A stretch of DNA of 64,000 nt, taken from contig NZ_CP019642.1 in assembly GCF_001999905.1 (NCBI RefSeq), positions 1 through 64,000 of the forward strand. The letters are read 5' to 3'. Both the position numbers and the translations under genes were made by a program. The notes below the pieces were generated by a model that was given only the letters and a program-made list of their open reading frames with translations, ran no database searches and was not told where the DNA came from. Shown in pieces: positions 1-64,000 of the stretch. Each line of letters starts with the position of its first letter. The stretch's first letter is position 1. Source of the DNA: Planococcus lenghuensis. Its GTDB lineage: Bacteria > Bacillota > Bacilli > Bacillales_A > Planococcaceae.

Positions 1-58
1 ATAGATGAATCAATTTCATAATTGCGAGGCTTTGCGGCTCTAGGTGTGAAACGACAAT

Positions 59-1510
59 AAAAAGGAGCACCTCCCTAAATCCTGTATAATGGTAGTCACC
101 ACAACACACCAGAACAGGAGGAAAGTGCTCTATGCCTATTATAAGACAAAGAGTACCTGTTTGACATGCAGGAATTATTCGAGATGGAACCTACCCACCG
201 GTTCAATGCCGTTTTTTCGACATTGGAACTGAGGTTTTCGAGAAGAAAGACGCGCCGCGGCGCACCAAGGGAACTCAATTATGGCGCGATGATCTATTCG
301 TTGATCGCTCGTGTGGTGGAGCGGAATCCCGACCATCAAGCTATTGGTCAAACGCCTGAGACAGGACCCGTTCTTTCGCTTCGACTGCGGTTTTCTGTTA
401 TCCCGATGACGTCCCGTCCGAAGCTTCCTACTCCCGCATGATTGCAGTGATCAGCGAGACGGACGCACTGTCGAAAATTCAGGATGTTCTAGTAGCGCAA
501 GCCATCCAGGAAGGCTTCCTTACGGAAGAATCGCTGGCGATTGATGCGACGCATTTTGAGGCGCGTGATAAAGCCGTGGCTTCACCCAAAAAAGAGAAAT
601 CGGCTCCCAAGAAACGTGGACGCAAGTCCAAGAGTGAACGGGACGGGTGGCTCGCTGAACAGGAAGCACAGGAAAACGCCAAGACCCTTTATGAAAAAGA
701 GATGGTTTTCTGCTGGATGAATCGGCTGAACCACTCGTGTGCGAGATGCCGATCGACCCGAAATGGGGCATCAAGAAAAACAGCGACGGTAAGAACACCT
801 TCTGGTATGGGTTCAAGGCCCATCTCGCTGTAAGTACGGAAAGCCAGTACATCATCAGCGGGCTCATGAGCTCCGGCAGCCTCAATGACGGGAAAGCCGC
901 CATTCCGCTTTTGAAGCAGATTGAAGCGCGGTGGCCCGGCCGGTTCCAGTCCGGCATCATGGACAAGGGCTACGATTACAAGGCGATCTATGAGCAGCTG
1001 CGCCGGATGGAACTCCAGGCGGTGATCGCCTACAATCCGCGTCAGGAAGGAGAAGTGCTCGGTTTCGATGAGCACTTCGCGCCGACATGTGTCCGGGAAC
1101 ACGCGTACCGATACGACAGTTACGATACGAAGTATGAAACCTTGAAATACACCAGACCGCACGAGTGCGCCACCTGTCCGCTGCGGGATGACTCCCTATG
1201 TCAGAAAGTCTATAAGATCAAAAGGTCGATCGACCTTCGCAAACATACTGTGCCGGCCAGAAGTTCCGTGAAATGGGATGCCATGTATAAAACACGTGGC
1301 GCTGTCGAACGGGTCAACGCTTACTTGAAGCAGAACTTCGATTTGAATAACGTCCGGCATCGCACTGGCAAAGAAAGCAAAAATTCATTTTCAATTGATC
1401 ACACTTGTCTACAATGCATGCCGGCTGACAGCCGATAGGCTGAAACTGGCCGGTACGGTGAACGGGATCGCTGCCTGATTCGAATCCAGCTATAGAAGCT
1501 GCTCCTTTTT
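59..1510 (+). mobile_element. Degenerate IS1182-like insertion sequence
   Basis: Perfect 11-bp terminal inverted repeats are visible: AAAAAGGAGCA at 59-69 and its reverse complement at 1500-1510. They enclose a broken DDE transposase gene reading left to right. The length of about 1.45 kb is slightly short for an IS1182-type element. I could not find a convincing target-site duplication. Because the reading frame is interrupted several times the element should be immobile unless helped in trans. Confidence 0.7.
131..1478 (+). pseudogene. Frameshifted IS1182-family transposase
   Basis: The pieces 166-441, 438-833 and 737-1438 together read as one transposase of about 450 residues. It has an N-terminal EPTHRFNAVFSTLE segment, a basic lysine-rich middle, the DDE-domain stretch PKWGIKKNSDGKNTFWYGFKAH, a cysteine pair ECATCPL and the late TRGAVERVNAYLKQ segment carrying the presumed catalytic Glu. 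An ATG at 131 runs only to a stop at about 163, and the reading then moves to another frame. Further frame changes lie near 300-440, 720-740 and 1390, and the end in yet another frame is at 1478. The gene is therefore dead. The family assignment is from overall motif order and is reasonably safe at the IS1182 / IS5-superfamily level. Confidence 0.7.
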
Positions 1511-1513
1511 CAT

Positions 1514-1639
1514 CTGAACGGAACGGGAATTTGCGAGACTCCTGCGGAATAACTGGCAGGCAAGATCCCGCCGCACGGAATGGGCGGTGAGACTTGCCGG
1601 TCAGTCCGCGGAAAGCGAGCGGGTTCCCGTCCGTTCAAG
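1514..1639. repeat. Bacillales-type dispersed palindromic repeat
   Basis: A GC-rich stretch opens with CTGAACGGAACGGGA (1514-1528) and closes with the near-inverse TCCCGTCCGTTCAAG (about 1625-1639). Inside are the GCGAGACTCCTGCGG and GTCCGCGGAAAGCGAGCGGG motifs typical of the abundant short repeats scattered between genes in Bacillaceae and Planococcaceae genomes. It sits immediately beyond the right end of the IS1182-like element. No coding potential is apparent. It is a useful taxonomic hint for Bacillales. Confidence 0.6.
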
Positions 1640-1799
1640 TAGTGATGGATTCCTTCCTAAAATCAATTTTTCAGAGGAAAAATGGACAGGAAAGCCGTCT
1701 GCGCTTTTTTAAATAGGCGATTTATGAAATTAGCTCAGATAGTAAAAAATTAAATAGTAATAGATTGACATAGCTATTTGAGATATATATAAAGTGCCA

Positions 1800-2179
1800 T
1801 TCTTAGGTTGCCATAGTTCCGAATTCTTACGGTGCCAGGTAGCCTGATTTTTTGGGATTCATTCATCGTTGTAGTACTGGATACAGTCCTCCACCTTTTC
1901 CACGCCCTAAATATTACGCTGAGAATTAAATTTGACGTACTGGAACTTTTCCGACTTTAGCTTGGAATGAAACATCTCAGTGGTGACATTGTCCCAACGG
2001 TTTCTCCATCTCGACATACTGCTAATTAGGTGCTCCTGCTTCACCAAGTCTTGGTAGGCATAAGAGTATACATGCTCTCCCGGTCGAAGTGGACGATGAC
2101 ACCCTTGGGGTTTCCGCGTGCGGTCAGCGCCTTCTCTCTTGGAATCGTTTGAAAGTAGAGATGTACACCGGCATTTCAA
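1800..2179 (-). pseudogene. IS3-family transposase (OrfB) C-terminal remnant
   Basis: On the minus strand the sequence reads ...YAYQDLVKQEHLISSMSR, RNRWDNVTTEMFHSKLKSEKF..., the classic end of the IS3/IS150-group integrase core. The segment WDNVTTEMFHSKLKSE carries the last catalytic Glu. After an in-frame stop at 1907 the same frame continues with a recognisable GVEKVEDCIQYYNDE tail, another stop, then a degraded LAPVEFR-like end. The N-terminal two thirds, with the first two catalytic Asp residues, and OrfA are absent. It is a fragment left by an old insertion. Confidence 0.65.
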
Positions 2180-2216
2180 GTTATTTAAACACTCAAGTAC
2201 TTAAGTGGTTACACTT

Positions 2217-3344
2217 CTATAAAAATTCTTTCAGTGTATCGTCTGTCCATTGATTGACCGCGTGCCGTTCCTTCGCAAAGATCTTCTCCAAATAAATTTG
2301 CGTCGTATCCAATTTTTCATGGCCAAGCGAGCGCATAATATCGTAAATATCCACTTTGTTTAAATGAGAAGTAATAGCAAATGCGTGACGGAATACGTGG
2401 GGCGTAATTGTAACGTCCAATCCGTTCACGCGTTCCTGGATTTTGTCCATCTCCTTCGTCATGTACTGGATGAGGTAGCTCGGTGAGAACCGTGTGCCGC
2501 GGCCAGTCGTAAACAGCGGTGAATCGGGAGCTGCAGCGGACAGCGACGGAAGTCCGCGCGCTTTCCGGTACTCCTCGATGGCTGCCATCACACGCGGTTT
2601 CAGCGGAATCTGCCTACGCTTGTTGCCTTTGCCGACAACACTCAGAAAGTAGCCGCCGCGAATCCGGTCGCGCTGCACGTCCCGTACATCCAGTCTGCAG
2701 AACTCCTCGTTCCGGAGCCCCGTTGCGGTCAGTGTCAGTATGATGCCGAACATGACCGGATGCTCGATCGCCTTGAACCCCCGCAACATCTCCACCACGT
2801 CCTTCGGACCGAGATCCCGGTTCGGGCGGTCGTCTTTCCGCACCGTCGCTTTCCGCAATCCGTTATGAGTTTCTACCATTATATAACCCACCCGATGAAG
2901 GTACTGAAAAAAGGACCGGATAATGGTTGTTTTTCGAGTAATGGTTGTCTGACTGTAGGAACCGCGTTTTTGGACATAGGGACTTTCCGTAATCAGCCAT
3001 TCCTGCCACCGACGCAAGTGTCGGGGTTCGAGTGACTTGAACAGGGAACGGTCTTTCACTTCCTCGATATCCAATCCGATTTCCGGTGCATGGGTCATCA
3101 GCTGCTTCACAAATTGCTGAAGCTCGTTTCGGTATTCCTGTTTCGTCCGCTCCGAGCGTTCATTCGCTTCATTCGTATGCCGGCGCTCGTGAATATACCA
3201 ATTCAGCATATCCACGTCATCAAAATCCACGAATGGATTTTGGCCCGACTTTTCTGCCGTGTCTTTTTTCAGCTGGAGGGACGGGAGGGAAGCCGGCGAA
3301 AGGATCAGAAGCTCGTTTTTGTCGATTTTTGTCGTAACTTGCAA
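2217..3344 (-). CDS. Tyrosine recombinase / phage-type integrase
   Basis: A 375-residue site-specific recombinase. The N-terminal half is a SAM-like core-binding domain (about residues 50-170). The C-terminal catalytic domain shows the expected residues: Arg in TATGLRNEEF, Lys in VVGKGNKRRQIPL, the HxxR box in TPHVFRHAFAITSH, the second His in LGHEKLDTTQ and the nucleophile Tyr in TTQIYLEKI. It most resembles plasmid- and transposon-borne XerC/XerD-like integrases. It is transcribed alone toward the IS remnants and has no excisionase-like neighbour. Its substrate may be the plasmid itself (dimer resolution) or one of the exchange sites described elsewhere in this window; nothing here distinguishes these. 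Intact length and catalytic residues suggest an active enzyme. Confidence 0.88.
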   Translation of the reverse strand: MQVTTKIDKNELLILSPASLPSLQLKKDTAEKSGQNPFVDFDDVDMLNWYIHERRHTNEANERSERTKQEYRNELQQFVKQLMTHAPEIGLDIEEVKDRSLFKSLEPRHLRRWQEWLITESPYVQKRGSYSQTTITRKTTIIRSFFQYLHRVGYIMVETHNGLRKATVRKDDRPNRDLGPKDVVEMLRGFKAIEHPVMFGIILTLTATGLRNEEFCRLDVRDVQRDRIRGGYFLSVVGKGNKRRQIPLKPRVMAAIEEYRKARGLPSLSAAAPDSPLFTTGRGTRFSPSYLIQYMTKEMDKIQERVNGLDVTITPHVFRHAFAITSHLNKVDIYDIMRSLGHEKLDTTQIYLEKIFAKERHAVNQWTDDTLKEFL

Positions 3345-3787
3345 TTTCTTTCAGCGCCTCTCACTTTTTATAATTTTCAATCTATGTCTATATTCAGTTG
3401 TTTATTTTTACTTCTTTCCGCCTCATTATACCAAAAACCTAAACAAATAGTCTCTTTGTTTTGTTTTTTTATTCTTTTGATTTTTTGTTTATAACTATAT
3501 TTTCATAAATGTAATTACAAGCTGATTGAAATTAGATATACTTAACTTGTCAAAAGATTTACAGGAAATCAACGGTTATTTTCTCAAAAGAAATGGACTG
3601 ACAAAAAACTGTGATTCTTGAACAGGAAAATCAACGACAAGTGGAAGGGGGGCTTGAACAAGTAAAAGTACGGGATGCAGTACGGGTCGGTAACCGGCAT
3701 GGACGGAATTTAATTGAGCCGGCTGGAAGAAACGGATTTTTTAAGAAGTAGAAACCAAAATTAACCTCATCAGAATGGAGAATCGCA
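3345..3787. other. Noncoding region between integrase and AbrB-like gene
   Basis: About 440 bases, AT-rich on the left with long T-runs at 3440-3490 that would serve as leader or promoter DNA for the leftward recombinase gene. On the right a possible 46-codon reading frame (GTG 3611 to TAG 3751) follows no clear ribosome-binding site and matches nothing I recognise, so I do not call it a gene. The stretch just before 3788 holds the AGAATGGAGAATCGCA leader of the AbrB-like gene. Confidence 0.5.
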
Positions 3788-4072
3788 ATGAAAAGTACAG
3801 GTGTTGTACGAAAAGTTGATCAGCTGGGACGGATTGTGGTCCCGAAAGAACTCAGACGAACGCTGGGGATTGAAAATGGAGATCCGCTCGAAATTTTTAT
3901 GGAAGAAAATCGGATCATCTTGAAAAAGTATAACGCACAAGGCGCCTGTGCGGTCACCGGGGAAATCACGAATGAAAATAAAGACTATGCACCCGGACTG
4001 ACCCTCAGCCCGAAAGGTGCGGCCTTGCTACTGGAACAATTGAAAAGCAATGCCACAGACGAATCACACTAA
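3788..4072 (+). CDS. AbrB/SpoVT-family transition-state-type regulator
   Basis: A 94-residue DNA-binding protein. Residues 1-50 form a textbook AbrB swapped-hairpin domain: MKSTGVVRKVDQLGRIVVPK, then ELRRTLGI, DPLEIF, and IILKKY. This fold dimerises and binds AT-rich, weakly conserved DNA. In Bacillus such proteins repress post-exponential genes; plasmid copies usually act on local promoters. The C-terminal half has a CAVTGEI segment similar to full-length AbrB and a tail that could mediate tetramerisation. It is the first gene of a co-directional group with 4104-4484 and 4481-5269; the 31-base gap to the next start suggests one transcript. Which promoters it controls cannot be seen from the sequence. 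Confidence 0.9.
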   Translation: MKSTGVVRKVDQLGRIVVPKELRRTLGIENGDPLEIFMEENRIILKKYNAQGACAVTGEITNENKDYAPGLTLSPKGAALLLEQLKSNATDESH

Positions 4073-4103
4073 CCAATTTGATATGGACTCAGGAGGAACG
4101 ATT

Positions 4104-4484
4104 ATGTCCGCATACGAACGTTTAGCCCCTCAGTTTTTAACAGCCCAGCACCGGCAATCTTTCTATCAAGCGCTCAGCAAATTCCTGCCCATAGAGCAAC
4201 GAAGCTCGGAATACCAGTCTGCTCTTTTCATCATGACGAGCACGGATGAACTGATCGAGAAGATGTTGCCGTACTTTACAAAGACCGGATTTCAAGCACA
4301 GGAAATGTTTGCGGAAGAAGACTTCAGCAGCAGGTACCGGAAAATGGCCATGCTGGCCGTCAATCTGTATAACGGGGACTACGAGGAGCCCATTTTGGAT
4401 ATCATCACAGACCTGGACCCGTCGATGTTCCAAACGATGCTGCAGGCGCTGATCATCCGGAAGTATGGCGTGAAATCCTTATGA
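4104..4484 (+). CDS. Hypothetical protein, possibly DUF6075-like
   Basis: A 126-residue soluble protein. I choose ATG 4104 because a strong AGGAGG lies seven bases upstream. A longer frame from 4050 would overlap the AbrB-like gene without a ribosome site. The sequence has a FLTAQHRQSFYQAL start, a central SALFIMTSTDELIEKM and a NLYNGDYEEPILDIITDLD C-terminal part. This order of features reminds me of DUF6075, a family of small phage and plasmid proteins of unknown function, but the resemblance is from memory and weak. Its stop codon overlaps the start of the next gene (ATGA at 4481-4484), which implies translational coupling with the helix-turn-helix protein. Confidence 0.6.
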   Translation: MSAYERLAPQFLTAQHRQSFYQALSKFLPIEQRSSEYQSALFIMTSTDELIEKMLPYFTKTGFQAQEMFAEEDFSSRYRKMAMLAVNLYNGDYEEPILDIITDLDPSMFQTMLQALIIRKYGVKSL

Positions 4485-5269
4485 CAAATGCAAATAAGGA
4501 TTTCTACCACGTTGATGAAGTGGCGAAAATCCTGGACATCAAGAAATCGACCGTTTACAGTTACGCTTCCAAAGGGCTTATTGAGCGACTTCCAGATCCG
4601 CACCGTCTATTGCGCGGCGGGAAATACAGCCGGACGAGCGTGGATCAGCTGGCCCGGCAAAAACAAGCAGCAGCGGAAGCCGGACGTTCCATCAATGACG
4701 TAGCGGAAGGAATCGGCGTGAGCGCCGGGAAAGTCCGGAAAGTTATCGAAGAACTTGAACTGGACGTGAAGAAAGTGGAAGCGCCCTTTGAAAAGGCGTC
4801 TTACCGCTTCGCCATCACTCCGGAACAGGAGGAAGCGATTGCCGAACACCTGCAGAAGCGCAACACGACCCGTCCGAAACGAAACCAGCTGTATTTGCAG
4901 CAACTGGATGCTGCTCTATACCAGTCTTACCAGATTGCCGGTGATCAGTTTGTCCGGCTCCGAGAACATCCGGAAAGAGGGTACGGGTTTTTCCTGGAAC
5001 ACGAGCAGTTCATCACGCTGCAGGAAGGATTGAATCTGTATGAGCTGAAACCGCGCTATTCCATCCATTCCCGCAGAAAGAAAGATGGACCGGGATTCAC
5101 AGACATCGATGTGCTGTTCGGGACACCGGAATTCTATCAGATCCTCGATGTGCTGCTTGCGACTTGCGGAGTCGAAAATTTCAATGTGGAGATAATGGGG
5201 GGCAAGTACGAATTGCGGTCCGGAATGGCCGCTATCCTCGGAATGCGCTTACAAATACGGAAGCAGTAA
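4481..5269 (+). CDS. MerR-like helix-turn-helix DNA-binding protein
   Basis: A 262-residue protein whose first 55 residues (HVDEVAKILDIKKSTVYSYASKGLIERL, then GGKYSRTSVDQLARQ) form a MerR/excisionase-type winged helix-turn-helix. A second HTH-like segment follows around residues 70-95 (SINDVAEGIGVSAGKVRKVIEEL). The rest is alpha/beta with no family I recognise. It is coupled to the upstream gene by an ATGA overlap. The last residues (LQIRKQ) look unnatural, and a sensible continuation (TNTEAVTILQKYITDGLLV...) appears in the next frame, so the gene may be truncated by a frameshift near 5245-5265, either a real mutation or a sequencing error. Role probably local regulation or plasmid maintenance, unproven. 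Confidence 0.7.
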   Translation: MTNANKDFYHVDEVAKILDIKKSTVYSYASKGLIERLPDPHRLLRGGKYSRTSVDQLARQKQAAAEAGRSINDVAEGIGVSAGKVRKVIEELELDVKKVEAPFEKASYRFAITPEQEEAIAEHLQKRNTTRPKRNQLYLQQLDAALYQSYQIAGDQFVRLREHPERGYGFFLEHEQFITLQEGLNLYELKPRYSIHSRRKKDGPGFTDIDVLFGTPEFYQILDVLLATCGVENFNVEIMGGKYELRSGMAAILGMRLQIRKQ

Positions 5270-5475
5270 CTATCCTGCAGAAGTACATCACGGACGGTCT
5301 GCTTGTCCCGCATGAGAACGAATGGGAGTTTTTCAAGGATGAGAAAACGGTAACGCTGAAGCTACCGACTTCTGTTTATAAGCAAATAGAGAAGCGGGCG
5401 AAAGAGAAGCATATGCCCTTGAACGATTACATGGTCCAGTTGATTACAGAACGAGGGGGAGGGCCGATTCGGTAG
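5164..5475 (+). CDS. Ribbon-helix-helix-like tail, probably displaced from 4481-5269 gene
   Basis: The open frame begins with a TTG at 5164 with no ribosome-binding site and overlaps the previous gene by about 100 bases. The first 25 residues there are clearly the wrong frame of the upstream gene. From about 5250 onward the frame looks coding: TNTEAVTILQKYITDG, HENEWEFFKDEKTV, then TLKLPTSVYKQIEKRAKEKH and NDYMVQLI, which has the beta-strand plus two-helix shape of a ribbon-helix-helix domain. The most economical reading is that 4481-5475 was one gene of about 330 residues (MerR-like head, RHH-like tail) split by a one-base indel near 5250. Programmed frameshifting is possible but I see no slippery heptamer. 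Confidence 0.45.
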   Translation: MRSRKFQCGDNGGQVRIAVRNGRYPRNALTNTEAVTILQKYITDGLLVPHENEWEFFKDEKTVTLKLPTSVYKQIEKRAKEKHMPLNDYMVQLITERGGGPIR

Positions 5476-5605
5476 ATGAATGGAGAATTCATATGGCGAA
5501 ATCCATCGTTCGACCGCCGTTTAATGTATCGCAAGAAAAATAGGTAAAACCCATATGTGCTTTGTAATAAAAAAGTGCAGAAGAATGCAACGGCGAATAC
5601 AGAAT

Positions 5606-5724
5606 GTTGCAACTTGACATGGAGCCTCTGCGAGTATGATTATAAGGTCAGGAAACCAGTTATATCAAGGGCTGGCTTCGCCTAGCAAGACGACCATACC
5701 CGCTACTCCATGTGAAGCCGCAAC
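5606..5724. repeat. 119-bp element bounded by imperfect 19-bp inverted repeats
   Basis: The arm at 5606-5624 (GTTGCAACTTGACATGGAG) pairs with 5706-5724 with only three or so mismatches. The interior of about 80 bases has a GGCTGGCTTCGCCTAGC hairpin-like core. It lies between the end of the upstream regulator operon and the end of gajB. It could be a MITE-like insertion, a recombination site or a bidirectional terminator. There is no T-run directly after either arm, which weakens the terminator reading. It also marks the left edge of the AT-rich defence operon. Confidence 0.45.
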
Positions 5725-5728
5725 ACTC

Positions 5729-6865
5729 TTACCCGTTTATCAAAAATTTATTTACCTTTAGTTTTCTTCCTTCTATTTCTAATGTGTATTCTTTAAAATA
5801 CTCACTCTCTTTTAAATTATGTGCTACGAATGCCAAACTATACCTCGGACGAGTAACTCCTACATAGTACTTTTCAGGGCTTTTTAAGGATTGATTTGGA
5901 TTTGTTAAGAACTTCTTTAGAGGTCCATTGGGAAATATCAATACCCGGTCTAGAGTCAGTCCTTTACTGACACCGAAATTTAACGCATTATAGCCTAGAG
6001 TATCAGTTCTCTTATCAAACCTTAATACAGCTGGTTGAAAGTGATTTACGTAGTCTTTTACGTCTTCTTTAAGTACCTGAAAAACGCCCATATATTCTTT
6101 CGAAGCTTCACTTATACTCGTTATAGGATCACCTGGATAAACTAAATTAGAAAAATCAGCAATATCTTGTATGAATCTTCTAGAACAGTTGCTGTTCAAT
6201 ACTTCTATTTCATGAGAGTCTTTAAGTGTCTCTAAATAATTAAAAACATTTCCTCCGCTCTTTTTCTTATTAGATTTAGCGTTGTGTGTTTTCAATGTAG
6301 ATTGCTTATAATCTCCAACACAATAAATTTTTATTGATGATAGTAATAATAATTCTAATAAATCAATGTCTCTACCAGCTAAATCTTGAAGTTCGTCAAT
6401 ATAAATACAAGAATAAATCTCTTCCAGCCTATTTATTACTGCCCCATTGGACATTAGATTTAGGTATATAGCAAGTTCTGAAGCATGATTCGCTTTTACA
6501 TCGTTATTACTATTTAGGTAATAAGGAATTGTATTTATTTTAGAGAAGTTTCGGCGTCCATAAATTCCTGAAAAATCAAATGAGTTTACCGCATTGATTT
6601 TATTCAAAAGGAAAACTTGGTATGGTCTGATCAACTCCCTCAAAACGAACTGAAACCAAGTATAAGTTCTTACATGTTCATCTAAGACTCCTGAATTTTG
6701 TTTAGCATATTCCTTTTTTAAAGAGTCCACACCCTTATTTGTATAAGAAACCATCAAGGTTTTTTTAGTAGAATCAGAAATATTAAGTGCGTCATTGCAT
6801 ATTCCCCATGTCTTTCCAGACCCTGCACAAGCGAGAACAATTTTATTTTTTAATTGCTTTTTCAA
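5729..6865 (-). CDS. gajB: Gabija-like UvrD/Rep-family helicase (GajB-like)
   Basis: A 378-residue superfamily-1 helicase-like ATPase. Visible motifs are the Walker A box ACAGSGKT (residues 12-19), motif II IYIDELQDLAG, motif III GDYKQSTL, an arginine motif NSNCSRRF, and the C-terminal SKGLTLDRVLIFP and KYYVGVTRPRYSLAFV segments typical of UvrD motifs V and VI. It follows gajA on the minus strand with a 23-base overlap and a TTG start (AAA AAG CAA follows), so it is probably translated by coupling. In Gabija systems GajB associates with GajA and senses DNA ends or nucleotide state during phage attack. At 378 residues it is shorter than the best-known GajB proteins (just under 500), although the motif set is complete. 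High AT content contrasts with the plasmid backbone. Confidence 0.82.
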   Translation of the reverse strand: MKKQLKNKIVLACAGSGKTWGICNDALNISDSTKKTLMVSYTNKGVDSLKKEYAKQNSGVLDEHVRTYTWFQFVLRELIRPYQVFLLNKINAVNSFDFSGIYGRRNFSKINTIPYYLNSNNDVKANHASELAIYLNLMSNGAVINRLEEIYSCIYIDELQDLAGRDIDLLELLLLSSIKIYCVGDYKQSTLKTHNAKSNKKKSGGNVFNYLETLKDSHEIEVLNSNCSRRFIQDIADFSNLVYPGDPITSISEASKEYMGVFQVLKEDVKDYVNHFQPAVLRFDKRTDTLGYNALNFGVSKGLTLDRVLIFPNGPLKKFLTNPNQSLKSPEKYYVGVTRPRYSLAFVAHNLKESEYFKEYTLEIEGRKLKVNKFLING

Positions 6866-8474
6866 TGTACTCGGGATATTTAATACATTCTTTCGAATTA
6901 AATACCCTCAACCCCCATTCAACTTTATTACTTAACATAAAACTCAATATTTCGTTCTCTGATTTATTTTGCATTGATCCATTTTTAGAGAGCGCGTTCT
7001 TAAATCTTGAAAAAGTCTCGGAATCACTCAAATTCATTGCTAAAATGCTCGGTTCGAGAGTATGCAAATCTTCATTTTCTTCATAATAAGCTTTAATCAA
7101 TCCATCGTTATTTCCTATGTAGTCTTTATATTTTTCAATAATGTTCTTGTCTATATCGTTGTCATTGTCCGTAATAATATTTAATGGTTTTTTTATCAAC
7201 AGGGCTAAGTCGCAATAACGTTTAAAAGCAAGAGAGTCAACTGTTATAACATCTGTAGCATCTTCGATCGGTAGTTTTCCGTATTTATCGAAATATGCAC
7301 GTTGGACGATTAATTCGTCTGTAGGGCCTTCTACTAAGATGATTTTTTTAGCGAGTAAAAACCTAAGAGTATTATAACCGGGTAGTTTTACAAAGAAGTC
7401 CATAGTTTCTGCATTCACGTCGTTTAAAAGTCTTACTTGACCTTGATGCAAAAGAATAATATTTTTTAGTCCTATTTTATTCGCTACAAAACTGCTGTGA
7501 GTTGATATAAAGACTTGCTTAGAATCATCACTACTAATCCTTGAAATCAATTTGGACATATTACTAAAAGACAAGTTATTTTCTGGTTCTTCAAAAAGAA
7601 TGAAATTAGATTTTTGAGAGTTTTCCTTCATAACTAATTCCATCTTAATCAAGTTTTGGCTTCCAAAGCCAATATCCTCAAACGGAGTGTGTTCAACATC
7701 TACAGAAACTTCGTTCTTCCAAGCATCAAGCACCTCTTCTCTCATGCTCAGTCTTATTTCTTTATCGTCTAAGCGAACACTGTTTCTTATTCTGTTATTG
7801 AGACTGGCCACACTTTCATTAGAGTTAAACTCATGTTTTATCTTTCTATAAGTTCTAGCTAAACTCACTTGCTCTTCACTTGTTAGATTTTCAGCTATAT
7901 TTGAACTAATAAACTTGTTTATTGAATTGCTATAGTCTTTTTTAGTAGTATCCATTACTGATACCTTAAAAGGCAAAGTTCTAAAAATGATTGGATTTCC
8001 TGAAAAATCATTCCAAGTAACATCATAAAACTCAACTGGTATATCATATATTTCTCCAGCTTTTAACATATCCACAAAAGCCTTAGAGTATATGGGATTA
8101 AATTTCACAGACATGTTTATACCCGGACAATCTTCACCTAAATAATTGTTTCTCCCTTTATATTCAGAATTGCTTCCAACGTCTTTGAAGTAAACTTCCA
8201 GAACGATGCTAGGAAGTTCTTCTATAGTACTTTCCGGGTTCTGTAACTGTAGAATAAAGTTTTGTCTAACTTGATAATTAAAGTAAGACGCCTTGAGTTG
8301 GCGTTCAAAGGGATAATTATTCATTTTACCGCTAATCACTATTTGAAGTATCTCTAATAGAGTACTTTTCCCTGAATCATTATTTCCGACAAAAATATTG
8401 TAACCTACGTTTACTTTAATGACTTGGTCCTTGAACAATTTATAATTTTTAATTAGTATTTTATCAATTTTCAT
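6843..8474 (-). CDS. gajA: Gabija-like OLD-family ATPase/TOPRIM nuclease (GajA-like)
   Basis: A 543-residue protein with two parts. The N-terminal ABC-type ATPase has the IKNYKLF start, Walker A GNNDSGKST (residues 30-38), and the late signature and Walker B region NFILFEEPENNLS followed by the switch His in ISTHSSFV. The C-terminal TOPRIM nuclease domain has ILVEGPTDELIVQRA (catalytic Glu) and ITDNDNDID (metal-binding Asp cluster). This OLD class-2 architecture with a UvrD-like gene directly downstream is the definition of Gabija, which nicks phage DNA when host NTPs fall. Together with gajB it forms a compact, AT-rich minus-strand operon, clearly different in base composition from the plasmid backbone and therefore likely acquired. 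Other OLD-plus-helicase defences cannot be fully excluded without comparison. Confidence 0.85.
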   Translation of the reverse strand: MKIDKILIKNYKLFKDQVIKVNVGYNIFVGNNDSGKSTLLEILQIVISGKMNNYPFERQLKASYFNYQVRQNFILQLQNPESTIEELPSIVLEVYFKDVGSNSEYKGRNNYLGEDCPGINMSVKFNPIYSKAFVDMLKAGEIYDIPVEFYDVTWNDFSGNPIIFRTLPFKVSVMDTTKKDYSNSINKFISSNIAENLTSEEQVSLARTYRKIKHEFNSNESVASLNNRIRNSVRLDDKEIRLSMREEVLDAWKNEVSVDVEHTPFEDIGFGSQNLIKMELVMKENSQKSNFILFEEPENNLSFSNMSKLISRISSDDSKQVFISTHSSFVANKIGLKNIILLHQGQVRLLNDVNAETMDFFVKLPGYNTLRFLLAKKIILVEGPTDELIVQRAYFDKYGKLPIEDATDVITVDSLAFKRYCDLALLIKKPLNIITDNDNDIDKNIIEKYKDYIGNNDGLIKAYYEENEDLHTLEPSILAMNLSDSETFSRFKNALSKNGSMQNKSENEILSFMLSNKVEWGLRVFNSKECIKYPEYIEKAIKK

Positions 8475-8671
8475 ATTTTGACCTCTTATTCGTATTAGTA
8501 ATCAATTTCAAATTTTACTATAACATACTATATATCAATCAATTCGAATTATTTAGAAGTTTAATTCTCTGAAATGTATAGTTAAAGACTCAATTTTCAA
8601 TTGAGATTTTTTACTAAATCTCGCTTAACTCCTATAATTTCTGTCCATAAAAGTATGTAGAAAAAAAGGAC

Positions 8672-8702
8672 GTTCGCAAAGTATTTGAATACATTTACGA
8701 AC
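8672..8702. other. Long-spacer variant of the GTTCG/CGAAC palindromic site
   Basis: GTTCGCAAA at 8672-8680 and TTTACGAAC at 8694-8702 form inverted arms with a 13-base spacer. The dyad is extended on both sides (AAAAGG.. and ..CCTTTTT), making a 20-bp-arm hairpin across 8664-8711 that could also terminate transcription. The half-sites are the same as those of the 8738-8763 site 40 bases further on, but the centre is 5 bp longer. It lies in the 320-base gap upstream of gajA. Confidence 0.5.
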
Positions 8703-8737
8703 GCCCTTTTTGTCATTATTCAATGTGTTGTTGAAAC

Positions 8738-8763
8738 GTTCGTAAACGTGTACTTTTACGAAC
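8738..8763 (+). other. dif-like recombination site candidate (site A)
   Basis: Arms GTTCGTAAA and TTTACGAAC are separated by 8 bases (CGTGTACT). Total length of 26 bases between arm ends equals that of the two sites flanking the TIR gene (41068-41099 and 42337-42368). The right 16 bases, GTGTACTTTTACGAAC, recur exactly at 15268-15283. It lies between gajA and the first IS21 element. See findings for the Xer-type recombination proposal. Confidence 0.5.
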
Positions 8764-8911
8764 ACTTTTATTCAAACGACTGTTAGTTGAAATTTCACTG
8801 TAACCGCTAGAATAAAATTGACAGTTTCCGCTAAGAACCCCTTTACACTTTCGCCACTAAAAATCAATCTTCCGGTAAACTAATTGTATTCGTTTAGTGG
8901 AGGTTGGGAAG

Positions 8912-10474
8912 TTGGAGGATCGGTTATTGTTATTCTTGAAAATTCAGCAGTTGAAAGAGAAGAAATTTAAAGTGGCACAGATTGCAGCGGAATTGAAAAT
9001 CTCAAGACCGACGGTCTACAAGTATCTGGAGATGGACTTTGAAGAGGTGCGGGAGTATATATCAAATCCCCATCGAAAAGCGAAGAAGCTGGATCCCTAT
9101 CGGGATTGGATTGTCGCTTGGCTGGAGGAGTATCCGCATTTAAGTGCAGCTCAGATCCAGGACCGGCTGCTGGAGCGCTATCCCGATCTGTCGATTGGGG
9201 AAAGCACAGTCCGGTTGTATGTAAGTGAAATCCGGGAGATCTACCAGATTGAGAAAAAGGCAGTGGTGAGGCACTACGAGGCTGTTCCTGAACAACCGAT
9301 GGGTAAGCAGCTTCAGGTTGATTGGGGAGAGACAAAGCAACGGACGACAGCGAAAAAAGAAGTGAAGCTCTACTTCATCGCATTCGTTCTGGCGCACTCC
9401 CGCTATAAGTATATGGAGTGGCAGGATCGGCCCTTCACGACACGTGATGCCATTCGTTGTCATGAGAATGCTTTCCGGTTTTACGGCGGCCGGCCAGAGG
9501 AAATCGTCTATGATCAGGACCACCTGCTTACAGTCAGCGAGAACGCCGGCGATCTCCTACTGACAGCTGAATTTCAGGCTTATGTAAAGGAGCGCAAATT
9601 CAAGATTCACTTATGCCGGAAGGCAGATCCTGAATCGAAGGGAATGATTGAGAACGTGGTGAAGTACATAAAAGGGAATTTCGCGGACAGTCGGGTGTTC
9701 AGTGAAATCAAAGACTGGAACAGGCGTGCATGGCAGTGGCTGGAGCGCACAGGGAATAAAAATGTCCATCATACAACGAAAAAAAGACCGGTCGCAGTGT
9801 TTCTCGTCGAAAAGCAACACTTACAACCCGTCTCTCCTCTACTTTCAAATGAAAGTACCGATGCCCCTAGTATAACAAGGAACGTAGGCAAGGACAATAC
9901 GATTCGTTACCGCTCAAACCGGTATACAGTGCCAACTGGAACCTACGGTTCCCTGCCTGAGAACCGGGTGATGATCGAAGTGAAAGGCAAGAAGCCAGGC
10001 ACGTTGCTTATCCGTAAGCCACAGGGAAGGGAAATCATCGCTGAGCACCCGATCAGTATGGAGAAAGGAAAGCTCATCCGTAACCGAAACCATACGCGTG
10101 ACCGGTCCAAAGGAATCGAATCAGCGAAAAAAGAAGTAATTTACAGCTTTACAGATTCAGAATCCGCTGCCGTCTACGTGGATGAGCTTTGCCAGCGATA
10201 CCCACGATACCGTCGCGACCAGCTGGCGATTCTTCAAAAAGCAATTCTGGAAGAATCGGAATGGGTAGACGAAGCGCTCCGGAAATGTGTGGCTGAGCAG
10301 CTCTACAGCGCAAATGATTTCCGTGATGTGGTTTCCCATTTAAAAAGCATGGACGCCGAATTGGACCGGCCGGTCCATGAACACCTGACGGTCCAGCCAG
10401 CCAGACCGGATATCTCTGTGAATATCCGTCCGCTCGACGCCTACACACGCATCTTGGAGGGGCATGCCATATGA
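8912..10474 (+). CDS. istA: IS21-family transposase IstA
   Basis: The frame opens at GTG 8897, but the ribosome site GGAGG at 8900-8904 favours TTG 8912 as the true start, giving about 520 residues. An N-terminal helix-turn-helix (FKVAQIAAELKISRPTVYKYL) binds the terminal repeats. The rve/DDE domain shows Asp in LQVDWGETK, Asp in IVYDQDHLL and Glu in ESKGMIENVVKYIK. The C-terminal beta-barrel region YRSNRYTVPTGTYG is typical of the family. It works with IstB, whose start overlaps this stop codon (ATGA at 10471). Catalyses cut-and-paste or replicative transposition of the element. Confidence 0.92.
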   Translation: MEDRLLLFLKIQQLKEKKFKVAQIAAELKISRPTVYKYLEMDFEEVREYISNPHRKAKKLDPYRDWIVAWLEEYPHLSAAQIQDRLLERYPDLSIGESTVRLYVSEIREIYQIEKKAVVRHYEAVPEQPMGKQLQVDWGETKQRTTAKKEVKLYFIAFVLAHSRYKYMEWQDRPFTTRDAIRCHENAFRFYGGRPEEIVYDQDHLLTVSENAGDLLLTAEFQAYVKERKFKIHLCRKADPESKGMIENVVKYIKGNFADSRVFSEIKDWNRRAWQWLERTGNKNVHHTTKKRPVAVFLVEKQHLQPVSPLLSNESTDAPSITRNVGKDNTIRYRSNRYTVPTGTYGSLPENRVMIEVKGKKPGTLLIRKPQGREIIAEHPISMEKGKLIRNRNHTRDRSKGIESAKKEVIYSFTDSESAAVYVDELCQRYPRYRRDQLAILQKAILEESEWVDEALRKCVAEQLYSANDFRDVVSHLKSMDAELDRPVHEHLTVQPARPDISVNIRPLDAYTRILEGHAI

Positions 10475-11229
10475 ACAAGTCTGTGAAAGAACTGCAGGAA
10501 CAGTTCCGTCAGCTTCGGCTGGCGGAAACAGCTGAGGAACTACCCCAACTTCTGCGAGAAGCTGAAAAAACATCGTGGACGTATCTTGAGTTCCTGGAAT
10601 CGCTGACTGCCTTCGAACTGGCGAAACGGGAAGCGAAAAGCATCGAGCGGCGAATGAAATGGGCGCGGTTCCCTTACGTGAAGACACTACAGGAATTCAA
10701 AGTGGAGGAACAGACCTCATTGAGCGAGCGCCAGCTTGCGCAGCTTAGGGAATTTAATTGGCTGGAACAGCGGTTTAACTTAATCCTGCTCGGCCCTCCG
10801 GGTGTTGGGAAGACATTTCTGGCCATCGGCCTGGGCATTGAAGCGATTCAACGGGGTTTCCATGTGAGCTTCGTAACAATGGGTGAATTGATGCGCCTCT
10901 TAAAGACGGAGGAATTCGTACATAAGTCAAAAGTACAGACGAAGCGGATTGAAGCTGCGGATCTAGTGATCATCGATGATTTGATGTACATGGCGATGGA
11001 TCAACGGGAGGCTAACCTTTTCTTCCAGCTGGTCAACCATTTGTATGAACGGAGTTCAATCATTCTGACCTCGAATAAGAGCCCGGATCAGTGGAGTGAA
11101 CTGATGGGCGATCAAGGTATTACGACCGCCATTCTGGACCGCCTGTTACATCGGGTAGAGGTTCTTCACATGGACGGTGACAGCTATCGGATGAAACATC
11201 GCCAGCATGTATTTTCAGCAAAAGTGTAA
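10471..11229 (+). CDS. istB: IS21-family helper ATPase IstB
   Basis: A 252-residue AAA+ ATPase related to DnaC. Walker A is GPPGVGKTF (about residues 109-117) and Walker B is LVIIDDLMY. A sensor segment IILTSNKSPDQW follows. IstB forms oligomers on target DNA, bends it and presents it to the IstA transpososome. Start ATG 10471 overlaps the istA stop. No disrupting mutation is visible. Confidence 0.92.
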   Translation: MNKSVKELQEQFRQLRLAETAEELPQLLREAEKTSWTYLEFLESLTAFELAKREAKSIERRMKWARFPYVKTLQEFKVEEQTSLSERQLAQLREFNWLEQRFNLILLGPPGVGKTFLAIGLGIEAIQRGFHVSFVTMGELMRLLKTEEFVHKSKVQTKRIEAADLVIIDDLMYMAMDQREANLFFQLVNHLYERSSIILTSNKSPDQWSELMGDQGITTAILDRLLHRVEVLHMDGDSYRMKHRQHVFSAKV

Positions 11230-11310
11230 ACGGCATCTTAGCGAAAACTGTAAAATTCCTCTTGACGGTTACATTCACCTTCTTAAAAGGTGGGGAATGG
11301 AAATGAAAAT

Positions 11311-12210
11311 TTAGATTTGAATCAAATTGCGCGCTTCCCCTAATCCCTTCTCCTCGCTCAACAGGTTCAAAAATTTAGTTAAAGGCGTTGCTACGTACTT
11401 GTCTTTCCGGTAAATGAAAAGGGTGTCGACTTTTCCGTAGGGATTTGGAAGCTTATGCTGTCTCAGTGTGCCACCATTTATCTGCTTGGCAACGACACTA
11501 TATGGAAGCATACTGATGCCGAGTCCAGCAGCTACACAACCGATAATCGCATCAAGGGTGCCAAATTCCATGATCTTGTTTGGCACGACTCCTTCTTGGT
11601 GCAGCCAGTCTTCCAGCTTTGCCCGGTAAGAACAGCCGGACCGAAAAACAAGCAGCGTCCGATTCTCAATTTCTTTTAGTGAGGACAAGGACGGTTGCTT
11701 CATATCGGTGATCAGCACCAATTCCTCTTCAAAAACAGTTTCTTGGATGATTTCCGGATGCTCAATAGGTCCAGATACAAAAGCTCCATCTAATTCATAC
11801 TGCAGAACGCCATGGAGGTGCTGTTCCGTCGGCCCTGTAATTATCGTCAGGTCCACGTCGGGATAGCCCTGATGGTATTTCGAAAGCAGCGCCGGCAAGC
11901 GGATGGCTGCAGTTGTTTCCATAGAGCCGATCATTAGCGGCCCTTTTGGTGTCTGGTCATCTTTCATCACCTTATTTGTTTCATCAATCAACCGAAAGAT
12001 TCTTTTTGCGTAAATCAATAAAGATTCTCCTTTTGACGTTAAGATAATGCCGCGATTGTGCCGATGAAACAAGGTGGTTTGCAGATGGTTTTCCAATTGT
12101 TGAATTTTCGTGGTGATGTTTGACTGCGCATAATTAAGCTCCCGCGCTGCAGCTGAAATGGTTCCCATTTTTGCGACTGTCTGAAACACCTTTAAGGCTT
12201 GTAAGTCCAT
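11311..12210 (-). CDS. LysR-type transcriptional regulator
   Basis: A 299-residue LTTR. Residues 1-60 are the winged helix-turn-helix (LQALKVFQTVAKMGTISAAARELNYAQSNITTKIQQLE), then a linker helix and a periplasmic-binding-protein-like effector domain from about residue 90 (LMIGSMETTAAIRLP...). It is divergent from the MFS gene at 12349, with about 140 bases between them, the usual LTTR arrangement, so it most likely controls the MFS / nitronate monooxygenase / tautomerase group. The effector is unknown; a nitroalkane or a related toxic compound is a guess from the neighbours. Its gene is bounded on the right side of the IS21 insertion, so its terminator may have been disturbed. Confidence 0.9.
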   Translation of the reverse strand: MDLQALKVFQTVAKMGTISAAARELNYAQSNITTKIQQLENHLQTTLFHRHNRGIILTSKGESLLIYAKRIFRLIDETNKVMKDDQTPKGPLMIGSMETTAAIRLPALLSKYHQGYPDVDLTIITGPTEQHLHGVLQYELDGAFVSGPIEHPEIIQETVFEEELVLITDMKQPSLSSLKEIENRTLLVFRSGCSYRAKLEDWLHQEGVVPNKIMEFGTLDAIIGCVAAGLGISMLPYSVVAKQINGGTLRQHKLPNPYGKVDTLFIYRKDKYVATPLTKFLNLLSEEKGLGEARNLIQI

Positions 12211-12348
12211 CGGAAAACTCCTTTAGTCTAAGTCATTTAGATATTTGGTATCTATAAAACAGATACCTAGTATCATTTATATGCATTATAACATATAGCA
12301 AAATGGAGTTATAATTATAGATGTAATGATTTTAGAGGAAGCAAAGGG

Positions 12349-13496
12349 TTGAATAAACCATCATTTCTTATAGTAGCAGGTGGGGTTATTTCATTGATCA
12401 TCGCCATGGGAATTGGGAGGTCTGCTTATACGCCTATTCTGCCGGCTACTTACTAGGTACTGTTCTAGCAGGTGTACTTCCCATAAAGAGGCACCGAACG
12501 TTTCTGTTAAGATTCCATCTTATCATCAGTATCTTAACCACTCTTTTCATGAGCTTCACCAGTTCGCTTATATTTCGGAATGTCTTACGCTTTCTATCCG
12601 GCTTCGCCAGTGCCGTTGTATTGGTCTTAGCTTCCGGCATCGTCCTGGATAAACACGCTTCGATAAACAAAACCCATTGGTCGGGTGTATTTTACGGAGG
12701 GGTTGGTTTTGGCATCTTCTTATCAAGCCTTCTTATCCCGAGGCTAAATGAGCCGTTTCATTGGGAAGGTCCGTGGATTGGATTGGCTGCGGTCAGTGGT
12801 TTTTTGGCTTTCTTCGTGTGGATTTGGCTGAAAGACACTACACAGACTGCCGGGAAAAAGGAAATAAAAGAAGCAGCGGTTCAAACACCGCCTGTAAGAT
12901 GGCTCCCTTGGTTGACGGTTGCATATGGCCTGGAAGGGTTGGGCTATATCGTCACGGGAACGTTCATCGTATCGATTGCCGAAAAAAGTCCTTCTTTCCA
13001 TAGCGATGCGACGTTAGTTTGGCTGGTGGCCGGATTGGCCGCAATTCCGTCCTGCATTCTGTGGTCTGTTCTCGCGAATAAGTGGGGCTATGTAAAGTCT
13101 TTGATTCTGGCCATGGTCTTACAGGCAATTGGTATCGTGATTCCGGTAGTTTGGGTCACGCAAACAGGGATCCTGATAAGCGGCTTGCTCTTTGGTGCGA
13201 CGTTTATGGGAATCATCACGCTGGCGACCACATTGAGGCGGCAAATGAATCCTGCGAAAAGCAGCCAGATCATTGGCAGCTTGACGGCTGTCTATGCGGT
13301 GGGGCAATTGATTGGGCCAAGTCTTGCCGGATTTATGTCATCGGCGACCCAAAGTTTTAACGCAGCATTGATTGGGGCGGCCGCAGTCGTTTTACTGGGA
13401 GCTTGTTTACTTGTAAACGGCATTTCATTTGAGAAAAAAGCGACTAAACTACAAAGCCAAGTCAATTTGCCTGTAGAAAACAGTGACTGGAAGTAA
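12349..13496 (+). pseudogene. YbfB/YjiJ-type MFS transporter, N-terminal deletion and frameshift
   Basis: A TTG start at 12349 (after AGAGG and AAAGGG) gives NKPSFLIVAGGVISLIIAMGIGR, then SAYTPILPATY and a stop at 12454. This is the conserved first membrane helix of YbfB/YjiJ transporters. In the adjacent frame the protein resumes immediately with AGYLLGTVLAG, the start of the second helix, and continues intact to 13496 with about ten more membrane helices. The join shows that some 20-30 residues between helix 1 and helix 2 are missing and the frame is lost. A shorter product from an internal ATG at 12549 would lack the first helices. So the transporter of this cluster is probably inactive. 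Family assignment rests on the FAYTPILP-like motif and MFS hydropathy. Confidence 0.75.
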
Positions 13497-13526
13497 AACA
13501 AAAAACAATTCGGGAGGATGAAGCAG

Positions 13527-14606
13527 ATGTTAACAAATACGCTCATTGAACTATTGAAAATAGAGTACCCCCTCGTACAAGCTCCTATGGCGGGTGGCGT
13601 CACCACGTCGAAACTGGTGGCTGAAGTTTCAAATGCTGGGGGTTTGGGTATGATTGGAGCCGGCTACCTGAATCCGCATCAAGCCCGGGAACAGATTCGG
13701 GAGACCAAGCAGCTGACTGCCAATCCTTTTGGCATCAACTTATTCGTTCCCGAGGAATTTGATGTAATGGATGGGGAAGTCAACTCAGCGAACCAAGCCT
13801 TGAAGCCCATCCGGCATCAATTGAATCTGCCACCAAAAGAGGGCTTTGAGTTTCCTGATGCAGCGAATGTCCAAGAAGCATTCGCCGATCACATTCAAGT
13901 TGTAATTGAAGAGAAAGTGCCCATTTGTTCGTTTACATTCGGCATTCCATCGGAGGACGTCATCGCTGACTTAAAACGGCACGACGTATTCTTAATCGGA
14001 ATCGCTACAACGGTCGAGGAAGCGATTGAAAATGAAAAAGCCGGAATGGATGCCGTTGTCGTGCAAGGAAGTGAAGCTGGGGGGCATCGAGGAAGCTTTA
14101 TGGACGGAAATCAGGAAAAACTGATTGGTCTGATGTCCTTGATTCCGCAGGTCGTCGATGAGGTAAGCATTCCCGTTATTGCAGCAGGGGGCATCATGGA
14201 TGGAAGAGGGCTGATGGCTTCCATTTGCTTAGGGGCAAATGGGGTCCAAATGGGGACAGCTTTTATGACATGCCAGGAGAGTGGAGCGCATGAAACACAT
14301 AAAGCAGCGATTCTCAACGCTCATGAAGATCAGACCGTCTTGACCCGTGCCTTTTCCGGGAAGTGGGCAAGGGGAATTGAAAACCGCTTCATCTCAGAAA
14401 TGAAAAGGCACGAACGGTTCTTGCCGGATTTTCCCGTCCAAAACGTCTTGACCAAAGATATACGCAAGGGTTCTGCTGGTCAAAAAACGCCAGAGTTTAT
14501 GTCACTTTGGTCCGGTCAAAGTCCAAGATTAGCTAAAAGACAGACCGCCAAGGAATTGATTCAAACCGTCATGGAAGATGTAAAGAGGATCTCTTCGAAT
14601 TTCTGA
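13527..14606 (+). CDS. Nitronate monooxygenase (2-nitropropane dioxygenase family)
   Basis: A 359-residue FMN-dependent TIM-barrel enzyme that oxidises nitronates. The start is ATG 13527, nine bases after GGGAGG; the ATG at 13518 abuts the ribosome site and is unlikely. Recognisable features are YPLVQAPMAGGVTTSKLVAEVSNAGGLGMIGAG at the N-terminus, QGSEAGGHRGSF (flavin phosphate region with the conserved GxEAGGHRG), VIAAGGIMDGRG and GANGVQMGTAF. The gene follows the decayed MFS gene by 30 bases and is followed by a tautomerase-family gene, so the three form one LysR-controlled unit for detoxifying a small nitro or keto compound. Length is normal for the family and the conserved motifs are intact. 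Confidence 0.9.
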   Translation: MLTNTLIELLKIEYPLVQAPMAGGVTTSKLVAEVSNAGGLGMIGAGYLNPHQAREQIRETKQLTANPFGINLFVPEEFDVMDGEVNSANQALKPIRHQLNLPPKEGFEFPDAANVQEAFADHIQVVIEEKVPICSFTFGIPSEDVIADLKRHDVFLIGIATTVEEAIENEKAGMDAVVVQGSEAGGHRGSFMDGNQEKLIGLMSLIPQVVDEVSIPVIAAGGIMDGRGLMASICLGANGVQMGTAFMTCQESGAHETHKAAILNAHEDQTVLTRAFSGKWARGIENRFISEMKRHERFLPDFPVQNVLTKDIRKGSAGQKTPEFMSLWSGQSPRLAKRQTAKELIQTVMEDVKRISSNF

Positions 14607-14680
14607 CTGGAAGTAAGGTTTCCATCCCTCACTGTAATAGGCACTTGAATCTAATCAAAATAGCTGAAGGAGTAAATGAT

Positions 14681-15073
14681 ATGCCATTGATGAAGATCGA
14701 CATAATGCGTGGACGCTTGAAGGAGGAAATTAAAGAGCTTTTGGACATCTCTTATGAAGTTATGCTGGAGACATTAGGTGTCCCGGAAAATGACCGGTAC
14801 CAAATTGTGACACAGCATGATGAAAATGAAATGATCATTCTGGATACGGGATTGGGATTTTCAAGGACTCATGAGGTAGTGGTGTTCAGTTTGGTCTCGC
14901 GTCCGCGAACGGTTGCCCAAAAAGAACTTTTTTATAAAGAATTGGCGATGAGATTAAACGAAAAGATGGGCTTGAATCCTTCAGATGTAATAGTTAACTT
15001 TTCAATCAACCAAGATGAAGACTGGAGTTTTGGTCAGGGAGAAGCCCAGTTCCTAATTGGAAAACTGAATTAG
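14681..15073 (+). CDS. Tautomerase-family protein
   Basis: A 130-residue member of the tautomerase (4-oxalocrotonate tautomerase / MIF-like) superfamily of the longer two-repeat type. I start at ATG 14681, eight bases after AAGGAG. Removal of Met exposes Pro1 (MPLMKIDIMRGR), the catalytic base. Other family features are the LKEEIKELLDISYEVMLETLGVPENDRYQIV segment and the VVVFSL strand. Position after the nitronate monooxygenase suggests a joint catabolic or detoxifying role. The substrate is unknown. Confidence 0.85.
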   Translation: MPLMKIDIMRGRLKEEIKELLDISYEVMLETLGVPENDRYQIVTQHDENEMIILDTGLGFSRTHEVVVFSLVSRPRTVAQKELFYKELAMRLNEKMGLNPSDVIVNFSINQDEDWSFGQGEAQFLIGKLN

Positions 15074-15209
15074 AGAGTTACATCCTTGACCTAAGTGCTT
15101 ATTTTAAGTATTACATTTGAAGCGATTTAACTTCAGTAATTTCAAAAAAATTTAAAGATAAAATCACTACCAGTTAACATATGAGGGCTTATCAGAAGTT
15201 GATTTTGTA

Positions 15210-15257
15210 CAAAGAGAGAGGAGAGGCTGAACGAGTACATTTTCTCTCTCTCTTTTT
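15210..15257 (+). terminator. Rho-independent terminator after tautomerase gene
   Basis: A purine-rich arm AAAGAGAGAGGAGAG (15211-15225) pairs with CTCTCTCTCTTTTTG (15244-15257), and the stem ends in a T-run. It closes the LysR-linked gene group. Its right end runs directly into site D. Confidence 0.6.
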
Positions 15258-15283
15258 GTCTGGAAAAGTGTACTTTTACGAAC
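15258..15283 (+). other. Half-conserved dif-like site (site D)
   Basis: The right 16 bases GTGTACTTTTACGAAC (15268-15283) are identical to the right part of site A at 8748-8763 and in the same orientation. The left arm (GTCTGGAAA) is diverged from GTTCGTAAA. One conserved arm plus core with a different second arm is the pattern expected where Xer-type modules have been joined. The region between A and D contains the IS21 element and the LysR / nitronate monooxygenase / tautomerase group. Confidence 0.4.
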
Positions 15284-15334
15284 GGTTATTATGTGACTTA
15301 GTAAACATGAGTACGTATTTAAAAATGTTTATTG

Positions 15335-15913
15335 TTATTGTTTATTCTTTTGTTGATGCCGAGTAACTTTTTTTCGATTGCCACATATTTTCATAGAACA
15401 CCATTTACGTCTTCCGTTAGAATCAATAAATAGCAGCACACACTCCGGATTTGCACACTGGCATATGCTTTCCAGTTTATTAGTCGCATATAGACTAACT
15501 GCGTTATAGGCTATTAATGAAACGAGCGCATCTACAGGTTTTCCTATTGGAATAGGTATTAAATTTTTACCTTTCAATTCATATGAAAAGGGAGCTTCTT
15601 TTATTAAAGATTGTAAGTATGAAATTAATCCAATTGAAGGCTTCCCTTCAGTCGCCATCTTCTCATATTCTCTCCGAAGCAACGAACGTATATCACGTAA
15701 AGGTGTTACTGCATCAACTGCCCATTCTTCTAGATTATTGTTAAATTGTTCATCAAGTAAGACATTATGACGTTTAAGCGTATTGATCCATTCAATTACA
15801 TGTTTTGATTCTGTTAATAAATCATGACGCGCCCCATGTCTAACTAACTCGGTATTGACTAGATCTAAAGAAACCTCTCCAGAAATAAGTGGAAATTTTG
15901 TTTCGACAGCCAT
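15335..15913 (-). CDS. CGNR zinc-finger (ABATE-domain) regulator
   Basis: A 192-residue protein. I take ATG 15913 (MAVETKFPLISGEVSLDLVNTELVRHGARHDLL), since a GGGGGG-rich ribosome site lies 10-15 bases upstream and the GTG at 15925 abuts it. The N-terminal part is an ABATE-like domain, and the C-terminus has the signature zinc finger CANPECVLLFIDSNGRRKWCSMKICGNRKKVTRH with the CGNR tetrad. CGNR proteins bind DNA and are usually local transcriptional regulators. It is divergent from the MFS transporter gene at 16031, with two copies of a 31-bp operator-like palindrome in between, so it probably controls both genes. Confidence 0.88.
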   Translation of the reverse strand: MAVETKFPLISGEVSLDLVNTELVRHGARHDLLTESKHVIEWINTLKRHNVLLDEQFNNNLEEWAVDAVTPLRDIRSLLRREYEKMATEGKPSIGLISYLQSLIKEAPFSYELKGKNLIPIPIGKPVDALVSLIAYNAVSLYATNKLESICQCANPECVLLFIDSNGRRKWCSMKICGNRKKVTRHQQKNKQ

Positions 15914-15935
15914 AAAATCACTCACCCCCCTCTTG

Positions 15936-15966
15936 TTAACCTATAATAAAACATTTGACAGGTTAA
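15936..15966. promoter_or_regulatory. Operator-like palindrome 1 (TTAACC-N19-GGTTAA)
   Basis: TTAACC at 15936-15941 and GGTTAA at 15961-15966 are exact inverse half-sites with a 19-base spacer. The right half overlaps the -35 box TTGACA (15955-15960) of the MFS promoter, and the left half abuts the start of the CGNR gene. Candidate binding site for the CGNR regulator. Confidence 0.6.
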
Positions 15967-15983
15967 TTAAAGAAATATATATT
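15955..15983 (+). promoter_or_regulatory. Sigma-A promoter of MFS transporter gene
   Basis: TTGACA at 15955-15960, a 17-base spacer, and TATATT at 15978-15983 make a near-consensus vegetative promoter reading into the MFS gene at 16031. It is enclosed by the two TTAACC-N19-GGTTAA palindromes, the geometry of repressor control. Confidence 0.65.
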
Positions 15984-15984
15984 A

Positions 15985-16015
15985 TTAACCAGTAAAGTTT
16001 TATTTAAGAGGTTAA
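15985..16015. promoter_or_regulatory. Operator-like palindrome 2 (TTAACC-N19-GGTTAA)
   Basis: The same half-sites as palindrome 1 recur at 15985-15990 and 16010-16015 with the same 19-base spacer. The four half-sites are therefore spaced at 25, 24 and 25 bases and alternate in direction. This copy covers the expected transcription start and leader of the MFS gene, ending just before its ribosome site GGAGGGG. Confidence 0.6.
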
Positions 16016-16030
16016 AATAGGAGGGGTTTT

Positions 16031-17263
16031 ATGCGAAGTTCTTTTTTAGGTCCTAAAATTGTAACAGTTACTTTTATTACACTAATGGGTGCGTTTGGAT
16101 TAAATCTAACAGCGGGACAATTTTTTGCTCCATTAAATGAAACGTACGGCTGGGATTTGACGATACTAAGCTTAGCTGTTTCGCTTAACATGATAACTTG
16201 GGGGATCTTTCAGCCAGTTATGGGAAAATTAATTGATCGTTTTGGCCCTAAACCGATTATTGCGTGTAGTGCTGCTTTAATGGGTATTGCTTTTATACTC
16301 TCAGCAACGACTACAGAAATATGGCAATTCTTTATTTATTATGGTGTATTAACTGCTATTGGATTTGCTGGCTGCGGCTCGATGGCCAATTCTGTTTTAG
16401 TCTCACGCTGGTATGTGAACAAAAGGGCCAAGATGCTTTCAAGAAGTTCCATGGGAATGAATATAGGTCAACTTGTGCTTCTGCCATTAACCGGATTTCT
16501 AATTGCCACTTCAGGATTTCGCTCAGCCTTTGTGGTGCTTGGTTTAATCATGCTGTTTTTAGTTGTTCCAGTAGTATTGATCTTTGTTAAAAATAATCCG
16601 TATGATGTTAATCAAATGCCTGATGGAGATTCAACGTCTGTATTCAAATCTATTAAAAGTGCCTCGTTGCAAGATGCATTACATAGTCGAGAATTTTGGA
16701 TTGCAACTATTGGATTTGCAACATGTGGATTCACATTATACTTAGTGACTATGCACCTACCGAATTTTGCGATTGATCTTGGAGGAGGAAAAGCTCTTGG
16801 GGGACAGTTGCTTGGTATAGCAGCACTGGCCAGTGCTCTTTCTATGTGGATAACCGGTCAGTTAACAAGAATCATCAGAAAAAAGAATTTATTACTAGTG
16901 CTTTATATTATTCGATTTATTGCTTTTGTTTGGATTGCAATGTCTCCAGGAATCTGGCAATTATATATTTTCGCTGTTGTATATGGGATTTCTTCGATGC
17001 CGATAATTCCGCTAGTGACTGGCATTATTGGTGATCGATTTGGTAAAAACGCTATGGGAAGCATCTTAGGTTTTAGTTGGTTATTACATCAAATTTTTGC
17101 AGCATCAGGTGTGTTCATAGGCGGATATCTTCGTTCTATTTCTGGAAGTTATAACAATGCGTTTTGGATGGGAGCAGCAATTTTAGCGCTAGGTATTGTT
17201 GTTACAGTTTTTATGAAGAAGGAAGAAGTAGCTTTACAGACCAAAGCAGTTCAAGCACAATAA
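16031..17263 (+). CDS. MFS transporter (OFA/oxalate-formate antiporter-like or MCP-like)
   Basis: A 410-residue integral membrane protein with about 12 hydrophobic segments. Typical MFS features are GWDLTILSLAVSLNMITWGIFQPVMGKLIDRFGPKPII (motif A region between helices 2 and 3) and the repeated GDRFGKNAMGSILGF in the second half. Start ATG 16031 follows GGAGGGG. The overall pattern (N-terminal FALNLTAGQFFAPL-like segment, long first half, RWYVNKRAKMLSRSSMG after helix 4) resembles OFA and monocarboxylate-type MFS carriers; the substrate is unknown. It appears co-transcribed with the DinB-like gene 16 bases downstream and is likely regulated by the divergent CGNR protein through two operator palindromes. 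Confidence 0.88.
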   Translation: MRSSFLGPKIVTVTFITLMGAFGLNLTAGQFFAPLNETYGWDLTILSLAVSLNMITWGIFQPVMGKLIDRFGPKPIIACSAALMGIAFILSATTTEIWQFFIYYGVLTAIGFAGCGSMANSVLVSRWYVNKRAKMLSRSSMGMNIGQLVLLPLTGFLIATSGFRSAFVVLGLIMLFLVVPVVLIFVKNNPYDVNQMPDGDSTSVFKSIKSASLQDALHSREFWIATIGFATCGFTLYLVTMHLPNFAIDLGGGKALGGQLLGIAALASALSMWITGQLTRIIRKKNLLLVLYIIRFIAFVWIAMSPGIWQLYIFAVVYGISSMPIIPLVTGIIGDRFGKNAMGSILGFSWLLHQIFAASGVFIGGYLRSISGSYNNAFWMGAAILALGIVVTVFMKKEEVALQTKAVQAQ

Positions 17264-17279
17264 AAGAGGAGTGATTGTG

Positions 17280-17756
17280 ATGGAAAATCACATTATAAAA
17301 CAGTTATGGATTGCAAGAGAAAATACAATTAATTTTGTGAAAAATCTGGAAGAAGCTACGAGTGAGCTTGTACCTGATCAGTTGAATAATAATATTAAGT
17401 GGAATTTGGGACATATATATGTGGTTAGTGAAAAGTTCTTATTTCATTTCATTGGAGAGAAAACAAAGTTTCCATCTAACTATCTCGCATTTTTTGATAC
17501 TGGAACTAGTCCAACTGACTGGAGAGCAAAGCCACCGACTCTAGAAGAGTTAATTGATGTTTTGAGCGAACAAATAAAAAGGATTAATTTAACTTTGTCA
17601 GGAAGGATGGATGAGCAAGTTAAAGAGACCTACACTACATCAACGGGATTTGAATTAATCATTGTGAAAGAGTTCGTTAGCTTTTGTTTATATCATGAAG
17701 GTATGCATTTTGGGGCGATAAAGAATACAAGTAAATTAGCCAAAGAAGTTTCTTGA
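17280..17756 (+). CDS. DinB-family protein
   Basis: A 158-residue four-helix-bundle protein of the DinB/YfiT fold (putative metal-dependent thiol S-transferase or hydrolase superfamily). Start ATG 17280 follows GAGGAG. The three histidines expected for the metal site are plausible in NLGHIYV near residue 45 and in YHEGMHFG near residue 140, which matches the usual H...HxxxH pattern. It follows the MFS gene closely, so it may act on the same compound, for example in bacillithiol-linked detoxification, a known role for some DinB proteins in Firmicutes. Substrate unknown. Confidence 0.82.
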   Translation: MENHIIKQLWIARENTINFVKNLEEATSELVPDQLNNNIKWNLGHIYVVSEKFLFHFIGEKTKFPSNYLAFFDTGTSPTDWRAKPPTLEELIDVLSEQIKRINLTLSGRMDEQVKETYTTSTGFELIIVKEFVSFCLYHEGMHFGAIKNTSKLAKEVS

Positions 17757-17762
17757 AGAATG

Positions 17763-17789
17763 AGGCGAATCATCTGAGCTGGTTCGCCT
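17763..17789 (+). terminator. Hairpin after the DinB gene
   Basis: AGGCGAA (17763-17769) and TTCGCCT (17783-17789) form a 7-bp stem. The following bases are TTTAAAAAAA, a weak U-tract, so termination efficiency is uncertain. Confidence 0.4.
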
Positions 17790-18415
17790 TTAAAAAAATT
17801 ATTAAAGGATGGTAAACTTTTATATGAAAAACCAAAGTCTAGTGTTGCACAGTATAACGATGCTTTTTTACTATCCCAAAAGTAAAAAATAGGTTATTCC
17901 ATACAAGGGCGCTTTTCCGGAGTAACGAAAAAAAGTCCAATTTCTCAATTATAATGCTGAGAAATTGGGCTTTTTAATATTTTAATTTCCTTAACGTTGT
18001 AAATCCGTATTTTCCTGATGCTATCCTTACAGTAAACAGGTTTTGATGGGATTAACCAAAGAAATGTAGAAGAAATAGTGGATTTAGGACTAGAGGTGGG
18101 TATGAGTAAAAAATAATTGATTATCTTCACTATTTCTCATTTAACCCATCATAGGAGACAAATTCAGTTAATAAAAAAGGTTATAAGTAATTAAAAGAAC
18201 CATTCTTCTGCTGACGGAGCAGAAGGACGAAAGATTGTACAACCAGAACACTTAGAGTCCTACAGAATGTTAGTTTACATATCATCAGGTTATCAGAAGT
18301 TGCTTGAAAAGAAGGGGATTTTCAGGAAAAAATCGAATTAGGATTATAGAAATAGAATGAAACCTTTAATCAAAAGTGCTTATCCTCATGAGCGTAAAGG
18401 GAGGGGAAACAGAAA
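17790..18415. other. Intergenic region with decayed gene fragments
   Basis: About 630 bases without an intact gene. Around 17920-17970 there is a GTCCAATTTCTCA...TGAGAAATTGGGCTTTTTA hairpin with a T-run that looks like a terminator. At 18039-18194 lies the degraded 3' part of a DinB gene (listed separately). The remaining 200 bases before 18416 are AT-rich and contain the GGGAGGGG ribosome site of the next gene; no other coding signal is visible. Confidence 0.55.
18039..18194 (+). pseudogene. Truncated duplicate of the downstream DinB gene
   Basis: The sequence from GATGGGATTAACCAAAG through AAGTAATTAAAAGAACC aligns base by base with the 3' end of the intact DinB gene at 18705-18871, including the TTTCTCATTTAACCCATCA block and even the stop codon and 30 bases beyond it. 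Substitutions and an internal stop (AAAAAATAATTG) show that it is not functional. The 5' half is missing. It is evidence for an old tandem duplication followed by decay of the upstream copy. Confidence 0.75.
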
Positions 18416-18856
18416 ATGATCAAGGAGATTGCGGATTATTACGGCGTGCTGCAGTATGTCCATAAAAGCATTGATAGTATGCTGAATGATTTAACTGCTG
18501 TTCAGTGGGTTGATACTAGAGGGGAATTCAATAATATCGCCTCGATAGTAGATCACATTACTGCTGTAGAGACTGGCTTCATGAAGATACTGGCTGGAGA
18601 ATCGATTGAAAAAATGCCAGCTGAATCCTTCAGGAACTCGGAATGGAATATCCAACACCTGAAAACAAATTGGAATGAAGCACTTTTATTCAGCAAGGAA
18701 GTGTTGACCGGCTTAACCAAAGAGAATTTGGAGGAAAAAGTGGATTTGGGGTTAGGAATGGATATGAGTAAAAGGCAGTTAATTATCTTTACCATTTCTC
18801 ATTTAACCCATCACAGGGGGCAAATTCCGTTAATAAAAAAGGTGCTAAGTAATTAA
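18416..18856 (+). CDS. DinB-family protein
   Basis: A 146-residue DinB-like four-helix protein, different from the one at 17280-17756. ATG 18416 follows GGGAGGGG with about 10 bases. The metal-site histidines are in IVDHITAVETGF near residue 42 and in FTISHLTHHRGQIP near residue 128, fitting the H...HxxxH pattern of the family. Genes of this type in Bacillales encode small thiol-transferase or damage-inducible proteins. A decayed copy of its 3' half lies 220 bases upstream. It appears to be monocistronic. Confidence 0.85.
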   Translation: MIKEIADYYGVLQYVHKSIDSMLNDLTAVQWVDTRGEFNNIASIVDHITAVETGFMKILAGESIEKMPAESFRNSEWNIQHLKTNWNEALLFSKEVLTGLTKENLEEKVDLGLGMDMSKRQLIIFTISHLTHHRGQIPLIKKVLSN

Positions 18857-19106
18857 AAGAACCATTCTTTGGCTGACTGAGCAGAACAATTAAAATACTT
18901 CAAGACCTAGAGAATCTTAGTTTATATATCACTGGTTGTCAAAAGTAAAGTTGAAGAGAAGCATAGATTGCTTAAAACAAAGCCATCCATGCTTTTTTCT
19001 ATGAAAAGCACTAATTTAATTGCTTTTATCTTTTGAAGTTTTTTAATGCTAAACTTATAGAAATGCAATACAAAACATTCTTTTTACACAGAAAGGACGA
19101 TTGAGA

Positions 19107-20456
19107 ATGAGTACGCCCGATTTAAAGGCAAGATCCCCATGGTCCCAATTAAACGATATCCAGTCCGTAAAAATTTCCCCCAAACCGCATCAGCCGATTG
19201 ATGGAGGCATCCGGATACCTGGAAGCAAGAGTTTTACCAACCGTGCGTTGATTATGGCAGCTTTGGCTAAAGGGACATCTACGCTATCAGGTATTCTTAA
19301 AAGTGACGACTCCTATTGGTGCATCGACTCGCTCAATAAACTAGGAATAGATACAGAAATTGAAGGCGACGTGGTCACCGTCCATGGCTGCAATGCCAAC
19401 TGGCCGAACACACAGGCTGATTTATACATAGGGGCTGCCGGAACCACTGCCCGTTTCCTTCCAGGTGCATTAGCAGTTGCGAAGAACGGAAACTCGGTGG
19501 TGAAAGCTAGCAAGCGAATGAGCGAGCGTCCGGTCGAACCGCTAATTCATGCTCTGACCGATTTAGGGGCGAATATCGACTATCTGGAAAAGGAAGGATT
19601 TTTCCCTATCAAGATAAAAGGTGATGGGCTTAAGGGAGGGGCTGTCAGGATCTCCGGCAAAATATCCAGTCAGTTTATCAGTGGCTTACTTCTAGCCAGC
19701 CCTTACGCGGAGAATGAAGTGTCGATTACCATACCGGATACCATCGTTCAGCATGAATACGTCCGGATTACGTTGGGGTTGATGGAGAAGTTCGGCGTGA
19801 CCGTTGAAGTTTCAGAAGACCTTAATCATATGGTGGTGCCGCAAGGGGAATACCTTGGACAAGATCTTCCTCTGGAAGCCGATGCATCAACGGCCAGTTA
19901 TTTTTTTGCCTTAGCAGCTCTGACCAATGGGCGAATCCGGATCACCAATCTAACTGCAGAAACAAATCAACCCGATATTCATATGCTGGAGATCTATGAA
20001 AAGATGGGTTGCCAAGTGATTAAAGGTGAAGACTATATCGAGTTGACCGGAACTGAACAATTAATCGGAGGATTGGACATTAGTATGAAAGAAATGTCCG
20101 ACCAAACCCTGACGTTGGCTGCGCTGGCTCCATTTGCCTCGGGACCGATTACGATGAGGGACGTGGAGCATATCCGCCATCACGAGTCCGATCGCATCCG
20201 TGCAATTTGCACGGAACTTCGGAAACTGGGCATTTCAGTTGAAGAGTTCCAGGACGGGCTGACGGTTTATCCAGGAACTCCGCAAGCCGCAATATTGGAT
20301 TCTTATGATGATCACCGGGTGGCCATGTCCTTGGCGTTGATTGGAACTACAGTGTCAGGGATTATCATTCGAGATCCGGGCTGTGTTTCAAAGACCTGTC
20401 CCACTTACTTTGAATTGCTTCAGCAGTTGGGCATTTCAGTTGAATATGTAATGTAG
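19107..20456 (+). CDS. aroA: 5-enolpyruvylshikimate-3-phosphate synthase
   Basis: A 449-residue EPSP synthase, the sixth step of the shikimate pathway and the target of glyphosate. ATG 19107 follows GAAAGGA by nine bases; a TTG at 19101 is less likely. Conserved parts are GGIRIPGSKSFTNRALIMAALAKG (PEP and S3P binding), IGAAGTTARFLPG, SKRMSERPVEPLIHAL, GKISSQFISGLLLASP, DASTASYFFALAAL, and the C-terminal HESDRIRAICTELRKLG and DSYDDHRVAMSLAL. It is full length with catalytic-site residues present. It is alone, with no other shikimate gene nearby, which is unusual since chromosomal aroA sits in an aro operon. The RMSERPVEPL wording differs from the glyphosate-sensitive E. coli type, so a divergent, possibly tolerant enzyme is conceivable. 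That is inference. Confidence 0.93.
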   Translation: MSTPDLKARSPWSQLNDIQSVKISPKPHQPIDGGIRIPGSKSFTNRALIMAALAKGTSTLSGILKSDDSYWCIDSLNKLGIDTEIEGDVVTVHGCNANWPNTQADLYIGAAGTTARFLPGALAVAKNGNSVVKASKRMSERPVEPLIHALTDLGANIDYLEKEGFFPIKIKGDGLKGGAVRISGKISSQFISGLLLASPYAENEVSITIPDTIVQHEYVRITLGLMEKFGVTVEVSEDLNHMVVPQGEYLGQDLPLEADASTASYFFALAALTNGRIRITNLTAETNQPDIHMLEIYEKMGCQVIKGEDYIELTGTEQLIGGLDISMKEMSDQTLTLAALAPFASGPITMRDVEHIRHHESDRIRAICTELRKLGISVEEFQDGLTVYPGTPQAAILDSYDDHRVAMSLALIGTTVSGIIIRDPGCVSKTCPTYFELLQQLGISVEYVM

Positions 20457-20625
20457 CCAGCAGTTTACATAGGACCGCTGTTTAGTGCAAAATAAAAGTA
20501 CAGAGTTGTGAAACGAAAACGTACACAACGCTGCAATGAGGAAATCAATAAAAAAAGGCTTGCCAGCCTTCGAAAATAACCCTACCGTAATTGGTGTCTA
20601 ATCAAACCGGTGGAGGTCGAGAGGA

Positions 20626-22080
20626 ATGCTGGCAATGCCTGAAATCAATTGTATCAAACTTTTACGGAACCAAAAATCATTATCCATCAACGGGATTTCC
20701 AAAACGCTTGGAATCAATTGGCGCACAGCCAAGAAGTATGCGGACGGAGAGAACCTGCCGGAGGAAAAACAAGTTCAGAAGACCGGTATGATGTACGAGG
20801 ACAACTGGGGAGAAATTGTCGGCGACTGGCTGTGGGAAGATGAGAAGTTGAAGAAAAAACAGCGGCGCACGAATAAAAAGATCTATCAGGACTTAGTGGC
20901 GATGGACTTTCCAGGTTCCTACCGGACCGTCTGCTATTTTATCAAGGAGTGGCGCGAAGGCCGTGAGGACCTCGAAGAAGAAACGAAGGATAAGAATTCA
21001 GAGAGATTGGAACATCCCCCTGCCGAGGCGCAACTGGATTTCGGTCTGATGGAGGCGGTCAAAGATGGCAAGTTCGTGGATGTCCACTGCTTGGTCATGT
21101 CACTGCCTTTCAGTAACGCCGCCTACGCGATTCCGCTGCCAGGCGAGAACCAGGAATGTTTCCTGCATGGAATGAAGACGATCTTCAGCCAATTGGATGG
21201 CGTGCCGCGGACCATCCGCATTGATAACCTGAAGGCGGCTGTAATAAAGCCGCGCGGACATCATGAAGAAACCGTCTTTACAGACGAATTTCTCCGGTTT
21301 GCCAGCCACTATGGGTTTACGCCGCAGGCGTGCAACCCGCGTGCCGGGAACGAAAAAGGCAATGTGGAGAACAAGGTAGGCTACGTCCGCTACAATTTCA
21401 TTACACCGGCGCCGGTGATGGAAGACCTCACTCACCTGTCGGGCGTGCTCAAAGGACACTTGGAGAAGGATCGGGACCGGATCCACTACAAGAAACAGGT
21501 TCCGATCAAGGACCTGTTGGAGGAAGAACGCCAATATCTTCTGGCATTGCCCGAAACGGACTATCCGGTTTTCAAAAAAGAAACGGCCAAGGCCAATAAA
21601 TACGGTGAAATTGCGGTGGACCAGACGAAGATTTACATACCGAAAGGCTATAATTACTCGCAGTTATCCGTGGTGAAGTATTGGGGCCGGTTCAAAGTTC
21701 TCTCTCCTCACGGAGAGATTCTGTTTGAGGACTTCCGTCCGTATATGCATCGGAAGCGGAAGATTCCATGGGAAGGCATCTTGAGAGGCTGGCTCACGAA
21801 GCCTCGCGCAGTTCCTTATTCCCGCTTCGCTCCTTACCTGCCTGGACGGATCCGGGAGTACTTGGCGATTACGGATTTGTCACTCCGGAAAGACCGGTTG
21901 AAATGGCTCATCGCCCAGCTCATCACGCGAGATATGGAAGAAATCAACGAACACTTCTACGATCTGCTTGGTGAGCAGACAGAAGACACGGAGCACATGA
22001 TTGCCCATCCGTATGACGTGGACTGGACGAAGTATGATCAACTCCAGCGCACCTCTCAGATTGGAGGTGAAGCGGGATGA
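20626..22080 (+). CDS. istA: IS21-family transposase IstA
   Basis: A 484-residue transposase. ATG 20626 follows GGAGGTCGAGAGGA. The N-terminal helix-turn-helix reads CIKLLRNQKSLSINGISKTLGINWRTAKKY. The DDE domain has Asp in AQLDFGLMEA, Asp in IRIDNLKAAV and Glu in AGNEKGNVENKVGYVR. It is somewhat shorter than the other IstA in this window and clearly a different subgroup. Its stop overlaps the istB start (ATGA at 22077). Confidence 0.92.
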   Translation: MLAMPEINCIKLLRNQKSLSINGISKTLGINWRTAKKYADGENLPEEKQVQKTGMMYEDNWGEIVGDWLWEDEKLKKKQRRTNKKIYQDLVAMDFPGSYRTVCYFIKEWREGREDLEEETKDKNSERLEHPPAEAQLDFGLMEAVKDGKFVDVHCLVMSLPFSNAAYAIPLPGENQECFLHGMKTIFSQLDGVPRTIRIDNLKAAVIKPRGHHEETVFTDEFLRFASHYGFTPQACNPRAGNEKGNVENKVGYVRYNFITPAPVMEDLTHLSGVLKGHLEKDRDRIHYKKQVPIKDLLEEERQYLLALPETDYPVFKKETAKANKYGEIAVDQTKIYIPKGYNYSQLSVVKYWGRFKVLSPHGEILFEDFRPYMHRKRKIPWEGILRGWLTKPRAVPYSRFAPYLPGRIREYLAITDLSLRKDRLKWLIAQLITRDMEEINEHFYDLLGEQTEDTEHMIAHPYDVDWTKYDQLQRTSQIGGEAG

Positions 22081-22802
22081 CAGCTGAGCTGAAACGGATG
22101 TGCAAGTCACTGCGTCTCGCCCACGTGGCGGATATTTACGACAGGATTCCTTTTGAAGACCCTGTTCAGTATGCGGAAGCCCTGTTGACTATGGAACTGC
22201 AGCTGCGGGAAGAAGCGAAAGCAGACCGGCTGATCAAGAAGGCGAAGTTCATTCAGGAGAAGTCGCTTTCCTCGTTTCAGTGGAGCGAAAAGGTTCATTT
22301 TCCTCCCCAGATGGATGCGACTGAACTCGGCACCCTGCAATTCATCGAACGGAAAGAGAACCTAATCTTCACTGGGTCGACCGGGACGGGTAAGACGCAT
22401 TTGGCAACCGGCATCGGCCACGAGGCTTGCAGGAAGGGCTGCGAGGTGCGCTTCTATCGGGTATCGGACCTCGCAGAGGTCTTGGAGAAGGCGTGGGCGG
22501 AAGGCCGATGGGGACAATTCCGAAATCGGTTTAAGAAGGTGGATTTGATCATTCTGGATGAGATGGGCTACGTCCCATTCAACAAGGAAGGAGCGGAGCT
22601 CCTCTTCCAGCTGATTTCCGACTGGTACGAGCAGACGAGCCTGATTATCACGTCGAACCTGGAATTCAGCCAGTGGAATCGGGTATTCAGCGACTCACGG
22701 CTGACAGCAGCACTCGTCGATCGGGTCATCCATCACGCCCATATCCTGAATTTCACTGGTGACAGTTTCCGGGTGACACACGCTTTATCACGGCAAAAAT
22801 GA
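22077..22802 (+). CDS. istB: IS21-family helper ATPase IstB
   Basis: A 241-residue AAA+ protein. Walker A is FTGSTGTGKTHLA (about residues 98-110), Walker B LIILDEMGYVP, and a sensor-like segment LIITSNLEFSQWNRVF follows. It is translationally coupled to istA. It is intact and expected to be functional with the IstA of the same element. Confidence 0.92.
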   Translation: MTAELKRMCKSLRLAHVADIYDRIPFEDPVQYAEALLTMELQLREEAKADRLIKKAKFIQEKSLSSFQWSEKVHFPPQMDATELGTLQFIERKENLIFTGSTGTGKTHLATGIGHEACRKGCEVRFYRVSDLAEVLEKAWAEGRWGQFRNRFKKVDLIILDEMGYVPFNKEGAELLFQLISDWYEQTSLIITSNLEFSQWNRVFSDSRLTAALVDRVIHHAHILNFTGDSFRVTHALSRQK

Positions 22803-22900
22803 GAACGAAAGTGAAGGCTGGCAAGCTTCTGCATTTTTCATTGCATTCTTCTGCACTTTTTCATTGCAAAACACAACCGCTTTATAGGAAGTAAGAAAGA

Positions 22901-22937
22901 AGAGGAAAAGCGCTTTAAGAGCACTTCCTCTTTTTTT
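22901..22937 (+). terminator. Rho-independent terminator right of the second IS21
   Basis: GAGGAAAAGCGCTTT pairs with the AAGAGCACTTCCTC arm, followed by seven T residues (22931-22937). It may have belonged to the aroA transcript before the IS21 insertion separated them. Confidence 0.6.
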
Positions 22938-23002
22938 GTTTTTATATTTACTTTCCTGCTAAATAATTGCTGAAAAGGAAGACGAAAAATGTTGCTTTTC
23001 AA

Positions 23003-24551
23003 GTAACTACTTAGGTGCTCCAAAAGAGAAACGTCCCTGATTCACCAAAATGAGTGATTCAAGCAGGTTCTTCTCTTGTTTTCGGACAGTGGAAATGAAC
23101 CCGCGTATCCGGGCGAATTGAACAGCCCCTTTTTCCGTGCGGAAAGGGCCGGAGATCTTTGATTTGACCTTCATCATCCGCACATCCCGTTCCGCCTGGT
23201 TGTTGTCGAAAGGCACTTGCCCATCCCGAAGAAACCGCAGGATATCGGCCTTGTACAGGACGAACCGCTCGGCAAGATTCGCTGACTTGGTCTTCTTGTG
23301 CTTTCCGCGCTCACCGGTTTTTTTCGGAGGCGGCGGCACTCGCCATTCACCGGCTCTGTTTTCCAGGATCTCATCGTACCTGGATTCAATCGCGCTGGCT
23401 GATTTTTCCGGAACCGGCCTTCCGGCCTCTGCGGCTTGTTTCTTCACTGCCAGTGCTTCCCGCAGGAGCGCCTGCATCTCAGCTGCCCACCGGTGACCAT
23501 CGTATTCAGCGATTCCCTCACATTCCCGAATCAGATGGGAACCGCACAGGGCATGCGCCACCTTGTAGGCTGGATTGAAATAGGAGGCCCAGAAATCATG
23601 GACCACCGTTCCCTTATAAGCGGTGAGGAAACTGAAATCATCGAATGCTTCTTTCCCTCTTTTGGGATGGATGTAGTAAAGCGTCCAGTATGCATTCGAA
23701 ATGAGATGGAGCCAGTTTCTGCGGCCATCAGCCGGCATTCCAGTCTCGTCTGCGTGGACGACGGGACTGGCCAGCAGGCGGGCTCGGATTGTCTGCTCAT
23801 GTGGCTCCAGCCGATCCGAGAGCTTTTCAAGGCTGGCAAGGAGCGTGCCTTCGCTCGGGCGGTGGCCGGTGAGGTCGCGGAACAGCTGGCAGATCCGTTC
23901 CAGCGGGAGGTGCTGGTACATATTCAGGTAGGCGGTCCAGGCTTGCACGCTATCCCCGTACTGGACAGGCGCTTTCACTTCCTGCGGGAACAATCCGTAT
24001 TCCTCATGCCGGCAGTTCGGGCAGCGCTTGGCAGCCGCCTGGTGCTCGGTATAGATCAAGCGGGGGATTGGCAGATCTAGCACCTGTCTCTTTTTACAGC
24101 TATGGACAGGCACTTCTCCAAGCAGACGGCTGCAGTGTGAACAGATTTCCGGCTCGTGGACGATCACTTCATCCGGTGTTGCACTCATCTTCAGCGTATG
24201 TCCCTTATGTCCGTTCGGTGCTCCATGTTTTCCACCTGGCTTCCGAAGGCTTTTCGGTTTCCGGAAACCATCGGAAGATGGTGGTTTACTGCTGTTGCGG
24301 CTGTCAGTGCCAAGCTGCCGCTCGAGATCCTGTACCCGGGTTTCCAGTTGTTCGATTTTCGTCTCCAGTTTTTCTATGTATGTACAAAGACCAGTCAGAA
24401 CTTTCTCGATTTCCTCGGGCGTACTGTGGCTGATTGCTTTGATCTCTTCCGGGCTGAGCTTCATGATTGGCACCCCGCTTTCAATAAGTGAAATTGGGTA
24501 TCGATACCCGCTGCACAGAAAGTTAAACTCGAGGCATACCTAAGTAGTTAC
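23003..24551 (-). mobile_element. ISBst12-type IS66-family element with 8-bp target duplication
   Basis: Terminal inverted repeats GTAACTACTTAGGT (23003-23016) and the exact inverse at 24538-24551 bound a single transposase gene. The 8-bp sequence CTTTTCAA is repeated directly outside both ends (22995-23002 and 24552-24559), the duplication length known for IS66. The absence of tnpA and tnpB places it in the ISBst12 group, which carries only tnpC. The intact gene and perfect duplication suggest a recent insertion. It landed just upstream of the serine hydrolase promoter region. Confidence 0.92.
23007..24464 (-). CDS. tnpC: IS66-family transposase TnpC
   Basis: A protein of about 485 residues; I prefer ATG 24464 (MKLSPEEIKAIS), which follows a GCGGGG stretch, over a GTG nine bases earlier. 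The N-terminus is a coiled-coil (VLTGLCTYIEKLETKIEQLETRVQDLE) followed by the family signature DSRNSSKPPSSDG and a helix-turn-helix-like basic part. A zinc-binding pair (ICSHCSRLL and RCPNCRHEEYG) comes next. The DDE core shows Asp in VVHADETGM, Asp in TVVHDFWASY and Glu in DNNQAERDVRM. No frameshift is visible. It needs no accessory genes in the ISBst12 group. Confidence 0.93.
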   Translation of the reverse strand: MKLSPEEIKAISHSTPEEIEKVLTGLCTYIEKLETKIEQLETRVQDLERQLGTDSRNSSKPPSSDGFRKPKSLRKPGGKHGAPNGHKGHTLKMSATPDEVIVHEPEICSHCSRLLGEVPVHSCKKRQVLDLPIPRLIYTEHQAAAKRCPNCRHEEYGLFPQEVKAPVQYGDSVQAWTAYLNMYQHLPLERICQLFRDLTGHRPSEGTLLASLEKLSDRLEPHEQTIRARLLASPVVHADETGMPADGRRNWLHLISNAYWTLYYIHPKRGKEAFDDFSFLTAYKGTVVHDFWASYFNPAYKVAHALCGSHLIRECEGIAEYDGHRWAAEMQALLREALAVKKQAAEAGRPVPEKSASAIESRYDEILENRAGEWRVPPPPKKTGERGKHKKTKSANLAERFVLYKADILRFLRDGQVPFDNNQAERDVRMMKVKSKISGPFRTEKGAVQFARIRGFISTVRKQEKNLLESLILVNQGRFSFGAPK

Positions 24552-24646
24552 CTTTTCAAAAAGTTTACCATTTTTTAGTGGTACAATTAATTCAGCATTT
24601 GCAGTCATAGCTGTATAAGCGGACAAGCAGGAAAGCGGGTGGGCGC

Positions 24647-25651
24647 ATGGAAGATTTCAAAGAAGAAAGTAGAGGTGGAGCAAGGGGCATTCTCGAAAGC
24701 AGGAATTTTTCGGGTTCGGTACTGATTGCCAAAAAGCGTGACATTGTCTTCAAGGAAAGCTTTGGAATGGCGAATTACGAGCTGGATGTTTCTAATTCCT
24801 CGGAGACCAAATACCGGATTGGTTCCATTACCAAGCTGTTTACGGCTACAGCCATCATGCAGCTCGTGGAGCAACAGCGGCTTAAGTTGGAGTCGACAGT
24901 AGACCGATACATAACGGATTACCCGAACGGGAACCGAATAAAAATCTCCCATTTGCTGAACCATACTTCCGGAATTGCGAACCTCACTGAATTCCCCGAT
25001 TTTCCGGAGTGGGTGAAGACCTATTCACCGGTCAAAGAGACAATTGACCGATTCAAACAGAAGCCGTTGGATTTTCCGCCGGGGAAGGGATACAGGTATT
25101 CGAACTCAGGCTATATCCTCCTCAGCTATATTCTTGAACTTGTGACCGATCAACTTTATGAACAGTACTTGGAAGAGAACATATTCGCTTCACTGGGTAT
25201 AGTTAATACCGGCTTCGACAGGCAGGAAATCATTCTCAGGCAACGGGCGGCGGGGTATAACTTGAAAGGCGAGGAACTGATCAATGCGCCATTCATCCAT
25301 ATGTCCAACCCATACGGCGCCGCTTCCCTGTATTCCACCACAGAAGATCTGTTCCGGTTCGTCCAAGCTTTTTTCAAGAATGAACTCGTAAATGAGCAGA
25401 ATGAAGAGCGGATGCTGCAGCCTTCTCTGGGTAAGCATGGACTCGGTTGGATGACCAAACAGGCTCGTGATCAGCAAGTCGCCCACCACGGAGGCGGAAT
25501 CAACGGCTTCAGTGCCAACTTGATGCGATACATCGACGACGAAGTGACGATTATCATTCTCGCCAATGTCTTTTATCCGAAGAGTACCATCGAGGAAATA
25601 AGTAAGGATCTTGCTCATGTTGTTTTTCAAACAGACAGCATGGATTCTTAA
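24647..25651 (+). CDS. Serine hydrolase of the beta-lactamase / PBP4* fold
   Basis: A 334-residue cytoplasmic-looking serine hydrolase of the class C beta-lactamase superfamily. The catalytic SxxK is in RIGSITKLFTATAI (near residue 63), the YxN element in GYRYSNSGYILLSY, and the third motif HxG in AHHGGGINGFSAN. There is no signal peptide, so it is unlikely to be a true secreted beta-lactamase. Family members act as esterases, D-aminopeptidases or PBP-like proteins. A -10-like TACAAT sits near 24590, close to the right end of the IS66 element, so transcription could be influenced by the insertion. Confidence 0.85.
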   Translation: MEDFKEESRGGARGILESRNFSGSVLIAKKRDIVFKESFGMANYELDVSNSSETKYRIGSITKLFTATAIMQLVEQQRLKLESTVDRYITDYPNGNRIKISHLLNHTSGIANLTEFPDFPEWVKTYSPVKETIDRFKQKPLDFPPGKGYRYSNSGYILLSYILELVTDQLYEQYLEENIFASLGIVNTGFDRQEIILRQRAAGYNLKGEELINAPFIHMSNPYGAASLYSTTEDLFRFVQAFFKNELVNEQNEERMLQPSLGKHGLGWMTKQARDQQVAHHGGGINGFSANLMRYIDDEVTIIILANVFYPKSTIEEISKDLAHVVFQTDSMDS

Positions 25652-25704
25652 AAGTTCAATGAATGCTGGTGGCAATTAAGGCAGTTTAAAAGGAGTCCTG
25701 ATTT

Positions 25705-26214
25705 ATGAAGGTTCGTAAAGCGGCTTTACAGGATGCCAAGGGAATCGCCCGCGTCCATATCGACAGCTGGCTGGCGACTTACCGGAACATCATACCCGGT
25801 GAGTACATTGACAGACTGACGTATGAAAAGCGGGAGAGACTGTGGGAACACAACATTGAACACGGAGATGTCTTCGTTGCTGCTGAGGATAATGGAGAAA
25901 TCATCGGTTTCGCGGATGGCGGCAAAGAACGCACCGGGCAGTTCAAGGCGTTTGACGGGGAGTTGTATGCCATTTATATACGGCCGGGCCATGAAAAGAA
26001 AGGTGCAGGGAAAGCACTCCTGAAAGCTGTGGCAAATCATCTTCTTAAGCAAGGGTTTACCTCCGTGCTGGTCTGGGTTTTAAAAGATAATCCGTCCAAG
26101 AACTTTTACGAAAAATTAGGCGGCCGTTTAATCGGAAGCAAGGACATCGAGATTTCCGGCAAGCGGCTGACCGAATTGGCATATGGATGGAGAGAAATCG
26201 ATACCATTCAGTGA
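25705..26214 (+). CDS. GNAT-family N-acetyltransferase
   Basis: A 169-residue acetyltransferase starting at ATG 25705 after AAAGGAG. The acetyl-CoA binding motif A is ELYAIYIRPGHEKKGAGKALLKAV (residues about 85-110, Q/RxxGxG/A pattern), followed by VLVWVLKDNPSKNFYEKLGGRL (motif B with the conserved NPxxxFYEKLG). The N-terminal ARVHIDSWLATYRNIIPGEYIDRL is shared by acetyltransferases related to phosphinothricin- and other small-molecule acylating enzymes. Substrate unknown. It runs with another GNAT gene 24 bases downstream. Confidence 0.88.
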   Translation: MKVRKAALQDAKGIARVHIDSWLATYRNIIPGEYIDRLTYEKRERLWEHNIEHGDVFVAAEDNGEIIGFADGGKERTGQFKAFDGELYAIYIRPGHEKKGAGKALLKAVANHLLKQGFTSVLVWVLKDNPSKNFYEKLGGRLIGSKDIEISGKRLTELAYGWREIDTIQ

Positions 26215-26237
26215 TTGCATAGTGGGAGGGAAAGAAG

Positions 26238-26708
26238 ATGTTGCGCTTCAGAACGATTGATCCGGAAAACGATGCCGAAACAGTCTGCCGGTTCAGAAGG
26301 GATTCGTTTGCGGTCAGTTTTGGCCATATGTACGAGTTTGATGAAGAGGACTATCTCCAATGGCTCCGGGACATGGCTGCCCGGTTTCCGGACGGCTTTG
26401 TGCTGGCAGAAGAGGAAGGGAACCCGGTCGGCCAGCTGGAACTTTCCATTCGGGAGTACGAGGGTAAAACTATCGGTTACGTGAATCTCTATTACCTGAC
26501 GCCGGAATACCGCGGCAAGAGGCAGGGGCAGGAGCTGCATGGTTATGCGCAGCGGTTTTTCAACAGGCACGAGGTGGAAGAATACCACCTGCGCGTTTCT
26601 CCGACAAACAAGCCGGCAATAAAATTTTACCGCAAAATTGGAATGGAAGAGGCCGGTCCCGAAGTTGGCGGGAAAGTGGTCCGCATGAAAGGGAAGCTGG
26701 GAAATTAG
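26238..26708 (+). CDS. GNAT-family N-acetyltransferase
   Basis: A 156-residue acetyltransferase with ATG 26238 after GGGAGGGAAAGAAG. Motif A is NLYYLTPEYRGKRQGQELHGYA (RGKRQGQ pyrophosphate-binding loop) and motif B is LRVSPTNKPAIKFYRKIGM. An N-terminal RDSFAVSFG segment suggests a different substrate from the preceding GNAT. The two genes are probably co-transcribed. No further specificity can be read. Confidence 0.86.
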   Translation: MLRFRTIDPENDAETVCRFRRDSFAVSFGHMYEFDEEDYLQWLRDMAARFPDGFVLAEEEGNPVGQLELSIREYEGKTIGYVNLYYLTPEYRGKRQGQELHGYAQRFFNRHEVEEYHLRVSPTNKPAIKFYRKIGMEEAGPEVGGKVVRMKGKLGN

Positions 26709-26733
26709 AGAGAACAGGGGCTCCGGAAAAAGG

Positions 26734-27437
26734 ATGCTTGGTTACTCCGATATCAGCACTTTCCTTTTCGTCTATTCAACGATTACCGGAAATGCTTCTG
26801 CCCATGGAACGAACTTTGCGGAACTTTCAGCCCCTGAATGGGATAGCCTCACCGCTAAGTGGCCGGAAGTGCTTGGCTGTCCGCAAGGGGGGCAGTCGTG
26901 CAGCATTCTTCTGCGTGTTATCAATCCAGCTGGGAAAAAGTCTACAAAAACCCGGCAACCGGTTTTTACTTTGACTCCAAGACGGAATGGAAGAGTCTAC
27001 ACGGCCGCACAGAGACGGAATTCTCCGGCAGGCTGCTGGGTGGGTGCATCAGCACACTTCGCACGCTGATTGGCACACCATTTGATCAAGTGAACAAATT
27101 TGCATCCGATTATGCTGCTGAGGAGGGCATTGTCTGGTATCTGGAAAGTGTAAACCTGGATGCCATCAATATTTACCGGAGTCTTTGGCAAATGAAGCAA
27201 GCAGGCTGGTTTAAGCATACAAAGGGAGTGCTGATTGGAAGACCGTCCAGATATAAAGCGAACGAGGACTTCTTTTTAACAGATGCACTGACGGATATCT
27301 TTGGCCCTGAAGAAATTCCGGTAATCTATGATGTGGATATCGGACATGCCCCTCCGCAAAATATTGTCGTAAATGGAGCGCATGCAAAAGTTGCTTACAG
27401 CAATGCAAAAGGATCTATTCAAATGACTTATGATTGA
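26734..27437 (+). pseudogene. Truncated and frameshifted S66-family peptidase (LD-carboxypeptidase/MccF-like)
   Basis: The frame from 26734 reads GYSDISTFLFVYSTITGNASAHG, the middle of MccF-like S66 peptidases (GYSDIT...HGPN). The sequence then changes frame near 26880-26900, and the frame ending at 27437 gives the C-terminal half: FSGRLLGGCISTLRTLIGTPFD, EEGIVWYLESVNLD (catalytic Glu region), KGVLIGRPSRYK and DVDIGHAPPQNIVVNG with the catalytic His in GHAPPQ. The first hundred residues, including the nucleophilic Ser, are missing immediately after the GNAT gene. So the gene is dead. Intact relatives cleave muropeptides or inactivate microcin C. Confidence 0.78.
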
Positions 27438-27484
27438 TACGTCCTTGCAGGGTGAGCCGATATCCATGATTATTTTCATGCATG

Positions 27485-27521
27485 AAGGAGGAGGAGCATC
27501 CTTTCATCTTCTCCTCCTTTT
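27485..27521 (+). terminator. Rho-independent terminator after the S66 remnant
   Basis: AAGGAGGAGGAG (27485-27496) pairs with TTCTCCTCCTTTT (27509-27521), ending in a T-run. Strong stem. Confidence 0.7.
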
Positions 27522-27636
27522 GATGTTTGCATGACTCCTTTTTAAAAGGATGATCGATATTTCAACAGGAATGTACTGACTATTTGACGGGATAGCGAAT
27601 AAAGTCAGTAGAACAGAATAGGGGGAGATCAGCCAA

Positions 27637-28035
27637 ATGAAAAAATTCTATGTGGCATCCAGTTTCAGCAATACGAACAGTGTTAACTATGTCGTCCAGC
27701 AATTAGTGACTAAAGGATATCTCCATACATATGATTGGACGAAGAACGCCAAAACTAGGGAAGAAAAATCAATTACATTGGCAGACTTGAAAGAAATCGG
27801 CCAAAAAGAGAAGAGCGCTGTCATGGATTCCGATTTTATTGTCGTCCTGTTACCGGGAGGGAAAGGTACCCATATCGAGCTAGGCATTGCGATTGGACTG
27901 GCCAAGAAAGCGTATATCCACTCTCCTGATGGAGCCATAGATAACCCTGAAACGACGAGCACTTTTTATCATTTGCCTGACGTGGAAAAGTGCTACGGGA
28001 CGCTGGATGACTTATTGAAGAAGATCACTGATTGA
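27637..28035 (+). CDS. Nucleoside 2-deoxyribosyltransferase-like protein
   Basis: A 132-residue protein with ATG 27637 following GGGGGAG. It shows the small Rossmann-like NDT fold: KKFYVASSFSNTNSVNYVVQQLVTKGYLHTYDWT at the start, then MDSDFIVVLLPGGKGTHIELGIAIGLAKKAYIHSP, where the Glu in GTHIELG corresponds to the catalytic glutamate of the family. Such proteins exchange or hydrolyse N-glycosidic bonds of deoxynucleosides and often sit in salvage or defence contexts. It stands alone between terminators here. Confidence 0.8.
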   Translation: MKKFYVASSFSNTNSVNYVVQQLVTKGYLHTYDWTKNAKTREEKSITLADLKEIGQKEKSAVMDSDFIVVLLPGGKGTHIELGIAIGLAKKAYIHSPDGAIDNPETTSTFYHLPDVEKCYGTLDDLLKKITD

Positions 28036-28200
28036 GTCCCAAGTTGCCATGAGAGGTATGCATTAATACCCGCATCTTGGCTATGAATATTGCAGTAAGT
28101 TACAAGAACGGATGGATGTTAGTCGAACTTGAATACAAGTAATGGAAAAAGAAAAACAAAAGTAATTGCAGTTAAAGCTATCACTAAAGGAGTAATGCAA

Positions 28201-28665
28201 ATGTCGATTCGAAATTCTGCTAAAGCAATTATTATTAAGGACTCCAAAGTTCTATTAACAAAAAATGTTGATGAAGAAGGGTGCTTTTATCTTTTTCCTG
28301 GCGGGGGACAAGACCATGGAGAAGTTTTGTCCGATACCGTAAAAAGAGAGTGTATTGAAGAAATTGGTGAAAACGTGGAAGTAAAAGATCTTCTCCACAT
28401 TCGAGAATATATAGGCAAAAATCATGAACATGCCCACTTTGACAGCCATGTTCATCAAATTGAATATTATTTCGTGTGTCATATGAGAATTGACCAAAAC
28501 GTTTCTTCTGTCCCTTCTAATCCTGACTCCCATCAAGTCGGAATTGAATGGGTACCGGTACCGAATTTGATGGACTATCGCATCTATCCAAAAGGAATTC
28601 GCAAATACATCCAAGAATATGAGGACAAAAAAAGGAATACTGTTTATTTAGGCGATATAAATTAA
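28201..28665 (+). CDS. Nudix hydrolase
   Basis: A 154-residue Nudix protein. I choose ATG 28201 (MSIRNSAKAIIIKDSKVLLTKN) because AAAGGAG lies just upstream; the frame is open from 28129 without a ribosome site. The Nudix box G-x5-E-x7-REUxEExGU appears as GGQDHGE, then VLSDTVKRECIEEIGE; the last position is Glu instead of a bulky aliphatic residue. HxH-rich HEHAHFDSHVHQIEYYFVCH follows. Substrate is an unknown nucleoside diphosphate derivative. A second Nudix gene follows 44 bases later. Confidence 0.86.
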   Translation: MSIRNSAKAIIIKDSKVLLTKNVDEEGCFYLFPGGGQDHGEVLSDTVKRECIEEIGENVEVKDLLHIREYIGKNHEHAHFDSHVHQIEYYFVCHMRIDQNVSSVPSNPDSHQVGIEWVPVPNLMDYRIYPKGIRKYIQEYEDKKRNTVYLGDIN

Positions 28666-28709
28666 GGTGGGTTTAAATCTTTTACTGCATTAAAAGGGGG
28701 AATCGATAT

Positions 28710-29207
28710 ATGACCGTATCATACGTGAAGTGGGGAGAAGCCACAGTTAAATTAAGTTGGGAATCGAATAATGTCCTTCCTGATTATGGATTAATAACAA
28801 GTGTACATGGCTTTTGTTTTTACGAAGATCAACTGCTCTTGGTCGATTTGAATCATCGTGGATGGGATTTCCCGGGTGGACATATCGAAGAAAATGAGAC
28901 GCCAGAAGGCTGTTTTCAAAGAGAAGCGATGGAGGAAGGATATGTTTCGGGGCATTGTCAATTGCTAGGACATATTGTGGTCGATCACACAGAAAATCCG
29001 ATTTGGGATGAAAATGGAAAATACCCTAAAATCGGCTGCCAAGTATTTTATCGAATGAACATCGAAAAATTACATTCCTTTAAAGCAGAACATGAATCTG
29101 CGCAAAGAATCTTCATTCCCCTCAATGAAATTGCTGCTTACTACACGAAGTGGAATGCGCTTTATCAAGAAATTCTTCTGGAAGCTGTTGACTTGAATAG
29201 GAGATAG
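28710..29207 (+). CDS. Nudix hydrolase
   Basis: A 165-residue Nudix protein, ATG 28710 after AAAGGGGGAA. The Nudix box is GGHIEENETPEGCFQREAMEEGYV; the usual Gly near the end is replaced by Tyr (EEGYV), a small departure. The preceding WDFPGGH strand is typical. It is probably co-transcribed with the upstream Nudix gene; the two differ enough to hydrolyse different substrates. Function beyond pyrophosphohydrolase is unknown. Confidence 0.84.
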   Translation: MTVSYVKWGEATVKLSWESNNVLPDYGLITSVHGFCFYEDQLLLVDLNHRGWDFPGGHIEENETPEGCFQREAMEEGYVSGHCQLLGHIVVDHTENPIWDENGKYPKIGCQVFYRMNIEKLHSFKAEHESAQRIFIPLNEIAAYYTKWNALYQEILLEAVDLNRR

Positions 29208-29490
29208 GATAAGGAAATAAATTAACTAAAGTGCTGAAAAGTTAACTTGAATTTAAACATGGGTGATAACTATAAATCTATCCCAAATTAAGAAAAGTAA
29301 ATGTAGGAAGCAGATAAAAAGAAGGAAGGAGGTTGAAAAAATAATTTTCGTTCCTCCACTATCCACTCTAAGCTAATCCCTGCCAATAAGACTCCAACTC
29401 AGAGGGATTTTCGGTACCTATTGTGCCGAGTGTTATAAATACTTTTTGTTGGACAAGCTCATATCATGGAGAAAAGGAGAGGAAACGGGA

Positions 29491-30426
29491 ATGAAACAAG
29501 GAAAAATGGTGAAAATCAGAGGGAAAGATATGTATGTTGAACTCTATGGAGAGGAACATGAAGAGGCAATTCTATATTTGCATGGCGGTCCAGGAGAAAG
29601 CTGTTATGATTTTTCGTTTCATCAGGCTGAGAGACTCTCAACTCGCTTTAAGGTCGTAGCAATCGACCAGCGCGGCGTATGCAGGTCTGAGGAAATCAAA
29701 GAGAATGAGTTATTTGCTCTGCAGGATCTGATCGAGGACTGTGAAGAATTAAGAAAGCATTTGAACGTAGAGAAATGGTCGCTCATTGGTCACTCGTTTG
29801 GCGGCTTCTTAAGTGTCCTGTATAGTTCTCTTTACCCCGGCTCCATACATAAAGTTATTTTGGAATGCCCGACATTCGATTTTTCTTTATCATCCAAAAG
29901 CCTTCTCCAGAAGACGGCTCGCCTGTCTGAAGCGATTGGCAATTTTGAGATTGCAGAGAAATGCCTAAAGCTGGCAAATACAGCTGAGCAAGTTTCTTCG
30001 AAAGAACTACTGGATAAGTACTTGGAGTACAGCGATACTCTTGGGGAAGAACGCATGGCGATTTACAGACATAATCAGAACCATCCCACTGATTACGCTC
30101 TTTATTCCGAAGAGGAATGGGAGGCTTTCTATGATAAATCAGAAATTCACTTCGACATGCTACGGGCAGAGGGGGAAATCTATCAATCACTGCTGCCATT
30201 ACTCGAAAACATAAAAGTTCCCATGTTATTAATAACGGCTGAGTATGATCCCGTCACATGCGGTGAACAGATTCGAACATTTACAGAGTCAGCGGAGAAT
30301 GGAGAAGTTGTACATTTCTCTGATTGCGGTCACTCTCCCCACTATGAAAATCCTGACCGTTTTTGTAACGAGGTTCTCCAATTTCTCCATTCAGAACTAT
30401 TTTCTCAAACCAGCGGAAATAACTGA
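29491..30426 (+). CDS. Alpha/beta hydrolase, proline iminopeptidase-like
   Basis: A 311-residue alpha/beta-hydrolase. ATG 29491 follows AAGGAGAGG by eight bases; the frame also opens at 29446 without ribosome site. Oxyanion-hole motif LYLHGGPGESCYD, nucleophile elbow LIGHSFGGFLSVLY (Ser), acidic residue in TAEYDPVTCGE and catalytic His in SDCGHSPHYENP are all present. The HGGPG motif is characteristic of peptidase family S33 (prolyl iminopeptidases). It precedes a P1-family aminopeptidase gene by 33 bases, so the pair may form a peptide-processing unit. Confidence 0.88.
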   Translation: MKQGKMVKIRGKDMYVELYGEEHEEAILYLHGGPGESCYDFSFHQAERLSTRFKVVAIDQRGVCRSEEIKENELFALQDLIEDCEELRKHLNVEKWSLIGHSFGGFLSVLYSSLYPGSIHKVILECPTFDFSLSSKSLLQKTARLSEAIGNFEIAEKCLKLANTAEQVSSKELLDKYLEYSDTLGEERMAIYRHNQNHPTDYALYSEEEWEAFYDKSEIHFDMLRAEGEIYQSLLPLLENIKVPMLLITAEYDPVTCGEQIRTFTESAENGEVVHFSDCGHSPHYENPDRFCNEVLQFLHSELFSQTSGNN

Positions 30427-30459
30427 GTCTCCCAAAATAACCGTAAAAGAGAGTGCTAC

Positions 30460-31533
30460 ATGACTGTTCAAAAAAGAATAAGAGAATATGGCGTAGAAAT
30501 CGGGAAGCTAAAGACAGGACCGCTCAACAAAATAACAGATGTAGACGGGGTGACAGTAGGACATGTAACACTAAATGACGGGAGCACGCAAACCGGTGTC
30601 ACTGCCATAGTGCCTCATCAAGGAAACGTTTTTAAGGAAAAATTCATTGCCGCCAACCATGTCATCAACGGGTTCGGAAAGACAATGGGGACCATTCAAA
30701 TGACCGAGCTGGGTACACTGGAGACGCCGATTGTTCTGACGAATACCTTGAATGTCGGAACAGCGGCTGATGCCCTGATTGAATATACACTGGAGAGAAA
30801 TCCGGAAATCGGCCGCACGACTGGAACAGTGAATCCGGTCGTCGGGGAATGCAATGATATGTTGCTGAATGACGTGCGAGCAAAGTTCGTTCAGCCGGAA
30901 CATGTTCGTCAGGCGTTACGGAATGCTTCCGCTGACTTCGAGGAGGGGTCAATTGGCGCTGGCAGGGGCATGCTCTGTTACTCCTTGAAAGGAGGAATTG
31001 GTTCAGCTTCCCGGCTCATGGAAATGGATCATGGCAATTACATGATGGGTGTATTGGTCTTATCGAACTTCGGAATCCTGAGCGACTTAAGAATCGACGG
31101 CAGAGCAGTTGGCCAGGAATTGAAGGAAGCACTCCGGCAAAGCTACAAGGAAGAGGATAAGGGATCAATCATGATTATTGTTGCAACCGATCTTCCCGTT
31201 TCCGAACGGCAGCTGAACCGAATCATCAAGCGTTCAATTACGGGTCTATCCAGAACAGGATCCATTATCACGAACGGGAGCGGAGAAGTGGTCATCGGGT
31301 TCTCGACAACAAATAAGATACCGCATGACAAATCAGCGAATCTTTTAAAGCTGTCGCAAATTCATGAAGAGGATATAGATATGGCCTTCAGAGCGATCGG
31401 TGAGGCAACAGAAGAGGCGGTATTGAATTCCCTGGTGACAGCAGAGAAAGTAGTGGGGCGCGACGGAAACGAACGCCCGGCGTTTAAAGACCTCATCCAG
31501 AAATTCAATATTTCGTTGACCAGGAATACATAA
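30460..31533 (+). CDS. P1-family (S58/DmpA) self-processing aminopeptidase
   Basis: A 357-residue Ntn-hydrolase-like peptidase of the DmpA / BapA family. The start reads REYGVEIGKLKTGPLNKITDVDGVTVGHVTL, a family signature. The autocatalytic cleavage site is expected before the Ser in SLKGGIGSASRLM, giving alpha and beta chains. NPVVGECNDMLLND and GSIGAGRGMLCY are also conserved. Such enzymes remove N-terminal D- or L-amino acids and beta-amino acids from peptides. It is probably co-transcribed with the preceding proline-iminopeptidase-like gene. The length is normal and the gene is intact. Confidence 0.9.
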   Translation: MTVQKRIREYGVEIGKLKTGPLNKITDVDGVTVGHVTLNDGSTQTGVTAIVPHQGNVFKEKFIAANHVINGFGKTMGTIQMTELGTLETPIVLTNTLNVGTAADALIEYTLERNPEIGRTTGTVNPVVGECNDMLLNDVRAKFVQPEHVRQALRNASADFEEGSIGAGRGMLCYSLKGGIGSASRLMEMDHGNYMMGVLVLSNFGILSDLRIDGRAVGQELKEALRQSYKEEDKGSIMIIVATDLPVSERQLNRIIKRSITGLSRTGSIITNGSGEVVIGFSTTNKIPHDKSANLLKLSQIHEEDIDMAFRAIGEATEEAVLNSLVTAEKVVGRDGNERPAFKDLIQKFNISLTRNT

Positions 31534-31615
31534 TAGAGCATCTAACGTATTTGCGCTGAGTGTAACTTAAGTATAGATGAGTAATTTTGCCATAGTCAGA
31601 TAGGGAGATGAATAT

Positions 31616-32098
31616 GTGGAAGCAAAATTGAGTGATGCAATCACATTAAGAGAAAATGGAAAACAACAAGAATCAAATCGACTTTTATTGAAGTTGGCAG
31701 AAGAATTTCCGGATGATCCTTTAATTAATTATCAATGCGCTTGGAGTTTTGATGTATTAGGAGAAGAAGCGAATGCAATCCCATTTTACGAAAAAGCCAT
31801 CCATCTCGGATTGTCTGGAAAGAACTTAGAGGGGGCGCTTCTTGGTCTAGGAAGTACGTACAGAACACTCGGAATGTATGAAGAATCGAAAAAGATTTTT
31901 TCAAAAGGTATTCGCTTGTTTCCGGCTAATAATGCCATGAGAACTTTCTATGCCATAACCCTCTATAATTTGAAAGAACACAGAACGGCGATGGAGATTC
32001 TTCTCGGTTGTTTGTTAGCGACTACAGCAGACAGTAATATTACCGCCTATAAAAGGGCATTGGAGTTTTATTCGGACAAACTGGACGAAACTTGGTAG
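31616..32098 (+). CDS. Tetratricopeptide-repeat protein
   Basis: A 160-residue all-helical protein. GTG 31616 is chosen with GGGAG eight bases upstream; the nearby ATGs are out of frame. About three and a half TPR units are visible: ESNRLLLKLAEEFPDDPLINYQCAWSFDVLGEEANAIPFYEKAIHLGL, then LLGLGSTYRTLGMYEESKKIFSKGIRLFP and MRTFYAITLYNLKEHRTAMEILL. It resembles Bacillus small TPR proteins of unknown role. Likely a protein-interaction scaffold. No operon partner is obvious. Confidence 0.82.
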   Translation: MEAKLSDAITLRENGKQQESNRLLLKLAEEFPDDPLINYQCAWSFDVLGEEANAIPFYEKAIHLGLSGKNLEGALLGLGSTYRTLGMYEESKKIFSKGIRLFPANNAMRTFYAITLYNLKEHRTAMEILLGCLLATTADSNITAYKRALEFYSDKLDETW

Positions 32099-32165
32099 TG
32101 ACTATTCCAAAACTGCCTCACGGAACAACTGTTATCCGGAAAGGGCTTATGAAGGAGAAGGTTAA

Positions 32166-32444
32166 ATGAATAAAAAGAAATTAAGATATGCCATCTTAAA
32201 AGAGATAGAGCAGGGCAACAATGGGTTAACGGAAGAGAAGCTGAAAATCAGACAAAATGAATTTGATGAAACGATTCGATTCCTGGACAGAGAGAACTAC
32301 TTGATCGGAATCACTTACGCTGATGATCGACCGATAATAAGCCGAGTTGTTCTCACGGAAAAAGGAGAAGCGTATCTGGAGCAAAATAGTGCGCTGGGCA
32401 GAGCTTATAAAGGATTGAAGGAAATCAGAGACTGGATCAGATAA
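32166..32444 (+). CDS. YjcQ-like winged-helix protein
   Basis: A 92-residue protein with ATG 32166 after GAAGGAGAAGG. The sequence (KKLRYAILKEIEQGN, FDETIRFLDRENYLIGI, LTEKGEAYLEQNS) has the winged-helix shape of the YjcQ family, small proteins found in Bacillus and its phages. The C-terminal YKGLKEIRDWIR is typical. Probably DNA binding; role unknown. Confidence 0.72.
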   Translation: MNKKKLRYAILKEIEQGNNGLTEEKLKIRQNEFDETIRFLDRENYLIGITYADDRPIISRVVLTEKGEAYLEQNSALGRAYKGLKEIRDWIR

Positions 32445-32477
32445 AAAATCTTTAAGTTATGGGATAGAAAGGGGGCA

Positions 32478-32702
32478 ATGAAATTGCCAGAAATTGATTT
32501 AATGGGCGACATGAGTTTATGGGCTGTAATCGGGCCGGTAGCTATAACAGCCGGAATGCTGATAGCCGTAGCGATAGTTGCCCTGTTTTTGCTTAACAAA
32601 ATCAGAAATAAATTTGTGAGAGAAATAGCTGGAATCATAACCGCATTCTGCTTGGTAGTTGGGTTCCTGTATTTTTTTGCGGAAGTAGCAGCAAGCTGGT
32701 AG
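32478..32702 (+). CDS. Small membrane protein with two transmembrane helices
   Basis: A 74-residue protein beginning at ATG 32478 after AAAGGGGGC. Hydrophobic segments about residues 15-40 (AVIGPVAITAGMLIAVAIVALFLL) and 49-70 (IAGIITAFCLVVGFLYFF) flank a basic NKIRNKFVRE loop, giving a hairpin in the membrane with the loop in the cytoplasm. Not recognised. It follows the YjcQ-like gene closely and may be co-transcribed. Confidence 0.62.
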   Translation: MKLPEIDLMGDMSLWAVIGPVAITAGMLIAVAIVALFLLNKIRNKFVREIAGIITAFCLVVGFLYFFAEVAASW

Positions 32703-32775
32703 TTCTCGACTATATCCCTGGAAATCTTAAAAAGCGAACAGTACGAAAGCAAGCGTTTCAAGAGGAGGTTATTTC

Positions 32776-33387
32776 TTGTTAAGAAATGAAACAGACATTA
32801 CACAATTAATTGAAGCCGACGAATGGATGATGGAGATTCTAAAAACAGTACAAACGTTAAATCTTCCGGATTGGTGGGTGTGTGCAGGATTTGTCAGGTC
32901 AAAGATTTGGGACACGCTGCACGAATTCGAAGAGCGAACCCACCTTCCGGATATTGACGTCTTTTATTTTGATGACAGGAATACCGACGAGGAAGATGAG
33001 AAGAGACTCGAAAGGGAATTGAAGATCACTTTTCCGGATGTCCCGTGGTCAGTGAAGAATGAAGCGAGAATGCATATCCGGAATAACTTGTCACCCTATG
33101 CTTCTTCCAAGGATGCGATGGCTAAGTTTCCGGAGACCGTTACTGCCTTGGGAGTGAAACTAGATGGTCACAGTGACTTGATGCTGTTTGTTCCGTATGG
33201 TGTGGAGGATGTTCTCAATCTTGAAGTACGGCCTACGCCATATTATTTGGAAGGTGAAGATAGACTTGAAATCTATAGAAATCGCGTAGCTTCGAAGAAT
33301 TGGCAGCAAATATGGCACAAAGTGAAAGTTCTGTATCCGCAGATAACAGGGGACAAGAACGTGATACAGAGAAAGAATCTTCCATGA
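32776..33387 (+). CDS. Nucleotidyltransferase-like protein (DUF925/NTP_transf_6)
   Basis: A 203-residue protein with a TTG start at 32776 after AGAGGAGG. The N-terminal stretch WWVCAGFVRSKIWDTLHEF and HLPDIDVFYFDD match the polymerase-beta-like fold: the GxVR loop and the two metal-binding Asp residues (DIDVFYFDD). The C-terminal YRNRVASKNWQQIWHKV is a family hallmark. Substrate unknown. Its stop overlaps the GrpB-like start (ATGA at 33384), so both are translated together. Confidence 0.82.
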   Translation: MLRNETDITQLIEADEWMMEILKTVQTLNLPDWWVCAGFVRSKIWDTLHEFEERTHLPDIDVFYFDDRNTDEEDEKRLERELKITFPDVPWSVKNEARMHIRNNLSPYASSKDAMAKFPETVTALGVKLDGHSDLMLFVPYGVEDVLNLEVRPTPYYLEGEDRLEIYRNRVASKNWQQIWHKVKVLYPQITGDKNVIQRKNLP

Positions 33388-33911
33388 GTAACGGCATTGT
33401 TATTACTGACTACGATCCTGTCTGGGCAGAGGAGTTCAAGGGAATAAAGGCGGTATTGAAAGAAGAACTGGCTGGCTTAGCGGTATCGATTGAGCATATC
33501 GGAAGCACTTCAGTTGAGGGGCTAAGCGCAAAACCAATTATCGATATTGATGTCGTTATTAAAAACAGGAATTCACTGCCGCAAATAGTCAAGCAGTTAG
33601 AGAAACTGGGATATGTTCATGAAGGGAATTTAGGGATAGAGGATAGGGAAGCGTTCGCTAGAGCTGATGGATGTGTGCCTTGGTCTGACAGGTCGGTCTT
33701 ATGGATGCAGCACCATTTATATGTCTGCCCAGAAGACAGTAAGGAGCTCAAAAGGCATTTAGCATTGAGGAATTTTCTGCGAGAAAACCCTGAGACAGCA
33801 AAAGATTACGGAGCACTAAAAAGACAGCTGGCAGAAACAGCTGAAGACCGAAGCGCTTATACGGAAGCAAAAAGCGAGTTCATTAATGGTATTTTAAAAT
33901 CCTTTTTGTAG
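33384..33911 (+). CDS. GrpB-family nucleotidyltransferase-fold protein
   Basis: A 175-residue protein. ATG 33384 overlaps the preceding stop; longer starts in frame lie inside the upstream gene. The GrpB signature VEHIGSTSVEGLSAKPIIDIDVVI appears as IEHIGSTSVEGL, then KPIIDIDVVI, with metal-binding Asp residues, followed by WMQHHLYVCPEDSKELKRHLALRNFLRENP, also conserved. GrpB proteins share the nucleotidyltransferase fold; some are adjacent to kinases or CoaE. The exact activity is unknown. The following short gap has a T-rich run and a possible terminator (CTGTCAGCCTTTTTTTT). Confidence 0.88.
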   Translation: MSNGIVITDYDPVWAEEFKGIKAVLKEELAGLAVSIEHIGSTSVEGLSAKPIIDIDVVIKNRNSLPQIVKQLEKLGYVHEGNLGIEDREAFARADGCVPWSDRSVLWMQHHLYVCPEDSKELKRHLALRNFLRENPETAKDYGALKRQLAETAEDRSAYTEAKSEFINGILKSFL

Positions 33912-33978
33912 CGACTGAATATGTATCTGTCAGCCTTTTTTTTCGATATATTATTGTTTTTCGAGGAGGGAACGGTAA

Positions 33979-34683
33979 ATGATTGAAGGGATGCCTAAGC
34001 ATGTAGCGATCATGATGGACGGCAATGGCAGGTGGGCAGCTGAAAGGGGCTTGTCACGTTCCAAAGGGCATTATAAGGGCATGCTTGCTGTAAAAGAAGT
34101 GATCCAGGGAGCCATGGACTTGGGGATAAAACATTTGACCTTATATGCCTTCTCGACCGAGAACTGGACCCGGCCGAAAGAAGAAGTGGATTATATTATG
34201 AGCCTGCCGCTTATCTTCTTTAAATCAGAAATAGCCAATTTGATGAAAAACAGAATTAAAGTCCGCTTTATAGGGGACATTGCGGCTCTGCCTGAAAAGA
34301 CGCAGCGAGTGATCGAAGAAACCATGAGGAAAACGGAATTGAATACCGGATTGAATTTAAATGTAGCCATGAACTACGGCGGGAGGGCTGATATTGTTCA
34401 GGCAGTCAGAAAGACGATCAGCGACGCGCAATCCAGTTCTGAAAAGGGAATTGCCATTGAGTTTGCCGGCCTCCAGAAACATCTGTGGACAGGGAAAATT
34501 CCGGATGCAGATCTCCTGATCAGGACTAGCGGCGAGAAAAGGATCAGTAATTTCCTGCTTCTGCAAGCAGCTGAAACGGAACTCTGGTTCACGGATACGT
34601 ATTGGCCGGATTTCAAAAAAGCACATCTTTCAGAAGCGATCGTTGCCTACAAAGAGAGAAAGTTAAGACACCAGCAGGGATAA
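33979..34683 (+). CDS. uppS: Isoprenyl transferase / undecaprenyl-diphosphate synthase
   Basis: A 234-residue cis-prenyltransferase. ATG 33979 follows GAGGAGGGAA. The catalytic start PKHVAIMMDGNGRWAAERGL contains the essential Asp and the phosphate-binding NGRWA; YAFSTENWTRPKEEVDYIM and the C-terminal RTSGEKRISNFLLLQAAETELWFTDTYWPDF are standard. It makes the C55 lipid carrier for cell-wall synthesis. Because the chromosome must carry an essential uppS, this is likely a second copy. Changes such as LLLQAAETE in place of LLWQ.AYSE mark it as divergent. It may bypass inhibition of the resident enzyme or make another chain length; that is a guess. Confidence 0.9.
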   Translation: MIEGMPKHVAIMMDGNGRWAAERGLSRSKGHYKGMLAVKEVIQGAMDLGIKHLTLYAFSTENWTRPKEEVDYIMSLPLIFFKSEIANLMKNRIKVRFIGDIAALPEKTQRVIEETMRKTELNTGLNLNVAMNYGGRADIVQAVRKTISDAQSSSEKGIAIEFAGLQKHLWTGKIPDADLLIRTSGEKRISNFLLLQAAETELWFTDTYWPDFKKAHLSEAIVAYKERKLRHQQG

Positions 34684-34734
34684 GCTGTCCATTATTCATT
34701 TGACTGGACCTAAGTAAAAGCAAGGAGTGGCGGG

Positions 34735-35364
34735 ATGGGATCAAGAATCATGCATTTAATTATCGCCGACCGTGTCTCGGAGAAATTGTCGATTCAATGC
34801 AAGGGGCAATTTCTTTTGGGGGGCATCGCACCGGACGCGGCATTTACCAGAGAAAGAAAAACCAAGTCACATTACTATGAAGGAAGCCTGGAAGACGGAA
34901 CGAGATGCGTGAATTATGAGCGCTTTGCGGAAAAATATCCTGTCGATATCCAGAGCGAGTATGGGCTCGGCTATTTAATTCATCTAATCGCCGATGACGT
35001 ATGGATGAAGCACATCTACTTCAAAAACAACTTCAAGAATCGCTTGGATGCTGATCCGGGGCTATTAGACAGGTGGCACAGCGATTTCAGAAAGCTGAAC
35101 GGAAAACTGATTGAATGGTTTGAGTGCGGAGATTTGGAGGATGAACTGAGAGCGATTGGTGTACCTGAAAATAACATAAGTGAAATCGAGTCAGAGGATT
35201 TAGAGAAATTCAAAGAAGAAACGATCAATGACTTCTTCTACACTGAAGATGATTTAAAAAAAGAATTAGAAGTCTATTCATTGAAGCAAATTTTAAGCTA
35301 TATCAATTTGGCAGTTGAGGAAATCATCAATTTTTACATGGCTGTCACGTTAAGAATCTCTTGA
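34735..35364 (+). CDS. Zinc-dependent phospholipase C-like hydrolase
   Basis: A 209-residue all-helical protein starting at ATG 34735 after GGAGTGGCGGG. The N-terminal SRIMHLIIADRVSEKL and FLLGGIAPDAAFTRERKTKSHYYEG, with YGLGYLIHLIADDVWMKHIY, carry the His and Asp residues of the Zn_dep_PLPC family. Homologues in Bacillus are intracellular hydrolases of unknown physiological substrate. It is in a row with uppS and the HAD gene on the same strand and may be co-transcribed with them. Confidence 0.8.
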   Translation: MGSRIMHLIIADRVSEKLSIQCKGQFLLGGIAPDAAFTRERKTKSHYYEGSLEDGTRCVNYERFAEKYPVDIQSEYGLGYLIHLIADDVWMKHIYFKNNFKNRLDADPGLLDRWHSDFRKLNGKLIEWFECGDLEDELRAIGVPENNISEIESEDLEKFKEETINDFFYTEDDLKKELEVYSLKQILSYINLAVEEIINFYMAVTLRIS

Positions 35365-35425
35365 AATATGTTATTGGCCAAAGGTATTGAGACGGAAGTC
35401 GTCTAAAATGAGAGGAATGTTACGG

Positions 35426-36013
35426 ATGAATATTCTCTGGGACTTCGATGGTACGCTATTTGATACCTATCCTGCCTATTCCAGAATCTTTTCTCATGTA
35501 CTCGGGGGAAGGGCGGCAGAAGTTGAAATCTACAAGAAGCTCAAAGTCTCGTTTTCTCACGCCATCGACCATTATGGATTATCTGAAGAGCAGATTGACG
35601 AAATGAACCGGCTGGAGGAGAAGTTGCAGCCGGCTGATATTGTACCGTTCGAATCAGTGGAAGAAGTGCTGAAACTGGCGAACAAGAATGTGATCATGAC
35701 TCATAAGGACCGAAAAGGAGTCCTTGCCATCCTTCAATACTATGGCTGGGAGGAATATTTCAGTGACATGGTGACGATTGATGACGGATTCCCGAGGAAA
35801 CCCGATGCAGCCTCTTATCGGTACCTCCACGAAAAGTACGGTATCGACTTGGCAATCGGGGACAGGGAAATCGATCTTATTCCAGCAAATGAGCTTGGCA
35901 TCAGGACGTGCATCTTCCAAGGAACCAGCAAAGCCGCGGATTATAGCTTGGCAAGTTACGACAAATTTCAAAATATCATTGATTTTGATTTATTAAAAAA
36001 AGAGAACCTCTAA
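35426..36013 (+). CDS. HAD-superfamily phosphatase
   Basis: A 195-residue hydrolase of the phosphoglycolate-phosphatase-like HAD group. ATG 35426 lies nine bases after GAGAGG; earlier in-frame ATGs lack that spacing. Motif I is LWDFDGTLFDTYPAY, motif II VIMTHKDRKG, the Lys motif FPRKPDAASYRYL and motif IV LAIGDREIDLIPANELGI. An alpha-helical cap occupies about residues 17-80. Substrate unknown. The gene ends exactly where a 5'-truncated frame begins, a probable recombination junction. Confidence 0.88.
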   Translation: MNILWDFDGTLFDTYPAYSRIFSHVLGGRAAEVEIYKKLKVSFSHAIDHYGLSEEQIDEMNRLEEKLQPADIVPFESVEEVLKLANKNVIMTHKDRKGVLAILQYYGWEEYFSDMVTIDDGFPRKPDAASYRYLHEKYGIDLAIGDREIDLIPANELGIRTCIFQGTSKAADYSLASYDKFQNIIDFDLLKKENL

Positions 36014-36605
36014 AGGATCGGTTCGGCAACCGCTTCCCACGGAGGAACTTGAAGAGAGAAGAGCGAAAGCGAGGGCGGCAAGGGAAGCAACTCGCGCAGA
36101 GAAGTCTGCATTCACGGCAGAAATTCCAGCGATACAGCAACAACCCTCAAGTGATGTATATTGGTCTGGCCGGTTGCAATCCGGCTTTCGTTCCCCTTAC
36201 GCTACAAACCGAGATGAGCGGGAATTAGATGAGTTCTGGCATAGCAGATTCCAGGAAAAGCGGAAAGCGCAGCCTAAACTCATTACCGATTTTGCAGCCA
36301 AAAAGAAATATCGGCCATTTGTGGAACGTCTGCTGACCATCCGGGTGGAGGGAGCTATGTATATTCCTGTATCCGACCGAGTATGGAGAAAAGTGATTAT
36401 GGACTGGTTGGAAATGAATTGCCTGGAAGAGAATTGGACTGTTTCGGTGGAAGAGATGGTCGAGTTACTAGGAAAGTCCGGTGTTGAATTGGACTCGCAG
36501 CAGTTAAAGTTTGCTGCTTATCCAGTGAAGAGCTTCCTGGAAATCTATGCAAAAGCAGCGAGAACAGATTTACGACTAAAAGGAAACCTTTCTGTTATGG
36601 AGTAA
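36012..36605 (+). pseudogene. 5'-truncated gene of unknown function
   Basis: The frame ending at 36605 is open leftward to the very end of the HAD gene. It reads RQPLPTEELEERRAKARAAREATRAEKSAFTAEIPAIQQQPSSDVYWSGRLQSGF and then the better-formed ...YATNRDERELDEFWHSRFQEKRKAQPK and RVEGAMYIPVSDRVWRKVIMDWLEMN. A TTG at 36174 would give 143 residues, but no ribosome site precedes it. The arginine- and alanine-rich helix in front looks coding. I therefore think the 5' end was lost when this segment was joined to the HAD gene. Family not recognised. Confidence 0.5.
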
Positions 36606-36768
36606 TGGCGGTTCAGCGAGGACAAGCAGAATGCCTCTGACTTCGATTAGCACCCAGGCACTATGTTAATAAAAGCCCATTTTAGAATCAATTTTCTGCA
36701 ACTCCCTTAAATATCTTCATGATTGATACGAAATGGTGTTCAATCGGTGAAATAGATGGGTATAATAA

Positions 36769-36780
36769 GAACATACGTTC
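36769..36780. promoter_or_regulatory. LexA (DinR) box
   Basis: GAACATACGTTC matches the Bacillus SOS box GAAC-N4-GTTC exactly. It begins two bases after a -10-like TATAAT (36761-36766), so bound LexA would block the promoter. The regulated gene is the YolD-like frame at 36801. Confidence 0.75.
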
Positions 36781-36800
36781 TTAAAAAGGGAGTGGAAGAG

Positions 36801-37115
36801 ATGCAGAAAGCTCATACACGTTGGCATGGACTCTTTGTGTCGGAACACACGAAGCCTCTCACCAATGAAATCATTACCGACCCGCAGCCGCTGCTCAGCG
36901 GCGATGAGCGGCGTAGTATCCATGAGTTGCTCGCAGTCGCCTTTGAGCGAAGATGTCCTATTTTTATTCAGTCCTGGCAGGACCGGCATTTTCATTACCA
37001 TCGTGGGATTATCCAACGAATTGATGGCGAGAAAGAGATCTTAGTTTACTCGGACCCGTTTGGGGAATGGCCGCTTGCCTTAGAAGCCATCACGTCAGTA
37101 CATATGCTTGAATAG
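36801..37115 (+). CDS. YolD-like protein under SOS control
   Basis: A 104-residue protein. ATG 36801 follows AGGGAG by eight bases. The layout (KAHTRWHGLFVSEHTKPL..., a helical DERRSIHELLAVAFERR, then beta-strands IFIQSWQDRHFHYHRGIIQRIDGE and ILVYSDPFGEWPLALEAITSVHML) matches YolD-like proteins. In Bacillus and its plasmids yolD genes normally sit next to a Y-family polymerase (uvrX/yqjW) and are induced by DNA damage. Here a LexA box is present, but no polymerase gene follows, so it is an orphan. It may modulate a polymerase encoded elsewhere. Confidence 0.72.
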   Translation: MQKAHTRWHGLFVSEHTKPLTNEIITDPQPLLSGDERRSIHELLAVAFERRCPIFIQSWQDRHFHYHRGIIQRIDGEKEILVYSDPFGEWPLALEAITSVHMLE

Positions 37116-37227
37116 CTGCTAACTGTAGGAAGCGATATCCATCCTGCTGAAATTATATGTAACTCTTGGGAACCGACTGTCGTTTTAATGGGGTGTTTGT
37201 AACCAGAAATTCATTGGAGAGGAAGAC

Positions 37228-37548
37228 GTGGCGAGAGAAACGACGGTGCAAAAAGTGGATATCGTTGAACTGTTTGAAGGAGGCTATACTGAAAAGAATA
37301 GGGGTTACTTGTTCGGCCCTTCCATGCTGTTGCGAATTATGCCCGCGCACTGGCAGTGGTTTGAGGTAAGAGGGCGGAATCTTACGGATGACCTTTCTGC
37401 TGCAGGATACATACAATTAAGGCCAGACGATGATTACGTTATTTTAGAATTCCCTGCGCTGGATATCGAGCCTAATGACCTTGGCATCATGAAGATTGCC
37501 GATTATTTACGCTTGGTCTCATTGAAGGCAAACAGAGATATTGTGTAA
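37228..37548 (+). CDS. Hypothetical protein
   Basis: A 106-residue acidic protein. GTG 37228 is supported by GGAGAGG six bases upstream. The sequence has no motif I recognise: a KVDIVELFEGGY start, FGPSMLLRIMPAHWQWFEVRGR and a C-terminal DYLRLVSLKANRDIV helix. It follows the YolD-like gene by 112 bases and precedes another small gene in the same direction. May belong to the plasmid SOS or maintenance group; function unknown. Confidence 0.55.
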   Translation: MARETTVQKVDIVELFEGGYTEKNRGYLFGPSMLLRIMPAHWQWFEVRGRNLTDDLSAAGYIQLRPDDDYVILEFPALDIEPNDLGIMKIADYLRLVSLKANRDIV

Positions 37549-37599
37549 AGTGATTGAATGGTATGATAAGGAAAAAGGGAGGAAAGGCGGCAGAAAGGG

Positions 37600-37806
37600 A
37601 TGTCCTATGTCATTTACTTTACCGGTGGGATCGGCTACTGGACCGGGAAGTACTATTTGGATGGCGAACATAGCGTGCCAAGATGCAAGAGCTATATTAC
37701 CCCGGAAGTAAAACGATATAAGACCGAACAGCGGGCAGGATTGGCAGCAAAAGAGTTGTGCAGGCTTTTTGGAATGGGCGATTTCCGAGTGGAAGATATT
37801 GAATGA
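37600..37806 (+). CDS. Small hypothetical protein
   Basis: A 68-residue basic protein, ATG 37600 after GGGAGGAAAGGCGG. The content is YVIYFTGGIGYWTGKYYLDGEHSVPRCKSYI, then a helical RYKTEQRAGLAAKELCRLFGMG. I do not recognise the family. A strong terminator follows directly, so it ends a transcription unit. Confidence 0.55.
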   Translation: MSYVIYFTGGIGYWTGKYYLDGEHSVPRCKSYITPEVKRYKTEQRAGLAAKELCRLFGMGDFRVEDIE

Positions 37807-37814
37807 CGAATGGC

Positions 37815-37839
37815 GATCAGCGACTGCTGATCTTTTTTT
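37815..37839 (+). terminator. Rho-independent terminator
   Basis: GATCAGC (37815-37821), GACT loop, GCTGATC (37826-37832) and seven Ts. Strong and complete. Confidence 0.85.
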
Positions 37840-37891
37840 GTCCTTAAAATACCGGATTTGTTTGGAGAAACAGAGACCAGCTATTCAAAAT

Positions 37892-37905
37892 ACAACAATT
37901 ATTGT
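37892..37905. promoter_or_regulatory. Operator-like palindrome ACAACAATTATTGT
   Basis: One mismatch from the perfect dyad at 37919-37932. It lies between a possible -35 TTCAAA (37884-37889) and -10 TATAAA (37908-37913). Confidence 0.55.
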
Positions 37906-37918
37906 ATTATAAAGTAAA

Positions 37919-37932
37919 ACAACAATTGTTGT
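37919..37932. promoter_or_regulatory. Operator-like perfect palindrome ACAACAATTGTTGT
   Basis: A perfect 14-bp dyad just upstream of the ribosome site of the helix-turn-helix gene. Its centre is 27 bases from that of the first copy, and a third copy (ACAACAACTGTTGT) is inside the gene at 38177-38190. Likely autoregulatory operator. Confidence 0.6.
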
Positions 37933-37948
37933 GGCAAGAGGTGGGACC

Positions 37949-38554
37949 TTGAGAAAGTATGGATTGGACGAACTCTTTGATGTACTGAAACGGCACAAAA
38001 TCACCACTAATAAGGAAAGCGTCAGACGCTGGCTCCGTGAAGGGAAAATCAACGGTTCCAAAGGAGCTGGACCGAGGCGGAACGGCTGGTGGGTCACAGA
38101 AGCCGATCTGATGGCATTCCTGAAAGAACGGCTGCCGGACCACGTAAATCCTGAATTGCCGGAGGAGAACCAAAACACAACAACTGTTGTGGTAACGGAA
38201 GAAGAGAAGGAAGAGATCCGGGAGGAAGCGCGCCAGGAATTGCTGGGACAGCTGGCTGCCAAAAACATTTGGGAAGGCCGTTTCCAGCTGAAAAAATCGT
38301 TCGTTAACGCTTGTCTGGACCATCGGCGAATCGAAAACAGGGGGCTCCGGACATATATCCTAAACCGGATGATGCAGCATAAAGGGGGATACGCAACACC
38401 GGGCGTGCTGTATCTGCTCGACACATTCAAATTTGACGGCGAACGCTTGCCCTTCGATTCCAGTTTCGGGTCGCTGGATGAACAGGTTGTCTATTCATTG
38501 ATTGACCATCTGCAGCAGGAGTACGTAAATCCAAACAGAAGAAAAGGAGAGTAA
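37949..38554 (+). CDS. Helix-turn-helix plasmid protein, probable autorepressor
   Basis: A 201-residue protein. TTG 37949 (MRKYGLDELFDVLKRHKI) follows AGAGGTGGG; the frame also opens at GTG 37931, but that codon lies inside the operator palindrome. Residues 1-60 form an excisionase/MerR-like HTH: LDELFDVLKRHKITTNKESVRRWLREGKINGSKG and WWVTEADLMAFL. A charged linker (TEEEKEEIREEARQELL) and a helical C-terminal domain follow. Two copies of ACAACAATTGTTGT upstream and one within the gene suggest that it binds this motif and represses itself. Similar proteins occur on Firmicutes plasmids next to replication or recombination genes; the exact role is unknown. Confidence 0.68.
   Translation: MRKYGLDELFDVLKRHKITTNKESVRRWLREGKINGSKGAGPRRNGWWVTEADLMAFLKERLPDHVNPELPEENQNTTTVVVTEEEKEEIREEARQELLGQLAAKNIWEGRFQLKKSFVNACLDHRRIENRGLRTYILNRMMQHKGGYATPGVLYLLDTFKFDGERLPFDSSFGSLDEQVVYSLIDHLQQEYVNPNRRKGE
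38177..38190. promoter_or_regulatory. Intragenic copy of the operator motif
   Basis: ACAACAACTGTTGT differs at one base from the perfect palindrome at 37919-37932. It lies within the HTH gene, encoding the Thr/Val-rich NTTTVVV stretch, and could serve as an auxiliary operator for looping, about 260 bases from the promoter copies. Confidence 0.45.
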
Positions 38555-38664
38555 ATACGCGTGTTAGCAAGTAACTTACTCAACCGTTCGACCTTATTTT
38601 TGAATTTCAGCAGTTCGAGTGGTACGCTTTTCTTTGCAATTCACTTTTGAAGGAGGTAGTCATA

Positions 38665-39690
38665 TTGCCAACTACATATAAAGAGATCCACCTGGCGAAT
38701 CGGCCGGAAGGCACACCCACGAATGAAGATTTTGCCTTTATTGAAAAGGAAATTCCCTCACTGGCAGATGGTGAACTACTGCTTAAAACCTTATATCTTT
38801 CAGTCGATCCATATATGCGCGGCCGAATGAGAGATGTCAAATCCTATGTCGAGCCGTTCAAGCTGAACGAAGCGATTGCGGGCGGCGTGCTGGCAGAAGT
38901 CGTCGACTCAAAATCCGAAGGGTTTAAACAAGGTGATATCGTCACCGGCAGGCTCAATTGGGCGGAATATAATGTGGCAAACGCCCAAACGGTCCAGAAA
39001 GTTGATCCGGCATCCGCACCGATTACGACGCGGCTCGGCATTCTAGGCATGACCGGTCTGACCGCGTATTTCGGACTTCTCGATATCGGGAAACCGCAGG
39101 AAGGTGAAACAGTTGTTGTTTCCGGCGCTGCAGGCGCGGTTGGTTCTGTCGTCGGGCAGATTGCCAAACTGAAAGGCGCACGCGTTGTCGGCATTGCCGG
39201 CTCGCAGGACAAGATCGATTATTTAATCAACGAACTCGGATTTGACGCAGCCGTAAATTATAAGGATAACAATTTTAAAGAAGACTTCAAAAAAGCGATC
39301 CCGGACGGTGTCGATGTCTATTTTGATAATGTCGGCGGAGTCGTCTCCGACACGGTTATTTTTGAAATCAACCGCAATGCACGCATCGTTGTGTGCGGCA
39401 CGATTTCTTCTTATAATAATCCCGAAGCGGATACCGGTCCGCGTATCCAGTGGAAATTCATCACAACAAGCTCAATGATGAAAGGCTTCACAATCGGCGA
39501 TTATGCGCAGGAGTTCAAAACCGGTGCGCAGGATCTTGCAAAATGGCTGCAGGAAGGCAAGCTGAAGTATGAAGAAACAATCACTGAGGGCTTTGAAAGA
39601 ACACCGGAAGCATTCCTGGACCTGTTCGAAGGCAACAACCTCGGCAAGCAGCTTGTCAAAGTAGCGAAGCCGGAGTTCGCTTCATTGTAA
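38665..39690 (+). CDS. NADP-dependent oxidoreductase (medium-chain, CurA/PTGR-like)
   Basis: A 341-residue zinc-independent medium-chain reductase. TTG 38665 is nine bases after AAGGAGG; the frame also opens at 38647 inside the ribosome site. Family features: SVDPYMRGRM, the GROES-like fold, then the Rossmann motif VVSGAAGAVGSVVGQIAKLKGARVVGIAGS (AxxGxxG) for NADPH, YFDNVGG and a C-terminal NNLGKQLVKV. Members reduce alpha,beta-unsaturated ketones, aldehydes or quinones. Base composition is higher in GC than the neighbouring defence genes. Regulation not visible. Confidence 0.9.
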   Translation: MPTTYKEIHLANRPEGTPTNEDFAFIEKEIPSLADGELLLKTLYLSVDPYMRGRMRDVKSYVEPFKLNEAIAGGVLAEVVDSKSEGFKQGDIVTGRLNWAEYNVANAQTVQKVDPASAPITTRLGILGMTGLTAYFGLLDIGKPQEGETVVVSGAAGAVGSVVGQIAKLKGARVVGIAGSQDKIDYLINELGFDAAVNYKDNNFKEDFKKAIPDGVDVYFDNVGGVVSDTVIFEINRNARIVVCGTISSYNNPEADTGPRIQWKFITTSSMMKGFTIGDYAQEFKTGAQDLAKWLQEGKLKYEETITEGFERTPEAFLDLFEGNNLGKQLVKVAKPEFASL

Positions 39691-39712
39691 TAACCGACAA
39701 CCGTTAAAGTGC

Positions 39713-39746
39713 AAAAACCGTTGCTCTGAATAGAACAGCGGTTTTT
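39713..39746 (+). terminator. Rho-independent terminator after oxidoreductase
   Basis: AAAAACCG-TTG and CAG-CGGTTTTT form a stem with A- and T-tracts on both sides, so it may act in both directions. Confidence 0.75.
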
Positions 39747-39851
39747 GTGTACAGTAAAAAAACGCCTATTTCCAAAAAGGAAACTGGCGCATAATCTTGG
39801 GAAAGTGGCCGGTTTTCTCTGATCACTTTCGGAAAAAGGGGGCTTCAAAAA

Positions 39852-39894
39852 AACAGGGAGAGAACAACCGATTGGTTATTCTCTCCCTGTTTTT
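39852..39894 (-). terminator. Terminator of the XerS-like gene
   Basis: AACAGGGAGAGAA (39852-39864) and TTCTCTCCCTGTT (39879-39891) are a perfect 13-bp dyad. On the minus strand the stem is followed by a TTTTTT-rich stretch, and its right arm includes the recombinase stop codon. Confidence 0.75.
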
Positions 39895-41027
39895 AATTTA
39901 GGGGTTTCCTGAGTTTTTGAAGGTCTTCGTCTCTGTTCCATTTTGGTAAGGACTTCTTCGCCATCTCGATTCGATAAGTTGGTATAGAGGGAAGTGGCTT
40001 CAAAGTTGCTATGGCCCAGCTGGTCCCGCAGCAAAACCAGGCTGCCACCACTGCGGATGTAATCCGTCGCAAAGCTATGCCGCAGTTTATGCGGGCTGAT
40101 GCCTTCACTTTCCGAAAAAGCACCGGTGTATTTGGCGACGATCTTCTCGATTGCCCGTCTGGACAGCGGCTGAGCCGCGCCTTTGTATAAGGAGACGAAC
40201 AGGAAGGGGGATTCGTTTGCTCCGCGGTAGCGGGCTTCCCGCACCTCCATGTAGCGCCGCAGGTACTCAATTGCTTCCGGAAGCACGTTAATGGTATCCT
40301 CCTTGGATCCTTTTCGTCTCACGTCGATCATTTTCTTTTTCAGGTTCAGTTTTTTCGTCAGAATGCGCGCCAGTTCCCCGAGACGGAGACCGCTCCCGAG
40401 AAAAAGGTGGAGGATGGCCAAGTCGCGTTCCTTGTCCCGCAGGAAACGGGAACGGGCTACGGCACTGTTCAGTGTGTCGATGTAATCGTGTTCCACGAAG
40501 TGGAGGAAGTCATAGATCTCCGCGTCATTTAAGATGACGGAACTGATTTTTTGGGCACGCCGGCTGGCTGTCTCCTTTTTGGAATGGAGGACAATCTTGC
40601 TCATCACATTCCGGTCAAAGTAGGATTCCCCGGATTCTGTCTCCGTTTCTTTTGTTAAGTAGTTAAAGAGTGACTTCAAGGCATGGATGACATTCGCAAC
40701 CATTCCATCGCCCCGATTCTTCGTCTCGTTCTGCCCCTGGGTGATGGCTTCTTCGCGAAGGTGATCGATGTAGTGTTCGATGTCTTCCTTTCGAAGGGAG
40801 GCCAGCACGGTATAGGAGATAGAAGGGACGTCCGCAGTTTCCGCCAGGTTCTCCCGGATGAGCCAAGCAAAGAAGTGCTTGTAATGGTACAGGTATTGAT
40901 GCAGCGTATTTGGTGAAAGACCCGCCCGTTTTTTGGACCGGACATATTCCGCGACATAGAAGGGCATCTTCTTCAACTGCGTCTCGATTCGCTGCAAAAC
41001 GCGTAATTCTTCAGGTGTCATTGCCAC
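39876..41027 (-). CDS. XerS-like tyrosine recombinase
   Basis: A 383-residue recombinase. The N-terminal part (LPFYVAEYVRSKKRAGLSPNTLHQYLYHYKHFFAWL-like) is characteristic of the single-protein Xer system XerS of streptococci and lactococci. The catalytic domain has Arg in GSGLRLGELARI, Lys in VRRKGSKEDTI, HxxR in SPHKLRHSFATDYI, His in LGHSNFEATS and Tyr in TSLYTNLS. GTG 41027 is preceded by AAAGGAG. A dif-like site lies 40 bases upstream of its start (41068-41099), the arrangement seen for xerS and dif(SL). It is therefore the best candidate to act on the paired sites that flank the TIR gene, and may also resolve plasmid dimers. Confidence 0.85.
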   Translation of the reverse strand: MAMTPEELRVLQRIETQLKKMPFYVAEYVRSKKRAGLSPNTLHQYLYHYKHFFAWLIRENLAETADVPSISYTVLASLRKEDIEHYIDHLREEAITQGQNETKNRGDGMVANVIHALKSLFNYLTKETETESGESYFDRNVMSKIVLHSKKETASRRAQKISSVILNDAEIYDFLHFVEHDYIDTLNSAVARSRFLRDKERDLAILHLFLGSGLRLGELARILTKKLNLKKKMIDVRRKGSKEDTINVLPEAIEYLRRYMEVREARYRGANESPFLFVSLYKGAAQPLSRRAIEKIVAKYTGAFSESEGISPHKLRHSFATDYIRSGGSLVLLRDQLGHSNFEATSLYTNLSNRDGEEVLTKMEQRRRPSKTQETPKLKTGRE

Positions 41028-41067
41028 CGAGCAACAGCTCCTTTTCGTGTTAATCTATTCATCCTTT

Positions 41068-41099
41068 ATTGTTCGCAATATGCAATTTTAACGAACAAT
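41068..41099 (+). other. dif-like recombination site (site B)
   Basis: A 32-bp site with inverted outer arms ATTGTTCG and CGAACAAT. Its reverse complement-related partner lies at 42337-42368, on the other side of the TIR gene. The two differ at only a few central positions (ATATGCAATTTT against ATATATCAATTT) and have the same total length. It lies in the leader of the XerS-like gene. Confidence 0.65.
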
Positions 41100-41121
41100 G
41101 CTTTTAATTTTTCCTTTGGGA

Positions 41122-42285
41122 CTAGTATCCTCTATACTCGTTCCAGTTTTCGTTTTTATCATAGTTTAAGGAACCTTCAAGCCCACAATGGTTCCACAAT
41201 AAATCAAATGAGGGTTGTAACGCTTTGTCAATACTATCTTCCCAAGAATTGATTTGGATGACAGGTAACTCTAGCTTAGATTGTTCTATAGCGTCTGGCT
41301 TATGAAGTCTATTTGCTGTTCTATAACTTGAAATTCTATATCCTTCAATGTCATATAAGCAAATCCCTATTGCTATGGGTAATCTAATACCTATGCCTTT
41401 AAGAACTTTTAGATAGTGTAACTTAACGTGCTCAATTATTTCTTTCTCGAATTTATCAATTATAATTTCTTTCGTATTTTCGCCTAGAGAAAGTAAACCA
41501 GATTCAACTGCTTCTATTATTCCGTTTCTATAAAACTGTACATAAGAGTGTGTTTCGTTTACTTGTTGTCCTCTAACAAAAGCCGCAAAACCTTCTTTAT
41601 TTACTTTAGGGTCCCAACCATACGTGAAAAGAGGCTTCAAATTTTTGTGTGCTGACAATTCTTTTGGTGAATATACTTTACTCTGAGACAGTGCTTCTAT
41701 AGGTATTAAATGGAGTGAGAACTTCGGTCCCTTCGGAATCTTAAAAATATCTTTTCCATTTTCTATTTCTGAAATTCTTTTGTCCAGCCAAGTGGCATAC
41801 CATCCTCTAGAGGAAGTTACAGGATTATTTTCTTTTTTCTCGATAATGCCGGGGAAAAGCGGAGCGATAGGTGGTTTTTGCCGCTCTCTTTTTATGCCTT
41901 CTAAAATAGATTGCTTTGCTTCTTCTTCATTTTTCCCCACTAAGTCAATATAAATTATAGGAGACAGAAGACCCTCTAATTTAATGTCTTCAATCCGTAC
42001 CGGAATAAATTTTCTTGATACACCAGTAGGATCTGAAGCAAAAGCTGCTGCCCACTCAGGTTGTGTATTAAGCGCACTCAAGTAGTTGTTCGATAAAAGA
42101 GCCAACGTATGTTTAGAATTAGCAGATCCTTTCTGCATTTGAAGTACGAAGTTGTTACCAGGTTGGAAATCCCATGCTTGTATAAATACCTGGTAATTTT
42201 CTTTTTCGAGTATCCAAGCAATCCATTCGGCGAATTTTTCATCCTTATGGTTATAACTAATAAAGAAATCGTACTTGATATCCAA
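41122..42285 (-). CDS. TIR-domain protein, candidate anti-phage effector
   Basis: A 387-residue protein. Residues 1-135 are a TIR domain of the bacterial TIR_2 type: YDFFISYNHKDEKFAEWIAWILEKENYQVFIQAWDFQPGNNF, HTLALLSNNYL, with the putative catalytic Glu77 in NTQPEWAAAF and KFIPVRIEDI. Bacterial TIR domains cleave NAD+ and kill or arrest the infected cell. The C-terminal 230 residues, from about residue 155, are an unrecognised domain with a SLHLIPIEALS segment and a late GICLYDIEGYRISSYRTAN; it may sense infection. The gene is AT-rich, monocistronic and exactly enclosed by two inverted dif-like sites, so it is a mobile cassette. No partner ThsA-like gene follows. Confidence 0.82.
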   Translation of the reverse strand: MDIKYDFFISYNHKDEKFAEWIAWILEKENYQVFIQAWDFQPGNNFVLQMQKGSANSKHTLALLSNNYLSALNTQPEWAAAFASDPTGVSRKFIPVRIEDIKLEGLLSPIIYIDLVGKNEEEAKQSILEGIKRERQKPPIAPLFPGIIEKKENNPVTSSRGWYATWLDKRISEIENGKDIFKIPKGPKFSLHLIPIEALSQSKVYSPKELSAHKNLKPLFTYGWDPKVNKEGFAAFVRGQQVNETHSYVQFYRNGIIEAVESGLLSLGENTKEIIIDKFEKEIIEHVKLHYLKVLKGIGIRLPIAIGICLYDIEGYRISSYRTANRLHKPDAIEQSKLELPVIQINSWEDSIDKALQPSFDLLWNHCGLEGSLNYDKNENWNEYRGY

Positions 42286-42336
42286 GGAATCACCTCATTG
42301 TAATTATATATTTCTATTGTAACAAATCTTCTTTTT

Positions 42337-42368
42337 ATTGTTCGTTAAATTGATATATTGCGAACAAT
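42337..42368 (-). other. dif-like recombination site (site C), inverted relative to site B
   Basis: Read on the minus strand it begins ATTGTTCGCAATATAT and ends TTAACGAACAAT, 32 bases, nearly identical to site B. Orientation is opposite, so recombination between B and C would invert the TIR gene; deletion or capture would need a site in direct orientation. Confidence 0.65.
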
Positions 42369-42508
42369 GAATTTGCTTTTGAGTTAAATGGAATTTAATA
42401 TAATTTTGTTTTCCAGTAACACTTATCCTATTTATTTCCTCTATTTCTTTGTTAAATTGTCATGCTACAAAACAATAAGGGGAGAATGCTTTTTTGAGAA
42501 ATTTTCCC

Positions 42509-43507
42509 TCATTCAAAGCACTTAATTATAATTTCCTCAAAATGACTTAAGGCTTCCTCAATCTCCTTTTTGTAAGGAGTTCGTCCGCTATCATGGGAAA
42601 GATTATTAAGTGAAATTATGAAACTTTTAGGTATATTAATCTCCATCTTACCTAACACTTTAACTATATCTCCTAAGTTTAAATGGGCATAGCTCGATAA
42701 TAGATTATCGTAGAGAGGTTTTAAAACCTCGTATTCTTCATTCCCATAGCGCGTATTGCTTAACACATAGTATTTTAAGAGTCTCTCAGTTTCAGTACGA
42801 ATTTCATTTCCTAAACCTTTCATTTTTCTTTCATCTTCATAATCGGTTAGCTCTAGGAATTCTGCTTTCCAAGTAGACAATGAAAATACGAACTCATTAA
42901 AGGTTACTTGTCTCATTATTTCTTGGCTTTGTTCATCTTCTAAGGGATTAATTTTTTCCTGGATTAATAAAGAATTAATCGGAAAAGGGATCATTTGACA
43001 ACTATGACTGAATTTCTTTTGATCTACGAAGATGAATTCTATGTAGTGAGGAGTATCGATTTCTACAATTTCTTCTTTACTAATGCAGTTTTTCTCCATA
43101 ATCTCTTTCTTTAATTCTTTTTTGGTAAAGTATCTACAATTAACAACTATATATAGCTCATAGCTATAATCTATAAATTTCAATGATTTAATATCTACTG
43201 CCTGATAAACGTATACATTATTTCCGAACATGGCCATCTCCATGGCTTGAAAGCTACTCACCTCTCCCTCTTGTAAGTAGCTTTCAAAGTTCTTCCAATA
43301 CAAGTAAAAAAATTGCCCTTCTCTTTTTACTGAATGAAGTTGATCGGCATATCCCCCGCCATAGTAATCAACATTCAAATCTCCATCTGTTCTAAGGATG
43401 ATTTCTTCTAAAAACTTTAAAATAGTTGTAGGTTCCATTAATTCATTCGGCGAACCATAATTTTCCCAAGTTTTATATAAATCCGATTTTACTTTTCTCT
43501 CACTCAC
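42509..43507 (-). CDS. Hypothetical protein in defence island
   Basis: A 332-residue, AT-rich gene with no recognised family. Composition is mixed alpha/beta with acidic patches. Segments worth noting are DLNVDYYGGGYADQLHSV, SYELYIVVNCRYFTKKELKKEIMEKN, PHYIEFIFVDQKK and a helical second half (MKGLGNEIRTETERLLKYYVLSNTRYGNEEY). No membrane helix, signal peptide or Walker motif is visible. It follows a DUF4145-like gene by 30 bases on the same strand, so the two are probably one operon. The position next to the TIR cassette and the low GC suggest a defence role; that is inference. Confidence 0.55.
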   Translation of the reverse strand: MSERKVKSDLYKTWENYGSPNELMEPTTILKFLEEIILRTDGDLNVDYYGGGYADQLHSVKREGQFFYLYWKNFESYLQEGEVSSFQAMEMAMFGNNVYVYQAVDIKSLKFIDYSYELYIVVNCRYFTKKELKKEIMEKNCISKEEIVEIDTPHYIEFIFVDQKKFSHSCQMIPFPINSLLIQEKINPLEDEQSQEIMRQVTFNEFVFSLSTWKAEFLELTDYEDERKMKGLGNEIRTETERLLKYYVLSNTRYGNEEYEVLKPLYDNLLSSYAHLNLGDIVKVLGKMEINIPKSFIISLNNLSHDSGRTPYKKEIEEALSHFEEIIIKCFE

Positions 43508-43537
43508 GCTAATGTACTCCTTTGTTTTGGCGTCTTG

Positions 43538-44269
43538 TTATTTTGCCTGCTCTTTTAGCACTTTGTCGTTCCTTCTCTCAATGCCTTTGAGTTTTTCTTC
43601 GGGAATAAGTTCGTAAATCTCATCAATTTCCTTTTTCTGAGTAATCATTCGATCTACTACAAAATTTAAAAGCTTAAATAAAGCTAGAGCGACTTCCTGA
43701 TTATCATGTAAATCAATTGTTCCAGGATGAACCGCTTCGTTTCCTATTACTCTTAAGCTATCTAATGCCTTTTCTACCTCCTTCGGTAATCCCTGTCCCA
43801 CTAATTCGCCTATCATAGTATCTATTCCACTCTTTTTAGCTCCCACTTGTGGCAATAGTTTTTCTAAAGCTAAACGCAATAAAGCAGTAGATGCAGTCGG
43901 TGATAGAGGACTTACTTCTCTTGCTTCCCTGTAAACTTTTGCAACATCTTCTGGCATATCCGGATTTGGCAACGGCGCTACTGGAGACTTTGGGTATATA
44001 ATTTTACCTCGTATCCAAAATGCAGGCTTGTCGCATGTATAGCACTTGCTCATGGCAGCGAGGTTGTTAATCATGTATCCACTTCCCCCTCCATTGTTTG
44101 GAGCATCAAGAGATGTATAATTCTTTTCTCTAAGATTAGCGGATAGTATGTAATCCATGTCGTGTTGGTTATACTCAATCTCATACCAATCTTGCTGCGA
44201 GAAGACAGAACAATGCGGACAACTAAAACCGCTTTTTCCGTATGTCGGTGGAATAAACTTGTCGTACAT
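43538..44269 (-). CDS. DUF4145-like protein with N-terminal zinc ribbon
   Basis: A 243-residue protein. I use ATG 44269 (MYDKFIPPTYGKSG) since GTAGGGA is seven bases upstream; one in-frame TTG precedes it. The N-terminus has a zinc-ribbon: FSCPHCSVFSQQDW and, further on, KCYTCDKPAFW. The second half (PLSPTASTALLRLALEKLLPQVGAKKSGIDTMIGELV, LDSLRVIGNEAVHPG) is the helical DUF4145 domain, which is common next to restriction-modification and other defence genes. It is first in a two-gene AT-rich operon with the 332-residue unknown protein. Function unproven, but the two genes together are a candidate uncharacterised defence system. Confidence 0.68.
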   Translation of the reverse strand: MYDKFIPPTYGKSGFSCPHCSVFSQQDWYEIEYNQHDMDYILSANLREKNYTSLDAPNNGGGSGYMINNLAAMSKCYTCDKPAFWIRGKIIYPKSPVAPLPNPDMPEDVAKVYREAREVSPLSPTASTALLRLALEKLLPQVGAKKSGIDTMIGELVGQGLPKEVEKALDSLRVIGNEAVHPGTIDLHDNQEVALALFKLLNFVVDRMITQKKEIDEIYELIPEEKLKGIERRNDKVLKEQAK

Positions 44270-44486
44270 CAAAATCCCTACTTTTCTAAATTTTACTAGT
44301 ATTGTATCACCAGCTACTTATATTATCTAAGATTTTAAGAATAGAAAAACTGTTTGCACCTAATGGCCCGAAAAATACACATTGAATATAGAATTACCGG
44401 TTTCTTTTTATGATGCTGAACTCATTAACCTTCAATAAATCGGGCATTTTTTAATATGAAGCGTCAAAGAATAAAAAAGTACTTGG

Positions 44487-44520
44487 ATACGAATCTATTT
44501 ACGTGTTGTCTAATTCGTAT
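44487..44520. repeat. Inverted repeat ATACGAAT-N18-ATTCGTAT
   Basis: Perfect 8-bp arms with an 18-base spacer upstream of the winged-helix gene. It could be an operator for the 44715 protein or a diverged recombination site bordering the AT-rich defence genes; its arms do not match the GTTCG/CGAAC sites. Confidence 0.4.
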
Positions 44521-44555
44521 TAGCTACTTGTGTCTATTTAATCGTCTATGTTAAT

Positions 44556-44603
44556 CGTTTAGTTTTTATTCTAGTTTGTACGACTAAATAAAAACTAAAA
44601 ACG
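44556..44603. repeat. Long AT-rich palindrome upstream of winged-helix gene
   Basis: CGTTTAGTTTTTATT (44556-44570) pairs with AATAAAAACTAAAAACG (44587-44603), with a two-base bulge and a 16-base loop. Without T-run context it is not a typical terminator. It may be an operator or origin element linked to the 44715 gene. Confidence 0.45.
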
Positions 44604-44714
44604 TCATTTTCATGCACATGTTTTTCAATATGACTACATAAAAGCGCATTTGTATGCTCATTTTAGTTCGTGCTATTCTATGGTTAACGATAATAAGAGA
44701 AAGAAGGAAATAGT

Positions 44715-45617
44715 ATGAAAAAGGATGTTAAAAAGAGATTCGGATTATCTTCTTCGATACCTGCAACAACAGAAGAAGATCGAATGCTAAAGGAATACCA
44801 TCAGAACTGGAGACAAACTAACAGTTCACTCCCTGCCCCTTTTCTACCGCTATTTGTTAGTTTCAGAGAGAAACATCTTAAAACAATAGACGGGGGGCCC
44901 TTGAAGTTATATCTGTATTTCGCTTATGCAGCTGATAATTCTTATGGTCACAGCTGGCACGGCGTTGAAAAAATAGCGGATTTTTTTGGAGTCCAAACAA
45001 GAACCGTAGATAAATGGATTAAAGTATTGGTAGACAATAATTTAATTTACCGGGAGCAACATGGGAAAAAATCTTCCACTACTTATTTGATTCCTTATTC
45101 AGACACTCTTATCCGGCAACGTCTTCAGAAGACAGCGGAAGAACCCGATAATCAAAAATCCCTCGATATACTGATCGATAAAATAAAGAAATCCGAATCG
45201 TTGTATGGTCCTATTGCAGAAGTACTTCATCTTTTTCAATGGAATACCCAAAAATCTGAACCAGTAGTATCAGACAATATCCAATGGTTCTTTATTGTTA
45301 CTCGAAGGGAAGATGACGTATTAACTTGTCACTATCTTCCTCTTAAAAATGCTAATCACCACGGTCTCAATGAAGCCGAAATTGAAGACGTGGCTAACTT
45401 CATTAGTCCATACCACCATGCGAATTACAGTGTACGAGGTATCGCGTTAACGCATTCAATTAAACTAACAGATTCAAATCCTGGACCTTACCTCGGATTA
45501 GCACGATCCATACTCCTAGACGAAACATGGAACTGGGCAGATTACCCTTCTGTCCAATATGGTCCTGTATCCAGCTTTTTTAAAGAGGAAAAGAAAAAGG
45601 TGGATCAGAAGGAATGA
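44715..45617 (+). CDS. Winged-helix (HTH) replication-initiator-like protein
   Basis: A 300-residue protein, ATG 44715 after AAGAAGGAAA. Residues about 45-125 read PFLPLFVSFREKHLKTIDGGPLKLYLYFAYAADNSYGHSWHGVEKIADFFGVQTRTVDKWIKVLVDNNLIYREQHGK, a winged helix of the type found in plasmid replication initiators and DnaD/RepA-like proteins. The C-terminal half (IQWFFIVTRREDDV..., LTHSIKL, PYLGLARSILLDE) is not recognised. It has AT-rich palindromes upstream. It could be a second or accessory initiator, or a regulator. A PBECR-like nuclease gene follows 24 bases downstream and may be co-transcribed. Confidence 0.62.
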   Translation: MKKDVKKRFGLSSSIPATTEEDRMLKEYHQNWRQTNSSLPAPFLPLFVSFREKHLKTIDGGPLKLYLYFAYAADNSYGHSWHGVEKIADFFGVQTRTVDKWIKVLVDNNLIYREQHGKKSSTTYLIPYSDTLIRQRLQKTAEEPDNQKSLDILIDKIKKSESLYGPIAEVLHLFQWNTQKSEPVVSDNIQWFFIVTRREDDVLTCHYLPLKNANHHGLNEAEIEDVANFISPYHHANYSVRGIALTHSIKLTDSNPGPYLGLARSILLDETWNWADYPSVQYGPVSSFFKEEKKKVDQKE

Positions 45618-45641
45618 TAAGTTTGAAAGGAGCAGGACCTT

Positions 45642-46019
45642 ATGCCACATGAGATAGGAAAAGTAGATGAAATTGTCATCCGTATACTCAATCTTTCTTT
45701 GGAGACAGATACACCCATTTTTATAGGGGAAACCAACTTGCAACATATGAAGGATGAACACCCTGAGGATTTCATGAAATACGGAAACAAAATATCAGAA
45801 ATTCTCCAGTCACCTGATTTTGTCGCAAAACACCCTCGAAAGGATTCAATTGAGTTCATCAAAAAATATTATGATGAAGAAGTTGAAGATTATGTACTGG
45901 TTGCAGTTAGAGCAACCAAAAGTAATATCCATTTCGCAAGAACACTTTTTGTGATGGCAGACGAAAAAGTCGTACAGTACAATGCAAAAGAAGCCTTGAA
46001 ACCATATAAAAAGCCATAG
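45642..46019 (+). CDS. PBECR/RelE-fold nuclease-like protein
   Basis: A 125-residue protein with ATG 45642 after AAAGGAGCAGG. The layout (IFIGETNLQHMKDEHPEDFMKYGNKISEILQSPDFVAKHPRKDSIEFIKKYYDEEVEDYVLVAVRATKSN, then FARTLFVMADEKV) resembles the phage-Barnase-EndoU-ColicinE5/D-RelE-like (PBECR) nucleases, with conserved His in LQHMKDEHP. Such domains act as toxins or as nucleases attached to phage capsid proteins. No separate antitoxin is obvious; the preceding winged-helix protein would be the only partner. Assignment is moderate. Confidence 0.58.
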   Translation: MPHEIGKVDEIVIRILNLSLETDTPIFIGETNLQHMKDEHPEDFMKYGNKISEILQSPDFVAKHPRKDSIEFIKKYYDEEVEDYVLVAVRATKSNIHFARTLFVMADEKVVQYNAKEALKPYKKP

Positions 46020-46035
46020 CTATTAGCTATGGCTT
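46011..46035 (+). terminator. Hairpin overlapping the end of the PBECR-like gene
   Basis: AAGCCATAGC (46011-46020), TATTA loop, GCTATGGCTT (46026-46035): perfect 10-bp stem including the stop codon. No T-run follows, so termination is uncertain. Confidence 0.5.
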
Positions 46036-46395
46036 CATGGCGCAAGGACTTTAGGCGGGGTGGCACTCCCGCATCTCCAAACAAAGGGCGATGGCTGCCT
46101 GTTCCATCTTCAGAAAATCCTCGCGATATTCGTAAACTATTAAATTATCTATATATAATCATAACGCTGTAGCAACAATTTGTAAACCTACATGTTTGGT
46201 TGTCGCCCTTCCTTTTAGTAGCAAATAGTTGGATTCCCTCCATTTGTCACTTTTACAAGAATGTACACTAGCCCTGCATCAGACAAGCTCCCTTCTCCTT
46301 TCTTATGTTTTTCCTATCACTTAGTAGTAAGCGCACCAACCATGGCTCCATAATTAAACTAGTGAACCAACGAAAAACGCAAGGAACACGGGCAA
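46036..46395. other. Intergenic region without visible gene
   Basis: About 360 bases. The left third is GC-richer (AGGCGGGGTGGCACTCCCGC...) and may be a leftover end of an element; the rest is AT-rich and featureless. It separates two converging genes. I see no RNA gene or operator. Confidence 0.5.
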
Positions 46396-46872
46396 TCAAT
46401 CCGGTGCTCCTTGCTTGTCTGTGATATATTGCTGTGCCGTTTCCCGTAGCCAGTATGGCTTTCCACCGATTGTTACGGTCTCCTCCGGCAATTTCCCCCG
46501 TTTCCAGTACATGTGCAGCTTTTTGACGTCTATCGAGAGCCCGTTCTCACTTAAAAAATCAGCAAATCCTTTCTGACTCAGCAAATCAGCTGGATCTTTA
46601 ATGATCAATGGTTTTGGCGTCTTCGCTAAGTACGTGTCTTCGTAAAAATACGTTTGCAGTTCCTCCAGCGCAAGTGGAATCCAGGACGGATCGAGGTTTG
46701 AAAACAACTTTTCTAGTTGAAACGGCTCTTCATATTCAAAAAAACGAGCCAGCTCAATCACTGTTTGTTCGTGTGGACTGACTGCCAGTTCTTCAGGATG
46801 GATCTCCTCTTTCTCGACATACGGTTTAAGGGTTGGGAAATTATTTAATAGATTTTCTGTGGCGGTTTTCAT
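46396..46872 (-). CDS. Hypothetical DNA-binding-like plasmid protein
   Basis: A 158-residue protein. ATG 46872 (MKTATENLLNNFPTLKPYVEKEEIHPEELAV) has GAGGAGG nine bases upstream; longer frames run into the operator region. A helical middle (HEQTVIELARFFEYEEPFQLEKLFSNLDPSWIPLALEELQTYF) is followed by a C-terminal segment GLSIDVKKLHMYWKRGKLPEETVTIGGKPYWLRETAQQYI, which looks like a MerR/excisionase winged helix. The two TGTTGA...TCAACA palindromes around its promoter suggest autoregulation. Function is unknown; it is probably a plasmid regulator. Confidence 0.58.
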   Translation of the reverse strand: MKTATENLLNNFPTLKPYVEKEEIHPEELAVSPHEQTVIELARFFEYEEPFQLEKLFSNLDPSWIPLALEELQTYFYEDTYLAKTPKPLIIKDPADLLSQKGFADFLSENGLSIDVKKLHMYWKRGKLPEETVTIGGKPYWLRETAQQYITDKQGAPD

Positions 46873-46890
46873 GCATTTCATCCTCCTCTT

Positions 46891-46907
46891 TGTTGAATCA
46901 CTCAACA
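46891..46907. promoter_or_regulatory. Operator-like palindrome TGTTGA-N5-TCAACA (copy 1)
   Basis: TGTTGAATCACTCAACA, a dyad adjacent to the ribosome site of the 46396-46872 gene. The second copy is centred 41 bases away. Between them lies a -10-like TATAAG on the minus strand. Confidence 0.55.
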
Positions 46908-46930
46908 CCCACTTATAGTTTAACGTGCTT

Positions 46931-46949
46931 TTGTTGAGTAATTCAACAA
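46931..46949. promoter_or_regulatory. Operator-like palindrome TTGTTGA-N5-TCAACAA (copy 2)
   Basis: TTGTTGAGTAATTCAACAA, the longer version of the same dyad, upstream of the promoter of the 46396-46872 gene. The pair encloses the promoter as in repressor control. Confidence 0.55.
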
Positions 46950-47012
46950 AAACCTTATTCATTCTCACAGCAATAGCCATCAGAAAGCACGCTTTCTGAT
47001 GGCTGCCGCTTT

Positions 47013-47246
47013 TTAAAACGATAGGTCGCTGAAGGCGGTATTCTCTTCGGCGGCCGCCAGTACCCGGTTTTGGACTTTGAAGGGAATCTGCATCTGATCG
47101 CAGCGGTCGAATAGAGCGGCCAGTGCGTTTCGGCTCTTCAGGATTTCAGGTACATCCTGGTGGCAGGCTGCCACGTGCAAATTCCGCCGCCAAAAACGGA
47201 GGCTCCTGAGGGTACTTGTTTGTTCGTTATTCAATGGCTGATACAT
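47013..47246 (-). CDS. Small hypothetical plasmid protein
   Basis: A 77-residue protein with ATG 47246 following AAGGAGTGATTCACG. It is helical: LNNEQTSTLRSLRFWRRNLHVAACHQD, then VPEILKSRNALAALFDRCDQMQIPFKVQNRVLAAAE. No known motif. It lies between the JAB-domain gene and the regulator gene on the same strand. Confidence 0.58.
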   Translation of the reverse strand: MYQPLNNEQTSTLRSLRFWRRNLHVAACHQDVPEILKSRNALAALFDRCDQMQIPFKVQNRVLAAAEENTAFSDLSF

Positions 47247-47301
47247 CGTGAATCACTCCTTATCGTTGGTTTTGCAGAAAGGGGAATTCCCCTTTCTGCG
47301 G

Positions 47302-47760
47302 TTAGATGACACCTTTTTCCTTCAATGACAGGCTATTGGACGGGCTGACGATGATGGAATCGAGAAGTTCGATGCCGAGTAGGTTGCCCGCCTCTTCCAG
47401 CCGTTTGCTGACGTCGATATCCTCGGGCGAATACTGACAGTCACCGGACGGATGGTTATGTGCGACTAAAATAGAAGCGGCGTTGTTCAGTATGGCCGAT
47501 TTGAACACTTCCCTCGGATGGACGATGCTCGCATTTAGGCTTCCAACGTGACAGCGATGGACAGCAATCACATGGTTTTTCATGCTCAGACACAAGACGA
47601 GGAATACTTCCCGGTCCTCATCCCCGATTAACGCTTGGATAAAGGATGTGGCATCACGGGATGACCGGATTTGCTGAGGAAGAAGGCTCGTATAGGGTTC
47701 TTCCACTTCCCTGACCTCTTGTTTGATTCGGACGATTTCGACCAGGTTTTCAAATTTCAT
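47302..47760 (-). CDS. JAB/MPN-domain RadC-like protein
   Basis: A 152-residue protein; ATG 47760 is preceded by AAGGAGAGAG. It has the RadC/JAB fold: SSRDATSFIQALIGDEDREVFLVLCLSMKNHVIAVHRCHVGSLNASIVHPREVF, then the metal-binding JAMM-like SILVAHNHPSGDCQYSPEDIDV (HxHPSGD). It lacks the N-terminal helix-hairpin-helix part of chromosomal RadC, as plasmid and phage copies usually do. Such genes are frequent companions of anti-restriction (ArdC-like) genes, one of which is nearby at 49478-51097. Function in DNA metabolism or protein deconjugation not known. Confidence 0.86.
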   Translation of the reverse strand: MKFENLVEIVRIKQEVREVEEPYTSLLPQQIRSSRDATSFIQALIGDEDREVFLVLCLSMKNHVIAVHRCHVGSLNASIVHPREVFKSAILNNAASILVAHNHPSGDCQYSPEDIDVSKRLEEAGNLLGIELLDSIIVSPSNSLSLKEKGVI

Positions 47761-48299
47761 GGCTGGCTCTCTCCTTTTTGGTTTGTCCGCCGGGCGCTCA
47801 TCTTCCCAAAGGGGAGGATTTTTGCCTTTTGGCATGGAGGACGAACACATCCGATAGCCGACCAGTCAAGGGTTTCAGCGAAACAAGTTTTTCAGCGCAG
47901 CACGAATTGAAAAAGTTTTTCGCCCCTTGACTGGCTGTTTTCCGTCGGCTCCTGTCTTAGCCGGAAACAGGGATAGGGCGAAGCCGAGGAATCTGTCCCT
48001 GTTTCCGGGTTAGACAGGCTCGGAACGTGTACGCTCCGGAGGGCAAAAGCAAAAAGCACAGAAAAAGGCAGCCGCTTCGGCTGCCTTCCGTTTGATCTTT
48101 TCTCTTTATCTTTTTCGGCTCGTTCCCTCGTTAGAAAAAGCCAGGAACCTACGGGCTGTCCGTGTAACGCTACAGCCCGTGGTTATCGGATTTTTTAGAG
48201 GGAAGCGACACGCTAGGACGGCTTGGGAAGCGGTGTATGCGCAACTAGCCGTCCTCGTGCTGCCGCCCGCCTATTATTTCCGCTTGAATCATTCGCTTA
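47761..48299. other. Highly structured noncoding locus
   Basis: About 540 bases without a convincing gene but with four strong dyads. The first is AGCCGAC/GTCGGCT (47856-47862 and 47944-47950) enclosing CCAGTCAAGGG/CCCTTGACTGG (47862-47872 and 47924-47934). The second has nearly perfect 23-bp arms at 47951-47973 and 47996-48018 that contain CCGGAAACAGGGA and its inverse. The third is the GC-rich hairpin 48065-48087. The fourth is ACGGGCTGT/ACAGCCCGT at 48151-48159 and 48172-48180. The continuous series suggests a folded RNA or a site for DNA processing rather than simple terminators. Confidence 0.5.
48065..48087 (+). terminator. GC-rich hairpin, terminator-like
   Basis: AAGGCAGCCG (48065-48074) and CGGCTGCCTT (48078-48087) form a perfect 10-bp stem with a 3-base loop. 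A-tract before and T-containing CCGTTTGATCTTTT after. Could stop transcription on either strand. Confidence 0.55.
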
Positions 48300-48623
48300 T
48301 CACCATAGCACTTTTCGTGTGGTCTTCTTCCGCATATGGCGCGTCTTCTTCAGGTAGTGGCTCCGAATCAGCTGATGGAGCGGATCGCTGGCCTTTGACT
48401 GGATAACGTCCCGGACGACACTTGTTTCAATCGGCTCTTGCTGATTAGCTCGTTCCGCATTCAGCACTTCTGTAACCGTTTTGATGCTGCCATGGATGGC
48501 ATAGAGCTTGATGATTCGTTTTTCCAGTGTCTCTTCTCCGTACGCTTCTGCCAGCTGGACAAACTGCTGCAAGAATTGGATCTCCTGTTTCGCTTCCTCG
48601 ACTGTCGGTAATCGTTTCATCAT
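48300..48623 (-). CDS. Small hypothetical plasmid protein
   Basis: A 107-residue helical protein, start ATG 48623 six bases after GGGAGG (a second ATG follows at once). It reads RLPTVEEAKQEIQFLQQFVQLAEAYGEETLEKRIIKLYAIHGSIKTVTEVLNAE, and a very basic end (SHYLKKTRHMRKKTTRKVLW). The pattern SIKTVTEVLN could be a helix-turn-helix. Family not recognised. Conserved-looking and probably real because of the ribosome site and composition. Confidence 0.55.
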   Translation of the reverse strand: MMKRLPTVEEAKQEIQFLQQFVQLAEAYGEETLEKRIIKLYAIHGSIKTVTEVLNAERANQQEPIETSVVRDVIQSKASDPLHQLIRSHYLKKTRHMRKKTTRKVLW

Positions 48624-48967
48624 CCGGCGCCTCCCATTATCCTGAGCAACTCTTATTTTATAAATGGCTCGATTCTCTCTTATTTCAATATCCAGCAGTG
48701 AGTTTCCTGCCCGATTTTCGCGACTCGAGGAAATATTGCTGTGAAACCGAAAGAGCCAAAAGACAAGTGGAGAAGCATAGTGGTGCCCAGTTTGCCCTGC
48801 TGTTCACCCTCACCTATCGAACAGGGAACAGTCTCCCGTTGTCGAACTGCGGATTCACAGTATCGTTCGACCATTTACAAAAAAGTTGAACCGTTTTCCC
48901 TCTAAAAAACGCACATGCTATAATTCTGTTATCATTTTAAATGGTGAAAGAAAGCAGGTGAATACCT
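48624..48967. other. Intergenic region upstream of ASCH gene
   Basis: About 340 bases. An open frame across it on the plus strand has no ribosome site and unlikely composition, so I regard it as chance. A TATAAT (48918-48923) with an imperfect -35 could be the promoter of the ASCH gene at 48968. Nothing else stands out. Confidence 0.5.
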
Positions 48968-49423
48968 ATGAGTAATGATTCCATAACCCAAATGTGGGAG
49001 GAATTTAAAAAGATGAACCCGAATGCGCCAAAAAGTTATGAAGCGTGGGCGTTTGGTGATTCGAAGGAAATGGCAGATGAACTTGCAGCATTAGTAATTG
49101 ACGGTACCAAGACAGCGACGGCTTCTAATTTTTTATTGTATGAGGAAAACGAGCCGTTACCATACGTGGGTCTTCACAATATTATTCTCGATGGGGATGG
49201 AAACGCCGTAGCAATTGCTGAAACTACTTCTGTCGAAATTGTTCCATTTGATGAAGTTTCGGCAGAACACGCTTATTTAGAAGGTGAAGGCGACCGCACG
49301 TTGAAGGATTGGCGCGATGCACACGAAGAATTTTTTAAAAAAGAGTTTAAAGCGGTTGGCCAAGAGTTCCATAATAAAATACCCGTTGTGTGTGAGAGAT
49401 TTGAGGTAATACATAAAAAATGA
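48968..49423 (+). CDS. ASCH-domain protein
   Basis: A 151-residue protein with ATG 48968 after GCAGGTG. It has the ASCH fold: YEAWAFGDSKEMADELAALVIDGTKTATASNFLLYEENEPLPYVGLHNIILDGDG, with the conserved GxKxxTxS (DGTKTATAS), and later ERTLKDWRDAHEEFFKKEF-like FGEGDRTLKDWRDAHEEF. ASCH proteins bind RNA or hydrolyse modified nucleosides such as N4-acetylcytidine. Alone here and followed by a shared terminator. Confidence 0.88.
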   Translation: MSNDSITQMWEEFKKMNPNAPKSYEAWAFGDSKEMADELAALVIDGTKTATASNFLLYEENEPLPYVGLHNIILDGDGNAVAIAETTSVEIVPFDEVSAEHAYLEGEGDRTLKDWRDAHEEFFKKEFKAVGQEFHNKIPVVCERFEVIHKK

Positions 49424-49430
49424 AATGAAA

Positions 49431-49470
49431 AACAAGCGGCTGAACCCTGAAGAATCCAGCCGCTTGTTTT
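49431..49470. terminator. Bidirectional terminator between ASCH and ArdC-like genes
   Basis: AACAAGCGGCTG (49431-49442) and CAGCCGCTTGTT (49457-49468) make a perfect 12-bp stem with A-tract before and T-tract after. It terminates both converging transcripts. Confidence 0.85.
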
Positions 49471-49477
49471 GCGTGTT

Positions 49478-51097
49478 TTATTCCCGTTCCAATTCCTGTT
49501 CTTTATCTTTGACCGCGGAACCGAGCTGCTGGAACGCCTCTTTCGTACGGACCATCTGCGCATTCTTGTCGTTTGCCTGTTCAAGCTGCTTGCCCAGCTC
49601 CGCTTTCGATTGAATCCGTGGATTTTTTACCAAATACCAGCCGAGCGTAACCCCTGCCCGGTGCTCCGCTTTCAAGTCCTTCTCATTCAACACGTTTCCT
49701 AGCCGTTGATTCAAGTGCTGCACGTTCACTTGATGCAGACGCGCTTTCTCCGGATGTGATGACTTGGAAAGAAACCGGTCGGTGTTCAGTGACTGCGCCA
49801 GTCCGGTTTTCTGGATGAACTGATCCGCTTCGGCTTTCTTCTGAAATGTCCGCTGGGAGGTATCGCCGCCTTCCAGCGTCACCGCGTACGTCCCTTCATC
49901 CAGTTTCGTCACTTCCAGCACATCTTCCACCTTTCGATAGTCCGTCACGAGTTCCTTATTGTTCTCCAGCACGTTCAAGACCCCGTACCGTTCCCCGATA
50001 TCCTGAATCGGCACGATTCGATTCGTATTCGTCCGGAGGAAGTAATGCTGATCCCGCTCGCTTTGCTCGATCGTTCCGTAGACGACGAGCCCATTCTTCG
50101 TGTCCGCCAGCTGCAGTGTCGGGTTGTCCTCGAACGAGAAGCCGAACTTCGCTTCCAGGTCTTCCTTCACTTTCTCGGGATTGATGGATTGATAAAATTC
50201 ATTAATCTTTTCCTGCTGCAGGGAATTGAGCTGTTCGATCATGACACGGGACGTCGATTGCACTTCCTGAATAGCCTGTTTTGCCAGATCTAAATCCTGC
50301 GCCCAAGTTGCGATATAGCCGGTTGACGAGAGCGATGTATCGAACCCGTAATACTGCGAGACGATATAAGCGGTGCATTCGGCTTGTGCTTCCTTATGCC
50401 CGCGCGGCAGCTCTTTCAGTTCGCTTTCCCGGTGGTGCAGCTGACTGTGTGCGTACTCGTGGATTAGCACCCGGAACTTCTGCTCGGCGGTCTGCGAGAC
50501 CGCGGTATTGATGACAATCTCATTCGTCATCTGGTTGTAGTAACCGCCGTACCCCTTGCCGTCATGGGCTTCTTCTTGAATCGTGAGCGGTGTCACGTCA
50601 TTCTGATTCACTGAATCGATGAACCGTTCGTACAGCTCAGTCAGGGACTCTGTGGACTTGAGATCATTTTGGACAAATTCCCGGACATTCGGGATGTCTT
50701 TTCCGTCTGTCTGCGAGATATCGAACACTTTTCCGACTGTGAATCCGTTGATGCTCTGCCGGATCTCCGTCTGGGGGTCTCCATTCGCATCCCGCAGAAT
50801 CTCGCCGGTCTGCTGATTGACCTTCTGTGTTTCGATTTTCTTGAAAAGCGGCACAAAGATATCAATCCCCTTCTCCCCTTTGTTCACATGGCGGCCGAGC
50901 TCCTGCCATTGGCGGAATCCGCGAACCATCGTGGCGTCCGGATGCTGCGAGACGATCATCAGCACATTATTGAACGAATACTGGTGCCCGCTGGCCATTA
51001 CATCAAGCATCTCCTGGAACCGGTTATCGCGGAACATGGCTTCCAGGTTCTCTTCGAGCCGCTTATTGATATCGGTCAGATCCAGCTTCTTAGACAT
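49478..51097 (-). CDS. ArdC-like anti-restriction / zincin metallopeptidase protein
   Basis: A 539-residue protein. The N-terminal 120 residues (LEENLEAMFRDNRFQEMLDVMASGHQYSFNNVLMIVSQHPDATMVRGFRQWQELGRHVNKGEKGIDIFVPL) are the ArdC single-stranded DNA-binding domain. Residues about 195-250 contain the zincin motif RVLIHEYAHSQLHH with a downstream Glu in HKEAQAECTAYIVSQYYG. The C-terminal 200 residues resemble repeat-containing plasmid proteins with LPD-type domains (VLEVTKLDEGTYAVTLEGG). ArdC/LtrC-like proteins protect incoming plasmid DNA from restriction during conjugation. It is last in the operon mobA - virD4 - small gene - this gene, ending at a strong terminator. Confidence 0.85.
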   Translation of the reverse strand: MSKKLDLTDINKRLEENLEAMFRDNRFQEMLDVMASGHQYSFNNVLMIVSQHPDATMVRGFRQWQELGRHVNKGEKGIDIFVPLFKKIETQKVNQQTGEILRDANGDPQTEIRQSINGFTVGKVFDISQTDGKDIPNVREFVQNDLKSTESLTELYERFIDSVNQNDVTPLTIQEEAHDGKGYGGYYNQMTNEIVINTAVSQTAEQKFRVLIHEYAHSQLHHRESELKELPRGHKEAQAECTAYIVSQYYGFDTSLSSTGYIATWAQDLDLAKQAIQEVQSTSRVMIEQLNSLQQEKINEFYQSINPEKVKEDLEAKFGFSFEDNPTLQLADTKNGLVVYGTIEQSERDQHYFLRTNTNRIVPIQDIGERYGVLNVLENNKELVTDYRKVEDVLEVTKLDEGTYAVTLEGGDTSQRTFQKKAEADQFIQKTGLAQSLNTDRFLSKSSHPEKARLHQVNVQHLNQRLGNVLNEKDLKAEHRAGVTLGWYLVKNPRIQSKAELGKQLEQANDKNAQMVRTKEAFQQLGSAVKDKEQELERE

Positions 51098-51311
51098 AAT
51101 CGATCACATCCTTTCTGACGTACCACGCCTCGTATAAGGGCTCCTGCCGGCCAACAAGGCGAACAGGGGCGTAACAGACCACTTCGTAGTCCAGCACGTC
51201 CTCCTCCAAATCGAGGATGCCTTCATATGTAAGTGCCTCGAACGGCACCGGATCGCGAAAGCTCAGAATCCGTTTGTCACTTGCGAGAATATCACTGATC
51301 GTCACCAGCAT
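51090..51311 (-). CDS. Small hypothetical protein of transfer operon
   Basis: A 73-residue acidic protein with ATG 51311 after GAAAGGGGAG. It reads LVTISDILASDKRILSFRDPVPFEALTYEG, then LEEDVLDYEVVCYAPVRLVGRQEPLYEAWYVRK. The end overlaps the start of the ArdC-like gene by 8 bases (ATGTCTAA), so the two are translationally coupled. Not recognised. Confidence 0.65.
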   Translation of the reverse strand: MLVTISDILASDKRILSFRDPVPFEALTYEGILDLEEDVLDYEVVCYAPVRLVGRQEPLYEAWYVRKDVIDYV

Positions 51312-51333
51312 CCGCTGTTCTCCCCTTTCTGTC

Positions 51334-53319
51334 TTATAGCAGCGTCCGGAGATCGGTCGCTTCTTTTTCTTGCAGCCGTTCGGTTATGCTCCGTTCGGAT
51401 TCCGGCTTCTCTTCGGCCGCGGCCTGTTCCGTCTCTTCCTCAAATTCATCGAAATCAAGGTCGAACAGCGCCGATTGGTCGATCTCCTCCTCGATGACAC
51501 GGGTCACGGTTCCGCCTGAAGCAAAGGTGTCCGCTTGCGGCTCGGGCTGCTGCGCCTCCCGCTCTTTCCGGAAGGAACTGAAGCTCTCGGTAACGGGTAC
51601 CGGCGCATGGACTTCTGTGTGGCGCTCGACGTAATCACCGAAGATATCAGATTGCCACGCCTTTTGCAGTTTCATCGGATGTAGCCCGCTAACGAACAGG
51701 TAGCTGTCGTTTCGATCGATATTGGCCAGGTCGCCTTCCGGAATGAGCGAGCGTTTGACGTACTGTTCGGACTGGCTCTGACTCGCATTCGATTTCCCGC
51801 TCATGAATCCGCCGCTCTGGCTTGTGGAACCGGTCTGGATTTTGGCCGTCGTCTCTCCTGCCAACTGGGAGAAATACTTGATCGTCTCCATGTCCTTGCT
51901 GCGAAGGTACAGGAGTGTATCGTGGTTCGAAAGAATGGAACGGGTCATTTCCTTCCCGTAAATGGCTTCGAGCTGGCCGTTGTCCTGGACGATCGTGTTC
52001 ATCGATAACCCGAGTCCGCGGCACGTGGCCAGCACGCGTCCATATTTCTCGATTTTCCCGATATTCGCGAATTCATCGAGCAGAAAGATCGTCGGAATCT
52101 TGAGCTTCCCGCTGTTTTCATCGGCCATCCGGTAAAACTGGGCAATCAGCTGATCGAAGAAAACCGACGTGAGCGCCGTGAACGGGTTCTCATCCATCGG
52201 CATTTTCACGTACAGAATACTTTTATGTTCCTGGAACTCCCGGAAATCGAAGTCGCTTTTCCGGGTCATCCGACTAATCTTCTGCAGTGTGAAGATGCTG
52301 ATTTGGGACGCGAAGGAAGACGTGACGCTTGCCCGTGTGTTGCCGCCGAGTGTCGTGAGTCCTTTTAGCAACTGATACGCTGGATGGTGCTGGCCCAATT
52401 CCTGGTCCACCCATTGCTGAAACGTTTCTTCATCTGGTGCCACTTTTTCATTAAACACATTGAGCACGTCTTGCATGGAAGCATCCGGAATCTCGGTCTT
52501 GCAGTACACAATCAGCCCGGCCAGCATCTTCTGCGCCCGTTCCATAAAGAAGTCTTCTTTTCCGTCTTTCGTGGCATTCTTCGCCACGGTAAGGGAAATG
52601 CGCTGCGCATCCTGGTCATCCAGCACATAATCCAGCGGGTTGTACCCGTCCTGCTGGAAGTTGATGAAGTCGATCTGATAGACCCTGTAACCCTGCTTCC
52701 GCTTAATAGCTGCCGTCTGATCGAACAGCTCCCCTTTTGGATCCGTCGCAATCAGCGTCTCCTCTTTGTTGTTGAGGAGGTTCGGAATCACATACGACTG
52801 GCCTTTCCCGCTTCCGCTGGACCCGACAATGTAGACGTTCCGGTTATCAATTTTCGTCGTTCGCGGAATGATCAGAAGCCGTTTCTTTTTCGGCATGCGC
52901 CCGACAATCAGTCCATTCGCTAAAGCTTCCATTGTTTTTTCCGAATCCTTCGGATAGAACGTATTCTGTTTGGAGAACTGAATGCCGTTGGCTGCGTCGC
53001 TTGGTGCTGTGAACCGGGCAGAGCCATGTACGCCAAAGCCGTGGGCATCTTCATACTTCGGCTCGAACAAATTCATCTTGGAGAGAAACCAGGTGAAGAA
53101 GACGAGCGCCAGCAGGCCGACCAGCAGTTGGGACTGACGGCCGCTTTCTTCGAACAAAAAGCCGAGTGTGCCGGACCAATCAAGCAGCAGGGCATCGAGC
53201 CGCCCCTTCTCCTCCAGAAAGCGAAGGAGTCCGGCAATCGTATACCCGACCACCAGTGTGAGCAGGAGGACGACACCCACTTTAAGTCCGGCGCCCTTTT
53301 TCAGTGATTTATTCCGCAT
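51334..53319 (-). CDS. virD4: VirD4/TraG-family type IV coupling protein
   Basis: A 661-residue membrane ATPase that brings the relaxase-DNA complex to the secretion channel. Two N-terminal membrane helices lie at about residues 13-33 (VGVVLLLTLVVGYTIAGLL) and 60-77. Walker A is VGSSGSGKGQSYV (about residue 165), Walker B is FLLDEFANIGK (about residue 412), and the TraG-like segments TIIVQDNGQLEAIYG-like NTIVQDNGQLEAIYG and LYLRSKDMETIKYFS follow. The acidic C-terminus (DLDFDEFEEETEQAAAEE) could bind the relaxosome. It is 16 bases after mobA on the same strand, as expected for a transfer operon. Confidence 0.93.
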   Translation of the reverse strand: MRNKSLKKGAGLKVGVVLLLTLVVGYTIAGLLRFLEEKGRLDALLLDWSGTLGFLFEESGRQSQLLVGLLALVFFTWFLSKMNLFEPKYEDAHGFGVHGSARFTAPSDAANGIQFSKQNTFYPKDSEKTMEALANGLIVGRMPKKKRLLIIPRTTKIDNRNVYIVGSSGSGKGQSYVIPNLLNNKEETLIATDPKGELFDQTAAIKRKQGYRVYQIDFINFQQDGYNPLDYVLDDQDAQRISLTVAKNATKDGKEDFFMERAQKMLAGLIVYCKTEIPDASMQDVLNVFNEKVAPDEETFQQWVDQELGQHHPAYQLLKGLTTLGGNTRASVTSSFASQISIFTLQKISRMTRKSDFDFREFQEHKSILYVKMPMDENPFTALTSVFFDQLIAQFYRMADENSGKLKIPTIFLLDEFANIGKIEKYGRVLATCRGLGLSMNTIVQDNGQLEAIYGKEMTRSILSNHDTLLYLRSKDMETIKYFSQLAGETTAKIQTGSTSQSGGFMSGKSNASQSQSEQYVKRSLIPEGDLANIDRNDSYLFVSGLHPMKLQKAWQSDIFGDYVERHTEVHAPVPVTESFSSFRKEREAQQPEPQADTFASGGTVTRVIEEEIDQSALFDLDFDEFEEETEQAAAEEKPESERSITERLQEKEATDLRTLL

Positions 53320-53334
53320 ATCGCTATCCCCTTT

Positions 53335-55395
53335 CTACAGTTCAATTTCAAGTCCCAGGTACCGCCGCATTCGCGTGTTTTTCCCCTTCCGGTTCAGTTT
53401 ATCCAGCCGGCCCGTTTCTTTCGTATGCGGATTCGGCTGCGCGGATTGCCGGACCAGTTCATCCATCAGATCAGCGCCAACGGTTCCGCCCGGTAAGTGG
53501 CCCTTTTCTTGTTCACGGGCATCGAGTCCGCGGTAGAACGGATTAGTTTGGGACTGCCGGTACTGTTCATGCTGGGCTTCCCGCTGTTCTTGTTTCCCCC
53601 ATGCCGCCTGTAAGCAGTTAGACAAGGACGGCTCGCGCCCGGCCATTTTATTTTCACGGTAATGATTGAGCACGTCTGTCTTCATTTCCAGCGGAAGAGC
53701 TTCTACTTTCTGCAGCACGCGCTCGTTCGCATGCGGGAATGTCTCGCAGATCAGTTCATTCAGTTGCTGGTCGTGATGCTTTGCTTTTTCCTCGTACCGA
53801 GTGATCAATTGCTGCGCCGTATTCAACTTTAAAGAAGTTTGGTAGATGGCGTCCAGCTTCTGCCCCTCACCGACGAGTTTCATTTTTTGCGTGCCCAGCT
53901 TATCACGGATTCTCGCCTGAATCCGGATGCTTTCAGTCGCCTTCTCAGCGAGCGTACAGGCTGTCTCCAGCTCGCTCAAGTGAAGTTCCCTCTCCACGTC
54001 TTCCGGAGCCGGGACGCGGTGCCAATCGCCGCTCCGCGCCGATTCGATGACCTCCGCTTTGAAAGCAGTGGTCCGGTCATTGAACTGATACCGTTCAGCC
54101 AGGTCCGGATACAAGTCATTGAAGGTGTTGTGCGTAATCAGGCTGGTCACCCGGTAAGCGCGCTCCGCGTGTTCAGTGACCGTTTGATTCGTTTGGCGGT
54201 CTTTTTTGAGCGTTTCTTCCTGCGCTTCGAATGCATCGAGCCGGGCGGTGAACCGCTCATGGAAGCGGTCGGACGAAAAGCCCTGATTCAGTAATGCAGC
54301 GGTATCGCCTGCAAGATACGCCTTGTGGGAAGCATCCAGTACCGTATGTGTTACCTGTTCTTTCATCTGTTTTGGTTCGAGTGATCGTTCCTCCCACCGG
54401 TACAAGCCTTCCAGTTCGTTTTTCACGTTCTTGAAGGACAGGTCTTCTTTTAAACGCCCTTTCATGAAGCGCAGGCTTTTTTGATAATCGGCATCCAGCT
54501 GCATCGTGATGGCCTTCGTCTGCCGGTGAAGGGTGAGCTGCACGTTCTGCGTTTTTTCTTTTGAAGACAGGAAGGAAATGTTGCGGTTCAGCTGCGCGAT
54601 CTGGTCGTTCGCTTTTCGGATTTCCTGATTCAGTTCGTGATAGAAAGTCGTCGCTTCCAGCCCCTTCTCTTCCATCCGTTTGACGTACTGGTACTCGTTC
54701 CGGCCGAGCCGGACCTGTGCGATTTTATCGAGTCCTTGTTCTTCAAACGACAGCGCAGAAACCGTCTTCTCAATCCCGGCTTCCTTGAAGGCCGCGTTGA
54801 TCGCTTCCGCATACTGCATGCGCCACTTCACGAGTGTCTCCCGCTCATTCCAGTCGGTCGTCGAAACGGTTTTAAAGATCTTCTCCCCTTCCTCATTTCG
54901 CTTAATGTCGCCGTTCGGTTCGTACTCATACTGGCGCGTTTTTTTATTGCCCCACGTTCCGTCGGCTTCGAAGGGCCGGACTGTCAGCAAGATATGCGCG
55001 TGCGGGTTGTGTTCTTTGTCCCGGTGAATCGAAACGTCCGCCACCATGCCGGCGTCCACGAACTGGTCTTGGACGAAAGAACGGACGAGTTCGCTTTGCT
55101 GTTCTTCGTTCAGATCAACCGGCAGCGCCACGAGCACTTCGCGTGCGAGCTGTGCGTTCCACGCCTTCTCAACTCGTTCGACTTCGTTCCATAACCGTTC
55201 CCGTTCAAGCGTCCACTCGGGCGCATGGTCCGGCTTCAGGATGAAGGAGACGGGCGCTACTTCCCGGGCTTTGAACGATTTCAGTTCTTCGTCCCGTTCC
55301 GAGTACAGATCTTCCCCGCTGCGGTAGCTCGCACTCGCTACCGCGGACTGGTTTTTCTTGCTGATGATGTTGGCCTGCAGGCGGAAGTAGCTCAC
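53335..55395 (-). CDS. mobA: MobA/MobL-family (MobQ) relaxase
   Basis: A 686-residue relaxase. I start at GTG 55395 (SYFRLQANIISKKNQSAVASASYRSGE), which follows AAAGGAGGGAAGG; a longer frame from 55479 crosses the presumed oriT. The N-terminal relaxase domain has the motif-I segment with Tyr in SASYRSGEDLYSE and the metal-binding three-His motif IHRDKEHNPHAHILLTVRPF (HxH). The rest is a long helical region (helicase-like tail absent). It nicks oriT and pilots the strand into the recipient. The operon order mobA-virD4 and the divergent coiled-coil genes at 55611 are standard for mobilisable and conjugative Gram-positive plasmids. Confidence 0.93.
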   Translation of the reverse strand: MSYFRLQANIISKKNQSAVASASYRSGEDLYSERDEELKSFKAREVAPVSFILKPDHAPEWTLERERLWNEVERVEKAWNAQLAREVLVALPVDLNEEQQSELVRSFVQDQFVDAGMVADVSIHRDKEHNPHAHILLTVRPFEADGTWGNKKTRQYEYEPNGDIKRNEEGEKIFKTVSTTDWNERETLVKWRMQYAEAINAAFKEAGIEKTVSALSFEEQGLDKIAQVRLGRNEYQYVKRMEEKGLEATTFYHELNQEIRKANDQIAQLNRNISFLSSKEKTQNVQLTLHRQTKAITMQLDADYQKSLRFMKGRLKEDLSFKNVKNELEGLYRWEERSLEPKQMKEQVTHTVLDASHKAYLAGDTAALLNQGFSSDRFHERFTARLDAFEAQEETLKKDRQTNQTVTEHAERAYRVTSLITHNTFNDLYPDLAERYQFNDRTTAFKAEVIESARSGDWHRVPAPEDVERELHLSELETACTLAEKATESIRIQARIRDKLGTQKMKLVGEGQKLDAIYQTSLKLNTAQQLITRYEEKAKHHDQQLNELICETFPHANERVLQKVEALPLEMKTDVLNHYRENKMAGREPSLSNCLQAAWGKQEQREAQHEQYRQSQTNPFYRGLDAREQEKGHLPGGTVGADLMDELVRQSAQPNPHTKETGRLDKLNRKGKNTRMRRYLGLEIEL

Positions 55396-55450
55396 GTCCC
55401 TTCCCTCCTTTCTGCTCAATGGGGTTAAAACATCCGAAGGCGACAAATCA

Positions 55451-55500
55451 GGACCGCGAGGTCCGAAGCCTAGCACCACGACAGTGGTGTATAACTGGGC
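55451..55500. other. Candidate origin of transfer (oriT)
   Basis: Directly upstream of the relaxase start and before the divergent accessory genes there are two adjacent dyads: GGACCGCGAGGTCC (55451-55464) and CACCAC-GACA-GTGGTG (55474-55489), followed by TATAACTGGGC, which could hold the nick. Hairpins next to a relaxase gene are typical for MobQ oriTs. The exact nick cannot be inferred. Confidence 0.55.
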
Positions 55501-55610
55501 ACTCGTCTTGATGACTCGGATTCATCATACCATATTATTCCCATTTTTCGTAGACTTTATTTATATATATGTTAAAATATTTACATATAAACAAAAAAGG
55601 AGTGAAAACC

Positions 55611-55883
55611 ATGCGGAACAATTTCGAAAAAATTTCATCCATCGAACAGCAAATCGAAAAGCTGAAAGAGAAACAGAAAATGCTGGAACAGCAAATGCAG
55701 CAGAACATCGGCCAGGAAGTGCTGAAAACGTGGAATATCGAATCAGAACAGGAAGCAATTGAGTGGATTCATCAGTTGGCCGGACAAGTAAACGGCGAAC
55801 CTGAAGCGTCTGAGCAGCCTGAACAGCAAGAAGAACCTGCGCAGCTTGCAGAGTGGGACCGCCATGAACAACGAGCCGAATAA
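55611..55883 (+). CDS. Coiled-coil relaxosome-associated protein
   Basis: A 90-residue protein, ATG 55611 after AAAAGGAG. Residues 1-45 (FEKISSIEQQIEKLKEKQKMLEQQMQQNIGQEVLKTW) form a coiled coil; the end is rich in Glu and Gln. It is divergent from mobA across the putative oriT and overlaps the next gene by 20 bases. Small coiled-coil proteins at this position usually help the relaxase bind oriT; the exact family is not clear. Confidence 0.72.
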   Translation: MRNNFEKISSIEQQIEKLKEKQKMLEQQMQQNIGQEVLKTWNIESEQEAIEWIHQLAGQVNGEPEASEQPEQQEEPAQLAEWDRHEQRAE

Positions 55884-56130
55884 CCTGGCGAAATCGAATG
55901 AACTGAAGCAGCAAATCACAGAGTTGCAACGAAAGAAAAAACAGCTGGAAAATGAAACGAAGCGGAGAGCGAGCTGGGAGAAGCGGAGAGCGCGGACCAA
56001 GCGGCTGATCGAGACCGGAGCGCTTGCTGAAAAGTATTTTGCTTTGGAAGACTTGTCTGTGGAAGAGCGGGAGAATATCTTCCGGACGTTCGCGGAATTC
56101 GTGAAGAGTAAGCGGCAGCCAAAAGGATAA
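55864..56130 (+). CDS. MobC/DUF3847-like relaxosome accessory protein
   Basis: An 88-residue basic protein starting at ATG 55864, inside the end of the previous gene. A coiled-coil N-terminus (NELKQQITELQRKKKQLENETKRR) is followed by KRRARTKRLIETGALAEKYFALEDLSVEERENIFRTFAEFVKS. The ARTxRLIxxGALAE segment is typical of MobC-like and DUF3847 proteins that accompany MobA/MobL relaxases. A strong terminator follows. Confidence 0.75.
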   Translation: MNNEPNNLAKSNELKQQITELQRKKKQLENETKRRASWEKRRARTKRLIETGALAEKYFALEDLSVEERENIFRTFAEFVKSKRQPKG

Positions 56131-56140
56131 GAAAAGCTAA

Positions 56141-56185
56141 AAACCCAAACTTTCCGGGCTTTCTCTATCCGGAAGGTTTAGGTTT
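56141..56185. terminator. Terminator between converging small genes
   Basis: AAACCCAAACTTTCCGG (56141-56157) and CCGGAAGGTTTAGGTTT (56169-56185) form a long stem with one mismatch region. It serves the rightward mobC-like gene and lies at the end of the leftward 51-residue gene. Confidence 0.7.
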
Positions 56186-56333
56186 CGTTGAGCGGAATGA
56201 TAGTCCAGTCCAGCGATGTATTCTGTTGCAGAAATGTCCGTTCTTCTTCTGCTTCCTCTTTGGTCGGAAATACTTTCTCTTTGTCCTCTTCGCTGAGGAT
56301 AAGCCCGTTTATGGAACGGATAATATACGGCAT
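56178..56333 (-). CDS. Small hypothetical protein
   Basis: A 51-residue protein. ATG 56333 (MPYIIRSINGLILSEEDKEKVFPTKEEAEEERTFLQQ) follows a GGGGAGGGGGGAG ribosome site; longer frames upstream lack one. It looks like a small plasmid protein with an alternating charged helix. Function unknown. Confidence 0.55.
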   Translation of the reverse strand: MPYIIRSINGLILSEEDKEKVFPTKEEAEEERTFLQQNTSLDWTIIPLNET

Positions 56334-56440
56334 GCGCTCCCCCCTCCCCTTCTTTTTCGTTATACTGATACGTGAGTCGGTCATTGGATACCAGTTTCGC
56401 AGGAAGTCCATGGCGGATCGCTGCAGAAAGGAGATGACAG

Positions 56441-56803
56441 ATGGCGAAATATCTCACTGCCTCTTACTTTATCACACTGGACCAGGAGAGATGGCTCGAC
56501 CGCTGGCTGGAACGGCATCCCGCGAAAAAAAAGAACCAGCTGGTATTTGAAATTTTTCAGTATGCCATCAATGATTTCCGGAAGCACGTGGAATCACTGA
56601 GCTGCTATATTGAACTGATGCAGGATATTTCTGATGATGAGCTTGTAAAGATACACCTTAGCTACTCTGAACAGCTGCCGCTAAAGCAGGCAGCGAATCA
56701 ATTGTATGAAAAAATCCAGGCTGTTTATCCGGCTGCCGTTAAAAAACATACGCTGGTTTTCGCCTTGCATGTATTTATGAGTCAACAAAATGAAACTACA
56801 TAG
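56441..56803 (+). CDS. Hypothetical protein
   Basis: A 120-residue helical protein with ATG 56441 after GAAAGGAGATGACAG. It reads AKYLTASYFITLDQERWLDRWLERHPAKKKNQLVFEIFQYAINDFRKHVESL, and IHLSYSEQLPLKQAANQLYEKIQAVYPAAVKKHTLVFALHVFMS. Not recognised. It ends at a strong terminator shared with the parA operon. Confidence 0.6.
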   Translation: MAKYLTASYFITLDQERWLDRWLERHPAKKKNQLVFEIFQYAINDFRKHVESLSCYIELMQDISDDELVKIHLSYSEQLPLKQAANQLYEKIQAVYPAAVKKHTLVFALHVFMSQQNETT

Positions 56804-56824
56804 TTCATTGGGTGAAGAAAATTG

Positions 56825-56866
56825 AAAAACCGATAGGAGACCGCTGTTGGTCCCCTATCGGTTTTC
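56825..56866. terminator. Bidirectional terminator at the end of the par operon
   Basis: AAAAACCGATAGG (56825-56837) and CCTATCGGTTTT (56854-56865) with A- and T-tracts on either side. It terminates both the rightward 56441 gene and the leftward par operon. Confidence 0.85.
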
Positions 56867-56867
56867 A

Positions 56868-57314
56868 TTATTCTTCTGGTTCATTAAAGAAATCGGTCAT
56901 ATACTCAAATTGTTTTTGCTGCCGATCGGTCAGTTGGTTTGCCACATAATTATCGATTAATTCGGAAATGATTGCATAGGTTTTGTTTTCGTCCATGAAC
57001 TTCCCGAGAACGCCAATCTGGACATGTATTTCGTGCGGCACTTTCACAGACTTCACATTATTGTTTTTCCCGACAGCAGCCCTTTTGGAACGTCGGGGTG
57101 CTTTCTTTTTCTCCGTCTCTTCAGACGGGGGGGTTTTCACTTGAGTTTCTGGTTCATTCTTTTTTTTCGGAACACTTACCTCAGCATCTTTCGGCTTCTC
57201 TGGCTGTTGAGAAAATTTAAAATCATTTTGGCCGCTCGTTACAACCGGTTTTGGACGAGTAAGTGTTGAAGATTTTTTTTGAATTAATGGGCCTTTATTC
57301 GACTGTTCACTCAT
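56868..57314 (-). CDS. ParB/ParG-like ribbon-helix-helix partition protein
   Basis: A 148-residue protein. ATG 57314 (MSEQSNKGPLIQKKSSTLTRPKP) overlaps the parA stop codon (ATGAGTGA), giving tight coupling. The N-terminal 85 residues are disordered, lysine- and proline-rich. The C-terminal 60 residues (NVKSVKVPHEIHVQIGVLGKFMDENKTYAIISELIDNYVANQL) have the strand-helix-helix form of RHH centromere-binding proteins. As second gene after parA, it is the likely DNA-binding partner and the protein expected to bind the 54-bp repeats upstream of parA. It would stimulate ParA through its flexible tail. Confidence 0.75.
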   Translation of the reverse strand: MSEQSNKGPLIQKKSSTLTRPKPVVTSGQNDFKFSQQPEKPKDAEVSVPKKKNEPETQVKTPPSEETEKKKAPRRSKRAAVGKNNNVKSVKVPHEIHVQIGVLGKFMDENKTYAIISELIDNYVANQLTDRQQKQFEYMTDFFNEPEE

Positions 57315-58116
57315 ACTTACCCACCAACTCAAAGCGTTCTAGTTTTTCTTCAATCTCATTCACAACATCAATAAACGCTTGATGTGCCTTTCTATCATGG
57401 TGATCATCATTCCGGATCCCCGTCATATCCCACGCCTTCAGACGCTCCAGGTGTTTGATGACACTTTTAAATACGTTGTCCTCTCCAAATAGCTCAGTGG
57501 CCCTTATCACTGTACTTTGATCGACTCGGCCACCTGCACGAAGTAAGACCGGAAGAACGCCGAGAACCTGTATATCAGCGTCATATTCATCAGCCATGAA
57601 TTGCAGGTAAGAAATATATTTTTCTGCTCCCTCCAAGGAAAGTTCTTGGGCTTGCAGGATAATCAATACGTAGTCAGAGGCCATCATAGCATTATCTGAG
57701 TAGTCACTGATTGTCGGTGGAACGTCGATAAAGATGTAATCATAATTCGCTTTCAGCGGTTCTAGTAATTTTTTTAAGTATGTAATTTGATCAAGATCGT
57801 TCGAAAACTTTGAGTAAAGGAATTTCGAGAAGTTTTTAAAGGAAACCGCTGCAGGAATCAAGTCCAGATTTTCCGTCACGTTCATGACGACACTCTGGAG
57901 ATCTTCACTCCTAAATCCTTCGAAAATTGTTTTATCGATTGCATCAATGCCCGCAGAACGAGCAACCAAGGTACTGGCATTCCCTTGCGGGTCCATATCT
58001 ACCAATAACACTTTCTTATTGAGTAATGTTGCGTATTCCCAACTCGCCATGACAGATACCTTTGTTTTCCCTACTCCGCCTTTAAAATTACCCACAACGA
58101 TGGTTTTTGCAGTCAC
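57307..58116 (-). CDS. parA: ParA-family partition ATPase
   Basis: A 269-residue Walker-type ATPase. The deviant Walker A is NFKGGVGKTKVSV (residues 9-21, both Lys residues present), Walker A' VLLVDMDPQGNASTL and Walker B YIFIDVPPTISDYS. GTG 58116 follows a GGGGGGACAGT leader. It lacks the N-terminal HTH of large ParA proteins, so it is of the small type Ib kind that works with an RHH partner. It assures even plasmid segregation. The repeats at 58268-59055 upstream are the presumed centromere and operator. Confidence 0.93.
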   Translation of the reverse strand: MTAKTIVVGNFKGGVGKTKVSVMASWEYATLLNKKVLLVDMDPQGNASTLVARSAGIDAIDKTIFEGFRSEDLQSVVMNVTENLDLIPAAVSFKNFSKFLYSKFSNDLDQITYLKKLLEPLKANYDYIFIDVPPTISDYSDNAMMASDYVLIILQAQELSLEGAEKYISYLQFMADEYDADIQVLGVLPVLLRAGGRVDQSTVIRATELFGEDNVFKSVIKHLERLKAWDMTGIRNDDHHDRKAHQAFIDVVNEIEEKLERFELVGKYE

Positions 58117-58267
58117 TTACTGTCCCCCCTCTTTCCTAATTACTTTCACGAATTTCCACCTAACAAAGTTCCACCTTCGTATATATCTGATAATAACACA
58201 AGTAGAAGAATGTGTAAAAAAGAATTTATTTGTAACACAAATGTAATATTCTAATTTTGTTATAAAC

Positions 58268-59055
58268 AGAAGTGGAAAAGTAGAATTTTCTACTTCTGTG
58301 AGAAAGATGAAGAAAAAACAGAAGTGGAAAAGTAGAATTTTCTACTTCTGTGAGAAAGATGTTGCAAATAATCAGAGGTAGAAAAGTGGAAATATCTACT
58401 TACGCGAGAATGAGGTCATAAATAAGAAGAAGTAGAAAAGTAGAAATATCTACTTCTGCTGAAATGAAGTTGCAGATAATCGAAGGTGGAAAAGTGGAAA
58501 TATCTACTTACGCGAGAATGAGGTCATAAATAAGAAGAAGTAGAAAAGTAGAAATATCTACTTCTGTAAAAGTGATAAAAGAAATAACAAAAGTAGAAAT
58601 ATCTACTTTTGTTATAAAAAGGATTAATTATGCCATTGTTTCGTTGTTGATTTAACAACGTTATTGAGATCAAAAAGAAAATAAAGAACTATAGTGTAAA
58701 TAACGAAAGTAGAAAAGTAGAAATATCCACTTATGTGAGAACAGAGGCTTAAGTATGTAGAAGTAGAAAAGTAGAAATATCCACTTGTGTGAGAACAGAG
58801 ACTTAAGTATACAAAAGTGGAAAAGTAGAAATATCTACTTGTGTGAGAACAGAGACTTAAGTATACAAAAGTGGAAAAGTAGAAATATCTACTTGTGTGA
58901 GAACAGAGACTTAAGTATACAAAAGTGGAAAAGTAGAAATATCTACTTGTGTGAGAACAGAGACTTAAATATACAAAAGTAGAAAAGTGGAAATATCTAC
59001 TTATACGACTAATCGAACCATTCTCGCAGAGGTGGAAAAGTGGAAACATCTACCC
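58268..59055. repeat. Array of 14 repeats with 54-bp period, candidate centromere
   Basis: Each unit starts with two direct AGTRGAAA words and then the inverted TCTACTT, forming GTAGA-N4-TCTAC (often GTAGAAATATCTAC). Unit starts near 58268, 58320, 58374, 58428, 58482, 58536 and 58590, then after a gap of about 60 bases near 58702, 58759, 58813, 58867, 58921, 58975 and 59028. Most steps are exactly 54 bases, about five helical turns. The linkers are also nearly identical in the second block. Lies upstream of parA, so it is probably the parS-like centromere; iterons for replication are the alternative. Confidence 0.8.
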
Positions 59056-59100
59056 AAAAAGCGCTGAAAGCCTTGCTATAAAGGGCTTTACAGCGCTTTT
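59056..59100. terminator. Strong hairpin closing the repeat array
   Basis: AAAAAGCGCTGAAAGCC and GGGCTTTACAGCGCTTTT pair over about 16 bases. A- and T-tracts on each side indicate bidirectional termination. Confidence 0.7.
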
Positions 59101-59592
59101 GGTTTGCTATAGGTTTACAAAGAAGTCTTATTTTCCAGCAATGAAAATAAGGAAAGGATCTGTTGGTAGAAAACAAAAGAGATAACCGTTCAAGACCTAA
59201 AGAAAGTAGAAGATTTCTAACTACAAGCTCATGTGAGCTTTCCTGAATAGCCAGTGACTGCCGTCAGGAGCAGTTGAACCAAAAAGGGCTTCTTATGCCT
59301 CATATGGTCTTTGTGAGGGTCTTAGAGCTCCTGACGGAGCAAATGGCTGCCCCAATTTGAGTACAGTGCCGTGGTTTCTTAGTTGTGGTTTTTGGTGAGA
59401 AGTAAGATACCTTCTGTATAAAATTACAAAAGGTTTATAAAAATAAAAAAACCGCAACAAGGAGAAGTAATCTCATAAACACACGCATTGAAATGATTAA
59501 GCATCGTTTTCATTGGGCGAATCCTGCTCATCCACGTATTCCGCTCTAGTTACATACAAAAACCCTCTACTGGTTGAGAGGGCAGGGAAGCG
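59101..59592. other. Noncoding region between array and XRE gene
   Basis: About 490 bases without a gene. CCGTCAGGAGC (59261-59271) and GCTCCTGACGG (59327-59337) form a perfect 11-bp dyad with a 55-base loop that includes further pairing; this could be a small structured RNA or terminator. At 59559-59585 there is AAACCCTCTACTGGTTGAGAGGG, a hairpin serving as terminator of the leftward XRE gene. The rest is AT-rich. Confidence 0.5.
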
Positions 59593-59901
59593 TTACTTTT
59601 CATCCTTTTTGGCTTCATACGCATCAAAGCGTTCGAAGATCTTATCCAGCTGCTGATTCTGAAAATCGTCACGGAATGCGCGGGTGAACACCTCAGCCGG
59701 GTCAACATCAAGCGTATTGCAATAATGGACCAGCCATCCGATAGAAAAATTCTGTTTTCCCCGCTCGATGAGGGAAACCGTAGACGGCTTCAATTCACTG
59801 CGGGCTTCGATGTCCTGCAGCGTCAGCTTTTGCTCTTTCCGAATCGCTTTCATGGCGCTGCCGATTTTTTCGTAAATATCGTGCTCATTTTTAGAAGTCA
59901 T
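59593..59901 (-). CDS. XRE-family helix-turn-helix regulator
   Basis: A 102-residue regulator. ATG 59901 (MTSKNEHDIYEKIGSAMKAIRKEQKL) follows AAAGGAA; longer frames have no ribosome site. The Cro/CI HTH is at residues 14-70: IGSAMKAIRKEQKLTLQDIEARSELKPSTVSLIERGKQNFSIGWLVHYCNTLDVDPAEVF. Divergent from repA with about 300 bases between them, so it may control plasmid copy number or its own promoter. The helical C-terminus (FQNQQLDKIFERFDAYEAK) may dimerise. Confidence 0.85.
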   Translation of the reverse strand: MTSKNEHDIYEKIGSAMKAIRKEQKLTLQDIEARSELKPSTVSLIERGKQNFSIGWLVHYCNTLDVDPAEVFTRAFRDDFQNQQLDKIFERFDAYEAKKDEK

Positions 59902-60207
59902 CGAACGATTCCTTTCGGTTTTCGGTTCCGGTGTCTGAAAATCCATGTTATACTCAAACAAATCTTAATATATATATAAAAATTTATGTATATATAAAAA
60001 AATCCCTACTAACTCTGCTGCCGTTTTGTTTGGCGACAGCCGGCAGCAGAGTTTCCACGTAGAGAGATTACAAGGAAAACTTGATTACGCTTATTATAGC
60101 ATAATTCACGCAGCTTTGAACAGGCTTATCTGCCTGTTCGGCGGCTATGAACTCCTTCGTAATTTCTCTTTCCAAAAATTTATTGACGCAATGGAAGGAG
60201 ATCCACC
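59902..60207. promoter_or_regulatory. repA leader region
   Basis: About 300 bases between the divergent XRE and repA genes. The left part is very AT-rich with TATATATATAAAAA stretches, which can hold promoters for both genes. The middle contains the perfect hairpin 60011-60053, and the right part contains a minus-strand promoter (see candidate antisense RNA). The repA ribosome site is GGAAGGAG at 60192-60199. Confidence 0.6.
59996..60086 (-). ncRNA. Candidate antisense (counter-transcript) RNA controlling repA
   Basis: On the minus strand TTCAAA (60115-60120), a 16-base spacer and TATAAT (60093-60098) form a good promoter. A transcript starting near 60086 would run leftward through the perfect 13-bp dyad AACTCTGCTGCCG/CGGCAGCAGAGTT (60041-60053 and 60011-60023) and reach a run of seven Ts (59996-60002 in complement). 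The 17-base loop contains UUGG, a YUNR U-turn motif typical of antisense RNA loops. RepA_N plasmids such as pSK41 control repA translation through an RNA in this position. Transcription has not been shown. Confidence 0.5.
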
Positions 60208-61206
60208 ATGACCAGAAAGTACAACATCCAGGAAGAAACCGCCGAACGCTTTTACCGGCTCCCCAAACTCTTTTTCACCAGCTCCCGCTACAAAAAAATG
60301 AGCAATGACGCGAAAATCGCCTTTGCGATCCTGCAGGACCGGCTGGAACTGTCCATCCGCAATGCGTGGTTTGACGAAGAAGGAAACATTTACTTTCTCT
60401 ACGGAAATGAGCACCTGGGGGAGATCCTCAACTGCAGCAAACCCACCGTCATCAAGATCAAAAAAGAACTGCAGAAAGCGGAGCTCCTTGAAGAAAAGCG
60501 GATGGGGCTCTCACAGTCAAACCGGCTGTATTTGCTGAAACCTTTGGCCGATGAGCAGGATGTGGAAGAACTACATAAGCCTGAAAAAGACGCTGAAACC
60601 GTTGGGGCGCAACAGAAGTTAAAAAATTTAACTTCAAGAAGTAAAACTTCTTTACCTCAAGAAGTTAAAAATTTTAACCCTAATGATACTGACTTTAGTG
60701 ATCCTGAATTTAAAGAGACTGAAGAAAAGATCAATCCATCCCCAAAAGATGCCGATATTCCTCAAGTACTTCAGCAGGTCTTGGATAAAAACCAAAAGCG
60801 ATTGATGGATGATCAAATTAACATGGACGAGATCGTTCTTCACTACCATGCCCATAAAGACGTCTTGACCGACCATCAGTACGCCAATGCCGTTCAGTAC
60901 TCGCTGGAGCGCACGCCGGGCCGCATCCAAAACATCACCGCGCGCCTGACGAAAGCGGTAGCCGACAAGAAGAAATGGCTCCAGCAGCAAGCCCAGCAAG
61001 GACCGAGACAAGCACCTGGCAGACAGGAAGTGCTCCCAGACTGGTTCAAAAAGAAATACGAGGAAACAGACCCCGGCGAGGAAAAAAAGCCGACTTCAGC
61101 TGATGGAGACGAACAAAAGGCAACCTCACGCGACCTTGAAGCCGAGAAAAGAGCCATGCTGAAAGCACTGGATGAAAAGCGGAACAATCGACGTCTCAGC
61201 CAATAA
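60208..61206 (+). CDS. repA: RepA_N-family replication initiator
   Basis: A 332-residue initiator. ATG 60208 follows GGAAGGAG. The conserved N-terminal domain (residues 1-115) reads YNIQEETAERFYRLPKLFFTSSRYKKMSNDAKIAFAILQDRLELSIRNAWFDEEGNIYFLYGNEHLGEILNCSKPTVIKIKKELQKAELLEEKRMGLSQSNRLYLLKPL, a dimeric winged helix of the RepA_N group used by theta-replicating plasmids like pSK41 and pAD1. A variable middle, encoded by AT-rich palindromic DNA, and a host-specific helical C-terminal domain follow (LVLHYHAHKDVLTDHQYANAVQYSLERTPGRIQNITARLTKAVADKKKWL). The presence of this gene is the main reason to call the window a plasmid. Confidence 0.93.
   Translation: MTRKYNIQEETAERFYRLPKLFFTSSRYKKMSNDAKIAFAILQDRLELSIRNAWFDEEGNIYFLYGNEHLGEILNCSKPTVIKIKKELQKAELLEEKRMGLSQSNRLYLLKPLADEQDVEELHKPEKDAETVGAQQKLKNLTSRSKTSLPQEVKNFNPNDTDFSDPEFKETEEKINPSPKDADIPQVLQQVLDKNQKRLMDDQINMDEIVLHYHAHKDVLTDHQYANAVQYSLERTPGRIQNITARLTKAVADKKKWLQQQAQQGPRQAPGRQEVLPDWFKKKYEETDPGEEKKPTSADGDEQKATSRDLEAEKRAMLKALDEKRNNRRLSQ
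60615..60678. other. Candidate replication origin inside repA
   Basis: Three overlapping AT-rich dyads within 65 bases: AGAAGTTAAAAAATTTAACTTC, AAGAAGTAAAACTTCTT and AAGAAGTTAAAAATTTTAAC (each described from 60615, 60636 and 60659). They encode a low-complexity linker. In RepA_N plasmids the origin lies in repeats in the middle of repA, so these are the likely RepA-binding sites. Confidence 0.6.
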
Positions 61207-61414
61207 TTTTATATATAAATAAATATTTTAAGTTAAAACCGTCTGATTTCGAGACGGCTGCATTCTCAAATATCTATCACACTAAAAAAACATTGATAGA
61301 CTAGGGGCCCAAAAAGGGAAAATCCGACTAACGAATTTCGTCTCGTTTCCGTTGCCATTTTTACGGCAATTCTAATATACTGGAAACAGCAGGAAATAGA
61401 GGGAGGTGAGATTT

Positions 61415-61639
61415 GTGTTTGAACGCATTAGTGTCTTTTTGAACACGCTGTTCTCGGATATGCAATCGACATTCATCACGATTTTCATGATCGGCCTCTT
61501 AATTTGTGCGATCGGTGCCTGGTCCGGCGACGAACAAGCGACGCCCAAATTCAAAAACGGCTTGAAACTCTGCGTTGGCGGAGTTGTACTGTTTTTGCTT
61601 GCGGGACCGGTTATCGACTACATCCAGACGAATCTGTAA
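61415..61639 (+). CDS. Small membrane protein, VirB2/TrsC-like component
   Basis: A 74-residue protein. GTG 61415 is favoured by AGGGAGGTG just upstream; GTG 61406 lies inside that site. It has two hydrophobic segments (TFITIFMIGLLICAIGAW and LKLCVGGVVLFLLAGPVI) separated by a polar loop, as in pilin-like VirB2/TrbC proteins. It is first in the transfer operon before the TrsD-like and VirB4-like genes, the order found in Gram-positive type IV secretion loci. Confidence 0.72.
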   Translation: MFERISVFLNTLFSDMQSTFITIFMIGLLICAIGAWSGDEQATPKFKNGLKLCVGGVVLFLLAGPVIDYIQTNL

Positions 61640-61661
61640 TTGAAAAGGAACGTGATTCATC

Positions 61662-62696
61662 GTGAGAACCGACGCTACGCTGGAACGGCAAGAGCGCCTG
61701 CGGGAGCGGGGGAAAGTCGAATTGCCGCTGAACATCGACACACGGAAGTACTTATACGGCAACATCTCATTTTACGACCTGCTCATCGTGCTTCCGTTTC
61801 TGCTGCTGGGCGCACTGGTCGCTTACCTGCTCTTGAAAGCAGGATACCTGAACCAGCATCTCCTTCTTATCGCATTCACGCCGGCGATGATTGTGGCGGT
61901 CCTGCAGCTGAATAAGCACCCCGTCCGAAAGAACTTGTCGCTCCTCCAGTACAAAGTAATCTGGAAGCTAAAGGCAAATGCCCGGCGTAAGGAATTCCAT
62001 TACGCGAAAGGGGCTTTGCCGGCAGGGAAGGAAGAACCGGATACCCGGACCGAGCTGGGACTCGCAAATATCGCGAACGGCTGTATGGAAACGACCGATA
62101 ATCGGATTATCAAGGTGCTGGAAATCTCCTCCGTGAACCTGTCCTTGATGAATGACTTGGCGAAAGAGAATGTGCTGGAGGCGTACCAGTCGTTTATCAA
62201 CGATATGGGAGAGAAACAGATTCAGCTGATGCAGGTGGCACAGCCGATCAATTTGACGAACTACCTGATGTGGTTCAATGAGCAGGTTGGCCAAAACTCC
62301 TCGTACGCGAAGCGTGTCCTGAAGCAGGGCTATGCCAGCCAAATTGAACAGGTCCAGCGCTCCAAAAACATGGTGACGCGCAAACGGTACTTAGTCATTT
62401 CGAAACCCATCAATCGATCAGCGAATGGCTACATGCAGCTGGAAACGACCGCCAATATCCTGAAAGCCAAACTGGAGCAGATGCTGTCTGGTTATGAAAA
62501 GCTGGATGTGAACATTTTGGATAATGATGAACTGCTCAAGTTCTACTATGCCTGTCTGGACTTTGAAAGCGCCCAGGCACAGGGCGAGAACATCACGAAT
62601 AAGACAAATGCGAAACTCGATGTCGTTGTCGGTAAAAATACGGCGAAAGCGCTCGTTGAAGAATACCGGCAGCTATTGAATGACCGCTTTGAATGA
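61662..62696 (+). CDS. TrsD/TraD-like conjugation protein
   Basis: A 344-residue protein with GTG 61662 after AAAAGGAA. The N-terminus is soluble (LNIDTRKYLYGNISFY), followed by two membrane helices at about residues 40-85 (LLIVLPFLLLGALVAYLLL and HLLLIAFTPAMIVAVLQL) like VirB3/PrgI proteins. The remaining 250 residues (RIIKVLEISSVNLSLMNDLAKENVLEAYQSFINDMGEKQIQLMQVAQPINLTNYL) resemble the N-terminal part of VirB4 proteins. This is the TrsD arrangement of staphylococcal pSK41-like plasmids. It precedes the VirB4-like ATPase by 12 bases. It should anchor the ATPase to the membrane. Confidence 0.82.
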   Translation: MRTDATLERQERLRERGKVELPLNIDTRKYLYGNISFYDLLIVLPFLLLGALVAYLLLKAGYLNQHLLLIAFTPAMIVAVLQLNKHPVRKNLSLLQYKVIWKLKANARRKEFHYAKGALPAGKEEPDTRTELGLANIANGCMETTDNRIIKVLEISSVNLSLMNDLAKENVLEAYQSFINDMGEKQIQLMQVAQPINLTNYLMWFNEQVGQNSSYAKRVLKQGYASQIEQVQRSKNMVTRKRYLVISKPINRSANGYMQLETTANILKAKLEQMLSGYEKLDVNILDNDELLKFYYACLDFESAQAQGENITNKTNAKLDVVVGKNTAKALVEEYRQLLNDRFE

Positions 62697-62708
62697 GGAG
62701 GTGGCGCC

Positions 62709-64000
62709 ATGCAGTGGCTGACCAAGTGGTTACCATCCAAATCGAAGAGAGAGGCGACCTTTGAAGAGTCCGTTGGGATGAACGAAACGCTTCTTACCGC
62801 CATCGCCCCTGATAACCTGACCGAATACGATTCGTACGTCCGGATCGGGTCCAACTACACCCGGACGCTGCTCATCGTGGATTACGACCCAATTCAGGAC
62901 CAGCAGAAGATCCAGCAAGTGACCGAACTGCCCGAGAACGTGTCCATTGTCAATTACCTGCAGGAGTACAACGTTGGAGAAGTTCGGGCGCAGCTCGTCA
63001 AAAGCATCAAACAGAACCGGATGAAAATGAATACGCGATTCGCGGACGAACAGACGATTATTGAAGCGGAAGGGCAGATCGACAGCGCATCAGAAATGCT
63101 GAAGAACCTGTCCTACCGTAATGACAAAATCTATCTGTTCCATACGCTGATCCATCTTGTCGCAAGTTCTGTGGAGGAGCTCGACCAGCTGACAACGACC
63201 GTTAAAAGCAAATTCTCGAAAATCGGGATCATTCATAATCCGACAGACCGGGCAATGGATGCGTTCCGTTCATTTCTGCCGCTTAACCGGAACCGGGTGG
63301 ATGAACTCACGTACAAGATGAGCAATTCGGAAGCCATTTCCTACTTCTTTCCGCTCCATGAAAATGAAATGTTCGCCCAAACGGGCCTGATCAAAGGGCG
63401 CAACATGACGACCGGCAATGTGGTGATCGTGGACGATACGAACCTTCTGAACCGGCACGAATTTGTGATTGGCATTTCCGGAATCGGAAAATCGACGTAC
63501 TTGTTTGCCAATATGACGAATAAGCACATGCTGGGCCGGAAAATCATCACCGTGGACCCGAAAGGGGAATTCGGCCGGAATTACGCTGACCTCGGCGGTG
63601 CCTGGGTGAAATTCCAGCTGAAAGGCGGGAATCGCATCAACCCGATGGACTTGCCGAAAATCAGTGAGAAAGTGCAGCGGGAAGAACGGGAACTCGGTAA
63701 CATCCTGCTGACGAAGATTTCGAATCTCCTCGTTATGTTTCGCCTTATGTACAACTCAATGACCGACCTGCAGGAAGATATCCTGAGTCGGTACATCCAG
63801 AAAGTCTATGAGGAAAAAGGGATCAACGAGAATACGGATATCAATCAATTGACGGCGAGTGATTACCCGGTGCTTGAAGATCTGTTCCGGCTGATTGCGC
63901 GTGACAAAGAGAATGATCCGCCACTGTATGAGCGGATTCGGGACTTCCATACGACACTGGAAACCTATGTGTACGGGATCTATTCGGAACTTTTCAACGG
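62709..64000 (+). CDS. virB4: VirB4/TrsE-family conjugation ATPase (partial, cut by window edge)
   Basis: The frame opens at ATG 62709 after GAGGAGGTGGCG and is still open at the right edge, giving 430 residues of a protein normally around 600-700. The N-terminal VirB4 domain (YDSYVRIGSNYTRTLLIVDYDP, then SVEELDQLTTTVKSKFSKIGI) is followed by the ATPase core with Walker A VIGISGIGKSTYLFAN (near residue 255), TVDPKGEFGRNYADLGG and NRINPMDLPKI. Walker B would be beyond the edge. It powers assembly of the transfer channel and is in one operon with the two preceding genes. Confidence 0.92.
   Translation, partial: MQWLTKWLPSKSKREATFEESVGMNETLLTAIAPDNLTEYDSYVRIGSNYTRTLLIVDYDPIQDQQKIQQVTELPENVSIVNYLQEYNVGEVRAQLVKSIKQNRMKMNTRFADEQTIIEAEGQIDSASEMLKNLSYRNDKIYLFHTLIHLVASSVEELDQLTTTVKSKFSKIGIIHNPTDRAMDAFRSFLPLNRNRVDELTYKMSNSEAISYFFPLHENEMFAQTGLIKGRNMTTGNVVIVDDTNLLNRHEFVIGISGIGKSTYLFANMTNKHMLGRKIITVDPKGEFGRNYADLGGAWVKFQLKGGNRINPMDLPKISEKVQREERELGNILLTKISNLLVMFRLMYNSMTDLQEDILSRYIQKVYEEKGINENTDINQLTASDYPVLEDLFRLIARDKENDPPLYERIRDFHTTLETYVYGIYSELFN

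Follow-up and report, generated by a model that had tools for sequence, protein, structure and literature searches.

Positions 8642-8763 of the window (the whole stretch of 64,000 nucleotides analysed here, which is the first 64 kb of the 89-kb replicon C3 of Planococcus lenghuensis; the other replicons are C2, of 329 kb, and the chromosome, of 3.7 Mb) probably form an orphan res site of the Tn3/Sin-like kind at the head of a one-way array of gene modules, which would be exchanged at the core of res subsite I by means of a small serine resolvase. This reading is drawn from sequence comparison across Planococcus and its relatives. In the mechanism that we propose, the orphan res site is the fixed head of the array, with the modules on its subsite I side. 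Strand exchange at the central GT of GTGTAC, between a full res site and a module bearing a half-degenerate subsite I, would bring modules in and take them out. The res copy of the window would still be active, with a resolvase encoded on C2 acting in trans on the window's plasmid, and the dif-like site found at module ends would provide a second exchange point, probably for the host XerCD.

A composite res site in the window

The initial annotation had described two independent GTTCG/CGAAC palindromes, at 8672-8702 and at 8738-8763 (site A). Both palindromes are there, but judged by their arrangement they are subsites II and I of one res site for a small serine resolvase:

8642-8671, + strand: res subsite III, decayed; left half CCATAAAAGT kept; abuts subsite II, as it does in 88 relatives (where it has 30 bp)
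8672-8702, + strand: res subsite II, the left, hairpin-like palindrome, 31 bp, GTTCGCAAAGTATTTGAATACATTTACGAAC
8703-8737, + strand: linker between subsites II and I, 35 bp
8738-8763, + strand: res subsite I (site A), 26 bp, GTTCGTAAACGTGTACTTTTACGAAC
8748-8753: core GTGTAC of subsite I, with the predicted crossover at its central GT (8750-8751)

The assignment of the left palindrome to subsite II and of site A to subsite I follows from a unit repeated in this genome, namely palindromes of 31 bp and 26 bp separated by a 34-bp linker and joined, where it is intact, by a third palindrome (30 bp) immediately left of the 31-bp one, since this unit has the layout of a Tn3-type res, in which subsite III lies next to the resolvase gene and is followed by II and then I (PMC7157771, PMC12217951). 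The window has all three subsites in the order III-II-I; I and II are intact, and III is heavily decayed, matching the consensus poorly and with its best register off by one base. The decay of subsite III counts against the resolvase-exchange reading. The centres of subsites II and I are 63.5 bp apart, or about 6 helical turns, which agrees with the rule that this distance spans an integral number of turns, from 4 to 7 (PMC12217951).

The claim that chance is an unlikely source of these motifs needs to be divided. By itself, the GTTCG...CGAAC pattern stands out little in the window (5 occurrences versus 1.86 expected, with 4 of 100 shuffles reaching 5), whereas the extended arms of 9 bases and the way in which the two palindromes are paired are far beyond chance: the extended-arm pattern occurs at 14 places in the 4.15-Mb genome and at none in the reversed control, and the composite of subsite II, linker and subsite I is found once in the window and in none of 60 Markov simulations.

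It had also been suggested that the left palindrome could be a terminator. Its hairpin is indeed strong (z = -8.6 on the - strand and -4.7 on the + strand) and is accompanied by T-runs on both strands, so that it has the stable hairpin followed by a T-run that characterizes terminators and may double as an insulator; a terminator scan flags 8738-8763 as well. Nevertheless, it is very improbable that the palindromes serve merely as intrinsic terminators or insulators, separating the gajA promoter from the DNA beyond it, given that the exact pair, its spacing and its core are kept in dozens of genomes, beside the resolvase and beside unrelated genes, and that terminators require neither a GTGTAC core nor a fixed 34-bp linker. 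An SOS/LexA box was dropped as a candidate, because, reasoning from known LexA boxes, the arms stand in the opposite order.

Resolvase genes and related res sites

Two units consisting of res and resolvase are present on the sister plasmid C2, each with its serine resolvase gene (PF00239) directly beside subsite III:

C2:44426-45040: res and resolvase unit, with the resolvase gene at 44594-45025
C2:318318-318953: res and resolvase unit, with the resolvase gene at 318333-318764

The solved structures nearest to this resolvase are those of the Sin and gamma-delta resolvases. No serine recombinase was found anywhere on C3, which suggests that the window res is an orphan requiring a resolvase in trans. 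Nor does a tyrosine recombinase gene (PF00589) lie beside the window res, the recombinase found beside such sites being PF00239.

Searching GTDB genomes with the composite pattern yielded 75 stretches, mainly from Planococcus and Planomicrobium, and within the family the composite is present in 44 of 261 genomes, with 0 control matches. The 88 unique composites are conserved over the whole length from III to I, and similarity drops off a few bases beyond either end; the linker between II and I measures 33-35 bp and contains T-tracts at intervals of about 10 bp, suggesting that it is bent. In 23 of the 88 relatives, as at the two sister-plasmid loci, a resolvase gene is found beside subsite III, in the relatives on the III side in the same orientation and mostly at -757 to -139; the window copy has no such neighbour.

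These features could be those of a common site for the resolution of plasmid or transposon multimers, served in trans, with the module boundaries described below being rare accidents, as in the shuffling mediated by Tn3-family resolvases. The III-II-I layout and the adjacency of the resolvase are as in Tn3-type systems, and res-mediated exchange of toxin-antitoxin modules has been published for Tn5501/TnTsp1 (PMC7157771). We regard this explanation as rather unlikely, however, as no resolvase was found adjacent to 65 of the 88 composites (some of which have too little flanking sequence to tell), many composites are chromosomal, and solo sites in serial one-way arrays co-oriented with replication are unexpected for a resolution site.

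Several observations concern the wider family of sites. Insertion sequences (IS21, IS66, ISL3) adjoin or interrupt several res sites, at window 8781-11290, C2:116088, C2:318070 and C1:1937389, the IS66 at the last being recognized solely by a shared end sequence; insertion at res sites has been reported for the transposons known as res hunters. Palindromes of 27 bp, with a core one base longer (GTTGTAC/GTTATAC), are found at C2:76414, C2:109793 and C2:329173, and perhaps represent a second specificity; the first two carry module-end sequence, and none of the three variants has a full res beside it. A phage origin of the composite was considered and dropped, as a search of viral contigs gave no match.

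One-way arrays of modules in Planococcus

As read from the genome sequences, arrays of gene modules begin with a full res site throughout Planococcus (46/46 genomes). Solo subsites I, whose right half is perfect and whose left arm is degenerate, lie on the subsite I side of the full sites and nearly always point the same way; such right-half sites are present in every one of the 46 Planococcus genomes, and scoring for solo subsites I on reversed sequence gave no matches. In the regions fetched, one full site is followed by 1-4 solo sites on the same strand, spaced 0.7-18 kb apart, and all neighbouring pairs within 20 kb (48/48) share a strand. In the complete chromosomes of two genomes (G119 and G140), the half-sites are on the + strand before the terminus, as located by GC skew, and on the - strand after it, and the arrays therefore point with replication; GC skew was measured in these two complete chromosomes, and the arrangement in the others is compatible with replication orientation.

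Many modules end in a dif-like 28-mer, a terminator-like hairpin and a half-degenerate subsite I, with the centre of the dif-like site 58-62 or 76-94 bp before the subsite I core. The 28-mer conserved before many solo sites reads (A)GTTTACATAT-N6-TTATCGGAAG(T), and its arms match the family's chromosomal dif (CTTCCTATAA-N6-TTATGTAAAC) at 18 of 20 positions; the dif of B. subtilis, with up to 3 mismatches allowed, is absent from the window's own genome, where the family's own dif was found instead. Dif-like sites are a feature of the I side, with 30 array-oriented and 1 opposite in 213 kb, whereas none occurs in the 182 kb covered on the III side. In many modules the dif-like site is present and an intact subsite I is lacking.

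The window itself can be read as such an array:

8897-11229, + strand: IS21-family istA/istB (Pfam rve, IstB_IS21); left end, from a terminal repeat search, about 20-70 bp from subsite I
11311-15073: cargo of the first module, LysR (- strand), MFS, nitronate monooxygenase and tautomerase (Pfam)
15172-15199, + strand: dif-like 28-mer, 11-6-11, AGTTAACATATGAGGGCTTATCAGAAGT
15214-15257, + strand: terminator-like inverted repeat ending in a T-run, from sequence
15258-15283, + strand: solo subsite I at the first module boundary, with degenerate left arm GTCTGGAAAA and perfect right half GTGTACTTTTACGAAC
15335-17756: cargo of the second module, CGNR/ABATE regulator (- strand), MFS and DinB (Pfam)
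18272-18300, + strand: dif-like site with no intact subsite I after it
18416-18856, + strand: cargo of the third module, DinB family (Pfam)
18919-18946, + strand: decayed dif-like site with 3 substitutions

The end of the first module (15172-15283) thus comprises the dif-like site, the terminator-like repeat and the solo subsite I, the repeat abutting the half-site. Searching the window cargo against plasmids revealed no close plasmid relative, which counts against the exchange reading as regards the window's own junctions. The search hit 382 plasmid records, mostly from Enterococcus, and in most of those listed the match was to about 130 bp at 17894-18029, with 76-91% identity and in some cases beside recombinase genes.

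Exchange at subsite I cores

Comparisons among related genomes indicate that cargo has been exchanged at the subsite I cores. Among the 203 usable ends of alignments of at least 300 bp and at least 85% identity, 57 fall on the subsite I core in both sequences, compared with 21 of 3550 in shifted controls; 17 of the 203 fall on the centre of a dif-like site in both sequences (shifted controls, 3 of 3550). Both counts include orthologous pairs, and the ends are not all independent. When the DNA between its full core and its solo core is taken out, the locus L226 aligns with L237 over 2665 bp, and between the intact L226 and L237 identity is 80% on one side and 94% on the other; a stretch of two modules (9.3 kb) is thus present in one genome and absent from the other exactly between cores, and the sides have different histories. 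Furthermore, a module of 1576 bp that is 99% identical in L223 and L234 begins at a solo core in the former and at the full res in the latter, and an identical segment of 1038 bp, which has a dif-like site at one boundary and a core at the other, occurs in three contexts. The initial annotation had proposed to look for switches of cargo at exactly these positions, and the break-points above and the L226/L237 pair supply them. It had also named the pattern that would speak against exchange, namely a motif always associated with gajA and never with cargo changes; a plasmid search with 5600-8800 gave a different picture, with the res site (~8641-8776) matched in most of the matches listed, and gajA and gajB in none.

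From the break-points, subsite I is predicted to be the resolvase crossover site in the window, and we infer that it is the resolvase that performs the exchange. The main doubt on this point arises from the solo sites, which stand without subsites II and III, and from the 20 of 46 Planococcus genomes without a close resolvase (E<1e-40), which was found in the other 26 though half-sites occur in all. Canonical Tn3 resolvase has been reported to be unable to recombine a pair of subsites I in the absence of II and III (PMC12217951).

A serious rival, or a partner, of resolvase-driven exchange is the movement of modules by XerCD at the dif-like sites, as a Bacillota version of the Acinetobacter dif modules, with the subsite I copies as passengers or accessories. 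This possibility, to which we give appreciable but lesser weight, draws on the near identity of the module site arms to the chromosomal dif, on the alignment ends at dif-like centres, on the start of the identical 1038-bp module exactly at the dif-like site in all three contexts, and on the many modules that lack an intact subsite I yet have a dif-like site. However, more ends coincide with the subsite I core, including junctions between full res and solo sites at which the full res has no dif-like site, and 30 of 31 dif-like sites are co-oriented, unlike the alternately oriented sites of Acinetobacter.

Defence genes on the opposite side

Beside the res site lies a Gabija operon, whose neighbourhood to such sites the initial annotation had read as a sign of repeated use of one exchange system:

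5729-6865, - strand: gajB (PADLOC GajB, 7e-88)
6843-8474, - strand: gajA (PADLOC GajA, 2e-161), on the subsite III side and outside the array

The operon is not the exchanged cargo, the modules being on the subsite I side. Most of the 138 module proteins are acetyltransferases, regulators, transporters, NUDIX, DHFR and APH proteins, and few match defence models, versus 11 of 20 tested proteins on the III side of resolvase-bearing sites that match PADLOC models, a difference that is a lead rather than a test because the counting rules differ between the two sets. The III-side matches are to Lamassu, type I restriction, AbiTii, a DrmD-like protein and PDC models (candidates only), and C2:42772-44351 is a CBASS system. 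A defence-rich III side was seen at C2:42772-45040 (L033), L056, L063, L065, L071, L079, L080 and L116.

Relation to known systems

The sites share with the res of Tn3-family and Sin-type systems the three dyad subsites III-II-I with III next to the resolvase gene, the use of subsite I as the crossover site and the II-I distance in whole helical turns; they differ in being mostly orphan and chromosomal, and in having solo subsites I without II and III downstream. Resolvase-mediated transposon shuffling with a break-point in subsite I was reportedly described by Kholodii in 2001. Such shuffling, including that of Tn5501/TnTsp1 (PMC7157771), resembles the present case in the exchange of cargo and in the position of the break-point, but involves single exchanges between full res sites, as opposed to serial arrays with solo half-sites. 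The pdif modules of Acinetobacter are likewise gene modules bounded by 28-bp dif-like sites (11-6-11), on plasmids and chromosomes. Those modules are bounded by sites in alternating orientation, whereas here the sites share one orientation almost throughout, and many are followed, at 58-94 bp, by a half-site for a serine resolvase.

The likeness to integrons is in the one-way row of promiscuous modules behind a fixed site, in the recombination site at the end of each module and in the cargo (acetyltransferases, DHFR, APH, NUDIX); the difference is in the small serine resolvase and res in place of IntI/attI, and in module ends made of a dif-like site, a terminator and a half-site. With some reserve, we favour the broader reading that this is an integron-like cassette system built on unrelated machinery, in which the res would be the attI-like head and modules carrying a dif-like site, a terminator and a half-subsite I would be inserted serially in one orientation, in every Planococcus examined and oriented with replication where this could be checked, with defence genes on the opposite side and the modules shared by the resolvase and probably XerCD.

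The res site itself is a known kind of site; for the array built on it, that is, a resolvase-based cassette array, or for dif modules in Planococcaceae, no description was found in the open-access literature searched. Small serine resolvases are not known to act beyond resolution and inversion. If the resolvase inserts modules at res, these sites would constitute an integron-like gene-capture platform of Gram-positive bacteria that current annotation misses, raising the questions of how a resolvase uses solo half-sites and why the arrays follow the direction of replication. The platform may also have fed clinically important resistance, as the linezolid resistance gene cfr lies beyond subsite I of a near-identical res on staphylococcal and Gram-negative plasmids. 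In Staphylococcus aureus pSA8589 (L245) and Pasteurella pFJ6683 (L246), the res site has 89.5% identity to the one on C2 and is accompanied by its resolvase, and cfr follows subsite I at a distance of about 0.55 kb.

A separate tyrosine integrase system

Two further 26-bp sites, B and C, bracket a TIR gene elsewhere in the window:

39876-41027: tyrosine integrase, beside sites B and C
41071-41096: site B, 26 bp
42340-42365: site C, 26 bp

Site A had been assigned the same geometry as B and C, and all of them to the repeated use of one exchange system. The length of 26 bases is indeed common to them, and site-specific exchange is borne out, but B and C have no GTGTAC core, their flanks differ from those of site A, and their neighbour is a tyrosine integrase instead of a serine resolvase. 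Membership of A in the system of B and C was rejected on these three grounds, and the region 39876-42365 and its counterparts on C2 are a separate, tyrosine-recombinase cassette system. It is accordingly highly unlikely that sites A and D are targets of the integrase at 39876-41027, despite the shared GTTCG/CGAAC ends and length. B/C-type sites recur beside an integrase in C2 and in G017, with asymmetric GCAA/TTAA arms and no GTGTAC, whereas A/D-type sites recur beside the serine resolvase, and A and D lie 31 kb from the integrase and not about 50 bp upstream of it.

The B/C layout recurs twice on C2, with an integrase at 230502-231611 and Fic/DUF3800 cargo, and with an integrase at 64067-65176 and a gene that is weakly ApeA-like; G017 has a related site close to an integrase. 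The protein encoded at window 43538-44272, at a distance of two genes from the TIR gene, matches PADLOC PD-T7-4 (1.7e-73). Further along the window, positions 58264-59056 consist of 54-nt tandem repeats containing AGTAGAAATATCTACTT.
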